The notes beneath the pieces were generated by a model. The model saw only the letters and a program-made list of their open reading frames with translations. It was not told the DNA's origin and did not search any database. From positions 934,753-998,752 of the forward strand of contig NC_079908.1 in the NCBI RefSeq assembly GCF_024868665.1: a stretch of 64,000 bases of DNA. The letters run 5' to 3'. The first letter of the stretch is position 1. Each line of letters starts with the position of its first letter. Source of the stretch: Triplophysa rosa (lineage: Eukaryota; Chordata; Actinopteri; Cypriniformes; Nemacheilidae). A program made the position numbers and the translations under genes. Below are positions 1 to 64,000 of the stretch, piece by piece.

Positions 1-138
1 GTCAGCCGTTTCCCTCCAGGACTTCGGAAGGATCCTATTTCTCACGAACTTTCACGTTTTTCACCTGAGTGTCCTGAGTTAAATAAATATCTTGTTACCC
101 GCACTTGAATCCGTGTGTCTTTCTACCCAGCCCTGACA
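1..138 (+). repeat. 5' LTR, downstream part (copy A)
   Basis: Identical to 4561-4698 over its whole length and ends in the canonical CA. It carries an AATAAA polyadenylation signal in 'gttaaataaatatc'. The gag start codon lies only 20 bases downstream. No match to a tRNA 3' end is apparent just after the LTR, so the primer-binding mode is unknown; self-priming as in Tf1/sushi elements is possible but cannot be tested with part of the LTR missing. Confidence 0.9.
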
Positions 139-157
139 GAACGATCGCACCAGGAGG

Positions 158-1099
158 ATGGATTCAGCGGGAACAGATCCTCTTCGGGTTGCTGTGACCC
201 AACAGGGTGTTTTGCTTGGACAGCAAGTCAACCGGATCAACACAACAGCACAAGATGTCCAGGTATTGAACACTCAGGTCTCCGAGCTTGCAGCCTGTCT
301 GCAGGCGATGCAGGTCGAGACTGCCGCCCAGACGGCACGACTTCAGCTGGGATCCGTCCGCGAACCTGAGCCACATGTCAACAGTCCTCCGGTATACCAT
401 GGTGACCCTAACTCTTGTCGAGCATTTTTATCACAATGATCCCTAGTCTTCAACCTACAACCCCGTCGCTACACGTCTGAAGCAGCGAAAGTGAGTTTCG
501 TCCTAACCCTTCTGGCCGGTAAGGCCCGGGAATGGGGAATGTCGGTGTGGGATGCCCAATCCCCCTGCTGTGCATCCTTCGAAGAGTTCCGGAAGGAGAT
601 GGAGAGGTTGTTCGACCGCTCGGTTCATGGCGATGAGGCCGCCACCAGACTCTCTCGATTGAAGCAGGGCCGTGCATCCATTACAGAATACTCCATCCAG
701 TTCCAGACCCTCAGTGCTGCCTGCAAGTGGAATGCTCCAGCCCTGCGAGCCCGGTTCCTGGAGGGACTCAGCGACGCCATCTCGGATGAGCTGGCGGTGA
801 TGGAGGTTCCAGAGGATCTGGAAGGACTCATCTCTCTTGCTCTACGGGTTGAGGCGCGTATGGAGAACCGCCGGAGAAGGCGATTAATGGACAATCCCTG
901 GCGCCGTGTGGAGCCTTCCCTCTCCTCTACCCCCGCTCTCCCATCGTCGGATCCGGGGGATCCCGAACCTATGCAATTGGGGAGACTTCGCCTCACACCT
1001 ATGGAGAAGCAACAACGGCTATCCCAGGGGCTCTGCCTTTATTGCGGCAAGTCAGGACATTTTGCCATCAAATGTCCAGTAAAAGCCAACACCCACTAG
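158..1099 (+). pseudogene. Gag of gypsy copy A, one nonsense codon
   Basis: The frame opens at ATG 158, the first ATG after the LTR, and runs to TAG 1097-1099. It is interrupted by one TGA at 437-439, after which homologous-looking sequence continues in the same frame. The middle (about 490-860) has the helical capsid pattern of gypsy Gag, including 'ARFLEGL' and 'LISLALRVEARM'. An arginine-rich stretch follows. A CCHC zinc knuckle (C-x2-C-x4-H-x4-C in 'CLYCGKSGHFAIKC') lies near 1036-1078. Gag would package element RNA in cytoplasmic particles. Pol continues in the -1 frame; I see no canonical slippery heptamer in the overlap. Confidence 0.9.
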
Positions 1100-4000
1100 T
1101 AGATCGGAGGATACTAGTGGGTAAAATTCTCTGTCCTCCTGCTGGTTCATCGCACACCCGACTACCCTTCAAAATAGAGTTCCAGGGGGTCACACGCTCC
1201 GGCCTTGCCCTAGTGGATTCGGGGGCCGAGGGCAACTTCATTGATTCAGTCACGGCGCGGAGGTGGCAGATACCGTCCGTCCCTCTCTAGAGTCCAGTTT
1301 CCGGTTGGTCGCTGGGTGGCGCTCACCTCCTCACTGTCACCCATTGCACTCCTAGTGTAAGTTTATTTATTTCTGGTAATCATCACGAGAACATCGTGCT
1401 GTACATACTCGAGTCCCCCAACAATGTTATTGTACTCGGGCACCCGTGGTTGCTACAGCATAGTCCTCATGTCGATTGGGATAATAACACAATTTTTTCG
1501 TGGTCTCCGTCTTGTCATGTGTCTTGTCTTGGTCCTGCCTTGTCTCCTGTCTCTGTCTCTTGTGCTCCTCAGGTCGAAGCCGGCAACCTGGCCTCTGTCC
1601 CGGCGGAATACCACGAACTCGGTGCGGTCTTCAGCAAGTCTCGGGCCGTATCCCTCCCTCCTCATCGCCCCTACGACTGCGCCATAGACCTCCTCCCCGG
1701 CACTTCTCCTCCCAGGGGTCGTTTATTCTCCCTGTCCGGTCCTGAGAGAGAGGCCATGGACCAGTACATTCGAGATTCTCTTCAGTCTGGACTCATTCGC
1801 CATTCCTCCTCCCCTGCTGGCGCTGGGTTCTTCTTCGTTCAGAAGAAGGACGGCTCTCTGCGTCCCTGCATCGATTACCGAGGGTTGAACGACATAACTG
1901 TTAAGAATAGGTACCCCCTACCTCTTATGTCTTCTGCCTTTGATCTCTTGCAGGGAGCCAAGGTCTTCACTAAATTAGACCTCCGCAACGCCTACCACCT
2001 TGTTCGTATTCGAGAGGGAGATGAGTGGAAGACAGCATTTAACACACCTACGGGACACTACGAGTATTTGGTGCTTCCTTTTGGTCTCACCAATGCTCCA
2101 GCTGTCTTCCAGGACCTGGTCAATAGCGTTCTGGGTGACATGATCAATCAGTTTGTCTTTGTGTATCTGGACGATATCTTAATATTTTCCCCCTCTCTCC
2201 AGGTACACACCCAACACGTCAGACGGGTTCTTCAGCACTTGTTAGAGAATCGACTCTTTGTCAAAGCGGAGAAGTGCGAGTTCCATGCCGAGTCTGTGAC
2301 GTTCCTGGGGCACATAATTTCTACTACGGGCATTCAAGCTGATCCCGCCAACATTGAGGCAGTCGCCAAGTGGCCCATACCCGACTCCCGCAGGGAGGTG
2401 CAGAGGTTCCTGGGGTTCGCCAATTTTTACCGGCGCTTCATCAGGAGCTTTGGTCAGATTGCTGCACCCCTTACGGCGTTGACCTCTTCTAAAGTATCGT
2501 TCAGGTGGAATCAGAATGCACAGGTGGCCTTTGATACCCTTAAGTCTCGTTTTATCTCTGCTCCTGTTTTATCTGTTCCAGACCCTGATCGCCAGTTTAT
2601 TGTCGAGGTCGACGCGTCAGGCGTTGGAGTAGGCGCTATCCTGTCTCAGCGGTCGGCTCACGATGGGAAGATCCATCCCTGCGCCTATTTTTCCCATCGC
2701 CTCAGCCCGGCAGAACGCAATTACGACATCGGAAACAGAGAGTTGTTGGCGGTCAAGCTAGCATTGGGTGAGTGGCGTCACTGGTTGGAGGGAGCAGCGC
2801 AACCCTTCCTGGTCTGGACGGATCATAAGAACTTGGAATATGTCCGTTCGGCCAGGAGGCTGAGTTCTCGCCAGGCCCGCTGGGCACTCTTTTTTGGCCG
2901 TTTTAACTTCACCCTTTTGTTCCGGCCTGGGTCGAAGAACACTAAGCCCGATGCCCTGTCCCGTCTGTTCGAATCCCCGGATGAGAGGCTTTCGGCCGAT
3001 GCCATCCTCCCCACAGGTATGGTGGTTGGGGCCGTCTCATGGGGAGTCGAACAGAGGGTAAAGGAGGCTGGTCGGGGGGTGCAAGTGCCAACGGGGTGTC
3101 CAGGGGCAGGTTATTCATTCCGGAGGCGCTGCGTCCTGAAGTCCTGCAGTGGGGTCACTCATCCAGACTGGTTTGTCATCCAGGGATTCGGAGAACGAAG
3201 GCCTCCATTCGCCAACGTTTCTGGTGGTCGTCATGGATCACCGATGTCAGACAGTTCGTGTTGGCCTGCCCGACGTGCGCCCAGTCTAAAGGTAGTAATC
3301 AACCTGCCGCTGGTCTGCTCCATCCCCTCCCCATTCCCTCCCGCCCCTGGTCACACATCGCCCTGGATTTTGTTACTGGGCTTCCCCCTTCTGGCAGTAA
3401 CACCGTGGTGCTTACGGTGGTGGACCGTTTATCCAAGGCGGTTCATTTTATTCCCATTCCCAAACTTCCCTCATCACGGGAGACCGCTCAACTGCTCATT
3501 GATCACGTCTTCCGGCTCCATGGCTTGCCGGTCAACGTGGTCTCTGATAGGGGTCCGCAGTTCACCTCCCGGTTCTGGAAGGAATTTTGCAGACAGATCG
3601 GGTCCTCAGCTAGTCTGTCTTCTGGTTTCCATCCTCAGACCAACGGGCAGTGCGAGCGGGCCAACCAGGATCTTGGAAGAATGCTCCGCTGTCTGACATC
3701 CGCTAGTCCGAGTTCTTGGAGTCAACAACTTTCCTGGGCAGAATACGCCCACAATTCCCTCCCGTCGGCTGCATCAGGTTTGTCCCCGTTTGAGTGTTCT
3801 ATTGGTTATAACCCACCTCTCTTCCCTGCACAGGAACCCGATGCTGTGGTACCGTCGGCTCTGGCTTTAGTCCAACGTTGCCGCCGCAAGTGGCGGAGAG
3901 CCAGAGAGGTTCTGACCCGAGCCTCTAGACGTACCAAGACAGCAGCCGACCGTCACCGACTCTCTCCTCCTACCTACGTGTGTGGTCAGCGAGTGTGGCT

Positions 4001-4475
4001 TGCCACTAAGGACCTACCTCTCCGGGTGCCCTCTCGTAAGCTGGCACCCAGGTTCATTGGGCCTTTACATATCACCAAGGTGGTTAATCCGGTGGCTGTC
4101 AGGCTCAGACTTCCCCCCTCCCTCGGTCGGGTTCACCCTGTTTTCCATGTCTCTCGGGTTAAACCTGTGCTTTCCTCCCCTCTTAATCCTGCCTGTAGCC
4201 GACCACACCCCCCACCACCACGTCTCGTGGACGGCGCTCCTGCTTATTCAGTTCAGAGACTACTGGACGTGCGTCGCCGTGGTAGGGGGGTGCAGTATCT
4301 AGTGGACTGGGAGGGCTATGGCGCAGAGGAGAGGAGTTGGGTACCATCCCGGGACATCTTGGACCGCTCGTTGATTGTGGATCTCCATCGGAGACGAGGT
4401 GAGCGCCACCTGCACCTTGGATTCCATTGGATTTCCTGCCTCTCCGCACCTACCCCTGAACTCTTCTGCCACTGA
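1042..4475 (+). pseudogene. Pol of gypsy copy A: protease, RT, RNase H, integrase, chromodomain
   Basis: Protease: 'LVDSGAEGNFID' near 1210-1245 carries the D-S-G active site. A TAG at 1288-1290 breaks the frame, which then resumes unchanged. RT: '[17 protein letters not shown]' near 1830 and the catalytic '[10 protein letters not shown]' near 2158-2187. RNase H: '[17 protein letters not shown]' near 2600 and '[10 protein letters not shown]'. A frameshift near 3100 moves the rest into another frame. Integrase: an HHCC finger near 3160-3290, then the D,D-E triad in 'ALDFVTGLP', 'VVSDRGPQF' and 'GQCERANQD'. A C-terminal chromodomain ('[18 protein letters not shown]', about 4290-4350) would direct integration to marked chromatin. 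With the stop and frameshift mended, the length would match a full gypsy Pol. Confidence 0.93.
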
Positions 4476-4560
4476 TCCGTCCTACGGTGTGGTCCTTAGG
4501 ACATCTACTTACCTATCCGGCTGACGCTGCCGTACACCGGGATTCCCGGTTGGCCTTGCA

Positions 4561-4698
4561 GTCAGCCGTTTCCCTCCAGGACTTCGGAAGGATCCTATTT
4601 CTCACGAACTTTCACGTTTTTCACCTGAGTGTCCTGAGTTAAATAAATATCTTGTTACCCGCACTTGAATCCGTGTGTCTTTCTACCCAGCCCTGACA
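4561..4698 (+). repeat. 3' LTR, part identical to the visible 5' LTR (copy A)
   Basis: 138/138 identity with bases 1-138. The LTR must begin upstream of 4561, because the match is limited only by the window edge. The 85 bases between the Pol stop and 4561 probably belong to the LTR or a short leader. Confidence 0.9.
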
Positions 4699-4964
4699 AT
4701 TTTCAGTATTGTATAATTCAGTCATAGTAAAACTAAGCCACTGGCTCTAACATAAGAAATTGAAGTTCTCTTTTAAACCGTAACATTTTTATTTATTTAG
4801 ATTTGAATGCCCATATTGTTATTTAATCTAGAATTTATTGTTTTGTTGTATTTCTGTAGAAAATTGGCTAATTACATTTCTCCAGGCCATTGGCCATTGG
4901 AACAGCTTTTTAACTTCTTTGCATGTTCCTCTTTAATATCTGTAGTGGAAAGTTATGAAAGAAT

Positions 4965-5501
4965 ACAGTACATAGACAAAAAAAGTCACACACTCTAATA
5001 TTTTGTATTTTGTAGCTTTGATTACGGCACTCATTCGCTGTGGCATCGTTTCGAAAAGCTTCTGCAATGTCCAGAATGTCCATTTATTCCCGTCCAGTGT
5101 TGCATTCATTTTTCGCCAAGATCTTGTATTGATGATGGGCGAGTCGGACCGCTGTGCAAAGTCTTCTCCAGCACATCCCAAAGATTCTCAATGGGGTTAA
5201 GGTGTGGACTTTGTTGTGGACAATCCATGTGTGAAAATGATGTCTCGTGCTCCCTGAACCATTCTTTCACAATTTGAGCCTGATAAATCCTGGCTTTGTC
5301 ATCTTGGAATATGCCCGTGCCATCAGGGAAGAAAGAACCCATTGATGGAATAAACTGATCATTCAGTATATTCAGGTAGTCAGCTGACCTCATTCTTTGG
5401 GCACATAACATTGCTGAACCTAGACCTCCAATCCAATGGGAGGCTCTTACCTATTTGCTTAGTTAAATCCAGATGGTGACTTTTTTTGGACGTGCAGTGT
5501 A
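4965..5501 (-). mobile_element. Tc1/mariner-type transposon, internally deleted
   Basis: The minus strand encodes a Tc1 transposase C-terminus (about 5411-5106): '[18 protein letters not shown]', then '[18 protein letters not shown]'. In Tc1 transposases the last catalytic region reads SPDLNPIE; here it is SPHLNPIE, so the aspartate just before LNP is a histidine. The N-terminal DNA-binding half is absent. The ends look like short inverted repeats: 'gacaaaaaaagtcac' on the left and 'gtgactttttttggacgtg' on the right. This is a dead DD34E-type copy. Confidence 0.82.
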
Positions 5502-5747
5502 TTTTTTAACAAAACTATGAGCAAACATAAAGGTTTGCCTAATCATTGAACAAGAAGTCATTACCAGACTTGACAGCTACATTCTGTATTTATTTGTGCA
5601 TCACTTCAGTTGGTAGGAATTGATTGTGGTGTATTCATGTTGATGGTAAGTGGTCTTATAATTGCCGTACAGTTGTCTTGTTGTGTACCAACCACAAACA
5701 TTGCTTAATATAGTTTTGGTTTTGTATTTCTGTATACACTCTGTTAT

Positions 5748-6342
5748 TGTCATGGTCCTATCCTTCTTGTCTTGAAATTCCTAGTTTTGTGGACAGGGTC
5801 ATGACAGTACCATGTCTTGTGTGGAGACACATGGCTGTTTGTTATGACATTGCGCCACGTGTCTTCTTGTCTCGTGCTTTGGCCCCGCCCCCTTGTTTCC
5901 CCGTCATTGTCCCATTAGTGTTTCATTCCCCTCACCTGCCCCGTGTAATCTTCCCGTTAGTGTTCATTCCCTTCACCTGCCCATCACCTGCCCTGAATCA
6001 TCATCCTTATTAGTGTCCCTATATAGTTCCCTTCTGTTCATTATCCCGTGTCGGTTCATTGTTTGTTTGCCTCCTTGTGCTTCCCCACTCAAGTACCCTG
6101 CCTCGTGTCTTGTGTGGAATTAATGTGTTCCTGGTTGCTGTACCCTGTCGAGTTGTGGACTTATTATTTTACATTTTTTGGACCTTGTTTGTTTGCCCCC
6201 TCGTGGGTAATGTTCAGTTTGTGTTCGGTTTTGTTTAATCTTGTTCTCCGCATCGTGGGTTTTTGTTTTATTTAAATAAAGTCTTTGTTTAACCCTTCAC
6301 CTGCCTGCGCTTGGGTTCTGCCTCACACCCCGTTTCTTGACA
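5748..6342 (+). mobile_element. Solo LTR, 'TGTCATG' family (595 bp)
   Basis: Starts TGTCATGG, ends TTGACA, and is flanked by the 5-bp duplication gttat (5743-5747 and 6343-6347). It shares family landmarks with 29131-31279, 39788-40306, 49582-50147 and 55972-58617: a 5'-terminal hairpin, a 'ggccccgcccc' box, 'cacctgcc' motifs, a TATA-like 'cctatatag', 'catcgtgggtttttgtttt', AATAAA, and a terminal 'cctgcctgc...ttgggttc' block. No internal region is present, so it probably arose by LTR-LTR recombination. Confidence 0.88.
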
Positions 6343-6539
6343 GTTATGCTGTCAAGGCCATTTGATTTTGCTTTGGAAAGTTTGCATCCATTTATGGTTA
6401 TTTGTTAAGCAAGAAGGACTGAGAACACCATCAAAAGAATAAGAAAATGATTCAGATTTTCAGTTGCTATCTTTAATCAGTCTGACGGCATTTCCTCTGA
6501 CAAGGTGTGATATTGATGTAGTGTATTGTTCATGCACAG

Positions 6540-6701
6540 CTATAACATGCATTATGGTAGCTTGTAAAAGCCCGTATGTGACGCACGGGGGTTATGCGGC
6601 AGGGGTGTGCTCAAACAGGAAGCTTCAGTAAATAGACTCCGGAAAAAAGGTTGTTCATGTCGTTTCTTCGAATCCAAAACATAACAGTGGCGACGAGGTG
6701 G
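6540..6701 (+). repeat. Probable 5' LTR end and primer-binding site of gypsy copy B
   Basis: The sequence before the gag region of copy B ends in 'aaaacataaca' (6676-6686), followed at once by 'gtggcgacgagg' (6687-6698). That LTR-end plus 'TGGCGACGAGG' arrangement is what I know from related gypsy elements. The LTR start cannot be fixed and no second LTR exists downstream, so the left limit is approximate. Confidence 0.5.
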
Positions 6702-6997
6702 TTTTTGAATCCCAAGCACACTAGACGAGCAAGAGAATACTCAATGAAATCGGTGGCATTTAGAAAAGGGAACTGTTTGCGAGTCCAACAGCAGTGCACG
6801 GAGGAGTGACGGTCAGATACTGAACTCATGTCATGGGAGCACAGCGATATTTAGTGGACGGACTGTAAATTACAGGAAAAAGGTAATAGTCTATGTACAC
6901 TGACTGCAAAAAGGGAAATATGGAAAAATAAAGGACGACAAAGCGGCCGATATAAAAAAAGAAGAAAGAAAACCAATAGGGAAATAGGAAGAGAAAA

Positions 6998-7857
6998 ATG
7001 GCCACAATCGAACGGGTGCCAGAGTTTGACAACACTAAAGAGGATTTTGACACATACAGTATATGGAAAGATTTGAGTGATGGGTTGCTGCGAATGAAAT
7101 TGATAGTGGAAAAAAAGCTGATGTGTTCCTGAGTGTTTTGGGACCAACAGAATATGGCCTCTTAAAAAGTCTTGTTGAGCCAGCGAAAGTGATTGATTTA
7201 ACATACACACAAATTACCCAGACCCTTTCTGATCATTTCAAGCCCAAGCCCATTCTGATAGCAGAGCGCTTCAGATTCTATCAACGCAACCAAAGTCATG
7301 ATGAAACAATATCTGATTATATCTTGGCACTGAAACGTCTAGCAAGTTCGTGTGAGTTTGGGACATTTCTCGATGATGCTCTCCGGGACAAATTTGTTTG
7401 TGGTCTTATGGGAGAAGATTACCACAGGAGGTTACTGTCAGAAAAGGACATCACCTTCAAAAAGGCCTGTGATATCGCCCTTGCATTAGAACTAGAACAG
7501 AAGGATACCAAGCAGCTGAGCACTCAAGCAGCCATAAAAGACTCTAATGTGCATAAGGTGCAACACACTGGAGAGCGCAGAGACAAATACAGAGGATCGG
7601 GCAATTCTCACCACATTACTAAAAAAGGTGTTCAGCGACAGCCATTTTCCAAGCATAAAAGCGACTGCTACCTTTGTGGGGGAGCAAATCATCTTCCCTC
7701 AGAATGTCGATACCGTAATGAGAAATGCCACAACTGCGGAAAAATTGGACACCTGCAGAGAGCGTGTAAAAGCCAAAAAGCCCAGCGTTCTGAAAAAACA
7801 CAATATGTGTCAGCGGACGTTTCAGAGACTCCGTGTTCAGAAGTTACCGAACTGTGA
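6998..7857 (+). pseudogene. Gag of gypsy copy B with two CCHC knuckles
   Basis: ATG 6998 opens 'MATIERVPEFDNTKEDF', the typical Gag start of this lineage. A frame change and a TGA at about 7060-7080 break the first 40 codons. From 7123 the frame is open to TGA 7857. The capsid-like part spans about 7130-7510. Two zinc knuckles follow, 'CYLCGGANHLPSEC' and 'CHNCGKIGHLQRAC' (about 7666-7770). This lineage differs clearly from copy A, which has one knuckle and a chromodomain. The sequence jumps straight from Gag to the region just before RT, so most of the protease is missing. Confidence 0.88.
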
Positions 7858-7858
7858 C

Positions 7859-10281
7859 ATACGAAGATCAACAGTGTTCACTTCCTTTGGTCGTGGTTAA
7901 AGGAAACAAACCACCGCAAATGGGTCGTAACTGGCTCCAGGAAATATCCTTAAATTGGAAGGAGATCTTCAGATTGAGTCATGCAGTGGCTGTTAAGGCC
8001 TCTACCATCTTTGATGTACTGAAAAAGCATACACAACTTTTTGGAGAGGGTTACCGCAGAATCACAGACTTCACAGCAAAAGTGAAAGTGCAAGAAGGAT
8101 CGAAACCCATCTTTCACAAACCAAGACCTGTTCCGTATGCTCTTAAAAAGTAGTAGAGGAAGAATTGGCTCGCTTGGAGAGGAATGGAATTATCTCGCAA
8201 GTTGGAAGGAGCGACTGGGCAGCACCCATTGTGGTTGTGCCGAAAAAAGACAAAACAGTGCGCCTGTGTGGCGATTATAAGGTCACAGTGAATAAATGCA
8301 TTCTTCCAGAAGAATACCCAGGATCTTCTTGCCACATTGGCGGGAGGGAAATTCTTCAGCAAAATTGACTTGTCCTTCGCATATCAGCAGTTGGTGTTGG
8401 ACGAGACATCCTAGCAGTACCTTACCATAAACACACACAAGGGCCTTTTTAAATATCATCGTCTGGCTTATGGAATTTCTACAGCACCTGCGATTTTCCA
8501 ACACACAATGGATCAAATACTACAGGGACTTCCACATGTGGTGTGCTTTATGGATGATATTCTGGTCTCTGCGCCAACAGTGGATGAACACTTGATGGTA
8601 CTGGACAAAGTGCTGTCACGACTTCAACAGTATGGAGCAAGAGTGAAGAAAGAAAAATGTGAATTTCTTTGTAGCTCAGTGGAATACTTGGGATTCAAAA
8701 TTGACAAAAAAGGGGTGCATCGAATGGAAAGTAAAGTTGACGCAATTGTAAAAGCCCCTGCACCAGAAAATGTCACAGAGCTGCGCTCTTTTCTGGGACT
8801 TTTGAACTACTATGGAAAGTAGGTACCACATCTTTCAACGCTGTTACACCCTCTTCACAGATTATTGCAAGCAAATGAAAAATGGCAGTGGTCAGCGCAT
8901 TGTGAACAAGCCTTCAATGCCTGTAAGCAGCGTCTATTGCAAAGTAAGTGGTTAGCACACTACGATCCTGAAACGCCACTAAGACTTGCCTGTAACGCTT
9001 CACCCTATGGCATCGGCGCAGTTATCTCACATGTGTTACCCTCAGGAGAGGAACACCCCATTGCGTTTGCATCGAGAACGTTGTCTGCGAGTGAGAAAAA
9101 CTATGCCCAGATTGAGAAAGAGGCCCTGAGCATAGTCTTCGGAGTGAAAAAGTTTCACAAGTATTTGTATGGCCGGAAGTTCCATCTGCTGACTGATCAC
9201 AAGCCCCTTTTAGCTATCCTTGGTCCAAAATGTGCCATTCCTACACTGGCCGCTCTTCGTATGCAACGATGGGCATTAACCTTGTTAGCCTATGACTATG
9301 ACATTGAGTACAGAAGATCTTCTGATCATGCCAATGCGGATGCTCTATCCAGATTACCGTGTGAGCAAACGTCTACAGGGGGGACAGAGGAGATGGTGTT
9401 TCAAGTCTCATTCCTGGATGAATTGCCAATCAGTGCAAAAGATATTGCCATGGAAACCAGAAAAAATCCAGTGCTATCAAAGGTATTGGATCTGACGTTG
9501 TCTGGATGGCCGAGTCATGTTACGGATGAAGGTCTGAAACCATTCCTTTTAAGGAAGGACCATCTCTCAACAGACCAAGGCTGCGTTCTGTGGGGCTCAA
9601 GAGTGATAATTCCTCCAAGGTATAGAGAAAGACTTTTGTCCGAGCTTCATGAGGGTCACCCGGGAGTGGTAAGAATGAAAATGCTGGCCAGAGGATATCT
9701 ATGGTGGCCAGGTCTCGATAAAGACATCCAGGACTTTGTGAGTAAGTGTGCTCCATGTGAAGTAAAGCGAAAACAACCAACCTGTGCGCCTCTTCACCCA
9801 TGGTCGTGGACCACCACACCCTGGGAATGTATTCACATTGATTACGCCGAAATTGATAAGCAACACTTATTGGTGATTGTTGATGTTCATTCGAAATGGG
9901 TCGAAATCTTCCCCACTCAACTGAACAATACTGAAAAGACAAATAACATCCTACGTCATCTCTGGGCTGCCTATGGACTTCCGAAAGAGCTGGTATCGGA
10001 TAACGGTCCACCATTTACCTCCAGGGAGTTTGAGGATTTCCTGAGAAATAATGGGGTACGCCACATTCTGTCACCTCAGTATCAGCAGGCAGTATCACCC
10101 CAATTACGCCTGGCCCGTAGAAGAAATTCCTTTCCAAGAAAGAAAACTAGCAAAACCAGATAAAACAGAAATCACTCCACCTGAGTCAGATGAGATTACC
10201 CCAACACCAAGAATCTCTGTATGTAGAGGAAATCTTTTTGTATTACTTGACTATTGTTTGTTTATGAATTTACTTTTCTAG
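7859..10281 (+). pseudogene. Pol of gypsy copy B (RT, RNase H, truncated integrase)
   Basis: Starts with the protease C-terminal linker ('SLPLVVVKGNKP'); the D-S/T-G protease core is absent. RT runs from about 8160 with 'AAPIVVVPKKDKTVRLCGDY' and catalytic 'VVCFMDDILVSA' near 8536, with FMDD in place of the usual YxDD. Stops or frameshifts occur near 8153, 8320, 8412 and 8820. RNase H (about 8960-9360) and the integrase zinc finger and core are open from 8865 to 10163, with 'CIHIDYAEID' and 'ELVSDNGPPFTS' supplying two catalytic Asp residues. The frame then jumps to the extreme C-terminus, deleting the glutamate region. No 3' LTR follows. Confidence 0.88.
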
Positions 10282-10480
10282 TTTAAGTGTTTATGAGCAG
10301 CACTTGATTAATTACATTATTATTGGAATTTCCCATATTGCACCAAGGACTCAGCGGTCACTCATGAGAAATATTCAGCTGACCTGTGAGTGGGTGGAGG
10401 ATAACCAACGCCACTTTACTGGGAAGATTGAACTGCCAAATGTCTTGTTGGCTATCAGCTATCACAATGTGTGACTTATT
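10282..10480 (+). other. Unidentified coding-like segment
   Basis: One frame is open from the AT-rich start at about 10295 to TGA 10475, reading 'ISHIAPRTQRSLMRNIQL' and then a 'W-V-E-D-N-Q-R-H-F' and 'GKIELPNVLLAI' stretch. The composition and hydrophobic pattern look like real protein, but I cannot name a family. It directly follows the truncated gypsy copy B and has no clear start codon or splice acceptor. It could be a captured host exon fragment or part of another retroelement. Confidence 0.25.
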
Positions 10481-11800
10481 TATGAACACATTGTATGAAG
10501 GTGACATGAACGAAGAAGAAATCCGGGCTCCTTTCTTATTCAGAGACTAGAGGACATGGAATGTGCAGGAAATAAGTGACAAAAGAAATATCCGTGTGAC
10601 TTCTTTCTTCAACCCTGACTTGTGAATATTGTGGGATGTTCCGCATTTATTTGACTAAACAATAACTGTTTGTCTGTCTGTCTGTCTAAAAAAATTCTTG
10701 TTGTTCATTCTCTCCTTTGCTTACTCCAGCTTTAATCCTCCTAGTAGCATGGCCTTGTAAACTAACGGCTTTGTTTAGCGTGTTGACAAAATGTTTATAT
10801 GTTCTCCTATTTGTGAGTCACTTTGGATAAAAGCGTCTGCCAAATGAATAAATGTAATGTTGAAAATATTATGTATGTAAATATTATATGTAAATATCAT
10901 TTGGGTTTTGTTTTTGTAAAATAACATTAAAATCCTGTGTGTTGTGTTCTTGAAATATATTTATATATTTATATATTTTTTATTATATTTTATGTACATT
11001 AAATATTTATTTTATGTTAGATGCACATTTTGCTAAGTAAGGTTAATAGAAACAAATAAATCCAGCAACACCTATAGGATAGTGGAATATGTGACTATTA
11101 AATTACACAACTCCCAAATGTCGGTGGATTGGATGCTCAGAGCACGTGTTACCATGTTCATCCTATAATATGGCAAATCACATGGCTGGTTTCAGACTAC
11201 TTTTAGACTGGTTACATATTGAAATAGCATAATGTATAGCCTACCACGAGAAGGCTGAGTCTATCCTCAATTACAGTCATATAATTCCATTTAAATTATT
11301 ATATTTACAAGATTTTGGAGTACGTGCATTCATATATACGAATAAAAAAACAAAGGACAGATCTAAACCACACGTTAATGCGATGGAAAAAGAGTGCACA
11401 GAGCTTTCACATCACAAAGTATGCTTTTATCAAAAGTTAATTAAAAATGAAGGAAAATAACGAACGGATTCATCCTATTAAGAAGGAAATATTATGGAAT
11501 TTCATTTTCTGAGATGGATACAAAGTTTCAACAGTTGTAAGACATACATACATAGTTTGGGCATTCAATATTTTTATTAGGTGTTCAAACATGCTGACCC
11601 TGCTAATAAAAATCATAAATCCTGACAAATGTTAGGGAGTCAAAAATAACAACAAATATAAAAGCACAAAAATAAGCATTTATGTCGAGACAGCGATTTA
11701 AGTCTATGGAAAGATTTATACATGTCTAAAAGTTGATCTTTAACGTACACTTTTCTTGCCGTGCGAAACTAACTGTATGAGTTCTGACTGTACCTGCGCG
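10481..11800. other. AT-rich sequence without a recognised gene
   Basis: Contains a short CTGT microsatellite at 10669-10686, a SINE/LINE tail (10811-10858) and long A+T-rich tracts. No convincing open frame or terminal-repeat pair was seen. Confidence 0.6.
10811..10858 (+). repeat. SINE/L2-type 3' tail fragment
   Basis: 'cactttggataaaagcgtct' followed by 'gccaaatgaataaatgtaatg' is the tail shared by tRNA-derived SINEs and L2 LINEs in fish. The same block occurs at 27891-27938, at 44625-44670, and inverted at about 18745-18800. No tRNA-related head is present here. Confidence 0.7.
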
Positions 11801-11937
11801 TGAATAGCTCAAGCTCCGCCTACTAGGTCCAGCGAGGGGGAGCTGTAGCTTTGCTCCACCCACTTGGCGGTGCAGCGAGTACCACTTGGCATGCGCAAGC
11901 ACGGCTGACCAGGATATAATCATTAAAGATGGCGGCG
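11800..11937 (+). promoter_or_regulatory. Probable TATA-less promoter of kct2 with a YY1-type site over the start codon
   Basis: The stretch before ATG 11929 is richer in G+C than its surroundings. It has an NRF1-like 'catgcgcaagc' near 11889 and GC/CACCC boxes ('ctccgcctac', 'ctccacccac'). The start codon is embedded in AAGATGGCGGC (11926-11936), which equals the YY1 consensus often found at +10 to +30 of TATA-less housekeeping promoters. The sites are seen; their use is inferred. The transcription start probably lies a few tens of bases before 11929. Confidence 0.45.
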
Positions 11938-14158
11938 GTACGGAAAACACACGGAAGGTCCTCAGCTAAGAGAATATTCCTGGTTTTATTGTCGCTTCAG
12001 ATCCTGTCTGTGAAATGTCTTCCGCTGGGAACAACGGGTAAGTGAGAGATTTACCCATTTCAATTCATTCATGTAACGTTACACTGCTGCGAGTGGTGTC
12101 GTTATCATTCATGTCATCAAGTAATTGTTACACGTCTGTGTAGAGATTATCCTGGTTTATTCATCTCTGTTATCACATGTATGTGAAATTGTTGACAAGT
12201 AAACAATACTTTTGAATACAGCTGTTAACCCTCTGCCTGAATCAGGAGTTTTAATGTGTTTGACTTCGACATCAGAGTATCGCGAGAGCTATTTTAAAAT
12301 GTGCTCTCGAGGACAGCTCTCGCGGTACTGTGATGTCATACGCCGATCGATTTGCGCAGAGCTGCATGAAGTCAAACGCACTTTATTGATTTTAAAACCG
12401 GAAGGCATGTGCTGTTAGTGACGTGCTCAGTTTTGTAACTGTCATTCGTTGGTCAATAAACTACGAGCACTGAAGTATAAAATGTAGTTATGTAAATAGT
12501 GTAGTAGTATAGTAATGTCTTTATTGGTCATGTGAAATACGCAGTCAGAGGTAGCGAGGTTCCCCCAGTTACAAGACTGCTTTTTAAGAGAATGCTAATA
12601 ATCCGACCACACGCAAACAAAATATGAGTCAGTTCATAAACAAACAATACCAGACTGTCACCGTATGACAATACTACATGAATGTGTTCTTCTGACTGTC
12701 AGGTGATTTGATGTTTGTTTGTTTGTTTGGTGATTGATTTTACTGTGGTTTTGCTACATGTTGTTTGTATTCGTTTTATAAATGCTAATCAATTTGCTGA
12801 GAAGCCAAATTATAACAACGATATTTATAGATAGATTCAAAAGCTGTAATTGAACGAAATGTGTAATTGATTTAATTTTAAATGCTTGTGCTATTTCTTT
12901 TTTTGGTCCACAGCTGTTGGAACTCAGGGCAACACTGAACCCAGGGCAACATCTGAAATCAAAGGCACATCTAAGGAGAACACATCGACCACAGAGAATG
13001 ACAGTAATGTGGTTCAACCGGTTAATGTGTTAAGCGCCACAGCAGCTCCTGTCATTGCCATCAACATCACCAAAGCTGCATCTCCTCCTCCTCCTACTAC
13101 TGTATTAACTGACACCCCCGGCATAAAGACGACCACAGCAGAGCCTGAAGATCACGCTCCACAGAAGACCACCGCTGTGCCTGCAGACAAGCCGCCCACC
13201 ATCATCCCCACCCCTGCAGGACATAAAACAGACACCACCGTGGATTACAAGGCTGACATCACTTCTCCAGGACCTGAGTCGAGCTTTCTAGATGACACGG
13301 GTGATGATGTGTTTGAAAGTGAGGACGAGGATGAAGATGAATTTTTGAGTGACAGTGTGACACCTCAGGGCAGCCAGGCAGATAGGGAAAGCCTTGATAT
13401 TTACGAAGGTCCCCCTGAGAGCCCAGAAAACATAAATGTACACATCAAGGACACGACAATCTACACGACGCAGGATGAAGATTCCCATTTCTTCTTTCAC
13501 CTGGTCATCATCGCCTTTCTAGTGGCCATCGTGTACATCACCTACCATAACAAGAGAAAGGTATGATCCTCCTGTCATGCCATAAGGCTCGAAACTCTCA
13601 TTTTTAAATGCAACATAGCAAAACTTGCAGTGGGTATTCAAAATAGCAGTGCTTCCGACAGATTCCAGTCAGGGAGAAAATGGGGTGCCACCACGTTAAT
13701 GTTACATCATCAGTTGTGTCGTGCTTAAGCTGGACCGTTTATTACTACTAATACTAATACTAATAATGATGTTTACTTGGTATTGAAATGGCAGTGATTA
13801 AACATAACTAAATGAAACCAGCAAAGCAAAGATCATAACGACATGATGAATATTGCACAAAGCGAGCACAATAATGTGCAGAATTCATCGTTTGGAACGC
13901 GTTTGATCAGAATCATAGTTTTGTGTAGTTACAGTATAACTGACTTGCTCATGTTTAATGTGAATGTTGTGTTAGTTGTGATGCATAACTAATAACTAAT
14001 CTTTTGCTTTGTTGATGCATGTACAGATCATGCTGTTGGCTCAAAGTCACCGCTGGAGGGACGGGTTGTGCTCGCGAGGAGTCGAGTATCACAGACTGGA
14101 TCAGAACGTCAATGAGGCCATGCCTTCACTCAAGATGACCAACGATTACATCTTCTGA
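11929..14158 (+). CDS. kct2: KCT2/C5orf15 homologue, single-pass membrane protein, three coding exons
   Basis: Exons 11929-12037, 12914-13560 and 14027-14158 join to 295 codons plus TGA. Splice sites are GT..AG: donors 'g|gtaagt' and 'aag|gtatga', acceptors 'ccacag' and 'gtacag'. Residues 1-30 form a signal peptide with a basic start and core [13 protein letters not shown]. Residues 37 to about 190 are a Thr/Pro-rich luminal region, followed by an acidic patch around '[10 protein letters not shown]'. The transmembrane helix is about 229-247. The cytoplasmic tail holds '[17 protein letters not shown]' and ends NDYIF, which I recognise as the conserved tail of keratinocyte-associated transmembrane protein 2. 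YHRL fits the YxxPhi sorting signal of Golgi/endosome cycling proteins such as TGN38. The molecular function is poorly known. This is the only host gene recognised in the window. Confidence 0.93.
12256..12381. repeat. Fold-back element in kct2 intron 1
   Basis: 'gtgtttgacttc' at the left end pairs with 'gaagtcaaacgcac' at the right end. Inner arms 'gacatcagagtatcgcgagagct' and 'agctctcgcggtactgtgatgtc' also pair. This is typical of a small palindromic MITE; no target duplication could be confirmed. Confidence 0.55.
13561..14026 (+). other. kct2 intron 2
   Basis: Bounded by a GT donor at 13561 and an AG acceptor at 14025-14026. Holds only AT-rich sequence; no repeat or open frame recognised. 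Confidence 0.85.
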
Positions 14159-14530
14159 CCAACGAAAGACTTCAGTGAAAAAACTGATGCAGAAGCAGAA
14201 AGTTGATTTTGTCTACGCATGGTGTCTTATTTAGTCAGGGAACGAGCGGCTGAGATACAATACTTCTGTTTCACGTTCTCTCAGATTCTGTTGTTTGTTT
14301 GGTTTCCTGTACTGTATTTGGTATAAATGCAGATGTTTTAGAGTGGGTGATGGGTTTAATGCGACATTTTTACTTTGGAAATTTGACATGCAAGTACAAT
14401 TGAAAAAAAAAATACAATTCATTAGTTTAAAGCAAAGCAAATGAAGGACTGTCCATGTAAATATTTGTTTGCGACACACTGAAGGTTATCACGTTGGCTT
14501 GCGGTGAAATGGGGTATTGTTTTTAGCTCA

Positions 14531-14536
14531 AATAAA
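14531..14536 (+). promoter_or_regulatory. Polyadenylation signal AATAAA, proximal, kct2
   Basis: First AATAAA after the kct2 stop codon, giving a 3' UTR of about 390 bases. A second AATAAA at 15134-15139 would give a longer isoform containing the inverted-repeat arm 14562-14704. Confidence 0.6.
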
Positions 14537-14561
14537 TGCAGCACATAAACGTAAAACTATT

Positions 14562-14704
14562 CACTTCACAACGTTACAGTTTAAGGTAGACTCAGCACAA
14601 CGATCACTTGTCATAGTTTACCTCATTGTGATGATGTGAGATGTTTTCTTTCCTGCTGATAGAAATGAGCACCTCAGTAGTTACGTGCAAATACGCACGC
14701 ACGC
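14562..14704 (+). repeat. Left arm of a 143-bp inverted repeat (kct2 3' flank)
   Basis: Reverse-complement match to 17773-17916 with about four differences over 143 bases, roughly 97% identity by eye. Runs from 'cacttcacaacgttacag' to 'acgcacgcacgc'. The arms are 3.1 kb apart. The left arm lies between the two kct2 polyadenylation signals, so it may be transcribed. Confidence 0.92.
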
Positions 14705-15133
14705 TTGCACCTCAGTTCAGCAAATATCATGAAGTGAAATCTGAATTTGCTTCGCTATGCAGGCGTTTTGGGGGCAGTCCCTTATATGTTTGTGTTCTGA
14801 CTTCAGTGAAGTTGTTTTGTATTGCACACGCTGTCCAGATGAGTAGCTTCTGTCATTGCCAAAGTTCTGGAGTTCTTACATTTTTCCCTTTTCGCTGCAC
14901 ATGTATGTGTTTAACTTAAGCTCTACATTATCAACTATCACAGATCAGCCAATATTATCATTTTAATGTGAGTGCAAAGCTGCATGAAAAGGCTTAATGT
15001 ATCTGAGCCTTACTTTTGTCATTTGTTGAAATATCAAAGCAGTTATTCTCTTCAAGAAAGCATATGAAGGTTGCATCTGTGCATGCAGTATATGTGAAAA
15101 TGCCTCTTCAGTCAGTGGAAATCTTCTTAAATC

Positions 15134-15139
15134 AATAAA
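15134..15139 (+). promoter_or_regulatory. Polyadenylation signal AATAAA, distal candidate, kct2
   Basis: AATAAA followed by a T/G-rich stretch ('catcatcgtgtgttag'). Plausible distal end of a long 3' UTR. Transcript evidence would decide. Confidence 0.35.
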
Positions 15140-16850
15140 GCATACACTATGTAAACACATCATCATCGTGTGTTAGTTTCATTATGAAATATGAATTAAA
15201 TATCTTTTATAAGCATGCTGAACGGTCTCCCACCGGAATGAAAAAAAAACCATGTTTGTTAACTGTTTGTATATACAGTGCAGGGTGTTCTCATAAGAGC
15301 CAGATTACTCCTAAATCTAGAGAAAGGTATCTTGCAGATTAAAGTATTGAACTATTAAAACAGATGTCTCATTACTAACAATGAAACCTGATTTTTTGTG
15401 TATGTGTGTCAGCAGCCACTGGGTGGTAGTAGAGTCCAGTAAAACCAGTAGAGCCAAAACAATTGATCTTGTTACAATCCTGTCCTTATTTTTAAAGCAA
15501 ACCAGAAAGTGTATAGCTAAATGACACAAGATGATCTTAGTTGAATGAAGTGACTTCTTCCTTACAGAAGCACTTCAGAATATGCAGTCTCATGACATCC
15601 AAATCCATGTCTATTAGTAATTCACACTGTCAGAGATATGGAAATAGTTCTGTTAGAAATCAGGGATACTGAGCAATAATACAGCTGACATGGATGGATT
15701 TTCATATATGTAGAAAAGTATAAGAATATCTGGACAGCATACTGCTATAGTACTTTATGGATTAATGATAAAACACAGTCAATGCATAAGTGTAGTTATT
15801 CATGTTTAATCTATCTGAAAGGTCTCAACCACTGTCCCTGTGAGCTGTAGACAGGGAATGATCATGAAAATGTGTGTATTGTTTAAGTAAATGTCCCCAT
15901 TATCTACTCACATTATCCTTTCTGTATTGTATTTTACTGAAACATACATGCAGCAATATCAAAATACATGTAGGGGCAATCCCTGTCCGGAAAAATGCCC
16001 CATAGACTTCACATTTTGACTATATTTACCTACATTTAAAATGACCGTTTGGCCTGATTTGATTTTAAACGTACCAAAAAATATGTAAATGTAAATGACT
16101 ACATTTTAAACATTCCACATGTTTTACATGATTATATAATAATTTAACATATACAAATGATCCATGATTCTTCACGGTAGGAGCTATTAATCCAATTCAA
16201 ATTTATTCTAAAGCATTTTCACAATTTTGCATTGTTGCAAAGCAGCTTTATACTCATATAGACATTAGTATGTAAAAAGACATAATTATAAAAAAATGAG
16301 CTCAATACCATGTTTCATTAATGAAATTGAACTGAAGATTTGTAACGGGGCAGGTTGTAATTGAAGTGATAAGTGCTGTGTGTGTGTCAAAGTTTTCATT
16401 AATGAAAAGTAAAATAAAGTAATAAAATGATTTAATGGTATACTTTTAATTATTATACATTTCCATGTCCACTGTAAACATATTACAGTATATACTCAAT
16501 TCAATTATGCTAAATGATTACATGAATAAAGATGACATTTTTAATGAAATACAACTATGCTTTAATTGACTGACTAGCAATCAATTCAGTTAATTTCCTT
16601 AAAAATGACACAGTAGTAGTAGTAGTAGATGCAAATAAAATCAATACAGTAAGCCAGAATTTGAAAACTGGAGTTTACTTCTTTTCTTAAGCTTCTTTGA
16701 ACAAAGCTTTATTATTGTTACAACAGCATATATATTGAGCAAAGAAAGGATTGATCTCAAAACTGGCATTAGCACAGTTTTTGCTCATCGAGTGAAGTAA
16801 CATAAACTGGATCAGATGATCCTGAAGTAAGGCAAGGGGGTGACGCACTT
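15140..16850. other. AT-rich anonymous sequence
   Basis: No open frame worth calling. At 16190-16270 'aattcaaatttattctaaagc' plus 'ttgcattgttgcaaagcagctt' resembles a widespread fish interspersed repeat end. A short (TAG)n tract lies at 16612-16630. Confidence 0.5.
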
Positions 16851-16854
16851 CGCA

Positions 16855-17275
16855 GCACCATAAAGGAATGGGTTATCTTGTCAGCCAGAGGCAACTGGGA
16901 GTTGAGAGCTGATCTTGACCACCAGCTGAAGTTTCCACAGCAGATCGCCATATCCTCCCTCCGCCCACATATCTTGCTGTGGTCCACCATCCAAAGAAAG
17001 AATAACTCATTATGGTTGAACATGGTTAAATGCCATGGAGTCTGCCTTTGATAAGCAGAAAGAGAAGTACGCAGACCTTGCAGCTGCATGCTCAGGGCTC
17101 TTGAAGTCCATTGGTATCATAGGCACCAAGCTATCAAAGTCACCGAAAGATCTGGCAGAGGAGGCATTGCAAGGGTGTTTCTGGCTCTGGTGAAAAGACA
17201 AGGCATGGGGGAGAGAAGGATCCCAGGGCTGACTGCAGGGGGCGGTAGGGAGACGTCCCTGCAGTTGCTCCACCT
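16855..17275 (+). pseudogene. Remnant of a retroelement-type restriction-like endonuclease domain
   Basis: From 16855 one frame reads 'STIKEWVILSARGNW', 'ELRADLDHQLKFPQQIA' and 'SSLRPHILLWS'. After a deletion or frameshift, a second frame from 17036 reads 'MESAFDKQKEKYADLAAAC' and 'EEALQGCFWLW' before a stop. This order matches a family I know from fish retroelement proteins, where RPDIVLWS and ELTVPWEE form a PD..E nuclease-like motif. Here the Asp is His and the ELT part is lost. Relation to the R2-type restriction-like endonuclease is inference. Clearly inactive. Confidence 0.5.
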
Positions 17276-17772
17276 CACGGAGAGGTTCCCGGAAACAACA
17301 CTGATGGTAGGCTCCCAGCTGAAGGCAGCAATGCCGTTCAGGTATCCCTACCTGTGCTTACAACAAATACAGGTCTTCACATTAAACATGTAAAACTAAC
17401 AGCACCTGTGTTTCATTGGGAAAATACTGACATTTACAATTCTACACTCATTTACAGACGAAACACTTCTAAGTTCTTCACTTACATGTAGATTTAGATT
17501 GAGAACTATAAACAGGCTTCAGAACTGTTTTCTTGATTTGGACAACAATGAGGCAGGGCCGACCCTCTGTTGGTGCCCTAGGCAAGATTTAAGATTGCAC
17601 CCCTCCAATACAAAATAAATACAAATATCTGAAAATGACATTTTTTAAAGCAAAATTAATATTTATTTGGCCATGTGTCTTCCTGCAATTTGCGTGGCCA
17701 TGCTGCGCTAGCTGCTGAAGTGTTTTGTTTCCACTTTAGTCACTCCGGTTGCTTATCTGCCCAGTGAAACAG

Positions 17773-17916
17773 GCGTGCATGCGTATTTGCACGTAACTAC
17801 TGAGGTGCTCATTTCTATCAGCAGGAAAGAAAACATCTCACATCATCACAATGAGGTAAACTATGACAAATGATCGTTGTGCTGGAGTCTATCTTAAACT
17901 GTAACGTTGTGAAGTG
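17773..17916 (-). repeat. Right arm of the inverted repeat matching the kct2 3' flank
   Basis: Inverted copy of 14562-14704. It sits immediately upstream of the DIRS gag remnant and downstream of the endonuclease remnant, so it may have arrived with a chimeric insertion. Confidence 0.92.
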
Positions 17917-17934
17917 AGGCATCTTTGATGGAAA

Positions 17935-18490
17935 TAATCTGCCAGGTCCGTCCTCGCGGACCTCCCAGCCCCCGAAGCATGTGTGTTCTCCCATCGAGTT
18001 TACAGATGCGTCCGGGGCTCCGCCGGCGGGCAGAGTTTCGGTTGGGTTTGGGGCTCATGAGGAAGATGAAATGTCGGTCGCTACATCGGAGGGTGCGCTG
18101 CTTGCCTCGGATGACGATGGACTTCCTGACGTCTCTTCCCTTCAGAACAATCCTCAAGAGGAAGCGGATTCTGACATGGCTGTGATGCTTTCCTGGAATT
18201 GCGGCTGGATGATTGGTTCTTGGGGTCGGCCACTAGTGTGGTGTGTATTGTGGTCAGCCCCCTTTACGGTGTGCACACCCTCGATGGCGGAGTGGCCAAG
18301 GGTTATGTCAAGATTCCCCAGGGGAAACATGCGATTGTGACGCATCTCTGCCCGAAGAACGCTGCCAACTGGAGGAACCGACCCGGGCTCCCGTTTAAAG
18401 CCTGTAAGTTCTCCTCATTGCTCATGGCGAGGGCTTACAGCACGAATGCAAAAACTATGCACCGCTACCGATTTAGCCCTCAGGGCTAGT
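17935..18490 (+). pseudogene. DIRS-type retrotransposon Gag remnant
   Basis: One frame (17981-18185) reads 'HEEDEMSVATSEGALLASDD' and 'GLPDVSSL'. A second frame from 18195 reads 'RLDDWFLG', 'KGYVKIPQGKHAIVTHLCP', 'NWRNRPGLPFKACKFSSLL' and 'ARAYSTNAKTM'. These blocks are characteristic of the Gag-like ORF of fish DIRS elements. At least one frameshift separates them. No RT, methyltransferase or tyrosine recombinase is found downstream, so only a gag piece is retained. Confidence 0.72.
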
Positions 18491-18735
18491 AACTGTTGTG
18501 TTTTATGTCATAGAATAAAGCGTGAAAATATTTAGAGCTTTTGCTAACCAAATATCTTGTTTTAGGCATTTAACTAAAATCACTTTGGGGTGATGGAACT
18601 GGAAGTGCTCAAATGCAATGCATTCTGTGAACCAAAAAAAAAAAACAGAAAAAGAAGGTAATGAGGATTTCTGGTTCCCAGAATGCTTTGCATGAGCCTA
18701 TTATTTTGTAGTTTTTCTGTAAAGATAAAGAGTTG

Positions 18736-21455
18736 TTAATGTTTACATTTACATTTAGTCATTTAGCAGACGCTTTAATCCAAAGCGACTTACAAAGAGT
18801 ATAAGGAGCAATAAGCGATATGTCATACAGGAGCAATAGTGCAATAGGTGCCAATACAAAGTTAATAGACCACTACCTGTTGAGAGAAAGCGAGAGGGTG
18901 TTATTATTATTTTTTTTTTCATCTGTCTGTCAAGTATTCACAGAAGAGGTGGGTTTTAAGTAGTTTTTTGAATGTTGTGAGAGATGTGGTTGACCGGACC
19001 GAATTAGGAAGAATGTTCCACCAGGAAGGAGTTGTGAATGAGAATGAGCGGGAAAGCGATTTACTGCCCTTATGAGAAGGCAGTACAAGACGCCGCTGGT
19101 TTGCAGAACGCAGGGATCTTGATGGGGTGTAGGAGTGTAAGAGGGTGTGAAAGTATGTCGGTGCAGATCCAGTGATAGTCCTGTAGGCAAGCATTAGTGA
19201 CTTGAATCTGATCCGGGCTTCAACCGGTAGCCAGTGGAGGGAGATGAAAAGGGGCGTCACATGAGCCCTTTTGGGCTGTTGGAAGATGAGGCGTGCTGCT
19301 GCGTTCTGAACCAGCTGGAGCGGTTTGATAGCCTTTGCAGGAAGACCAGCAAGGAGAGCATTGCAGTAGTCCAACCTTGAGATTACCAGGGCCTGGACAA
19401 GGAGTTGTGCCGCATGCTCAGTGAGATAGGGTCTAACCTTTCTAATGTAGAATAAGGCATATCGGCATGACCGCGTTGTCTTTGCAATATGATCATTGAA
19501 GGACAGCTGTTCATCAAATATGACTCCGAGGTTCCTGGCTGTTTTGGAAGGAGTGATTGTGGTATTGCCAAGTCGGATGGTGAGATCGTGTTGCACCGTG
19601 GGGTGTGCCGGAAACACGAGTAGTTCTGTCTTGGCCGGGTTCACCTGGAGGTGATGCTCTTTCATCCAAGCTGAGATGTCTTCTAGGCAGGCAGTAATGC
19701 GAGCTGCTACAGTGGTATCGTCTGGGTGATACGAGATGTAGATCTGTGTGTTGTCAGCATAACAGTGGTAGGAGAAGCCGTGTGCCCGTATGATAGGACC
19801 CAAGGATGACGTGTAGATGGAAAAAAGTAGTGGTCCAAGCACCGATCCCTGAGGGACCCCAGTGATCATGTGGTGGGCAGTGGACAGCAAGCCCCTCCAT
19901 GACACCCTGAAGGATCTGCCAGAGAGGTAGGATTTGAACCAGCGGAGAGGAGAGCCTGAGATTCCTAGTGATGACAGGGTTGCTAGCAGTATCTGGTGAT
20001 TGACAGTGTCAAACGCTGCAGATAGGTCTAGAAGAATCAGGACCGAGGATTTAGATTCCGCCTTGGCTAGCCGCAGTGCTTCTGTGACCGATAGCAGTGC
20101 AGTCTCAGTGGAGTGGTTTGTTTTGAAGCCAGACTGCTTGTCATCCAGTAGTTTGTTCTGGGATAGGTAGGACGACACCTGGTTGAAAGCTGCCCTTCCA
20201 AGTGTTTTTGCAATAAATGGGAGGAGAGAGACAGGTCTGTAACTGTCGGTAGTAGAGGGGTCCAATGTGGGTTTCTTCAGTAGGGGTGTGACCTGGGCCT
20301 GTTTGAATGTGGATGGAAAGGTGCCGGTGAGCAGGGAGGTGTTGATGATGTGTGTGAGTGCAGGTGCGAGTGTGCTGGATGTGGCCTGAAGGAGATGGGA
20401 GGGTATTGGGTCAAGGGGACAGGTGGTGGGGTGGCTGGAGAGAAGTCTGGTGACTTCAGTGTCAGTCAATGGGGTGAAAGAGGAGAGTTCAATGTTTGAA
20501 GTGAGGGAGGTGTGTACCGAGGTCTTAGGTGCTAAGAATTGTTCGCTGATGGATGATGTTTTCTCAGTGAAAAATACAGCGAAGTCCTCCGCGGTCAAAG
20601 ATGAAGTGGGTGGGGGAGGAGGGGGGCAAAGAAGAGAGTTAAACGTCTTGAAAAGCTGCAGAGTGTTAGGCGCATTGCTTACATTGGTGGTATAGAAAGA
20701 CGTTTTAGCTTTAGCTGTGGTAACACTAGCAGAGAAGGAGGACAGTAGTGACTGGTAGTCCCCTAGGTCAGCAGGATTCTTGGTCTTGCGCCATTTCCTT
20801 TCAGCAGCCCTGAGTGTACTCCGTTGTTCACAGAGGATGTCAGACAGCCAGGGGCAGGAGGGGGTGGCGCGGGCTGGTCTGGAGGACAGAGGACAAAGGT
20901 TATCTAGACAGGATGTAAGTGTTGAGCATAAGGTGTCGGTGGCGGTGTCAGCATCTAGAGATGCAAAGTTGGAGGGAAGAGAGGATGTGACTTTAGCAGA
21001 GAGGGTGCTAGGAGAGAGAGAACGGAGGTTCCGTCTAAAATAAACGGGTGGTGGTGTTGGTGTAGTACATATAGGAAGGAGTATGTTGAAAGTGATGAAG
21101 AAGTGGTCAGAAATGAGAAGAGGTGTGACTTGAATGTTATCTGTGGTGGAGTTACGGGTGTAGATGAGATCCAGCTGGTTTCCTGATCTGTGAGTACAGG
21201 CTGTGGCGAGGCGCGTGAGGTCGAACGAGGCGGTGAGGGTGTGGAATTCAGAGGCATAAGGTTTCTCTAGGTGGATGTTGAAGTCCCCGAAGACTACAAG
21301 AGGGCCGCTATCCTCCGGGAATGATGAGAGCAACACATCTAACTCTTCAATGAAGTTGTGAAGAGGACCTGGGGGGCGGTAAACTACAACAACACTGAGC
21401 TGAGTGGGAAAAGTGATATTAACAGCATGGTATTCAAATGAATGGTTGTTGCATA
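18736..21455 (-). mobile_element. L2-clade LINE, 5' truncated
   Basis: The minus strand carries an endonuclease plus RT open frame. Its 3' UTR runs to about 18740 and contains, inverted, the SINE-shared tail ('tttagcagacgctttaatcc'). The 5' end stops inside the endonuclease domain at about 21455, the usual LINE truncation. An imperfect flanking repeat 'ttaatgtt' (18735 and 21459) could be the target duplication. Confidence 0.92.
18919..21336 (-). CDS. L2 LINE endonuclease/RT open frame, catalytic Asp replaced
   Basis: About 805 codons without a stop, open further upstream to about 21468; no natural start because of truncation. Residues 1-90 are the end of an APE-type endonuclease ('GDFNIHLEK', 'LISDHFFITFNI'). 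RT follows: 'DSYRPVSLLPFIAKTLGRA', 'ILLDLSAAFDTVNHQ', 'GVPQGSVLGPLLFSIYT', then 'CYADNTQIYIS'. The conserved box reads YADD in active L2 enzymes; here the second Asp is Asn (GAC to AAC), which should abolish polymerisation. The C-terminal 'LQLVQNAAARLIF' and 'ISLHWLPVEARIRFKSL' blocks are L2-typical. This is a mobile-element relic, not a host gene. Confidence 0.9.
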   Translation of the reverse strand: MLLSSFPEDSGPLVVFGDFNIHLEKPYASEFHTLTASFDLTRLATACTHRSGNQLDLIYTRNSTTDNIQVTPLLISDHFFITFNILLPICTTPTPPPVYFRRNLRSLSPSTLSAKVTSSLPSNFASLDADTATDTLCSTLTSCLDNLCPLSSRPARATPSCPWLSDILCEQRSTLRAAERKWRKTKNPADLGDYQSLLSSFSASVTTAKAKTSFYTTNVSNAPNTLQLFKTFNSLLCPPPPPPTSSLTAEDFAVFFTEKTSSISEQFLAPKTSVHTSLTSNIELSSFTPLTDTEVTRLLSSHPTTCPLDPIPSHLLQATSSTLAPALTHIINTSLLTGTFPSTFKQAQVTPLLKKPTLDPSTTDSYRPVSLLPFIAKTLGRAAFNQVSSYLSQNKLLDDKQSGFKTNHSTETALLSVTEALRLAKAESKSSVLILLDLSAAFDTVNHQILLATLSSLGISGSPLRWFKSYLSGRSFRVSWRGLLSTAHHMITGVPQGSVLGPLLFSIYTSSLGPIIRAHGFSYHCYADNTQIYISYHPDDTTVAARITACLEDISAWMKEHHLQVNPAKTELLVFPAHPTVQHDLTIRLGNTTITPSKTARNLGVIFDEQLSFNDHIAKTTRSCRYALFYIRKVRPYLTEHAAQLLVQALVISRLDYCNALLAGLPAKAIKPLQLVQNAAARLIFQQPKRAHVTPLFISLHWLPVEARIRFKSLMLAYRTITGSAPTYFHTLLHSYTPSRSLRSANQRRLVLPSHKGSKSLSRSFSFTTPSWWNILPNSVRSTTSLTTFKKLLKTHLFCEYLTDR

Positions 21456-21507
21456 GTTTAATGTTAATTTATCTTTGAACAAACTATTGTCAGTAAATTA
21501 CATACAT

Positions 21508-22300
21508 TTATACCACGGGGCTGTTGAATGCTTCATTCTGATTGGCTGACGAACGTTCGACGGGTGTGCATTATTTTTCAGTTAAACGCACACCTATGAA
21601 GGTGTTCCAGGTCTGCTGACCGCATTACAGTTCCATATCACTTCGCCAAGTTTAGCCTACTGTCCAACAGTGAATATGTATTTAACAACAGACAGGCAAA
21701 TTCCATTGTCTGAGAAGAAATAACTATTAATATTTATGGACAGCATGAACATTTGAACAACAATGGCGAGAGCACTGTACAGGACTGTTCAGACGAAAAA
21801 CTAAAGCATGTATCAAAGGTAACGGCAAACTACATGACACAATCAGCGGGTTAAAGATAAAACACGAAGCACAAATATAACAACAACAACAACATCTTAA
21901 ATTCGTCTGTGGAATGGGTAAACGGAGGACGCAGGAAGCTTTCTATGCCACTGCGAGAACCGCAGCTGGCGCAGAAACCTCCATGTCACTTTTTTTTCTT
22001 GATACTTTTCTTATACGACAGGGGTGTTAAATACGACGAAAACAAATCAAATATAGATACTTGTCTTTTCACTCTCAGTGAAGCAAACGCGTGTGCATGT
22101 GCACTGTCTGTCTTCCTCTCGCTCTCGGAAAACTGCATATGCAGGCTCAAGCAACGCCTTCAGATGAGATGCGTAAGAAATTAGTCCTACCAGCAAGTGC
22201 ATTCCGGGACAAATACCATACAAATGTCTTGAGATAAAACATCGTAACAACGTCTTGTGGTATCGGAACAACGTCTTGTGGTGTTGTGACCGTGGTATAA
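21508..22300. mobile_element. Non-autonomous DNA transposon with TTATACCACGG termini
   Basis: 'TTATACCACGG' at 21508-21518 and its complement 'CCGTGGTATAA' at 22290-22300 are perfect 11-bp inverted ends of a 793-bp unit. Near the right end is a direct repeat 'caacgtcttgtggt'. No transposase frame. The superfamily is uncertain; the TTA/TAA edges could fit PIF/Harbinger. Confidence 0.65.
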
Positions 22301-22302
22301 GC

Positions 22303-22449
22303 GGAATAATTGACTCCGGTCCGTTCAATTATCGAAAGTTAATGCACACCCGAGGTGTAACGGCCACTCCGCTTCGCGTCGTGGCCGCATTACCACCTCG
22401 GGGTGTGCATTAACTTTCGATAATTGAACGGCCCGTCGTCAATTATTCC
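22303..22449. repeat. Near-perfect hairpin, about 65-bp arms, 13-base loop
   Basis: Left arm 22303-22367 ('ggaataattgact...cggccac') pairs with right arm 22381-22449; the loop is 'tccgcttcgcgtc'. It directly abuts the right end of the 793-bp element. Such a palindrome would extrude as a cruciform or fold in RNA. Confidence 0.9.
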
Positions 22450-23562
22450 TTACTTAAATCTACAGTAAGTTACTGGCAACCTGCTGCCAGCCAGTAAGAC
22501 TGTTATTTCTACAGAAATCTTAACAGTGTACTGATGCTGTCAACCAGGGCTGTAGCTACACAATTCTGGGCCCCCTGAAAAAATATTGATGTGCGCCCCC
22601 ACCACCCTCAAACTAATAGAGGGACATTTTATATCAAGTTTTATATCATATCACTTTGAAGCAGTCTATTAACATGTAACCGAAGATGGTAATGTTGTTG
22701 TAAACCCTTTTTAAAAGTTAAATGTTTATAAATGTTATATGAACTTATGACATATTGTCTTGAATAAATGCATGAAGACTTTAAACAAACTATTAAAAAA
22801 GGACTATTGTATGTTGATTGTTTGCTGCCTGCCCTGACCACTGCCTGAACTGTGTTTCTGATTTTCTGATTACCTTTGATGTTTATTAACCATCTACCCT
22901 GGTCACCCTTCCAGCACCCGCCATGGAATCCAGACACATCAGAACCTCAGTAGGTATTTACCGTGATCCGTTACACAGACTATGCTCTATTTTGAGGTCT
23001 TTGTGGTGGAATTTCTTCATTATAGTCAAGATGTGCCTGGTGACGATCAGTAAATTAAGTCCTGCATTAGAGTCAAAGCTATGGGATAGAGTGCCCTCTT
23101 GTGGATCTGCAGGGCACTCCAACAGGTGATCGTGACAGTATAACAGTCTTTTCAATCAGTCTATTATTAAATAACAGAGGTAAACATTAAGAAATTGAAA
23201 AGAATGCAGTCGTGTAAATAAATAAACAAACAAACAAACCACTTACATTTTCTGAAAATGTCTTAATGTTTGATTACAACAATATGCTATTGCATTATAT
23301 TATATGCACATCCGTGTGATACATTAAAATCCCTTTTTATCCCTGGATATTGTGAATCTGTCTGCGTTCCGCATCACTGGAATTATAGAGCCCTACTTGT
23401 TTAGGAATGTCTTGATAGACTGGGATACAGCAATTCTCTTTGTTCCTTTCTCCTTTTTATGACATTTCTGATTTTTACGCGACATTTTCAGTCACTCATT
23501 CTCCTGCTCTATAACTTCACCAACGCATACTTCAGCTGCTGCCTCAAGTACTCTGATACTAG
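22450..23562. other. Anonymous sequence
   Basis: No coding evidence. 'cagggctgtagctacacaat' near 22546 resembles a hAT-type terminus without a detectable partner. An AAAC microsatellite-like run lies at 23220-23240. Confidence 0.4.
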
Positions 23563-24298
23563 TGTCAGGGTTCTGGTAGACGGAGAGCACACCACGGAGG
23601 TAGATAAGAAAAGGAGTTTATTTCAAAAACAGGAATATCCAAAAACAGGTAAGTATTTCAAAAACAGGAATATCCAAAAACAGGTAAGTATTTCAAAAAA
23701 CAGGAATATCCAAAAACAATTAAGTATTTCAAAAAACAGGAATATCCAAAAACAGGTAAGTATTTCAAAAACAGGAATATCCAAAAACAGGTAAGTATTT
23801 CAAAAACAGGAATATCCAAAAACAGGTAAGTATTTCAAAAAACAGGAATATCCAAAAACAATTAAGTATTTCAAAAAACAGGAATATCCAAAAACAGGTA
23901 AGTATTTCAAAAACAGGAATATCCAAAAACAGGTAAGTATTTCAAAAACAGGTATATCCAAAAACAGGTAAGTATTTCAAAAACAGGTATATCCAAAAAC
24001 AGGTAAGTATTTCAAAAACAGGAATATCCAAAAACAGGTAAGTATTTCAAAAACAGGTAAGTATACTTATCGGGGTAAAGAATTGCAGTGAAGACAACAA
24101 GACTGAACAGGGAAGAACAAAAAGGTGCAAACTTAAATAGAATCCTGATGATGTGATGCAGGTGTGGACTAATCAAAAATGGTGGATGTGCGGTGCATGC
24201 TGGGAAACTGAGTTCAGAACTCCGGGGAGAGGGAACGGGTGAAGCGAGCTGGCGGTGACGACATGGGGGGCGTGGCCGGTGGTGCTGAAACCGTTACA
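23563..24298 (-). mobile_element. Solo LTR (736 bp) containing a 35-bp minisatellite
   Basis: On the minus strand it starts TGTAACGG and ends CCCTGACA, flanked by the 5-bp duplication actag (23558-23562 and 24299-24303). Minus-strand 'ctatttaag' is a TATA candidate. More than half of its length is a tandem array (23617-24066). No internal region remains. The family differs from the TGTCATG family. Confidence 0.85.
23617..24066 (+). repeat. Tandem array, 35-36 bp unit, about 12.5 copies
   Basis: Each unit is 'gtaagtatttcaaaaacagg' followed by 'aatatccaaaaacag'. Eleven unit junctions read CAGGTAAGTAT; two read CAATTAAGTAT. Units with six As (36 bp) accompany the CAATTAAG variants and recur in the same order, suggesting block duplication. 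CAGGTAAGTAT equals the vertebrate 5' splice-donor consensus on the plus strand, which is antisense to the LTR. Confidence 0.93.
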
Positions 24299-24303
24299 AC
24301 TAG

Positions 24304-25076
24304 AGCTAGATGCCAGACTTTCAGACTAAACTATTAACCATTTTGGGGGAGGGGGAATCACAATTATTTAGAAAACCATTTTCGCCAAATTGCTTGCTTT
24401 TGTGGCTTTCATTAAAATCTCATATATACAATTCATGAATTAAAATTATTTACAAAACAGGTGACTTTATAGTATAACTGAGCCTGGGCAGTGGGTGCCC
24501 CTATAATTGTCAAAACCTTTCTCGGCCCTGCTCTTAACTGCAACAATACCCAATTTTTGTCAAATGATAAGAAACTGCCGTATCTGTTAGGAGAAGACAA
24601 GGACTGCTGTGTGTTAGCTGCACAATAAGTCTGTGTCCTTCGAAGGCTGTACTTTAAGACCAATAGGCTTTTTCTACGCTTCCGGATATGCCCCCTAGCA
24701 TCCGTGAAAAAGGCCTATCTTGTCAGAGCAGTGCAACTGAGGGCTGCAGGGCTTGACATTAACACCCAACAACTCGCCAAATGGGGGTGGATTTCAGCGG
24801 TGGCAAGTAAGACAGTCACTCCTCACTAGTCATTTTGGTGGATTGAATATATATATTTTTCATTGCAGTTTTCTTAAAAGTCATGTGAAATAATAAACAA
24901 TGCACAATATGTGACACTACGAAACTACAACTCCAATGAATTCTCCCTGCACCCAGTGTTTGGTCATCGGAAAGCGCACTACCGACACACAAAACAGCGT
25001 GGTGGTGAAGTCCCTTGACCCTTGTTCTTGTCTTGAGAAGATGAAGATATTAGATGCGTCTTAATTCAAAGACTGC
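24304..25076. other. Anonymous sequence with a hAT-like end
   Basis: 'gggcttgacattaacaccca' near 24748 resembles a known hAT terminus; no matching partner was seen. No coding region. Confidence 0.35.
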
Positions 25077-25080
25077 GTAC

Positions 25081-25676
25081 TGTGAAGAACCGGTGCTCTC
25101 TCTGTCGGAATCACCTCCAGCACCATGGAGAGTGGCCCCAGGAAAGGCCATTAGAGAGGCTGATCAGGACCAGGGACAGCTCCGGGTAAGACAGGTGGAA
25201 GCTCTCTCCACTCTGACGAGGAGCCACAGGTGTGAACGGTCAGGTAATCACCCGGGGCATAAAAGAGAACAGAGAGAACACAGAAGGGAGAGCGCCAGGA
25301 AGACAGCGCTGAGGACCGAAGCACTGAGGGAGAGAGACCGAGACCGAGACCGAGAGACCGAGAGAGAGAGAGTGGACCAACCGTCCTAGAGAAGTGTTGG
25401 CCATATCCCAGCCAAGATTAGAAGAAAGGAACAAGGAACGGAGGAAGCATCAAGAGTAGGAGTCGTGAGTAACCGGTACTCCCCCAACTAACCTCTCTCT
25501 TCTGCTTCCCTTCCAGCCCGGAACTGAGCACACCAGATTCCCCAAGAAGAAGAAATACCCGAGTTGCAGTTTTTCCCCACACTCCCTTCCCTCTCCTTAT
25601 ATGAAATAAAGAATTTACGTTTCAGTTGGACTAAACTACTGACTCTTGCCTCGTATTTACATGTCAGGTCGTGACA
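25081..25676 (+). mobile_element. Solo LTR (596 bp)
   Basis: Begins TGTGAAGAACC, ends GTCGTGACA, flanked by gtac on both sides (25077-25080, 25677-25680). Promoter-like 'gggcataaaagag' near 25255 and AATAAA near 25607. It carries a purine-rich 'gagaccgagaccgag' run near 25336. Apart from the TG..TGACA ends it does not look like the TGTCATG family. Confidence 0.78.
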
Positions 25677-25861
25677 GTACTCTGGAGGTTGCACTTGTCG
25701 CCAGCATACGTCATCAAGGTTTATTATTTCAGGTTTTATTTCAGAAAGGCAACTGTTACTGTCATGAACGAGACCGGACTCAACTGCAGGGGTGAGAGAA
25801 AACAACTTCATTTAAATACGAGAGCAAAAAAAGGTCAAAGTAAATGGAAAGAGATTCTCTA

Positions 25862-26800
25862 GTTGGGACCGCGGTATGAGAGGGTGAAGTTAAAACGTTC
25901 GAAGAAGAGTGACCAGCGGGCCTGGTGCACACTCAGCCTCTTGGCCGAACGGATATACTTGAGGTTCCTGTGATCCGTCCAGACCAAGTAGGGTTGCGCT
26001 GCTCCCTGTGACGCCAGTTGCCCAAGGCCAGCCAGAATGCCAGCAGCTCTCGGTTCCTGATATCGTAGTTACGTTCAGCAGGGCTTAGGTGATGAGAAAA
26101 AAAGGCACCCGGATGTACCCTCACATGGGGGGAGTGCTGAGACAAGACCGCGCCTACTCCGACAGCCTTGATCTTTACCGGATCAGGTTTTATGCATTTG
26201 GGAGAGATAATTTGGCCAAGCAACATAACCGTATCTGCGTGGTATTCGCAATTCTCCGCCTTAACAAAGAGCTTATTTTCTAATAGGCACTGGAGGACCT
26301 GTCTGACGTGTTGGGTGTATTGCTGGAGAGAGGGAGAAAAAAATATGTCATCCAGGTACACGAAAACAAAAAGATTAAGCATTTCACCCAACACGGCATT
26401 GACGAGGCCCTGGAAGACGGCGGGAGCATTGGCCAGACCAAAAGGAAGCACCAAATACTCGTAATGGCCCCTTTGGGGTGTTTAACGCCATCTTCCACTC
26501 ATCCCCCTCGTGGATGTGTACAAGGTGGTACGCATTGCGGAGGTCTAGCTTGATAAAGACCCAGGCTTCCTGCAATAATTCAAAGTCAGAAGACATTAGA
26601 GATAAAGGTAACACCGCTGCCACCGCAGAGGGAGATGGCTCTCCACTCGAAGAGAGAGGTTGATAACTGCCTCGAGGTCCCAGGGCATCTCAAGGACGAT
26701 GTTACTGTTGAGACCCTCCAGGAGGCGGGCGTGCATCGCACCCTCATTCTAGTCAAAGGCGGCAGCGAGCGTCTTAAACCAGATGGCGTAGTTGGTGACT
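25862..26800 (-). pseudogene. Gag-RT-RNase H remnant of gypsy copy C
   Basis: The gag piece reads 'ARLLEGLNSNIVLEMPWD' after a TAG. RT reads '[19 protein letters not shown]', '[18 protein letters not shown]' and '[17 protein letters not shown]', with YLDD kept but a codon apparently lost after DDI. RNase H starts abruptly at '[12 protein letters not shown]' after a deletion and ends '[18 protein letters not shown]'. Several frame changes. Related to copies A and D. Confidence 0.87.
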
Positions 26801-27204
26801 GATGCTCTCCCATGAGTGAGTCGCGAATACCGCGCAGAATACCGCGGGGTACTGCGGAGAGCAGTCACTCTAAAAAAGGCAGGAGACAAAACAAGACAAG
26901 GCTCTGGAGTCTGACACAATGTGACACGAGGTAAGCAATAGCAAAAATAAACTTGAGAAGACTTGAACTATGGCAGGCAGGAAGGCGTGAAAAAAAACTC
27001 TGATCTGATCTCGTGATCTGACACGAGACAAGATAAACACGGGGAACAAGAAGAGGTAGCAACTAAGGAGGAATGTGAAACCGGTGCGAAAACTAATGAG
27101 GTAATGAATGGGGTAACAAGGAGAGAGGGGCAGAGCCATGCGGACACCGGGCACATGGCCAGCTGTCAAAACAATGTGCCATGACCTCGACAAAAACCAC
27201 ACGC

Positions 27205-27229
27205 ACACACACACACACACACGCATGTA

Positions 27230-27261
<32 letters not shown>

Positions 27262-27263
27262 CA
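27205..27263 (+). repeat. CA / CACG microsatellite
   Basis: (CA)n followed by (CGCA)n, about 58 bases, within the LTR of gypsy copy C. Confidence 0.95.
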
Positions 27264-27354
27264 CAGGGAACAAAAACCCGGGGATCAGACAGGGGACACA
27301 ACATGTTACAACTACAATATAATATAAATAAATTATGTATTATACCCCGTCACA

Positions 27355-27799
27355 CATAAAGCGTGGGAAATGTCCTATTGGTTGTTTGCACATGAAGTCA
27401 TGGCACTACGCGAAGTGCCAATGGATGGCAGGAAATGATTTTCTCCATAGGAATTCACTGTAACAAACTCAAAATCCCTATCTTTTGTGTAATTTTTGAC
27501 TGTTCAAATCGATTAAACCATGAAAGGTGTTTTTATTGTGTAGCAAAAGTTGATGTTCATGAAGGGGGGAAATGCAAGTATTGACTATTGATAAAAGTGG
27601 TTTGTAAACCTGAATCTGCGGTTGGGATGAGCCGAGCCGGGTGAGTTTCTAAAACCTTAACGAGGTTTAATGTACCTGAACAATGACCAGGTGAGCTCAA
27701 ATTTACTGCTCATACGCTCCTTTTTTACATTAAAAACATCACATCAATGCATGTTTTGAGAGTTGAATTAAGTTCCGCTGACTGATTTCAGGTAGTTTT
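27355..27799. other. Anonymous sequence
   Basis: No open frame or terminal repeat recognised. Confidence 0.5.
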
Positions 27800-27938
27800 C
27801 CTGTGGCTCAGTGGTTAGAGCATGGCGCTAACAATGCCAAGCTCATGGGTTCGATCCCAGGGGATTTGTCAGAAACAAAATGTATAGTGCAATGTAAGTC
27901 GCTTTGGATAAAAGCATCTGCCAAATGCATAAATGTAG
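27800..27938 (+). mobile_element. tRNA-derived SINE
   Basis: The head has an A-box-like 'tggctcagtggttagagc' and a B-box 'gggttcgatcc' (RNA polymerase III internal promoter). A short body leads to the L2-shared tail 'cgctttggataaaagcatct' and 'gccaaatgcataaatgtag'. A second copy lies at 44523-44670. The tail similarity implies mobilisation by an L2-type LINE. Confidence 0.88.
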
Positions 27939-28754
27939 TTGCATTCAGTCCGGCTGAATAGAATTGTTATTGTTGTTATGAATTGTATTATTGTTATTAT
28001 TAATATACTTCTATTCCAGATTAATATGCAAAGGCAAGTCCCGGGACCTGTCTTTCATAGACAGGATGGGCAATTTTTTTTGCTTTTTGTATGATGAAGA
28101 ATTTGCAGGATTATTGCATGTCTCTTGGCTTATTGTGAAGCACATATCAGTGCACAGTGCAGGTTAATAGGAGCCTTTTTTATTTCATGCAACTGTAAAG
28201 CAATAAATTGAGGGGGATTTAAACTGTGTGAATTGTCAGCCAGCAGGAGGCTGCAGTGAGTCTAATATTAGTTTATATAAGACTTATACACCACAAAAAC
28301 TAATGTTTATAAGCAAACGCCTCAGATCTGAATCCGTGAACAGGCTAAACTCATATCACCATGCAGCAAAAAATAAAACAAATAATAAAAAATTACAACG
28401 TTAAAGACAGTACCTTCTAAAAGTGCCGTGGTGCCTCTGATGTCAGATTATAAGAATAAAAATGTGAATCTTTTGGAAAATGTTAAGAGGTTTGGCAATA
28501 AATCTGACATGCGATTTTGTTAATCTGCTGCGTATGATGACAGGATACAGTCTGCAGTGTGTTCTAGGATCGTTTGTATTTATAATCCAATGGAAAGATA
28601 TGCTGTAATATAAAATATGACCATCTGTTTTTTTTTTAAGTAGTTGTAAAGATATACAGTATCTCATGACAGACATTACACTCATTTCAGATGTGTCTGT
28701 ATTCACACACCTTCTTATACTCTCAAATTAAGTCATTACAACAATAGATTCAAC
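27939..28754. other. Anonymous sequence
   Basis: AT-rich; no gene or terminal repeat pair recognised. Confidence 0.5.
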
Positions 28755-29095
28755 TTAAAGGGATAGTTCACACAAAAATAAAGATTCTGTCATGAATTAC
28801 ATGAACACAGAGAAAGATACTTGGAAGAATGCTATAACCACACAGTTCTTTGCCATCATTGACTGTCATAGGAATAATGACACTGGTAGTCAAAAGTGCC
28901 TCAGAACTGTTTGCTTTCCTGCATTCTTTAAATGATCTTCTTTTGTGTTCAACAGAACAAAGAAATTTATAAAGCATTTTTTTCTACTATGGTAGTCAAT
29001 GGTGGCCAAGAACTGTTTATGTTCATCAGAACAAAGAAATGTATACAGATTTGGAACAGCCCGAGGATGAGTAAATGATGACAGAATTTTTATTT
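28755..29095. mobile_element. Palindromic MITE copy 1
   Basis: Starts at TTAA with 'agggatagttcac' and ends '...gagtaaatgatgacagaatt'. Internal blocks 'gaacacagagaaagatac' and 'catcagaacaaagaaat' recur at 33331-33675 and 39680-40623. The arms are mutually complementary. No coding capacity. TTAA edges suggest a piggyBac- or Kolobok-type target. Confidence 0.72.
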
Positions 29096-29130
29096 TCGCG
29101 TTTTATTTACTGTTCCTGTAAATTCAAGCA

Positions 29131-29510
29131 CACTCGTTATCTTCCTTTGTTTGTCTCCCTTTAAAATGCCCTCGTGTTCATTGTCCTGTGCTCGTTCGTT
29201 GTGCTTTGTTCTTGTACTTGTGCTTGTTCCTGTGAGATGTACCACTGTGTTCCTGTACATGTTTTCTCCGCCAAAGTCAAGTCTTAGTAAGTGTTTAGTC
29301 TAGTGTTAGTTTTTTATAGTTTGTCAAGTGTTGTATTTAGTCTTGTTAGTTTAATGTAGACAGTTTATGTGCCTGTCTTCCCCTGTTATCGTGTCTTGTT
29401 TTCCCCATCGTGGGTTTTTGTTTTGTTCAATTGTTTATTAAAAGTCTTTTGTTTAACCCCTTCACTGCCGCTGCCTGCATTTGGGTTCTTCCACCACGCA
29501 AACCCTGACA
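29131..29510 (+). repeat. 5' LTR, left-truncated (gag-only copy 1)
   Basis: Matches 30983-31279 from 'tcgttatcttcctttgtttg' to '...cgcaaaccctgaca', and includes the 'catcgtgggtttttgttttg' block missing from the 3' LTR. Confidence 0.88.
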
Positions 29511-29544
29511 TGCCGAACGAGCCCTATTGAACCCAGCAGGCAGC

Positions 29545-30534
29545 ATGAAGGATTCACAGCCCTCCCTGCGGTCCCATCTGTTGTTCGGGATGCGTCAGAA
29601 GGACCCGGAGGTACGGATTTTCGCCTGGGACTTTTTGACAGTGGCAGTGGGGACGAGTTTCAATCAGGCCGAGCTGAAGGTTATTTTCAACAGCGGCCTC
29701 ATTGAACCCCTCACTGCCAGGGAGATGAGGATGCTGAAGCCGTTGGACTTCCGGGACATGGTGGATTACCTCGGCAACCGGGAATAAATCTGGTCTTCAC
29801 CTCGAGCCGGGTCCCCTCCTCCTTTGGCATCGATCCTAGAGGGAATTGCTCTGGGCGTGGTGGCCCTGGGGACCTCAGCACCTCTCACCTCAAGCTCCGC
29901 TGTTCCCGAACCTCCTTCCAGCTTCCGCGGCAAGCAAGGAAGGAGCGAGTCCTGGGGAACGTCGTCGGACTCCTCCAACCCGGAGCTAGCCGCGCCCCTT
30001 ACCGCTTCCCTGCAGCCGGCCACCAATCCGGTGGTCCGGTCTAAAAAGAAGAAGCCGAGGAAGGGGTCTCGGCATCCTGCCCAGCAGCTGGCGATACAGC
30101 CAGTACCCAGTCCGGCGCAGCCGGTGTCCAGTCTAGTGCCCAGTCCGGTGCAGCCGGCATTCCAGCCGGGACAGCCGGTGTCCAGTCCGGTGCAGCCGGT
30201 GTCCAGTCCAGTATCCAGTCCGGTGCAGCAGCCGGCGTCCCAGCCCGGTGCAGCCGGCATCCAGTCCGGTGCAGCAGCCGGCGTCCCAGCCGGCATCCAG
30301 TCCGGTGTCCAGTCCGGTGCAGCCGCAGTCCATTCCGGTGTCCTGTCCTGCCCAGCCGGTGCAGCAGCCGGCGCCCTAGCTGGTGCAGCCGGCCTTCCAG
30401 CCGGTGACTCAGCCGGTGACTCAGCCGGCAACGCAGCCGGTCCCCAGCCTTGTGCGGCCAGCCTTCCAGCTGGCGCCCAGCTTTGTCCCGCCGACGTTCC
30501 AGTCGGCAGTTCCCCCCAGGACTTCCCCCACTAA
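29545..30534 (+). pseudogene. Gag-like protein with Pro/Gln/Ser/Val repeat domain, copy 1
   Basis: ATG 29545 starts 'MKDSQPSLRSHLLFGMRQKD'; TAA 29785-29787 breaks the frame, which then runs on to TAA 30532-30534. Residues 1-80 align with the N-terminus of the 56581 protein: 'FNQAELKVIFNSGLIEPL' against 'FGETELKVIFNCCLTESL'. A basic 'RSKKKKPRKG' follows near 30040, then repeats built on VQPVSSP-like units (30085-30480). After a frameshift near 30520 the tail homology continues in another frame. Probably dead. Confidence 0.82.
30085..30480 (+). repeat. Coding minisatellite of gag-only copy 1
   Basis: Imperfect units of about 21 bases such as 'cagccggtgtccagtccggtg', all multiples of three. Clearly fewer units than in the copy at 57117-57720. 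Confidence 0.88.
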
Positions 30535-30788
30535 GTCCCCCAGAACTCCGCGCCCTCAAGCGCACTCAGGGACTAAGACTGCTCCCCCCATGAACTCTTG
30601 TTTTGTCCCACCCCCCCTCCCATGTTTGTTATTTTTATTGTCCCACCCAAACCCGTTTATCATTCTTGCTTGTTTGCCCCTAGTTATGTTTTCCATGTTT
30701 GTCTGGTTCTTGTCACTGTCCCAGTCTGTCTTGTCTTGTTAGTCAGCCCCTTGGTGAACACCTGGGGGTGTTCATTAAGGGGGGGGTC

Positions 30789-31279
30789 TATCATGGTCCT
30801 GCCTTCTTGTTCATGATTTTCTAGTCTTGTGGCAGGATCGTGACAGATCCCTTATGTTTAGTGTGAGAAAGTCATGGGTTGTTTACCTTTGACATCCCAT
30901 GTGCCTTCTCGTGTCTCGTCATTGGCCCCGCCCCTCTCGTTTCCCGTAGTGCTTCCCTGCCGTGTCTTATGTTCCTCACCTGCCCCTCGTTATCTTCCTT
31001 TGTTTTTCTCCATTTAAAATGCCCTCGTGTTCATTGTCCTGTGCTCGTTCGTTGTGCTTTGTTCTTGTACTTGTGCTTGTTCCTGTGAGATGTACCACTG
31101 TGTTCCTGTACATGTTTTCTCCGCCAAAGTCAAGTCTTAGTAAGTGTTTAGTCTAGTGTTAGTTTTTTATAGTTTGTCAAGTGTTGTATTTAGTCTTGTT
31201 AGTTTAATGTAGATCTTTTGTTTAACCCCTTCACTGCCGCTGCCAGCATTTGGTTTCTTCACCACGCAAACCCTGAACA
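30789..31279 (+). repeat. 3' LTR of gag-only copy 1
   Basis: Starts TATCATGG, with the normal TG mutated to TA, directly after a G-rich tract. It retains the 5' hairpin and 'ggccccgcccctc', and ends '...ccctgaaca' with an inserted A. About 100 bases are deleted near 31213. Confidence 0.85.
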
Positions 31280-31771
31280 GGAAAACTGTTTATGTGACAA
31301 GCCAGTGCGACTGCAGGTCAAAAATACGTTTTATAACATAAAGTGGAACTCTGCTAAAGGTGGCGAATCATCTATCATTAGTTTCCCTTAAAATTACAGC
31401 ACTTATAAAGCTACTAAGAACTTTTGGACCAGTATCAAAAAATCTTTTTCATCCTGTTCTAAAGATTGAAGCTAAGCCTCCTTGATATGCCTGGATGAAA
31501 TATTAAAGGCACATGCATATTTCACCAAAGTACATCATCATTTTGACCATATGAATGATTAATAGAGTTAAAGACTTTTTGCTCTAATTGCTCACTTAGC
31601 TGAATCAGCTAGGCAACCTTTTTTGTATCCTTTTAGTATGAATGGCATATTTATTTTTAAATATTACAATCAGACAGAGACTGATGTTTGTTGTTATACA
31701 CTGATATATATATTATAAAATATATATATAATATATATAATACATATATATAATCCACACATATAATAATA

Positions 31772-31810
<39 letters not shown>

Positions 31811-33330
31811 TGTATATGGACTGGAGAGTAACAAAATACATGTAACTTAGTTACGTATTTAAAATACAAAATTTGAGTAACTGTATTTCATTACAGTTAC
31901 TTTTTAAATGGTGGTAATCAAATTACAGTTACATCCGTTAAGTATTTTAGATTACCAAAGTGATTACTTGGAATTTCAATGGCATTTATTGCATTAAAAC
32001 TTTATATTAACTGTAACGGGCAATTCATGTAAACAGCAATCTGTGATTTTCTGACTCTGACATTCTGCAAAAGCATCCCAAACTACAGTTCTGCTCATTT
32101 TCCTGCCCCTTGCAGAATATGCAAAATTGGAATAATTTTAACAAAATGACAGGGATCTGGGTTCATAGAAATTGCATATTCATTTTATTTAGTACTGTTC
32201 TGAATAAGCTATTTCACGCAATAGAAGTTTTCATATACAAAGTACTCCATTACACAATTTGAGCCAATTTATACAAATTGTCACATAAAAAATTGACATA
32301 CCCTTGAAGCTTTAATGTCTGTGTGTACCTGAATGATCAACTACTGTTTTCATGTTTTGCGAGTCCCTTGTTTAAGTAATTTGTTTAGGTAATTGCAACT
32401 TTTTATCTCAGATTTCTTTTATCTCACAGTTCTGACTTTTTCTCAGAATTGCGAGTTCATAACTCACAAATCTGATTTATTTTCTTAGAATTGTGAGAGC
32501 TATACACTCACAATTGCATCTGTCAGTCCAAGGAGTGAAAAAACACTGACTTTTTTCTCAGAATTGCGAGCTTGAGAAAAATAATCTGAATTGTTATATA
32601 AAGCCAGAATTGCATGAAATAAACTTACTATACAAATGTCAAAATTGCGAGATCTAGCAATTGTGAGTTTTTCATGCAATTCTGATTTTATAACTTGCAA
32701 CTGCGAGTTTAAATCTCGCAATTCTGAAAAAACGAAATTTTATTTTTTTATTTAGTGATGGAAACAAGTTTCCACGAAACACAATGCAGCGTTCAGAGAA
32801 GGGGGTGAAAATGTTTAAACAGTGTAAAGATTTGTAAAGATGTGTAAAGATTTTTTATCTTTATTTTGTAAATAGATACTATTGATTATAGATATTATTT
32901 TTTCATGTAGTTCTGCCCTTCACATTAAGCATGTATAACCACATGTTTCCCAGAAGACAAAAGAAGTACATTTTGCCTCCAATTCAAAAAAGTTTACACA
33001 CCCCAGCTCTTAATGCATTGTGCTGCCTTTTTGAGAATCAGCATTTTTCCTTTTCTTTTTTCTAAGGTTGTGTGCTTTTTTGCTTTAAGATATATTGTGG
33101 AAAACTAATGTTGTTAAAAATAAAATGCAGAGGAAAACCAAGTCCTCTGTTTGGTGATCCCTGCTGTTACTGCTGAATTAAATATGAACATGAGTTACAG
33201 TAATCTGATGTATTTGTGTGGATGGAAAGAGTTTATTACCGCAGCTTTATTTCAGCATCCCTTGAGTATACTGTATCTAGTAGCATCTCTGAGCTCTTGT
33301 GAAACTCCAATTATGTAATACACATAATGT
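31280..33330. other. Repeat-rich AT sequence without genes
   Basis: (TA)n microsatellite at 31700-31810; a degenerate element with 'gagtaacaaaatacatgtaact' near 31827-31975; a cluster of 'aattgcgag' repeats at 32390-32735. The rest is anonymous. Confidence 0.6.
32390..32735. repeat. Imperfect palindromic repeat cluster (tctcAGAATTGCGAG motif)
   Basis: 'ctcagaattgcgag' and its complement 'ctcgcaattctga' occur repeatedly in both orientations across about 350 bases. Likely a fold-back or decayed tandem MITE. Confidence 0.65.
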
Positions 33331-33675
33331 GATACTTCACCCAAATATGTCAATTCTGTCATCATTTACTCACCTTCGAGTTGTTCCAAATGTGTATAAA
33401 TGTCTTTGTTCTGATGAACAAATGAAGAATGCTTATAACCAAACAGATCTTGCCCCCCATTGAATCCGATAGTAGGAAAAAAACAATGGCAGTCAAAAGT
33501 GCCCCAGGACTGTTTGCTGTCCTACATTCTTTAAGTAATTATGTAAAGTAATTGTTCCTACTATGTGAGTCAATGGGTGTTGAGATCTGTTTGGTTATAA
33601 GCACTCTTCCAAATATCTTTCTCTGTGTTCATCAGAACAAAGACATTTATACATTTTTGGGTGAAGTATCCCTAT
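33331..33675. mobile_element. Palindromic MITE copy 2
   Basis: Ends 'gatacttcacccaaat' and '...gggtgaagtatccc' are inverted. Shared internal blocks: 'cgagttgttccaaatgtgta', 'gttgagatctgtttggttat', 'cagtcaaaagtgcccc'. Same family as 28755-29095 and 39680-40623. Confidence 0.85.
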
Positions 33676-34704
33676 ACCACAACACATTCATAATCTTTAA
33701 TCACAGCCACTCGCATCTTTACAATGCAAAAAGTGTTGTCTCTATTGTCAGAATATTACATTCAGGCTGTACGTGACTTTATCACGGTCATAAATGGCCA
33801 GTCGTGTCTTTTACGCCAATCTAAAGAGATCTGACTGCTTGTTTCTGTCATGTCTCACATGATGTCTACAGTAAATGAAATAGAGGATAACAGTGATTCT
33901 ATTATCATACACCAGTTCTGTTGAATGTGCACATAAAACAAAGCCTTGCTCAGTCAAACGGCTCCCGTCTTCAGTTTTAAATTGGCTGAGCATTAATTAA
34001 ACACATATGTTCATTAAACACAACTGCTGTGAGTCTGACAGCACAGACACAAAAATAGACATTTATTTCCCGTTCTGTCTGTTTTACGACCTCTGCTCGG
34101 TGAACTGAAGCTCTGTTGTATTCAGTGTTGGGTTTTGATGCAGATGGTGCCAACAGATGCACACTGACGAAAGTGACGGTCTTGACATGACAACACAAAT
34201 AAAGCAAAAGTGAGCTAAAGATCTGCTTTTTCTGTTGATGCACACATCCATAAGAGGCCAATCGATGATATGCGAGACTACATTTTTACAGCACTTTACT
34301 GTCAACAGGATTTAAGAAAACATGCTTATTACAGCCAGGTAATGGAGAGTTTTTCATTTCATAATGCAGTCATATAAATATGTTTTTTTATAAAGTTTCA
34401 TGACAAAACAGGAGTAGTAGTGATGTTATACCTTTACTGTACTGCATAGATGCATAAACGTTTAAATCCTTCAGTCAATCTACAGCTGTTATAACAGCAT
34501 GTCAACACTGAACTGTTGAGGCTGTCAATTAAATATGGGAGGAATCTGTCACATTTACATATGAATCTAGTCTATTAATACACACAAACAGTAAAGTTAT
34601 TAGTGGCGTTTAACTTAACCATATGACTAGTTCAAGATATGTGTGCTGTTGCTGTTTTTAAAGAAATCAGAGAAATGAATTTCACCGTCTGTCATAGCAG
34701 GAGG
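33676..34704. other. Anonymous sequence
   Basis: No gene or repeat boundary recognised. Confidence 0.5.
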
Positions 34705-34994
34705 ATCCTGAGCAGGGGCGTAGTTTGCGGAGGGATGGGGGAGGTAACCCCCCAATATTTTAATCGGGCCATAACAATCTCCCCAATATTTAGCATGATC
34801 ACAGGAAAAAAAGTAGAATTAATTTGTTTTGCATTTTCCCCAATCGGATGCGAATGTGTCATAATAAGTTAGACAAAAGTACTAAAGCCCGCTCCGCTTC
34901 ACAAATGAGTACCGCCCAGTTTCACAGATTCAGACGGTTGTTACGTGCTCTGGGAGAGCACAGGTAGCTAGCTGTAGCTCTCAAAACTCTAAAA

Positions 34995-35081
34995 ATGAAG
35001 AGAAGCGCTGCCCAGCATACTCTTTTGCAGTGCTGGTCAAGGAGGGACAGTAAAAGAAATAACATTTGCCCTGAGAATGAG
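34995..35081 (+). pseudogene. First exon of a hAT transposase, orphaned
   Basis: ATG 34995 opens 'MKRSAAQHTLLQCWSRRDSK' and stays open to a GT donor at 35082. A pyrimidine tract with AG lies at 35140-35155 just before the gypsy sequence. The start resembles hAT transposases of the 'MKR..TLL.CW' kind. The rest of the gene, including the RNase H-like fold, is missing. Confidence 0.55.
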
Positions 35082-35189
35082 GTACAAAACACAGTGTTAT
35101 CTAGAAAATAAATAAATAAAATAATCACTAACCCTCCCTCTCTTTCTCTCAACAGGTATTGTTTTGGCTTTTGTGGAAACTACATGTAT

Positions 35190-37332
35190 GACATTCCTCT
35201 CACCATGACGATGCCACGGCACGTAAATGGAATATTCCTGCCATGCCCCTCCCTCAGCCCATCTCTGTCTGGACGCCAGTGGGTCACCTCTTCACCACCA
35301 ACTCTCACATCACCCCTCACATAACACTTTTTCTTTCTGGTAACCTCAGTGAGTGTATTGAGCTGTACATCCTCGATTCCCCCAACACTCCCATAATATT
35401 AGGGCATACGGATGGACCAAGGGGTTGTCACAGCACAATCCTCACATAGATTGGGTTAATAATTTTGTGTTGGCCTGGAGCTCATCTTGTCATGCGTCTT
35501 GCCTGGGTGCGGCTCCTTCTCCTGTTTCTGTGTCTTCTGTTTTGCAGGTCGAGGCTGCCGATGTCACCAGGGTTCCGGCGGAGTACTACGACATTCGCAC
35601 CGTGTTCAGCAAGTCACAAGCCACCTCCGTATTGCCCTTACGACTGCGCCATAGATTTCCTTTTCTGAATTTTTACCAGCGTTTTATCCGGGGTTTCGGC
35701 CATATTGCCGCACCGCTCACAGCGTTAACCTCCACCAAGGTGCCCTTCAAGTGGAATGCCCTGGCGTAGGTAGCCTTTGACAACCTCAAGTCCCGTTTTG
35801 TCTCTGCCCCTGTGCCAGTTCATTGTCGAGGTGGATGCGTCGGATGTTGGGATAGGCACGGTTTTAACTCAGCGTTCGTGCCACGATGAGAAAGTGCATC
35901 CGTGCGCCTTTTACTCTCATCCCCTCAGCCCTGCAGAACGTAACTACGACATCGGCAACAGAGAGTTGTTAGCGGTCCGGCTTGCTTTGGGGGAGTGGCG
36001 CCACTGGTTGGAGGGGTCAACTCAGCCTTTCTTGGTCTGGATGGATCATAAGAACCTCGAATATGTCCGTTCAGCAAAGAGGCTGAGCTTGCGTCAGGAC
36101 CACCAACCAAGTCAAGCAGGCCAACCACCAAGTCGAGCAGGCCAACACAAACTGTCTGACATCGTCGGCCAGGGTGGGCCACTCTTTTTTGGTCACTTTA
36201 ACTTCAACCTCTCGTTCCGGCCTGGGTCTAAACACCAAGCCCGACACGCTCTCTCGCATGTTCGAACCTCCAGGGGGGGGGGGGGTGGTGGGGCGCTTAC
36301 GGCCGAAACCAACGTCCCCAAGGAGTTGGTGATCAGGGTGCTCTCGTGGGGTATCGAGTGGGGGTACCGGAAGAGTGGGCAGGTTGTACGTGCCGGGTGC
36401 GCTGCGCCCTGATTTCCTTCGGTGGGGTCATTCGTCCAAGTTTGTCGGCCAGTTCGGGGAACACTGGCAACCATTCGTCAGCGCTTCTGGTGGCCCACCC
36501 TGGCCGCCGATGTCAGACAGTTTGTGTTGGCCTGCTCGACTTGCGCTCAATGAAAGCTCTCCCATCGCCCTCCGGCTGGTCTGCTCCGCCCACTTCCCAT
36601 CCCCTCCCCGCTGTCTGACATCCAGTATCCCTAGCTACAGGTGCCAACAGCTTTCATGGATTGAATACGCCAATAACTCCCTCCCCGTATCCGCGTCAGG
36701 TATGTCCCCGTTTGAGTGCTCTCTGGGTTACCCTCCACCCTTCTTCCTCTCGCAGGAGCTTGACCGTGCCGTCCCCTCTGCTCTGGCGTTTGTCCAGTGT
36801 TGCCATCGCACCTAGGCAAGAGCCAGAGGGGTTCTGGTCCACTCAGAAGACCAAAGCAGCAGCTGACCGCCACCGATCCTCTGCCCCAACCTATGTATGT
36901 GGTCAGCAGGTATGGCTCTCCACCGAGGACCTGCCTCTCTGGGTGCCCTCTCACAAGCTGGCACCCAGATTCAGTGGTCCATACCGCATCACCAATGAGG
37001 TTAATCCGGTGGCTGTCCGGCTCAATCTCCCCCCCACTCTTGGTTGAGTTCACCCTATTTTTCATGTTTCCAGAGTTAAGCCTTTTTTCACCTCCCCTCT
37101 CAACCCAGCCAGCGATCACACCACCCCCCCTCCCCCGCGTCTTGTGGATGGTTTCCCTGCTTACACAGTCAGGAAGTTACTAGACGTTTGTCGCCGTGGC
37201 AGGGGCTTTCAATACCTAGTGGACTGGGAGGGCTACGGCACAGAGGAGAGGTGTTGGGTGCCATCTCGTGACATTCTGGACTGGTCATTGGTTGTGGACT
37301 TCCATCGGAGAAGAGGTGAGCCCCCTACCTAG
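35190..37332 (+). pseudogene. Pol remnant of gypsy copy D
   Basis: The protease tail '[17 protein letters not shown]' is followed by the RT entry, which jumps near 35655 to '[19 protein letters not shown]'; palm motifs A-C including YLDD are lost. RNase H is largely kept ('[18 protein letters not shown]', '[13 protein letters not shown]'). At 36095-36182 a foreign insert interrupts it. The integrase finger is damaged and the D,D-E core is deleted near 36610. The C-terminal chromodomain '[18 protein letters not shown]' (about 37208-37262) is intact. Many frameshifts. Confidence 0.88.
36129..36182 (-). repeat. Inverted copy of 36490-36543 inside gypsy copy D
   Basis: Reverse complement of 36490-36543 with 53 of 54 bases matching. 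It is preceded by a partial tandem copy ('caagtcaagcaggccaac'). The duplicated piece is the integrase zinc-finger region of the same element. Confidence 0.93.
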
Positions 37333-37350
37333 GGTGCCCGGTGGCGCTCC

Positions 37351-37364
37351 TGTGGGGGGGGGGG
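37351..37364 (+). other. Polypurine tract of gypsy copy D
   Basis: 'tgtggggggggggg' immediately before the LTR start; expected plus-strand primer site of a gypsy element. Confidence 0.7.
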
Positions 37365-37368
37365 TGCT

Positions 37369-38098
37369 GTCGTGTCCTTGACCTGTTTCCCTGGGCTTTG
37401 TCATCTTATGTTTGTGTGTGTGCGCTGATTTGTCGAGCACATGGCGCTTTGTTTTAACAGCGCACCATGTGCTTGGTGTCCGTGTGGCTTTTCCCCTCCA
37501 CTCTTGTTACCCCATTCATTGTCTCCTTTCCACCTTGCACCTGTTTCTCGTTTTCCCTATCACCTTTGCACCTGTAGTTATTCTCCCATCATTAGTTTCC
37601 CTATTTATTCCCAGTTCCCCTCTCGTCTTGTGTCAGACCGTTGTGATTAATTCATAGTGCTGACTGCCTTGTCTTGTTTCTAGTAATAGTATTAAGCTTA
37701 CCTCTTGTCCTGTCACGTCAACACTCCAGTGCCTTAGCCTCTGTCTGTTGTTGCCCTCTGTGTCTGCTCTTCGTAGTCTCCCGTTGACGTCCCGGACCCC
37801 CTGGCTGTCAGACACCATGGCACAACTCTCCCTCAGCAGATTACAGCTCTCCTCGTGAGTCATCTCTTCTCCGGCGTGCTTGCTGCCTCTACCGCCGCCT
37901 AGTTATCCCCTGCTGCCGTTGACCTGAGCCTGCCTGCCACCGCCTCGTCTCCCCGCCTCCTGCTGACTCTTTCCTGGACCCGACGCTGCTGCCGGTTGTG
38001 CCAGTCCTTGCTCCCATTGAACTGCCTTGCTACCTTGTGGTTTTAATAAAGTCTATTTTCACTCCCCGCAGTTGAATTCTGCCTGTTCTGTCATGACA
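37369..38098 (+). repeat. 3' LTR of gypsy copy D (730 bp)
   Basis: Starts TGTCGTGTCC and ends TGTCATGACA; AATAAA at 38045-38050. Related to the LTR part of copy C on the minus strand near 26880-27354. Confidence 0.82.
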
Positions 38099-38460
38099 GA
38101 AAACGGTATAGAATAGCATTTATTTTTTATGAATTTCACAACATTTGAAATGTAGCTACACATAAAGACATAATGATTTAATGTCTTAAAATATTTTAAG
38201 GCATCTACTGGAAAGTGTTATCATAAGTCAAGGTAATGTTAAAGTTATCAGTAGACACAGCTGTTTTTTTTTTTTCTGTCTTATGTGTGATAAAAAGATT
38301 ATTATCCAGTGACACAGCATATACTGTAACAAAGCTGATATTATTACTAAACTATTCATGATTTTTATTCATGGTAATAAAAGAAATCCGGAAGCATACC
38401 AATACACACTTCAACCCCCCCCCCCCATGTTTAAACTAAATCTACGCCCTTGATCCTGAG

Positions 38461-39679
38461 CCATAAATGAAGAGTAAAATATCAAAGATGTATGTGTGTG
38501 GCCTCTTTTCAATAAAAAACAGCAGTTTAGTACAAATCTACTTTTAATTTGTTACTTGTGCTTTTTATTGAAGTGAAATAAAGAGCTTTGGTAAAGTCGT
38601 CTTTCATTTCGAATGGACTCAATGATCTTTATATTTCATAAATCAGCGCTGGTTTAACTGGAATGTGTGCAGCACCATGTAAAGAGAAACACACAGCAGC
38701 AGTAAAGTCACTTTGTGGGCCATTATGTGGATTGTCTTTATTAACTAAATGGAGGCGAATAATTTACAGTCAGTTAATGAATTGGCATAGTGCAGATTCA
38801 ATGAGACATGAGATAAAAAGGAGCTGAAAGCAAACGTCCAGAAGTTAGTGTCTAAACAAGTGTGTGTTTTGTTATAGACTCTACAGAATGCTGAACAACA
38901 CACTTTCCTCTGTACTGAGACGACAGGAAACAGACGGGCCATCCGCCCATCTCGATTCTGAATGAGTACTTATCTAGGCAGGTCAGCAATCTCTTTGGTA
39001 GATTGACTAAAAAGCATTTCACATTTTCCTTTAAGTTTAAGCAGTACATTTTCATTTTTTAACCCCCCCTTTAGTTTTTAAGTTTAAATCTAGTAAAAAA
39101 ATCAAGAACTTTGCCGGGGTAATAGCAGTGCCTGAAGTTGTATTGTCGACTAGCTGTTTTAAAGAACAAAACGGACATAAGATGGAAGAGAGTAGACCAG
39201 GGTACGGCAACCTAAGGCACGCATGCACACATGCCTCTAGTGGCACACTGAAAGGAAATCAATGGCACGCCAAGCACATGCATTTAGATGTTACATTCAT
39301 TCCAAAATTAATATTATTGGTTTAGTTTACAAAAATGTTTAAGTCCAGTTCGAGTTCCTATGACAAATGACATATTATATCTCTTTGTTTTAGAAATATT
39401 TGCTTTGGTTTCTTGGATTGTTCAGGAACACGTTACAATCCAGTTCAATTCATTATCAACAGAACGAATGAATCAGCATTTATGAATCACGCAGTATCCT
39501 GAATCTTGTTGTATACTGCACTTTTCACATTTTAAGTTTTAAATGAACATTTCAAGCTTAATTTAACATTCATGAAAAATATGTTTTCAAAGAACATTAA
39601 TTAACATTGACCAACTTATAAATGAACATTAACCTAAATTAATAAATGCTCTGCAAAGGGAAACATATCATTTTAGGCA
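38461..39679. other. Anonymous sequence with a hAT-like end
   Basis: 'cagggtacggcaacctaagg' near 39198 resembles a Charlie-type hAT terminus (consensus as I recall it: CAGGGGTCGGCAACC). No partner end was found. No coding region. Confidence 0.4.
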
Positions 39680-40623
39680 TTAAAGTGATACTTCACCCAA
39701 AAATGAAAATTCTGTTATCATTTACTCACATTCGAGTTGTTCCAAATGTGTATAAATTTCTTTGTTCTGATGAACACAGAGAAAGATTGTCGTGAATCAC
39801 GTACAGAGAACCCAATTGCAGGCAGCAGCGGTGAAGGGGTTAACAAAGCGGATTTATTGAACATAAAAGACCCACAATGGGGTTTAAACAAGAAAACAGG
39901 ATAACACGATAAGCAGACAGGACGTAGACTAACTGACACTAGACATAAACTAAACTAAACTAAACTAGACTTGACTTGGATAATCCACAGTGAAATACGA
40001 ATTGTAATCCAGGGGGAACAGGAAAACATGCACAGAAACAGAGATGTACAAGCACAATGAACGAGCAAAGGACAATAGACACGAGGGCATTATAAAGGGG
40101 AGCAAATCAAGAGGGGACAGGTGCGGGTCATGAACTAATTAACAATCAATAATGAAGAGACAAGAGGGCGGGAAAAGAGACGAGATCGGAGAGAGAATAT
40201 GGAACGCCCAAAGGGTCAAAATGCCTCTCTCCACATTAAACAAGAGACCCTGTCATGACTCTGTCACAAGATCAAGAAAGACATGACACGAGGCAGAATC
40301 ATGACAAAGATATTTCGAATAATGCTTATAACCAGACAGATCTCAACACCCATTGACCCCCATAGTAGGAAAAAATACTTGAAAACAAAAGAAGACATTT
40401 TGAAGAATGTAGGACAGCAAACAGTTCTGGGGCACTTTTGACTGCCATTGTTTTTTCCCTACTATGGTAGTCAATGGGTGTTGAGATCTGTTTGGTTATA
40501 AGCATTCTTCCAAATATCTTTCTCTGTGTTCATCAGAACAAAGACATTTATACACATTTGGAACAACTCGAAGGTGAGTAAATGATGACAGAATGTTCAT
40601 TTTTGGGTGAAGTATCTCTTTAA
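39680..40623. mobile_element. Palindromic MITE copy 3, split by a solo LTR
   Basis: Flanked by TTAA at 39680-39683 and 40620-40623. Ends 'agtgatacttcacccaaaaa' and 'tttttgggtgaagtatctct' are inverted. The solo LTR 39788-40306 interrupts it. Removing the LTR and one duplication rejoins 'gaacacagagaaagat' to 'atttcgaataatgc'. Confidence 0.9.
39788..40306 (-). mobile_element. Solo LTR, TGTCATG family, minus orientation (519 bp)
   Basis: Flanked by aagat at 39783-39787 and 40307-40311. On the minus strand it starts TGTCATGATTCTGCC, with the second stem strand at 40251-40265, and ends in 'gtgattcacgaca'. Same family landmarks as 5748-6342. Confidence 0.9.
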
Positions 40624-43600
40624 GGTGACGTTATGTGATTTGTTGATGTCATTTTCTACAGAGCCTTTGCTAAGCTTTACTGTAAATCATTGTTTTTGAT
40701 GTAAGGCTCAACCCTACATGTGGTCTGTGGAAAACTCACGTTGTCAGATGTACTAAATCACCCTTGACTCCTGTGTCGACATCACATTTAGTCGCCGGTC
40801 TGAGTCATGGTGTCCCTGAGCTTATGAACTCATGAAGTTCCCTGGAGTCCTCTGAGAGGGTAACACTTTATTTATTCATGCATGTTACTCTAGCATCAAA
40901 GAACTGAAGGTTATGCCACACGACAGCTCCTTCAGTACACAGGTGACCCTGTCTGTGTGTTTGGTGCTGAGCGAGAGGTCATCAGTCAGTCGAAGGGCTC
41001 CAGATACACCATGTGCCATATGGGGCTGAAAATGAGCTAAAAACGACACCCTCTCAACTCTCAACATTATGGACTTACGTTATTAATCTGTTGAAGACAA
41101 GACTGTCCACCTGGCTTCCAACTTGCAACAATGCAAACAATTCCGAAAGGATATACATTATAATTTGGAAGAAAACCCCACCGCAACTTTCGTTCTGTGA
41201 TGACTGATTAAAGAGCACTGTTGCTTACATATCATTTTGACCATTTTAGAATGAAACATAGCTGAAAAACCCCATTGACTGAAAGAGACACAATATATCA
41301 TGGACTAAAATATCATCGAGAGAGTTTCACAATGCAACTACTGTATCTAGCACCTCACTTATCTACATGTAGCTCTTCATATGTCCTTTTTGTTCTCAAA
41401 CATTTGATGTCCTTATATTACCTGAAAACTTTGTGAATCATTATCATATTCAATTCAAGATTTGAAATATTTGAACAGTTAACTCGCTTGCTCTGTTGAG
41501 CTAATTGAACGTAATGATTCCCTCTTTAACAGAACGTGGATATGAAATGTCTTGTAATCTTGACTCGTATTCATAAGAATCATCACCTTTTCACGTCTTT
41601 CATGTGCTCTTGCCATTTCTCAGTGGAATCGTGGGGAATTTCATGTTCCAGGCCTTCGCACCACTGCAATAAATACGTAAAGCTGGATTCTTGGTAGATC
41701 TGAGAAATTACAACTGGAAAGATAAAGACGTCATTTAATTTGGTTGCAAGGTTCAAACAACAAAGCTGAATAAATAATGTCCACGTTCTGTACATCTCCC
41801 GTAGAATGAAACAGAACTCATTCCCTTAAAAGCTATAAAACACTAATGTGGGCCCTTAGCAGTGAAGTGAGCCCGGTCACAGAACAGAGGAGAATATGGA
41901 GTGAGTAATTTAATGTAATGGACAGAAAGAAATTGTTCCTCATTTAACTTTATTGCTGAACCTTGGAAGAACCGAAAGACACTTCATTAGCTTTGGCCTT
42001 TAATAGGTCCATCTGTCTAAATCAGACTGAGACCTTAATGGTGCCTTACAATTATTGATATTTTATAAAGAGTGTTTAAAATCCCCTAGCTGATTTCAGC
42101 CCAGAAGCCTCTGTCATTTCAGCATTTGGACAATATCTCTCTTCTGCTTTTATGATGTATGTAGCTTCACTTATTCATGTGACTTTCAAAAGAGAATTCA
42201 GAGATGTGTGACAAATTTGGGAATTATTATTTATACCTGTGAGCCACCAAACAGGAACAATGAATTTAAAGCAGTGGGTTGTCGGGTGCTTTTTTTTAAT
42301 TAGACTGCTGGCACTGAGCGGCAACAGAGATTGTGATGTTTTGTTTCGCCTCGTATTCTCCTGTTCACTACATCTTAGTAGCATTCCATAAGAAAGAAAA
42401 CTCACAAAAATGATCTTTTTATTATTTCTCCTAGACATTCGAGAGATAAAATAGAACTAATGGAAACTTGCATAGGTCTCCTGTGTCTCAGGTGTTTTTT
42501 TCTTTGAGTCCCCTGGTCAGTGCTTTTCCGCTCATGCCAGTATAGCATAACATCATTCACATAATTATATTTTAAGAAATGTCATTAAAATCTGATAAAC
42601 ATGATATCTGTAGTGTTGTTTATTGAGTTAATTTAGGGTACAAAAGCGACATGTTTCAGCTTGGTCCATGCAAGCAGATGTACATTCATCAGGGTTATAG
42701 CTGGGAATGTTCAGGGACTTGACTGTATGTTCTTCAGTATGGCCCTGTAAGCCCCTGCTGGTAGATGTACTGCACCGTCTGGACTCAAATGTGTTCATCT
42801 TTCCCCATCGATGGCCATTAACTGATGTGCAAGTGTATATCAGCATCACCCCCGGGCGACTGTAACGAGCTGGTTGGAGAATTACTGGATTTATAAAGAC
42901 GCCCATCACAGCAGGTGAGAAATATCTCCACAACACTGTTTTTTTCTCTCAGAGATATGGAGTAAAGCTCCAAACACTGAAGCGGCCAGAACTCTATAAC
43001 TCACACATGAACCCAACTCATCGCTCAGCACAGCTCCTGCAGCTCAGACCGACATAACACACACACCACTACCACCACTACTGGAATTCACTTTAAAAAC
43101 ACATTCATTTGTGTCTGTGCCTTCTTATTCATTTTTCTATAATCATGGTCATGGTGTGGTTATGGCACCATGTTTATGGCTAGGTGTGTGCTTGTATGTG
43201 GTGTGAGGTGATTGAGTGATGAGCAACACGTGCTGATGAGAATCGTGGTGACGGTGCACGTCGGGATTGGGTGATGGCCAATCTGTGACACTGGTGTACA
43301 TACATTTCTTTAAATTCACTAAGGTAAAACGTATGATTTGTCATTTGAGTGCTCTGGTTGGATTTCACTGACAATGTCAGGTTGATTTCTATCAGGGCTA
43401 TCACTGGATCTGCACCGGCATACTCTCTCTTTCTCTCAACAGGTAGTGGTCTAGGCTAAATGACTAAAAAAATGACTAAATGTAAATGTGATTTGACTTT
43501 GCGTGGTTTTGCAGGAGCATTGCCAAAGCACAACCCATGAAAAGAAAACTCCACAAGTAAGCTTTAATTTAACGTTTTCTAACAGAAATGCCCCAAAAAA

Positions 43601-46100
43601 TACAAGCGTTTATTTTCCAGCTTTAACAAATTTTGGAAAATATAAAAAGTTTTATGCATCCCTGTCATATAATGGTCATGGCTCCTGGGAGCAGAACGAA
43701 TGCACCAATGCACAACAGCAGCTGTTCTTAAAGATGCAGTGAACAGGTTTTTAAACAGAAGGCACTGGAGGGAGTCTACGTAGTGAAGAACGGCTGTATC
43801 TTAAGTGTACACTAACCCCCGCATTCTGAATGCCGAGGCATAGCTCAGGGTCTGTAGGAGGAATATTTTATCATTTCATACAGACTGTAAGAGTTCATTA
43901 CGCTGTCACTGGTCTCTTCTGTTAAATGTGTCCTCATCTTCCACAGCACTGCCTTCTGCTTTGACTGATGGAACGTGGCAAACAAATAACACTAGATGAG
44001 ACCTGAATACAAAAGAAGAGCTCTATTAAATGGAACACATTTTTTTCGTGTGTCTCTTAACGGCAGACCATATTCTCTACATCCTAACAAGCCCATTTCC
44101 ACAGCCTCCATATATAACGTAAATCCAGGCAAGCCCAGACATTCTGCAGATCTGTATATTTACTACCCTCAGACAATCAATGCTCAGAGAGCTGTATTGA
44201 CTCCCTTCAGTGCCCTTAATAGTGAGCGTGTTCAATCAATGACCCTAAACACTGATGGGAACCTGGTGTGCTGAAACTCATCTCTGTCAACAGAAAACGC
44301 TCTCACCCCTAATGCTGTGCTCTGTGATTTTACACCAGACATCAAACTGGTCACACAGCTGAGGATTTTCTTGAAATTGTAGACTCGTCAGGTCCATTAC
44401 AACTTTGGAGCTCTGGGTCTAGTTTTTCTCATGACCTGGCATGATGTCGAGCGCTGTACTATAAGAGAAAATCTGGACAGTTTAGTGACATGATGACGTC
44501 TTGTACATATGTTTTAAGCTTTCCTGTGGCTCAGTGGTTAAAGCATGGCGCTAGCAATGCCAAAGTCATGGGTTCCATTCCAGGGGAAGTCAGAAACAAA
44601 TGTATAGTACAATGCAATGCAAGTCGCTTTGGATAAAAGCATCTGCCAAATTTGAAATGTAAATGTAATGTTTTGATCAGGACAAGTCCAAAAACGGAAA
44701 CATTGTCTCGTTGGAGTAAAGTTATATTTCACTGTTATATAGATGTTTTTGAGACCCTAACTACTAAACAAGAATATAAAAAAGTTACTGGCAGATACAA
44801 AACATAATGACTAGTCATGTACTATATGCCAATGCCAACAAAACCAAACAATATCTACAAGTATGTATGTGGGGAAAGAGCGAAATGATCAGATTACATG
44901 TAGTAAATCTTCCACATATTATTTACCACTGTCACAAACCATTGATTTTCTGTAATGAGTTTGACTGAGATTTGAGCAATCTTTTATCTTATTTCTTTGA
45001 AAGACTCTGAATACAACACATGAGTGATATGGACTCTTTTGTCATAATTGAACAGTATGTTGGTTTTGGAGTGTTGCAGTGAATAAAGTCCGTAATAAAT
45101 TTCTCTAACAGATTTTTCTCACCAGCAGCCGGGAGATGTCAAATCTCTGTTTAGAAAGAATATTGAAGCAAATCTCTTAAATGGTGTGCTTAAGCTAATT
45201 AAGTCTTTTTCTAACTCAGCTGCTTAAAAACAATGATGCTGTGAAGGATCGTGGAGTGATGGGAGTTGTTGTTTTTACCTCCACTGCTGATGGAGATCAA
45301 CCTGACTGGGACTTACAAGCCATGTTAATGGATGACAAAGTTTTTTTTATAAAACTGTCAGTTCTATCATGACAACTCTGGGACAGTTTAGCACAGTAGT
45401 GTACATGACATATAAATGCATTTGGTCTTGGCGGAATAGATCTGCCACGCTGCTGCGGTGGAGCAAGTACAGAGACTTGCTACTGCCAATACATCCACAA
45501 CATGCTGCTGTGAGCATGTAACGAATGCTGCTGCTGGACATATAACATGTATGTATAACCCCCGTATAGCATACATGATCATATTGTAACAGATCTATAC
45601 CTGTGGAGCTGGGGAAGGAGAAGGGTTTCTGAAGCGCGCTGTACTGCTACGACAATCGCTAGCCAAGATTTAAACGTTGAGCAGCAAGGTCATTGGCTGC
45701 TGATACAGAAAGAACTAATCAACTGTGCCGTGGTAAAAGTTATTATGTCAGATTGGGTTAGACTATAGGACTGCGCCATCTAGAGTTTCATGCCAGAACT
45801 TTCCTTTATAGGACACATTTTCATCTGCAAGACATCTCATGACATGATCATGATCATTTTTTAAAATATAAATAATACTAGGGGAAAAATTAAAGAGAAT
45901 ATATGGTATTAAGATACATGGTGTTATTGGACGTTTTTCTCTATGCAATGTACACTGATGTCAGTGGATTGTCAGAAACTGTTAATTATTCAATCGAAGT
46001 ATGTTTAATTTAGGTACAGTATATTATTATTTTAAATATTGTTATCAGGACTGGGAACCTAAAATTACTTATTTGTTGAACGCAAGTTGTTTATATTCAT
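40624..46100. other. Long anonymous stretch with one SINE
   Basis: Apart from the SINE at 44523-44670, I see no gene, LTR, LINE domain or paired terminal repeats. Open frames are short and lack domain patterns. A palindrome-poor, AT-moderate background suggests old intergenic or intronic DNA. Confidence 0.5.
44523..44670 (+). mobile_element. tRNA-derived SINE, second copy
   Basis: 'cctgtggctcagtggttaaa' head, degenerate B-box 'gggttccattcc', tail 'cgctttggataaaagcatct' and 'gccaaatttgaaatgtaaatg'. Closely similar to 27800-27938. Confidence 0.87.
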
Positions 46101-46720
46101 GGATTAAATTAAATCAGCAGTCTCCCAGTCAGTAAGCCAGTGGTAACGCAGGCAAGGAACCAAAACTCTACTATAGATGCATATGTATATGAGTGGAGAA
46201 AAACCCCCTTTTTTTCCCACTCATATACATGAAGAGGCCAGACACAACCGGGAGAGCCAGTTCTCCTCTGGCATATTAAAATAGCACTGCTGCAACTACA
46301 TAGAGAATAATTAATGTAAACTGTGAGATTCATTGGAAATAGATCGCCGGGCTGGTTAGTGAAAGAGGAAAGAACTAGTGAGGAAAGAAAAAAAGAGATG
46401 GGTCTGTCCAATATTATTCTGGTTCTGGATGACTGTAGGTTGTGGCTAGTGTTGCCATCAGGTGGACTTCCCATCATCACAAGCGTTTGGCTGAACTGGG
46501 AAGAGCATCCGGCCAGAACCGGAGCTTGGACTGATGACCTCTGGTGTCCTCGGGAATCCGAGGGACATGAAAAGCAAAAACTGATATTAGCGTTGAGGCC
46601 GCTCACAGAAAGTGCAAGAAAGTGACACATTATGATGGATGTGTGTGTGTGTTCGGTTCTGACAAGCTAACTATATTGTGGCATAGACTGCTTACGGTGA
46701 GTTAATAGTGTAATAAGTGA
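46101..46720 (-). repeat. Probable 3' untranslated part of the L2 fragment
   Basis: Lies directly downstream, on the minus strand, of the L2 stop near 46722. 'agtgttgccatcaggtggac' and 'tggtgtcctcgggaatccg' look like LINE 3' UTR text, but the limits are not clear. Confidence 0.3.
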
Positions 46721-46947
46721 GTTAGGTGAAAGCTATATTAAAAAGATGAGATTTTAGTCTAGTTTTAAACTGACTGAGTGTGTCTGAGTCCCAAACCTGG
46801 CTGGGGAGGGTTTTCCAAAGTTTAGGAGCCAAGTATGAAATGAATCGACCACCTTTAGAAGATTTAAATATTCTGGGAACTATTAACAGACCAGAGTTTT
46901 GCGACCGCAGTGTGCGCGATGGATTGTAATCTGACAATAGTTCACAG
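46721..46947 (-). pseudogene. L2 LINE ORF2 C-terminus, piece 2
   Basis: The minus strand reads 'LLSDYNPSRTLRSQNSGLL' ... 'YLAPKLWKTLPSQVWDSD' ... 'FKTRLKSHLF', then stop. It is the direct continuation, in frame, of the piece at 52154-52348 once the intervening insertions and one target duplication are removed. Confidence 0.9.
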
Positions 46948-47235
46948 CAGGGCTGGACTGGGAAGAAAAATCCGCCCTGGCATTTTTAGTTCCGCATCTG
47001 CCCTCCATCGAATCTGTCGACGGGAGGGCATACGTGTCTTTAGCATTCGCGTTGCGTGCATTTGCATTTATAATACGTCTGTCTAAGCGGCCAACGCCTC
47101 CGTTACGGCCCCATACGATAGCGGTAATCGCATCCGTTATGGCCCTATACGTTAGTGGCCACCACCTCCGTTCCGGCCCCATACATTAGCGGCCCACCAG
47201 GAAACCGCCCGGTACGCCAGATGGCCAGTCCGTCC

Positions 47236-47407
47236 TGTGGTGTTTTGCAATTGAACCTCTAGAGGGCAGTATGGCATTAAGTGTTCATGTTGAGAAAAGT
47301 GAAGGATAACGAGAAGAAGTGTTCTGGCAGAGTGGTATCACATGTGTGAAATAAAATAGCTCGAGTATTTCCATTGCATCTTTATTGACTAACCTGAGGA
47401 CACAACA
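47236..47407 (+). repeat. 5' LTR of gypsy copy E (172 bp)
   Basis: TGTGGTG...ACAACA. Contains AATAAA-like 'aaataaaatagc'. The leader 'aattgacgacg' follows. Confidence 0.93.
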
Positions 47408-47418
47408 AATTGACGACG

Positions 47419-48705
47419 ATGAGTTCCGTACCTGCGCCTGTACCTTTTCTGCCTTGCAGTGGAGAGCCTGCGATTCCTTTCGGTACGTGGCGGAAAATGT
47501 TTGAGAACTATTTGCTAGCCATAAATGCTACGGGGCAAGCATGGCCTGATGCCAGAAAACATGCTATCTTGCTACACAGCATGGGTACTGAAGGTCAACG
47601 GCTGTTTTACACCATACCTAATACTGTAACTACGTTCGATGATGCAATGGCAGCGTTAGAGAATCATTTTGTGCCTAAAGTCAACGTAGTGGTGGCGCGA
47701 CACCGCTTTCGGCAACGTTCTCAACGTGCGGATGAAACGATTACACAGTTTTTGACTGCTTTGCGAGACTTGGCCTCATTGTGTGCATATGGTGACATGG
47801 AGAGTGAGATGATTCGGGATCAGCTGGTTGAACGATCATACGCCCCAGCAGTGCGAGAAAGACTACTGTTAGAGCTGTCACTGACGCTGGATTCTGCTAT
47901 CACGATTGCGAGTCAGGTGGAATAAGCACTATCGAATTTGAATATACTGGCTGCGCAAAGCTCAGTTCAAGCTGTGCCATCCAAAACCTTCCGTCATCAT
48001 AAGACGAGCATGCACCGTCCTGTTGGAGCAAAACCTGCTGCCAATGCCATACAAGGAGCGACTCGCATGTGTTACAGTTGTGGAACTAAAACCCATCTGG
48101 CTAATGCGACTGATTGCTCTGCTACTCGGGCCAAATGCCGTTCTTGCGGAAAAACTGGACATTTTTCTAAGGTATGTCGTTCTTCTAAGGATGTTAGAGA
48201 AGTAGTCCCTGAAGTGGTTGTCCTCTTTACAGATACTACTACTGTTTCTGCAGACAAGCTATTATGCAATGTTCAGATTACTACTACAGAGGGACAGTCC
48301 GTTGACACGGAGTTAGTTGTGGACACAGGCTCATCTGTGTCAATTCTGCCTGAGGTCATTTACAACAGATACTTTAAGGACTGTTCGCTTACTGATCCTA
48401 AAGTGAAACTGGGTACATGCTTGAAAGAGGCCATTCCGGTCCTCGGATGTTTACGTTCGGACGTTTCACTGAATGATGCTGTAACTTCTGCTTGCTTCTA
48501 CATTGTCAAAGGTGGCTCTGCCCTAATGGGTGTGGATTTAATTCGAGCTCTGAACTTCTCTTTCCATTTCGGTGCTGCACCTAAATCAGACGAATTACAT
48601 GCAGTTGTAGCTGTGACCTCTCCAGCCCCAGATGCTTCCGGGGGTTGTGTGAAAGGCTTTGTTCATAAACCTACAGTCAAACCGAATGCTACACCGGTAC
48701 GTTAG
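47419..48705 (+). pseudogene. Gag-protease of gypsy copy E, one nonsense codon
   Basis: ATG 47419 (11 bases after the LTR) opens a frame broken only by TAA 47923-47925 before it resumes to TAG 48705. Gag: 'TWRKMFENYLLAINATG', 'RHRFRQRSQRADETITQFL'. There is one regular CCHC knuckle ('CRSCGKTGHFSKVC') and one irregular ('CYSCGTKTHLANATDC') near 48067-48180. Protease: 'LVVDTGSSVSILP' near 48316 has the D-T-G active site. The frame ends by frameshift near 48700, where the RT lead-in begins in another frame. Confidence 0.9.
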
Positions 48706-51700
48706 AAGTTACGTCGGCTTCCATTCTCAGTATGCCAAGCTGTTTCTATTGAGCAAAGGCATTATTGAAAAAAATGATTCATCCCCGTGGATCTCCCCTA
48801 TTGTCGTAATGGCAAAGAAAGACAGAAAAATACGTTTATGTGTGGATCTGCGTGAACCGAATAAGGCACTCATTGTGGACAGTCACCCTCTGCCACACAT
48901 GGACAAACTCTTACATGACCTTAGGGGTGCATCAGTATTCACTACAATTGATCTCGCGGCTGCGTTCCATCATCTTCCCTTACATGCCGCTTGCCGGGAC
49001 ATCACCGCTTTCATCACACACGACGGCCTCTTCAGATACTGTCGGGTTCCATATGGCCTTGCTTCTGCACCGGCGGCATTTCAAAAGATGATGGAATCTG
49101 TTCTGAAGGGCGTGAGGGGAGTTCGGAACTATTTGGATGATGTCATTGTGTACGCTGCTACGCAGGATGAGCATGATGCAACACTGCGCACTGTCATGCA
49201 ACAGCGACAAGTGCAAGTTCAGACAGACTTCTTTAGAGTTCTTAGGGCACGTCGTTTCGAAAGACGACATTTCTCCCGATGATGAGCACCTATCTGCGAT
49301 CATTAACGCCCCTGCACCACACGACATTGCTTCCTTCGCTCGTTTTTGGGACTGATATCGTGGTACAGCAAATTTCTGCCTAATTTTGCTTCTACTGCTG
49401 AACCATTATGTGCATTGTTGCGAGATGTATCGGAGACTACATTCGAATGGACTGTGCCTGCTGATCGCAGCTTTAAATAACTGAAAGATCTGCTTTCTAA
49501 AAGTCCAGTGCTCGCGCTGTTCGATCCATTCCTTCCCACTATAGTGTCAACAGACGCTTCTGATTATCGGCTGGGGGGTGTTGTCGCGACTCTGCCTTAT
49601 CTTGTCATGGTTTTCTTAGTCTTGTGGCAGAGTCGTGACAAAACCTTATGTTTTGTGTGAGAAAGCCATGGGGTGTTTATCTTTTGACATTCCATGTGCT
49701 TTCTCGTGTCCTGTCATTGGCCCCGCCCCTCTCGTTTCCCATATTGCCTCCCTGCCGTGTCTTATGTTTTTCACCTGCCCCTCGTTATCTTCCTTTGTTT
49801 GTCACCCTTTAAAATGCCCTCATGTTTCATTGTCTTGTTGCTCGTGCATTGCGTTCTACGTAACTTTGTATCCAGTGTGCCACCGTTGTGTTTCCCTGTC
49901 TAGTCAATGTACCTTGTTCCTGCTGTGAGTAAATGTTTATCTAGTTCATGTCAGTTTAGATTTAGTGTTCTGTTAGTCTAGTTAGTAGTTTATTGTTCCT
50001 GTTAAGTCTGTTATTCTTATTCCCCTTGTCTTTGTTATTTTACCCCCGCGTGGGTTTTTGTTTTGTGTTTATTGTTTAAATAAAATCTCTGTTAACCCCT
50101 TCAACCCCGCCTGCCTGCAATTGGGTTCTTCCTGTAAATTCATGACAGGTGTTTTGACACAACTCCACAAAGACAATGTTGAAAGGACTGTTGCGTTTTC
50201 TTCCAGAACTCTTACGGCTGCTGAAAGAAAATACTCTATGGTCGAGAAGGAAGCGCTGGCCTGTGTGTGGGCAGTAGAAAAGTGGCGGCTGTACTTATGG
50301 GGTCGACACTTCACGCTGAGAACTGACCATCGTGCACTCACTACATTGCTGGCGACAAAAGGCATTGGCCGTGCGGGATTGTGTGTCGCTCGGTGGGCGG
50401 CGCGCTTGCTTTGCTTTACTTATGATGTCATATACCACCCTGGGACTCTTAATTGCGCTGCCGACTGTTTATCCAGATTACCATTGCCAGCACAGTCGGA
50501 TGATTCCGTGGAACCAGACATGGTTGCTTTTGTGTCTGGCCTACCTACTTTCTCTTTGGAGGATTTTTGCTCCTTTGGAAGTCTGTTCGGAGTTGGCCTT
50601 ACTGCGTGCACAGATTGGGCGGCGCTGGCCAAAAAATTGTCAGGAGCTGGATCCATTGCTGGTGCCTTATTTTCGTATTCGGGACAAACTGTGTGTTGAT
50701 GGTGCTCTAGTGAGGAGAGGGGAACATCGTGTCATCGTTCCTTTTACATTACGCACGAAACTGGTACACTTGGCGCATGAGACGCACCAAGGGATCGTCC
50801 GTACCAAACAGAGGCTGCGTGAATTATTCTGGTGGCCTCAAATGGATGCTCAAATACAGTCTACGGTCTCCTCTTGTCTAACCTGTCAACTAAATGACAA
50901 ATCAGCTAAACCAGCCCCTGCACCTCTTCAGCCTGTCAGCTTTCCATCGGAGCCGTGGCAGAAACTGGGAATTGATATAGTGGGACCTTTTGAGTGTGGA
51001 CCGTCTCACTGCCGTTTTGCCATCTCTCTAGTGGATTACCATAGTAAGTGGCCAGAAGTGGCATTTACCCCAAATGTTACTGCAGAGGTAGTTACCAAAT
51101 CCTCAGGGTGTCATGACCGACAACGGCCCTCAATTCCTGGCCACGGTCTTTGAAGATTTTTTGAAAGAGAGGGGTATAAGTCACATGTGTAGTTCCTTGT
51201 ACTACCCCCAAGGGAATGGTGCTGTGGAGCATTGGAACCGAGTTCTGTCAGAATGCATCCTTTCTGCTGTACAAAGAGGGCTACCGTGGAAACAGGTAGT
51301 GACTGAGTTTTTGCAAACCTACAGAGCTACACCACACAGTACTACTGGAGTGTCCCCGTCTGAACTCCTGCACCATCACAGCGTACAAAGCTGAATGTCT
51401 TTCCTGTGGGCCCCAAGAGTGACAAGTGTGCTCAGGTAAAAGCTGCTGTGCGTACCAAACAACTGAAAAGCAAAATGTACACAGACAGGAAACAGGGAGC
51501 TAAGTGTCACACTTTCTAAACAGGAGACCAGGTGAGAGTTAAAAAGCCTACTCATGTGGGAAAAGGAGTTCCCAAGTTCTCGCCACCCCTGGAAATTGAG
51601 AGACAAATTGGAAACAACACTTTTGTGTTGAGTGACAACAAGAAATGGAATGTTTCCAAAGTGACACGTTTCACAGGCCCTGCTGTCATTCAGCGTGATA

Positions 51701-51735
51701 ACTCACAATCACAGGGGACATTTGAGGAAGAGTAG
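48700..51735 (+). pseudogene. Pol of gypsy copy E (RT, RNase H, integrase), split by a solo LTR
   Basis: RT from 'GIIEKNDSSPWISPIVVMAK' to catalytic 'RNYLDDVIVYA' near 49120-49150; a deletion and frameshift follow at about 49205. 'STDASDYRLGGV' begins RNase H at about 49548 and is cut by the solo LTR. It resumes at 50148 ('FSSRTLTAAERKYS', 'RTDHRALTTLLA'). Integrase: finger 'HLAHETHQGIVRTKQRL', 'CLTCQ', then 'LGIDIVGPF', 'MTDNGPQFLA' and 'NGAVEHWNRVL' supply the D,D-E residues in three frames. The C-terminal 'WNVSKVTRFTGP' ends at 51735. Confidence 0.9.
49582..50147 (+). mobile_element. Solo LTR, TGTCATG family (566 bp), inside RNase H of copy E
   Basis: TGTCGCGACTCTGCC...CATGACA, duplication ggtgt at 49577-49581 and 50148-50152. 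Removing it restores the RNase H reading across the junction. It carries the 5' hairpin (49582-49596 with 49626-49640), 'ggccccgcccctctcg', 'gcgtgggtttttgttttg' and AATAAA near 50082. Confidence 0.93.
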
Positions 51736-51970
51736 TAGAGTGAGTAGACCACCTGCGTGATTGAAGGACTTTGAATTGGAGTAAATGCATGAGACAAATG
51801 TTGTTGGCTGTGGCTATAACTGTGTTCATGTTTGAATTATACTTCTGAAATGTTGTTGTATTATAATGTTCATCTACCTGAATTAAGGCTGTAATTGTTG
51901 GTGTATATATACACACATAAGAGAATTAACATATATGTGTTATGAAGGAATCTTCTGTTAAAAGGCGAAA

Positions 51971-52137
51971 TGTGGTGTTTTGCAATTGAACCTCTAGAGG
52001 GCAGTATGGCATTAAGTGTTCATGTTGAGAAAAGTGAAGGATAATAAGAAGTGTTCTGGCAGAGTGGTAACATGTGTGAAATAAAATAGCTCGAGTATTT
52101 CCATTGCTTCTTTATTGACTAACCTGAGCACACAACA
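51971..52137 (+). repeat. 3' LTR of gypsy copy E (167 bp)
   Basis: Matches the 5' LTR; a short purine tract 'aaaaggcgaaa' precedes it as the plus-strand primer candidate. Confidence 0.93.
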
Positions 52138-52153
52138 CGTCCCTGGTTCACAG

Positions 52154-52348
52154 AAATACTGGGGCGCTAGACTATTCAATGCTTTATAAGTTATTAGCAG
52201 GATTTTGAAGTCTATTCGGAACTTAATAGGCAGCCAGTGCAATGATGACAGAATTGGGCTTATATGGTCAAATTTATTTGATCTAGTGAGTACTCTGGCT
52301 GCTGAATTTTGAACCAGTTGGAGTTTATTCAGATGTGCTGCAGGATCT
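52154..52348 (-). pseudogene. L2 LINE ORF2, piece 1
   Basis: The minus strand reads 'LQLVQNSAARVLTRSNKF', 'SPILSSLHWLPIKFRIDFK' and 'LAPQYFCE', then continues at 46939 downward. Upstream coding is lost where the LINE at 52349 begins. Confidence 0.9.
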
Positions 52349-55281
52349 AAGATGGCGCCGAGTATGGCCGCCGTGTTGCGAGCTCCTACCAAACTTTGCA
52401 GTTTTTCATGTGTTTTACGGATTATTTCGCTGTTTTTCATACTGGATGTCTACACTCTTATTGCCTACGAAGACACACACTATTAGAAATCGGCTCCTCC
52501 GTCGCACATCGGAAACCGGACTTTGAGTTCTGTAATGCCGGCGCTTTGTTTACAAACACCGCAGCAGAGCCCTTTGTCTGGGCCACACGACTGCGACGAC
52601 GGACATGCAGCCGAAAAAGAGGGAAGAGAGCTGGCGTCCTTGTCAGACTGAGACGTCGTGCCTTTCGGCCTCCACTCCCTACGATTCTGCTGACCAACAT
52701 TCAGTCACTGGACAACAAACTCTGCGAACTGCGGGTGTGTATCTCCTACCAACGAGAAACAAAGGACTGCTGCATTATCTGCCTCACAGAAACCTGGCTA
52801 TCTGTGGAGATTCCAGATTCAGCCATCGAACTCTCGAGATTCTCCGTGCAATGCACGGACAGAATGAAAGAGCTAACAGGGAAAAGCAGAGGAGGGGGTG
52901 TTTGATTCTTTATTAACAACTTGTGGTGCGATGAGAGGAACATACACTCTGTTAGATCATTCTGCTCCCCTGATTTGGAATACCTCACTCTGCTGTGTCT
53001 ACCATACTTGCTCCAGCGGGAATTTACAGTGGTCATATTCACAGCTGTTTACATCCCCCCTCAAGCCAACACAGAACAAGCACTCAAGGACCTGTACGGG
53101 AGTATAAGCGAGCAGGAAACCGCACACCTAGAGGCAGCGTTCATTATAACAGGGGACTTTAACAATGACAACTTCAGGAAAATAGCCCCAAAATACTTTA
53201 AACACATCACCATAAACACTCGTGGCAATCGTGTTTTGGATCACTGTTATTCTCCCTTCCGGGATGCCTGAAAAATCCCTCCCCTGCCCAGCATTTGGCA
53301 AATCAGACCACTCATCCGTTCTGCTCAGAAACTTAAACGGGAAGCACCCACCCTCAAGACGTTTCAAAGCTGGTCAGATCAATCGGATTCTACACTGCAA
53401 GACTGTTTTGAACACGTTGACTGGGAGATGTTCCGGGCTGCTTCTGATGACGACATCGTGGTTTACACGGGCACTGTCACGTGTTTCATCAGGAAGTGTG
53501 TTGAAGACGTGGTGCCGACAAAAACAGTTCGCATCTTCCCCAACCAAAAACCGTGGATTAATAGCGATGTTCGAGCAGCCTTATCAGAGCCCACCTCTGC
53601 TTTTAAATCCGGAAACATGGAAGAACAAAAACAAGCCAACTGCAACTTCTGGAAAACCATTAAAGCCGCCAAACGACAATACAAAAATAAAATAGAAGGA
53701 CAATTTGACACCGACAATGCAAGAAGCATGTTGCAGGGCATTATTAATATCATGATTTTAATGACTTTAAACAAAACAACCGCTGTGAACATTGCTGCCT
53801 CTCTTCCGGACGAGCTCAATGAGTTCTACGGCCGTTTCAAAGCTCATAACACCGAGAGAGAGCTCCCGCGGCCGACGTAGAGGCGGCCACTACAATCTCC
53901 ATCTCTGTAGCGGATGTAACACGCTCTTTCCGCCGGGTGAACATCCGAAAGGCTGCTGTTCCAGATGGCATTCCAGGCCGTGTACTTAAAGCATGCGCAC
54001 ACCAACTAGCGGTAGTTTTAACAGACATCTTTAATCTCTCCCTCTCTCTGTCTGTGGTTCCCTCATGCTTTTAAACAGCAACCATCATGCCAATTCCAAA
54101 GATAGGTAAAACCACTTGTTTGAATGACTGGCGTCTTGTTGCTCTGACACCCATGTTCAGCAAGTGTTTTGAGAAGCTGATCAAAAACCACATCTGCTCT
54201 GTTCTGCCTGCCTCACTTGACCCTCTGCAGTTTGCATTCAGGAGCAACCGCTCCACTGATGATGCCATTGCTTTCACCCTACACACCGCTCTCTCCCATC
54301 TGGACAGTAAGAACACCTATGTGAGAATGCTATTTGCAGACTACAGCTAAGCATTCAACCCCATAGTGCCTGCTAGGCTTGTTATGAAACTCCAGACTCT
54401 GGGCCTAAACGAATCTTTGTGCAGCTGGATCCTGGACTTCCTGTCAGGCAGACGTCAGTTGGTCAGAATGGGTAACATTACCTCATCTCCGCTGGTCCTC
54501 AACACTGGTGCTCCTCAGGGCTGCGTTTTCAGCCCACTCCTGTACTCCCAGTACAGATGACTGTACAGCCACACACAGCTCCAACGTCATCGTCAAATTC
54601 GCCGATGACACGGCGGTGGTAGGCCTGATCACTGACTACGGTGAGACGGCCTACAAAGAAGAGGTGCATGCTCTGACACGCTGGTGCCAGGAAAACCACC
54701 TCTCACTCAACACCAACAAAACCAAGGAGCTGGTGGTGGATTTCAGGAGACAGAAGAGAGAACACACCCCCATCATCATTGACGGGACACCTGTGGAGCG
54801 GGTCAGCAGCTTTAAGTTTCTAGGAGTCCACATCTCTGAAGACCTCACATGGGCTGCTCAAACAGATGCAGTGCTGAAGAAGGCACAACAACGCCTCTTT
54901 TTCCTCCGGCGCCCGAGGAAATTTGGAATGAGTCCCCACATCCTCCACTCATTCTACACCTGCATTGTGGAAAGCATCCTGTCGGGCTGCATCACTGCCT
55001 GGTATGGAAATAGCAACAGCAGAAATAGAAGAGATCTACAAAGGCTAGTGCGAACTGCCCGCCTCACGGTAGGAGGTGAGCTTCCCTCCCTCCAGGACAT
55101 CTACACCAGGCGGTGCATGAGGAAAGCCCTGAGAATAATCAGGGACTCCAGCCACCCAAGCCATGGACTGTTCTCTCTGCTGCCCTCAGGCAGACGGTTA
55201 CGCAGTATCCGATCACGCACAAGCCCACTGAGGGACAGCTTTTTCCCTCAGACTATCAGGCTACTGAACACTCAGAACTAG
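52349..55281 (+). pseudogene. Endonuclease/RT ORF of the second LINE
   Basis: Endonuclease blocks: 'ILLTNIQSLDNKLCELR', 'CLTETWLSVEIPDSAI', 'FTAVYIPPQANTEQAL', 'IITGDFNNDNF' and 'GKSDHSSVLL'. A linker with 'QKPWINSDVRAALSEPTS' follows. RT: '[20 protein letters not shown]', '[19 protein letters not shown]', '[17 protein letters not shown]', catalytic 'KFADDTAVVGL' (54600), 'LSLNTNKTKELVVDFR'. C-terminus: 'SLQDIYTRRCMRKALRI', 'SHPSHGLFSLLPSGRR'. About six frameshifts or stops, for example near 52903, 53270, 53878, 54350 and 54557. The final stop TAG 55279-55281 is made by the hAT insertion. Confidence 0.88.
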
Positions 55282-55971
55282 TGCTGTAGTACTCGAGTCC
55301 GGACTCGAGACCTTTTTTTATGATCTCAGACTTGTCTTGGACTTGTTGGTATTTGCTCTCGGACTTGTCTCGGACTTGGTCATTGATCTCGCCAAATGTT
55401 CTAGTTGGTCTCGACCGAGTCCAGCTATATACAGTATATATTTTTTCTCCTTCAAAACAAAACATTGATAGAGCATGCTTCTTGTGATCTGAAAACTGTT
55501 GCAGACTCTTGACTCAAGAACGAGAGCCGCGTGTGTTCATAAGTTCTCTCTTCACACAGCAGTTCAGTTCAGTTCAGTGTGTGCTGTTGGTGTAACTAAA
55601 TAACTCCGGTATATTGGTTCAAGTCCTCGGGACTGTCATGCATGTGTAACCCCTGTAACTTTCACACTAAGGATGTTAGTGAGTGTTGCATTAATTTGGT
55701 ATTGCCCTTTAAGAGGGCAGAGCTAGGGTGTGCATGGAGAGAGCGTATCGGAAGAAAAATGCGATGAGAGAATATGCGTAGCGTGTGAGAATAGATCCAA
55801 TCTAACTTGATAAAGATTTTATTTGACTCTTATTGGAACATTTTCTTTGGGTTTATGTTTACCGTTAAATAATCAAGCTGAGAAATTTATGTGATATACC
55901 ATTGAGAGAGTTGCTGAAGTTGAAGATATATTCCTCATTTCTTTGTATTTCCAAGATGTTCTGGTGAGTGT

Positions 55972-56548
55972 TGTCATGGCTCTGCTTCCTTAGTCATGTT
56001 TTTCTTGGTCCTGTAGCAGAGCCATGGCAAAGCCCTAGGTTATTTGTGAGAAAGCCATGAGATGTTTGTTTTTTTGACATCGCATGTGTTTTCTCATGTC
56101 TTGTCATTAGCCCCGCTCCTCTCGTTTCCTTGTTACCTTTCCCTGAGTGTTTTATTACCCACACCTGCCCTGTGTCGTTATCCCTCATTTGTCTTACCTA
56201 TATATACCCTCTTGTTTCTTTGTCCTGTGCTCGTGGATTGTACTGCGTTGTGTATGTGCTTGTCGGAGTGTATGCCTTGTCTTCCCGTGTCCATACCTGT
56301 ATTACAGTTTTTATGCTCATGCTCGTGTTCCCGCTGTCCAGATCGTGTTTGTTCCAGTAAGTGTGTAGTTTAGTTCTTTTCCAGTGTCTTGTCAGTTTAT
56401 TTGATAGTTAGTCTATGTTATCCCTGTCTTTAATTTTATACCCCATCGTGGGTTTTTGTTTTGTGTTTTTTGTTTATAATAAAGCTCTTTGTTAACCCCT
56501 TCACCTCTGCCTGCCTGCATTTGGGTTCTCTTGCCACACACCTTGACA
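55972..56548 (+). repeat. 5' LTR of gag-only copy 2 (577 bp)
   Basis: TGTCATGGCTCTGCT...CCTTGACA. TATA candidate 'ctatatata' at 56199-56207; AATAAA in 'ataataaagctc' near 56479. The 5' hairpin is 55972-55986 with 56015-56029. Confidence 0.95.
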
Positions 56549-56580
56549 GAATATACGAGCCAGAAACGAACCCAGCAGTC

Positions 56581-58068
56581 ATGAACGGTTCCCTGCGAGC
56601 CCGCCAGAATTGTTTGTTGTTTGGGCTTCAGCAGGGGGATCGCAGGATAAGAGATTTCGCCCAGGAGTTTGTGGCGGCTGCGGGGGAGACTGAGTTCGGT
56701 GAGACAGAGCTCAAGGTTATTTTTAACTGCTGCCTCACCGAGTCTCTCAAGCGGGCCAAGGTGGAGATGTTGAGCTCCCCGTGGTTGGGTGACATGATCA
56801 GGTACGTGGTCAACCGGGATGATCCCTGGCCTTTAGTGCCAGACTGGGTATCCACTCCCTTGGATACCGTCCCGGAGGATCGCGTCCTGGCCACCCTTAC
56901 TCTGGGGAACTCGGCACCTCCATCCGCCTCACCCCTCGCAGTAACTCCACCACCAGCTAGCCTCCGTGGTAGGCGTGGACGGAGGGAGTCGTGGGACTCC
57001 CCATCCGACTCCTCCAACACGGAGCTAGTCGTGTCCGCCACCGTTTCCCTGCAGCCGGCCACATGTTCTGTGGGCCGGTCGAAGAAGAAGAAGCCGAGGA
57101 GGGGGGCACCACCCAGGCCTGTCCAGCCGGCGTCCAGTCCGGTGATGCAGCCGGCGTCCAGTCCGGTGGTGCTGCCGATGTGTTGTCCAGTGTCCAGTCC
57201 GGTGCAGCCGGCGTCCAGTCCAGTGCAGCCGGCGTCCAGTCTTGTGTCCAGTCCTGTGTCCAGTCTTTTGTCCAGTCATGTGTCCAGTCCGGTGATCCAG
57301 CCGGCGTCCAGTCCGGTGATCCAGCCGGCGTCCAGTCCGGTGATCCAGCCGGTGTCCAGTCCGGTGATCCAGGCGGCGTCCGGTCCGGTGGTCCAGCCGG
57401 CGTCCAGTCGGGTGATCCAGCCGGCGTCCAGTCCGGTGATCCAGGCGGCGTCCGGTCCGGTGGTCCAGCCGGCGTCCAGTCCGGTGCAGCCGGCGTCCAG
57501 TCCGGCGTCCAATCCGATGTCAAGTCCGATGTCCAGTCCGGTGTCCAGTCCGGCGCCCCAGTCGATACAGCAGCCGGCGTCAAGCCCTGTCCAGCTGGCC
57601 GTCCAGCCGGCGTCAAGCCCTGTCCAGCCGGCCTTCCAGCCGGCGTCAAGCACTGTCCAGCCGGCCTTCCAGCCGGTGTCAAGCCCTGTCCAGCCGGTCC
57701 CTAGTCCGGCAGCCAAGCCGGCCCTGGGGAGACCCCCAGGGTCAAGGACTGTCCCCCCCAGGACTCCCCCTAAGTCCCCTAGGACTACGCGCCCTCGAGC
57801 GCAGCCGGGGACTGGGACTTCTCCTTACCCCCATGGACTGCCCCCTATGGGCCCTGGTTTGGCCCCTCCCCCCTCCCATGTTTGTTGTTCTTATTGTCTC
57901 ACCCTAGTCCCTTTGTATTTTTGTCTTGTCTCCCACTTATTCTGTTTTCCATGTTTTGTCTGTTCTTGTCTTTGTCTCAGTCTGCCTTGTCTTGTCCGTC
58001 TACCCCTTGGTGAGCACCTGGAGGTGCTCATTAAAGGGGGGGCTTCTGTCATGGCTCTGCTTCCTTAG
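56581..58068 (+). CDS. Gag-like protein with heptad-repeat domain (495 aa), intact
   Basis: ATG 56581 follows the leader 'gaacccagcagtc', which is also conserved before the ATG of copy 1; stop TAG 58066-58068 lies inside the 3' LTR. Residues 1-85 ('LLFGLQQGDRRIRDFAQEF', 'FGETELKVIFNCCLTESL') have the amphipathic helix pattern of fish gypsy Gag capsid regions; this is inference. Residues 86-165 are Pro/Ser-rich with 'RGRRGRRE'. Residues 166-174 (RSKKKKPRR) could bind nucleic acid or be a nuclear localisation signal. Residues about 181-380 are 7-8 residue repeats, PVQPASS or PVIQPASS, predicted disordered. The end is Cys-rich and hydrophobic (about 435-480). No zinc knuckle. Probable role: packaging of element RNA in trans-mobilised particles. 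Confidence 0.75.
   Translation: MNGSLRARQNCLLFGLQQGDRRIRDFAQEFVAAAGETEFGETELKVIFNCCLTESLKRAKVEMLSSPWLGDMIRYVVNRDDPWPLVPDWVSTPLDTVPEDRVLATLTLGNSAPPSASPLAVTPPPASLRGRRGRRESWDSPSDSSNTELVVSATVSLQPATCSVGRSKKKKPRRGAPPRPVQPASSPVMQPASSPVVLPMCCPVSSPVQPASSPVQPASSLVSSPVSSLLSSHVSSPVIQPASSPVIQPASSPVIQPVSSPVIQAASGPVVQPASSRVIQPASSPVIQAASGPVVQPASSPVQPASSPASNPMSSPMSSPVSSPAPQSIQQPASSPVQLAVQPASSPVQPAFQPASSTVQPAFQPVSSPVQPVPSPAAKPALGRPPGSRTVPPRTPPKSPRTTRPRAQPGTGTSPYPHGLPPMGPGLAPPPSHVCCSYCLTLVPLYFCLVSHLFCFPCFVCSCLCLSLPCLVRLPLGEHLEVLIKGGASVMALLP
57117..57720 (+). repeat. Coding minisatellite of gag-only copy 2
   Basis: Units of 21 bases ('cagccggcgtccagtccggtg') and 24 bases ('gatccagccggcgtccagt' plus 'ccggt') repeated over about 600 bases. 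All units are multiples of three, so all six frames stay open; only the frame of 56581 is supported by flanking homology. Confidence 0.95.
58012..58046 (+). promoter_or_regulatory. Hairpin plus polypurine tract before the 3' LTR
   Basis: GAGCACC (58012-58018) pairs with GGTGCTC (58023-58029) around loop TGGA. The tract 'ttaaagggggggcttc' (58031-58046) follows and abuts the LTR. Copy 1 has GAACACC / GGTGTTC at 30756-30773, also followed by its G tract. The paired change G-C to A-T keeps the stem. Confidence 0.75.
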
Positions 58069-58617
58069 TCATGTTTTTCTTGGTCCTGTAGCAGATCCAT
58101 GGCAAAGCCTTAGGTTATTTGTGAGAAAGCCATGAGATGTTTGTTTTTTTGACATCTCATGTGTTTTCTCATGTCTTGTCATCAGCCCCGCTCCTCTCGT
58201 TTCCTTGTTACCTTTCCCTGAGTGTTTTATTACCCACACCTGCCCTGTGTCGTTATCCCTCGTTTGTCTTACCTATATATACCCTCTTGTTTCTTTGTCC
58301 TGTGCTCGTGGATTGTACTGCGTTGTGTATGTGCTTGTCGGAGTGTATGCCTTGTCTTCCCGTGTCCATACCTGTATTACAGTTTTTATGCTCGTGTTCC
58401 CGCTGTCCAGATCGTGTTTGTTCCAGTAAGTGTGTAGTTTAGTTCTTTTCCAGTGTCATGCCAGTTTATTTGATAGTTAGTCTATGTTATCCCTGTCTTT
58501 AATTTTATACCCCATCGTGGGTTTTTGTTTTGTGTTTTTTGTTTATAATAAAGCTCTTTGTTAACCCCTTCACCTCTGCCTGCCTGCATTTGGGTTCTCT
58601 TGCCACACACCTTGACA
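58047..58617 (+). repeat. 3' LTR of gag-only copy 2 (571 bp)
   Basis: Near-identical to 55972-56548; lacks a 6-bp 'ctcatg' repeat present in the 5' LTR. Confidence 0.95.
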
Positions 58618-58623
58618 GAGTGT

Positions 58624-59904
58624 ATTCTGCTTGTATATATTTATTTTTTGTCATTGTATCATCATTTGGAAAAAATACCAGTCAGAATGTGATTGTATTG
58701 AAGGATATCCCGCTACATTTTTGTGTGATTGTGATCTAAAGTTCATAAGATAGCGGCTAATAGTGCTGTGATGCTAGCTTTGCTAACTATGGTGAGCACG
58801 AGGTGTGCGATGCCATACTCATTGCTATTCTTCCCCCCCACAAGTTGAATTGAATTATTAACGATTTAGAATAATTTAATTAATTTTGTGCCTATTTCGT
58901 TGATGTAATAGAGTTTTGTCACTCTAGAAAAAAGGGGAAACTTTATATTAAAAAATATACATATACTGTACATACAGAATGTACTAATGCATTTTATATA
59001 TGTAATCTCCCTCATTAGGAATGGGTAAATGTTGTTATTAATTTGTAATGTATAATTGTTGCAGATTGGTTTTTATTTTGACCTTTTTGTTGGAGGACCA
59101 AAATTGGGACCTGAGTTCTCTGAGTGGTTTCCTCCTCAGCAGTGGGTTCGTTCGAGTGGATGTCTTCCAAACTGGGTTCACCTCTTCATCATCTCATCGG
59201 CTATCTACTCCTCAGTCTTCAGTTTTTTGTTCTTCATCTTCGATTAACTAAATGCCATTCCTAAGGGAGCGGTAGGACTGATATATATATTTTCACACAT
59301 TACACAGGGCTGTTTTTTTTCCCAAAGAACTCTGAACATTCCCCAAGTTTTGGACTTGATTCATTTCTACATGTACTGAATATGTTATACATTCCAAGTG
59401 TAATCAGTGTTAGAAATATTTTTGGACTAATGTACACTGTATTGTTAATTACATTCTTATATTTCTTTTCTTGACGTGCCGGGAAAAGGGAGAAATTTGC
59501 CTCACAATACATTTTCCTGGTTAATGTAACTTTTATGCGTGTGGTGTTACTTTATTTTATCATTATTATTCCTCTTATTCCTGATATTTAAAATCGTTCA
59601 TCTAACCATTGGGTGGGTAGCATACAGTGGGAAAAAAACCCAGGCTCCTTTGAGGAACTTAGACAATTCTTGATTTAGAGTTTGGTCGTACAGCCCTGAT
59701 GTTTATCATAAAGCCGGGGTTACACATGCCAGAAAGTGAAGAACTGAATTAATTTGTGGATAATATTAAGTGTTTACGGGAGACGCTAAACGCGAACAAT
59801 TCAGGTGAACTGGTTCGACCGGTTCACTTAAAAGAAAGAACCGGTTCAAATGAACGATTCGTCCGCGGCGCGAACTGAACAGCATCAATCATTCATCAGG
59901 CACG
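58624..59904. other. hAT interior without a clear gene
   Basis: Right-hand body of the hAT 55280-60460. Short open stretches, for example 59060-59250, show no recognised domain. AT-rich tracts near 58920-59000. Confidence 0.45.
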
Positions 59905-60064
59905 ATGTCAGCGAGCAGCAGCATAATAACATTTGGTTTTACAAACCATAAAGAATTTATCGACAGTGCGCTTAAAAGGAAACCTTTTGCAACAAAACTT
60001 TCTCCGAAACCTGTGGGACAACATCCAATTTCGTAAGACACCTGTAAAGGCATCACAAAGAGAG
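59905..60064 (+). pseudogene. BED-finger exon of a hAT transposase, frameshifted
   Basis: ATG 59905 begins 'MSASSSIITFGFTNHKEF'. A shifted frame then reads 'FCNKTFSETCGTTSNFVRH' and 'RHHKER', the pattern of a BED zinc finger (Cys pair partly lost, His pair kept) used by hAT transposases for DNA binding. The exon ends at a good donor, 'gag|gtaagt' (60065). The downstream catalytic exons are absent. Confidence 0.6.
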
Positions 60065-60280
60065 GTAAGTTAATGCCATGTTTCAGAGTTAGCATTGCAT
60101 TTGAATATTTTTAGAAAGTAGTTAGGAGTTTAGAAAGTAGGGCTTCAAGATAAGATTTTTATTGTCATTTTGATATGAGCATGTTATTTAAGTATGGGCA
60201 CCGAAACGTGCTTTTAAACGAGCCGTGGGGCCTCTGCTCTTTCTGGCAGCTCCTCTATCGAGCGAGCACGGGCAGGTGCG

Positions 60281-60312
60281 CACGCACGCACGCACACACA
60301 CACACGCACACA
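60281..60312 (+). repeat. ACGC / AC microsatellite
   Basis: (ACGC)n followed by (AC)n within the right arm of the hAT. Confidence 0.9.
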
Positions 60313-60460
60313 CATTCACAAAAGTGTTAAAAAGTTCCTTAAAAAAGTGGAAAAGTGGTTATTTTGGACTCGAACCTCTTTGGACTTGGACTTGATTTGG
60401 ACTCGAACCTCTTTGGACTTGTCTTGGACTTGACAACGGTGGACTTGACTACAGCCTACC

Positions 60461-60740
60461 TCAGAACTGACACTCACACAGCACACCTCTCTGTCTATAC
60501 CATTCACCATGCACTTTAACTCCACCACCACAATTTTTTACCAACTGGACTTCAATGTACTGTGCACTGCACTTTAACACAATAATACTCTGACAGCATC
60601 TATTTACCAACCATTACATCTAAAACCACTCTGTGCATTGTGGATTATGTGTATTATGTTGTATATGTTGTATATTTTTTGTGTATACTTGGTATTTAAT
60701 GCTAAACTTACAGTACATCACATGACAGCAGTTTGAAGTT
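60461..60740 (+). other. 3' UTR of the second LINE
   Basis: Starts with the duplicated 'tcagaact' and continues 'gacactcacacagcac', 'catgcactttaactccacca'. Contiguous with the ORF end at 55279 in the pre-insertion state; the original stop would be TGA at this junction. Confidence 0.75.
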
Positions 60741-61092
60741 ATAGCTGCACTCAGTGACTTTGATTGGAGGTAGCTGGGTGGGTGTTTGTAGGGAGTGGGG
60801 GGGCTTGTTGGTTGTGGTTCGGGGCGTTTCATTTGTTGGGACTGTGTGGGTCTGGTCTGGTTTGGTCTTGTTTTGTGGTCGATGTCGGACAACAGAGGAA
60901 TAAAGTTAATTATGCCATTACTATTTTCCCTGGTTGTTCCTCTGTTGTCTGTTGTTGATCGCGGAATGGGACCGGGTTGGACCTGCACAGTTTCGGCGGG
61001 TGGGGCTTCCTGGGTCATGGCTGGTGGGCTCTCCCTGTTCTTCGTGGACGTTTACTCGGCGGCTTTTGGTCGGGGTCACTGAGTGCAGCTAT
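60741..61092. mobile_element. MITE with perfect 18-bp inverted ends (352 bp)
   Basis: ATAGCTGCACTCAGTGAC at 60741-60758 and its exact complement at 61075-61092. The interior is G/T-rich without a transposase. No clear target duplication. Followed by 'gtcagaggagatctggccct', which looks like a LINE 3' tail. Confidence 0.82.
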
Positions 61093-61186
61093 GACACGTC
61101 AGAGGAGATCTGGCCCTACCAGCTGAGTCTGGTTTCTCCAGAGTTTTTTTTTTTTCTCCATTTATTCATCATTGGAGTTTGGGTTC

Positions 61187-61311
61187 CTCGCCCAACAGTT
61201 TCTAGGGTGTTAGAGAAGATGTTGTTAAACGTTTTCGTTACAGCATGAAGGTCTTCTAGGTTGTTTGCAACATGACATATTTGAGACAGGTCTGGGAGAT
61301 TAGTGATTAAG
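61187..61311 (-). pseudogene. L2 LINE endonuclease-RT linker, piece 2
   Basis: The minus strand reads 'NLPDLSQICHVANNLEDLHA' then 'TFNNIFSNTLETV', an L2-typical linker after the endonuclease. It continues from the piece at 63201-63645 once the hAT 61320-63200 is removed. Confidence 0.72.
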
Positions 61312-61319
61312 CTATTTTT

Positions 61320-63200
61320 TAGGGCTGCAGCTATCGATTCTTTTACTAATCGAGTATTCTACTGATTTTTCCATCGATTAATCGGGTATTCGGATAATAA
61401 GTCATTTGTTTCCTTTTTAGAACAATTAGTTTTTATTGCTGAAGTAGCATACATTAATATCTGTGAAAACTAAACCAATTTAGTACATTCCATTGCCATA
61501 TTAAATTCAAAATGCAATATAATACAAATATATAAATAAGAAACATGAATAAAAATGGAAATAATAATTTCAAACAATAGCCTATGACTTTTATTTTGGC
61601 AGGTTGTCAGAAAACGCTTATTTTTTAGTATGTCTGTTTGGTTCTTCACTCAAACAATAACATGTTTGTGAAATAAACTCTCAGCGCAAGTCTGGAGGTG
61701 AAGTTCATGTCCTCATTCAGCACAGACGCAGACAAATTCATGAGCATCACGCGTGTAGCATGTTAAACTGTGCAGTTCATTCACTCAGACACGCAGACCA
61801 GACAGATGAAATGTGTAAATAACAGGATTCGGTGTAAACTAGTCCGCATCAAGTTTGATGGACTCAATGCAGCCGGAAAACAAGTTTCACTCGTAAAATA
61901 GACCAAAACTAAGTAAAATATCAGTTCACCATTTCAATAAGCTAATTAGGGCTGTGACGGTGGCAGTTTTTTTACCACCGCGGTGGTAACAGACAAATCG
62001 ACCGCGGTGGTGCGGTGGTTGAGAAATATATATTATTTAAATAAATAATATTTATATTATTATATTTGCGTATAGCAACCACATGACGAGTGGAAGAGAA
62101 ATATAGACCTTATTTAAATACTTGAAATTGTTAAATAATTGAAATATGATATCTGAAATAAATGAGGATGAAACATCCGTCAATGTTTAACGCGCAAATC
62201 CATCAGTGAAACGGCACACTACAGCATATAAAACATTTAAACAAACATCAGTAAATAATGAAAACTAAAATGATATAAGAAAGCTAAATACTAAATAAAA
62301 AAGCTCTTGTTGCAGTAACTTCAGTCAGTGGCGTATTAACCCTTACACTCCTTAACAATTCCATTTGAAACAAACTGTTTAAATCTACATTGGCTTTCCT
62401 ATTCAGATCGCCATAAAAACTTTACTTTTTCCGACTCGTTGATGTGAAACTTACTTGTTGACATTGTCCAGATTAAAATGTGTACAGCTGCACTAAATGC
62501 GCGTTCAGAAGATGTGCACAGGAGCGCAAATGAAAAGATGTCTCTCCGCAACCGCGGCAAAACCTGCGCGCGCTCCGACACTAAGCAAGCGAGTCATAGC
62601 CAGTTTTGATTTTACGTATCTGTTCATTTCACAACAAGATCCATTGCAAAACCCGCAGAATAACCTGGGTTTTGCCGTGCAGGCCTGCGCTCGAACGCAC
62701 CAACGGAAACGTTATGGCAATAATTTCTGTTAATTTAAAATCTTTTAAATAAAACCATCCACAACTGAAAGGCTACAACTAGCAATCGTTATCGCAACTC
62801 TCATATTTATTACACCTATATTTGTCAGAGTGACGTGAACTACCGCCGGTGGCAGTTCGCCACTGTCATGGCACTTTACCATCGCGGTGGTGCGGTTGTT
62901 ACGGCAACCGTCACAGCCCTATAAGCTATCAGTTATTTATCAGAATGAGAAACACGTGTGAGCGTGTGAACAGACTAAAATGCGTGTGTCTCACGGTGAA
63001 CGCATGAGACTTGAGAGCCCTGTAACATGAATAGAGTTTTAACGGGCTGTGCGTCAGTAATAACGGTCCGTGGGGAAACGCAGTGCTCCGTGTGTACTGT
63101 AGTTAAATGGATTAAACGAGGCTTCGAGGCAACAAAAATTGCCTCGATGACTTTTTGTTTTCGAATAACTCGAGTTACTCGAGGAATCGTTTCAGCCCTA
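61320..63200. mobile_element. hAT-type element (1881 bp) with a nested hAT
   Basis: TAGGGCTGCAG at the left, TTTCAGCCCTA at the right; perfect 8-bp duplication ctattttt at 61312-61319 and 63201-63208. Subterminal 'atcgagtatt..' and 'aataactcgagttactcga' repeats. No transposase frame was seen. It interrupts an L2 fragment and is itself interrupted by 61947-62921. Confidence 0.93.
61947..62921. mobile_element. Nested hAT-type element (975 bp)
   Basis: TAGGGCTGTGACGGTGGCAG at the left and CGGCAACCGTCACAGCCCTA at the right. Flanks 'taagctaa' (61938-61945) and 'taagctat' (62922-62929) match at 7 of 8 bases. Both ends carry 'accgcggtggt' repeats. Non-autonomous. Confidence 0.87.
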
Positions 63201-63645
63201 CTATTTTTTGTTGTTGAAATGATCATTCTACCCAGTCGATAGCGTGGAGTACATCGAGAGGATTTTACTAGATGATTCGTACAGGCAACAAGATATCATC
63301 GCTTTGGGGCAGGATTTCTACATTATCGACTATTAAGGTTAAAGTATGATTACAGTTGTGTGTGGGTCCAGTCACATTTTGTTTAACACCAGGAGAGTTA
63401 AGAATATCTATACAAGCTAGTTCTAAAGTAACCTTTTGATCATCGATGTGGATAAAGTCACCAACGATTAAGGCTCTATCTACCTAACTACCAATTCAGA
63501 TAGACATTTTCTGAATTCTTTTAGGAAGTCTGTATGATGACCTGATTGTCTGTAAATGGTTGCCAGAATAAATGAGTGAGATTTATTTTATGAATCTGAC
63601 AGAATCGTGTTAAGCGCCATTAGTTCAAATGATTTTATATTATGG
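63201..63645 (-). pseudogene. L2 LINE endonuclease fragment, piece 1
   Basis: The minus strand, with several stops, reads 'SFELMALNTIL', 'ATIYRQSGHHTDFLKEF' and an Asn/Thr-rich segment ending near 'QSDD'. YR.SGHHTDF is characteristic of the L2 APE endonuclease. Heavily decayed. Confidence 0.7.
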
Positions 63646-63654
63646 ATGCTTCTG

Positions 63655-64000
63655 AGTTATCTCTGCCTCGTCCAGGATGGCTGCTTTTGAGTTCCCTGCC
63701 TCGTCCAGGAGGGACGCTTCTGAGTTCCCTGCCTCAGTCAAGATGGCTGCTTGGGCTTTCCCTGCAGCCCGGCCAGCGCCTCCGTGCCTTCCAGCCCGCC
63801 CAGCGCCTCTGTGGCTTCCAGCTCTGCCCTGGACTACGCCTCCAGCTCTGCCCTGGACTCTGCTTCCGGCTCCTTCTCTGGCTCTGCACCACGGCCCAGG
63901 TCCATCTCTGCCCCACGGCCCTAGCCCTGTTCCCCTTCATGGGCCTGGCCCTTCATCCCACCCCCGGTTCCGCCTCCACTCCATCGCCCTCCTGGACTAT
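63655..64000 (+). other. Repetitive Pro/Ser-rich coding-like sequence, cut by window end
   Basis: Three near-copies of 'gttccctgcctcgtccagga' at 63661-63745, then C-rich text with repeats 'ccagctctgccctggact' and 'ggcccaggtcc'. It has the compositional look of the repeat region of another fish LTR element, but there is no domain to prove it. Confidence 0.35.

Follow-up and report, generated by a model that had tools for sequence, protein, structure and literature searches.

Can an LTR retrotransposon with a single gene and no enzymes of its own be maintained as a family, and what would the gene be kept for? Non-autonomous LTR elements often consist of cis-acting sequences only and gag has been kept by a few of them. 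The question is raised by element A (positions 55972-58617, 2646 bp), which is located in a window of 64,000 nucleotides from the fish Triplophysa rosa, the whole stretch of DNA that was analysed here. The original prediction had described a 2.6-kb element with near-identical LTRs, a flanking duplication, a polypurine tract (PPT) and a single 495-codon ORF, and we could confirm all of these features (Table 1). The two LTRs differ by 7 substitutions in 571 aligned positions and one 6-bp indel, both are bounded by TG...CA, and the PPT (AAAGGGGGGG, 58033-58042) adjoins the 3' LTR. The target site duplication (TSD) may be 5 or 6 bp long: counting the G behind CA as part of the element gives 5 bp, an equally possible reading, and two related solo LTRs in the window, C and D, show TSDs of 5 bp. 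With its paired TG...CA LTRs, flanking duplication and PPT, element A is an LTR retrotransposon by structure.

Table 1: Features of element A, copy B and related elements in the window (self-primers and primer-binding sites (PBS) are putative).
Feature	Position	Strand	Remarks
Sushi/Tf1-type chromovirus	1-4698	+	gag, RT-RNaseH, integrase with Tf2-1-like SH3 and chromodomain
Solo LTR D	5748-6342	+	same LTR group; 55-56% to A; TSD GTTAT
Copy B, same family, broken	29131-31279	+	truncated 5' LTR, stop at 29785, 3' LTR deletion
Self-primer of B, GCTCGTTCG	29190-29198	+	30 nt past start of TTTAAAA (29160-29166)
PBS of B, CGAACGAGC	29514-29522	+	perfect 9-nt complement of self-primer
PPT hairpin of B	30747-30786	+	compensatory G-C to A-T change compared to A
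Solo LTR C	49582-50147	+	same LTR group; 66% to A, 72% to 3' LTR of B; TSD GGTGT
TSD GAGTGT, left copy	55966-55971	.	5 or 6 bp
5' LTR of A, TGTCATGG...TTGACA	55972-56548	+	577 bp
TATA-like TATATATA in 5' LTR of A	56199-56206	+	
mRNA 5' end/self-primer of A, GCTCGTGGATT	56229-56239	+	30 nt past TATA start
PBS of A, AATATACGAGC	56550-56560	+	to self-primer: 9 Watson-Crick pairs, 1 G-T, 1 mismatch
Single ORF of A, 495 codons	56581-58068	+	ATG 32 nt past 5' LTR
Capsid C-terminal-domain-like region, residues 12-76	56614-56808	+	hhalign, AF2 model, Foldseek/VIA
Conserved Ser/Pro/Arg linker, residues 84-176	56830-57108	+	copy B, P0092, P0093; pI 10.4
Degenerate tandem repeats, QPASSPV-type units, residues 177-383	57109-57729	+	24- and 33-nt spacings, composition
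Post-repeat Pro/Arg-rich basic segment, residues 384-430	57730-57870	+	DNA well conserved in B
Pyrimidine-rich 3' segment	57871-58046	+	conserved as DNA, not as protein
Hairpin enclosing PPT of A	58003-58042	+	arms 58011-58018/58023-58030
3' LTR of A	58047-58617	+	571 bp
TSD GAGTGT, right copy	58618-58623	.	flank of 3' LTR

The frame of the ORF shows no stop anywhere between the LTRs and its stop codon ends 22 bp into the 3' LTR. Composition favours such an open frame but explains it incompletely, as the longest open frame reached 464 codons (median 172) when the internal region was shuffled 1000 times by dinucleotides, compared to 498 observed. No Pfam family was found with the full ORF at E values up to 10, and AvrM_N, the only match of N-terminal pieces, stayed below the cut-off (E 0.08-0.31). 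The motifs CCHC, D[ST]G and [YF]xDD are absent from the ORF. In a protein search none of the 217 candidates matched residues 1-110 with an E value up to 0.001, and residues 1-176 gave two out of 514 at E up to 10 (P0092 and P0093), both matching the linker only.

A degraded second copy with the same layout, a homologous N-terminus and the KKKKPR stretch (57082-57099 in A) had also been claimed, and copy B fits this description: its protein shows 44.9% identity to that of A over 176 aligned positions including KKKKPR, the LTRs of A and B are 66-67% alike and the internal layout is common to both. About the first 200 bp of the 5' LTR of B are missing, its 3' LTR carries an internal deletion, and by inspection the matching frame shifts within the repeats. 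A test for selection, of the kind that had been proposed along with the prediction, gave a pN/pS of 0.67 for codons 1-176 in the one pair available, A and B, and judging from these two copies this part of the ORF is under purifying selection. Further downstream the picture changes. The last ~60 codons (substitutions by codon position 4, 14 and 9 of 176) do not look protein-coding, yet they are conserved as DNA, and this 3' segment is even better conserved between A and B than the capsid-like domain (79.5% vs 60.0%). We regard the pyrimidine-rich segment as a probable cis-acting region. As codons 384-430 show no codon-position signal (7, 6 and 7 of 110), we claim coding conservation for codons 1-176 only. 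Thus, the view of the ORF as a conserved family trait is supported for this N-terminal part and not for the 495 codons as a whole.

The N-terminal domain of the ORF was compared with gypsy capsid profiles, as had also been suggested. In hhalign, residues 12-76 match the capsid C-terminal domain (CA-CTD) of Ty3/gypsy Gag of the sushi type with 94% and a score of 50, compared to 25 for the best of 200 shuffles; the match falls on the CTD columns and can be detected separately in copies A and B. By this profile evidence the region is related to the C-terminal half of the sushi-type capsid. The AF2 model and Foldseek/VIA agree with a capsid CTD, but the support from the model is partly circular, and AF2 with the two sequences, built without Gags, gave a poor model whose fold search was uninformative and matched generic helical proteins only. 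The homology is visible by profile comparison only: BLASTP of the domain against the sushi Gag of the window gave nothing meaningful, tblastn with this Gag as query had no match in either copy at E up to 1, and phmmer against the PDB only weak unrelated matches (best PadR-like, E 0.15). Neither a capsid N-terminal domain nor a zinc knuckle was found in the ORF, the homology beginning at residue 12 behind a leader of 32 nt and CCHC being absent. The element had been called gag-only, which is right in that the ORF is related to Gag but too strong as a label, because only the capsid CTD was found, with neither N-terminal domain, zinc knuckle nor protease motif.

The predicted lack of protease, RT and integrase was borne out in both copies. 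No trace of pol was found in A or B by Pfam or by tblastn with six gag/pol pieces from the window; the latter gave one match, via LTR-derived sequence, and another at chance level (E 0.79). As tblastn covers every frame, a frameshift into a hidden pol could be dropped. With no RT or integrase found in A or B for a placement in the chromovirus clade, we call the family related to, or dependent on, the Tf1/sushi group and not a member of it. Two Rfam matches were below gathering (E 0.23 and 0.57) and were dropped.

Elements of the Tf1/sushi group have a PBS complementary to the 5' end of their own mRNA (PMC10085805). Copy B resembles them in this respect, and the family resembles them in its capsid CTD. 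If the mRNA start is placed relative to the TATA-like motif, the complementarity is clear in copy B: when the whole LTR was scanned, only 5 of 2000 shuffles were as good, in the TATA-fixed window 9 of 20000, and the primer-PBS pairing has a probability of 0.75-0.79 in the predicted leader fold. For A it is weaker and suggested only. In the TATA-fixed window, which was chosen post hoc, a shuffled PBS was as good in 89 (11-mer) and 1308 (9-mer) of 20000 cases, over the whole LTR 1121 and 1997 of 2000 shuffles were as good, which is not significant, and the pairing is not formed in the leader fold (probability 0.0). The same test with the chromovirus of the window (12-mer 138 of 3000, 11-mer 455, 9-mer 541) is suggestive of self-priming. 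Priming by a tRNA was considered and seems less likely, since no TGG occurs within the 15 nt that follow the 5' LTRs of A and B. At the other end of the element, the PPT of A pairs with an upstream CCCCTT in a hairpin that is more stable than shuffled sequences (49-nt stretch: z -5.4, 0/200; 77-nt stretch: z -2.5, 3/200). The hairpin of B behaves alike (50-nt stretch: z -4.4, 0/200; 78-nt stretch: z -3.2, 1/200) and differs from it by one compensatory pair. The core motif of the hairpin occurs once more in the window (19642), with no PPT in the letters shown.

With no enzyme genes and only a piece of capsid, the element therefore probably moves with the help of a complete relative, whose particles and enzymes it would use, and mobilisation in trans is the part of our reading that we consider very likely. 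In this model the RNA of A would begin ~30 nt past the TATA box, its 5' end would pair with the site just behind the 5' LTR and prime minus-strand DNA, and the PPT held in the hairpin would prime the plus strand, while a complete relative would supply all enzymes. The chromovirus at 1-4698 is an example of the kind of partner we infer, that is, a candidate type. Through the interface by which capsids dimerise, the CTD of the A protein would pair with the partner Gag, and the rest of the protein, basic and rich in repeats, would hold the RNA of the element; the family would keep its one gene because the protein helps its own RNA into the particles of the partner. For such an RNA adaptor the chances appear close to even, if slightly below. 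Taken as a whole, a long-lived, self-primed non-autonomous family related to Tf1/sushi, with enzymes provided in trans and a protein acting as adaptor, is the explanation we favour with modest confidence.

The same protein could also act mainly as an interfering factor like Ty1 p22/p18 and Drt2, which enters the particle of the partner and damages or limits it while the RNA rides along. We think this unlikely, since a parasite that depends on its partner gains little by blocking it (an argument and not a result), and the basic linker and the repeats exceed a minimal CTD. The protein might, on the other hand, be needed no longer, with movement relying on LTRs, primer site and PPT hairpin in cis and the ORF being a decaying relic kept open by composition. 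The non-coding-like evolution of the tail, the missing codon signal behind the repeats, the 3' segment conserved above the CTD and the long open frames of the shuffles all speak for this, but the pN/pS of codons 1-176 in the frame of the ORF is clearly lower than 1, the capsid homology is detectable in each copy on its own and the linker is conserved in P0092 and P0093. These points argue against a relic, and we doubt this explanation too.

It is rather improbable that A arose by deletion from a complete element, other copies having pol and its loss being accidental in these two. The evidence comes from two copies in one window and complete relatives with the LTRs of A may exist, but copies whose LTRs have diverged this far share the layout, and tblastn with the six gag/pol pieces of the window showed no remnant of pol in either. 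Very improbable, finally, is a helical protein unrelated to Gag, whether host-derived or new. It would agree with the lack of a Pfam match above cut-off, with the empty BLASTP and tblastn comparisons to the sushi Gag and with the merely generic resemblance of the model built without Gags; a profile match with twice the score of the best shuffle, and on the CTD columns, argues against it.

The adaptor reading can be set beside known systems. No fish equivalent had been known to the original prediction, but gag-only LTR elements are already known from fish as well as plants, and the A family is a further variant. The zebrafish elements Bik-1 and Bik-2 (BHIKHARI), described as endogenous retroviruses, encode gag and lack both pol and env; in the Bik-1 Gag (617 aa) a coiled coil of the foamy type is combined with a capsid assembly domain and a glycine-rich patch (PMC10996621). 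As their Gag is foamy-like, the narrower claim that no fish equivalent with such a repeat-domain Gag is described is not contradicted by the literature covered here. By this description they are set apart from A, whose Gag part is a sushi-like capsid CTD followed by basic and repeat regions. TR-GAG elements of plants contain only GAG, or GAG plus AP, between their LTRs (PMC6022998). Element A falls under this definition with a GAG recognised by profile comparison only and not by Pfam, and it differs from them in its fish origin, the restriction to the capsid CTD, the apparent self-priming and the PPT within a hairpin. From the chromovirus of the window, with its Gag, RT, RNase H and integrase with chromodomain, it differs by having none of these enzymes.

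Capsid-CTD proteins with no N-terminal domain are also known in yeast, where Ty1 p22/p18 and Drt2 restrict (PMC8458377; PMC10951436). The A protein is similar in having a CTD and no N-terminal domain, but these proteins belong to the Ty1 family and are made either from a subgenomic transcript or by a relic that has been domesticated (PMC8458377; PMC10951436), whereas that of A is encoded by the only gene found in a mobile element. Another non-autonomous LTR element that occurs in cypriniform fish is Helenus (TRIM with tRNA-derived LTRs, including LTR-11_DR of Cypriniformes), which in animals is tied to Gypsy for mobilisation; its longest family has 1263 bp (PMC10886601) and tRNA-like LTRs, in contrast to the 2646 bp with an ORF in A. 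ARAGORN found no tRNA gene in 55900-58700, although a partial tRNA could be missed. The 38 non-autonomous LTR families of Culex share tandem repeats and the lack of a known complete master copy with A, but they are described as lacking any potential to code for protein, and the primer sites given for them are of the tRNA type (PMC3286476).

The family thus appears to keep under selection only that part of the capsid which makes the dimer contact between subunits, the very part that in yeast works as a restriction factor on its own. Should this be correct, the family would serve as a natural test of the effect, helpful or harmful, that a bare capsid CTD has on particles in vertebrates, and of the way in which a non-autonomous element picks out its own RNA. 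It may also be raw material for host capsid-derived genes. Only tentatively, and with some doubt, we suggest a vertebrate lineage of "satellite" retrotransposons, millions of years old, whose sole gene would be a stand-alone CA-CTD with an RNA-binding tail, an adaptor plugging self-primed RNA into sushi-type capsids; as a minimal capsid decoy it might be the retrotransposon counterpart of satellite viruses.

Among viral contigs (6 pattern matches) and genome contigs (202 pattern matches) no relative of residues 1-87 was found, the LTR pattern gave no match in either set and the linker pattern none in viral contigs; searches of phages with residues 1-176 and of plasmids with the LTR were likewise empty. 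Within the window the LTR group is also represented by the two solo LTRs, and solo LTR C sits inside the pol of another gypsy element.

Element A, 2646 bp long and without pol, has the well-formed structure of an LTR retrotransposon. Its LTRs possess TG...CA termini. They differ by one 6-bp indel and, across 571 aligned positions, by seven substitutions, a divergence corresponding to about 0.4 million years at 1.46e-8 per site per year, a rate applied to zebrafish ERVs (PMC8672886) and hence borrowed, possibly from another species. GAGTGT flanks the element left and right, but the target duplication may alternatively measure only 5 bp, the additional G being there by chance, as the solo LTRs C and D of the same LTR group each show 5 bp. 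The polypurine tract (PPT) AAAGGGGGGG stops 4 nt short of the 3' LTR. A single frame is open across the entire internal region; its ORF starts 32 nt past the 5' LTR and ends 22 bp into the 3' LTR. No frame of this length was found in 1000 shuffles, yet the longest shuffled frame had 464 codons, so that length alone gives modest support for coding.

Features of element A, its relatives and other elements in the window
Feature	Position	Flanking duplication	Description
A, 5' LTR	55972-56548	GAGTGT	577 bp
A, ORF	56581-58068		495 codons
A, 3' LTR	58047-58617	GAGTGT	571 bp
Copy B	29131-31279		broken copy of the family of A
Solo LTR C	49582-50147	GGTGT (5 bp)	within pol region of another gypsy element (~47236-52137)
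Solo LTR D	5748-6342	GTTAT (5 bp)	same LTR group, more divergent
Chromovirus	1-4698		nearly complete, sushi/Tf1-type
KCT2 match	12871-13566		exon-like open frame, Pfam match KCT2 (keratinocyte-associated); probably host gene
Non-LTR ORF	18919-21468 (minus)		849 codons open between stops, with Pfam domains for endonuclease and reverse transcriptase; ORF of a non-LTR retrotransposon, apparently intact
Tandem array	23619-24059		~70-bp period, copies ~95-98% alike
ALKBH8_N match	54409-55281		open frame upstream of A, Pfam match ALKBH8_N, reverse transcriptase match under its cut-off; probably portion of another non-LTR retrotransposon

In the encoded protein, homology to the capsid C-terminal domain (CTD) of sushi-type Gag starts at residue 12, and the leader of only 32 nt leaves no space upstream for a capsid N-terminal domain; the QG motif counterpart lies at residues 178-180 in two complete sushi Gags, with no pattern match in a third. 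A search of the ORF for the motifs CCHC, D[ST]G and [YF]xDD was negative. The CTD is succeeded by a Ser/Pro/Arg linker of basic character (pI 10.4) that includes KKKKPRR. Next comes a repeat region in which Ser, Pro, Val, Ala and Gln are abundant, and then a basic, Pro/Arg-rich post-repeat segment (pI 12.0). As the linker is also present in two database proteins, LOC130555313 from Triplophysa rosa (56% over 71 positions) and one from source 'lgn' (68% over 59 positions), the family probably extends beyond one species. The seven entries named among 91 Gag matches are from Cirrhinus mrigala (2), Labeo rohita, Triplophysa tibetana, Naja naja and 'Aeromonas MAG' (2); we take the two 'Aeromonas MAG' entries to be contamination, and a cypriniform fish to be the probable host.

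Copy B contains its parts in the same order as A. Its 5' LTR lacks about the first 200 bp, and its 3' LTR is internally deleted and changed at its ends. Its frame contains a stop at 29785, and the frame matching A shifts inside the repeats, as seen by inspection. The N-terminal 176 codons match those of A at 44.9%. The LTRs of both are 66-67% identical, which the zebrafish-ERV rate borrowed above converts to about 15 million years. No pol remnant was found in A or B using tblastn with gag/pol pieces from the window. Given the shared order of parts at this LTR divergence, the pol-less layout of the two copies was probably inherited over a long time rather than created by one recent deletion.

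Comparing A with B, codons 1-176 (174 used) showed a pN/pS of 0.67 (codon bootstrap 0.545-0.84; 0/1000 at or above 1) and a dN/dS of 0.55, with 0.91 and 0.97 for the same DNA in the two alternative frames. Codons 1-80 alone gave 0.51 (1.0% of bootstraps at or above 1) and codons 82-176 alone 0.56 (0.6%). As B is now a pseudogene, constraint may have been stronger during the active period of the lineage. Substitutions in the post-repeat segment (7, 6 and 7 by codon position, of 110) carry no codon signal, and the last stretch, 57869-58046, is not protein-like (4, 14 and 9 of 176; single-base indels). DNA identity in the MAFFT alignment was 82.2% for the post-repeat segment and 79.5% for the last stretch, compared to 60.0% for the CTD; a looser aligner gave 84.5% for the last stretch versus 67.8% for the CTD, with a maximum of 73.0% in 100 shuffles of the last stretch, which we read as a putative cis-acting sequence.

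At the PPT a hairpin is found in A (TGAGCACC-TGGA-GGTGCTCA) and in B (TGAACACC-TGGG-GGTGTTCA), differing by one compensatory change from G-C to A-T and lengthened in both copies by CCCCTT pairing with the PPT itself. When stretches of 49-50 nt were folded as RNA, z was -5.4 (A) and -4.4 (B), equalled by 0/200 shuffles; with 28 nt more upstream it was -2.5 (A, 3/200) and -3.2 (B, 1/200). The compensatory support is suggestive, as two sequences can reveal just one such change.

TGG is absent from the first 15 nt past the 5' LTR in both copies. The sequence at this place is complementary to an LTR site that lies 30 nt beyond the start of a TATA-like box, at the position expected for the mRNA 5' end. 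The putative primer and primer binding site (PBS) form 9/9 Watson-Crick pairs in B (GCTCGTTCG with CGAACGAGC) and, over 11 nt, nine pairs, one G-T and one mismatch in A. Tested against the whole LTR, the match was significant for B (shuffled sites as good: 5/2000 for the 9-mer, 17/2000 for the 11-mer) and not for A (1997/2000 and 1121/2000). When the comparison was confined to the interval 24-46 nt from the TATA start, chosen once the match had been seen, 9/20000 (9-mer) and 13/20000 (11-mer) shuffles were as good for B, and 1308/20000 and 89/20000 for A. Being related, the two copies are not independent. In the predicted fold of the whole leader the duplex forms in B (0.75-0.79 per base) and not in A, where the PBS pairs with 56321-56328 in competition with the proposed self-primer. 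Directly before 56321-56328, the 5' LTR of A carries an additional ATGCTC (56313-56318) without counterpart in the 3' LTR. Self-priming is described as common among elements of the Tf1/sushi group (PMC10085805), with Tj1 as an example (PMC4600332).

Since neither copy yielded a pol remnant, the RNA of A would have to be copied by the enzymes of another element, presumably within the particles of that element. The domain kept by A is the one through which capsid subunits pair; it could dock onto the Gag of the partner, with the basic remainder of the protein carrying the RNA of A along. Such an adaptor role is the simplest account of a gene kept under selection. The main rival is interference, in which the CTD of A would restrict the partner, by analogy to the free capsid CTDs p22/p18 and Drt2, reported to restrict Ty1 (PMC8458377) and Ty1' (PMC10951436), respectively, in yeast. 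A duller one is that the protein has ceased to matter and cis signals are enough.

Gag-only LTR elements are already known as TR-GAG in plants (PMC6022998) and as Bik-1 and Bik-2 in zebrafish (PMC10996621). From Culex, non-autonomous LTR elements are described that carry internal tandem repeats and lack coding potential (PMC3286476). Among the matches listed from the open-access literature, none combined a capsid CTD only, apparent self-priming and a PPT in a hairpin, and, judged on this literature, the arrangement in A appears to be a new variant.

The chromovirus at the window start exemplifies a suitable kind of candidate partner; the match between its putative primer and PBS is weak (138/3000 for the 12-mer). 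It encodes gag, RT, integrase with a Tf2-1-like SH3 and a chromodomain. Its first 138 bases are identical (100%) to 4561-4698, and its 5' LTR is truncated by the window start. Its pol lies in two overlapping frames, 801 and 496 aa long between stops.
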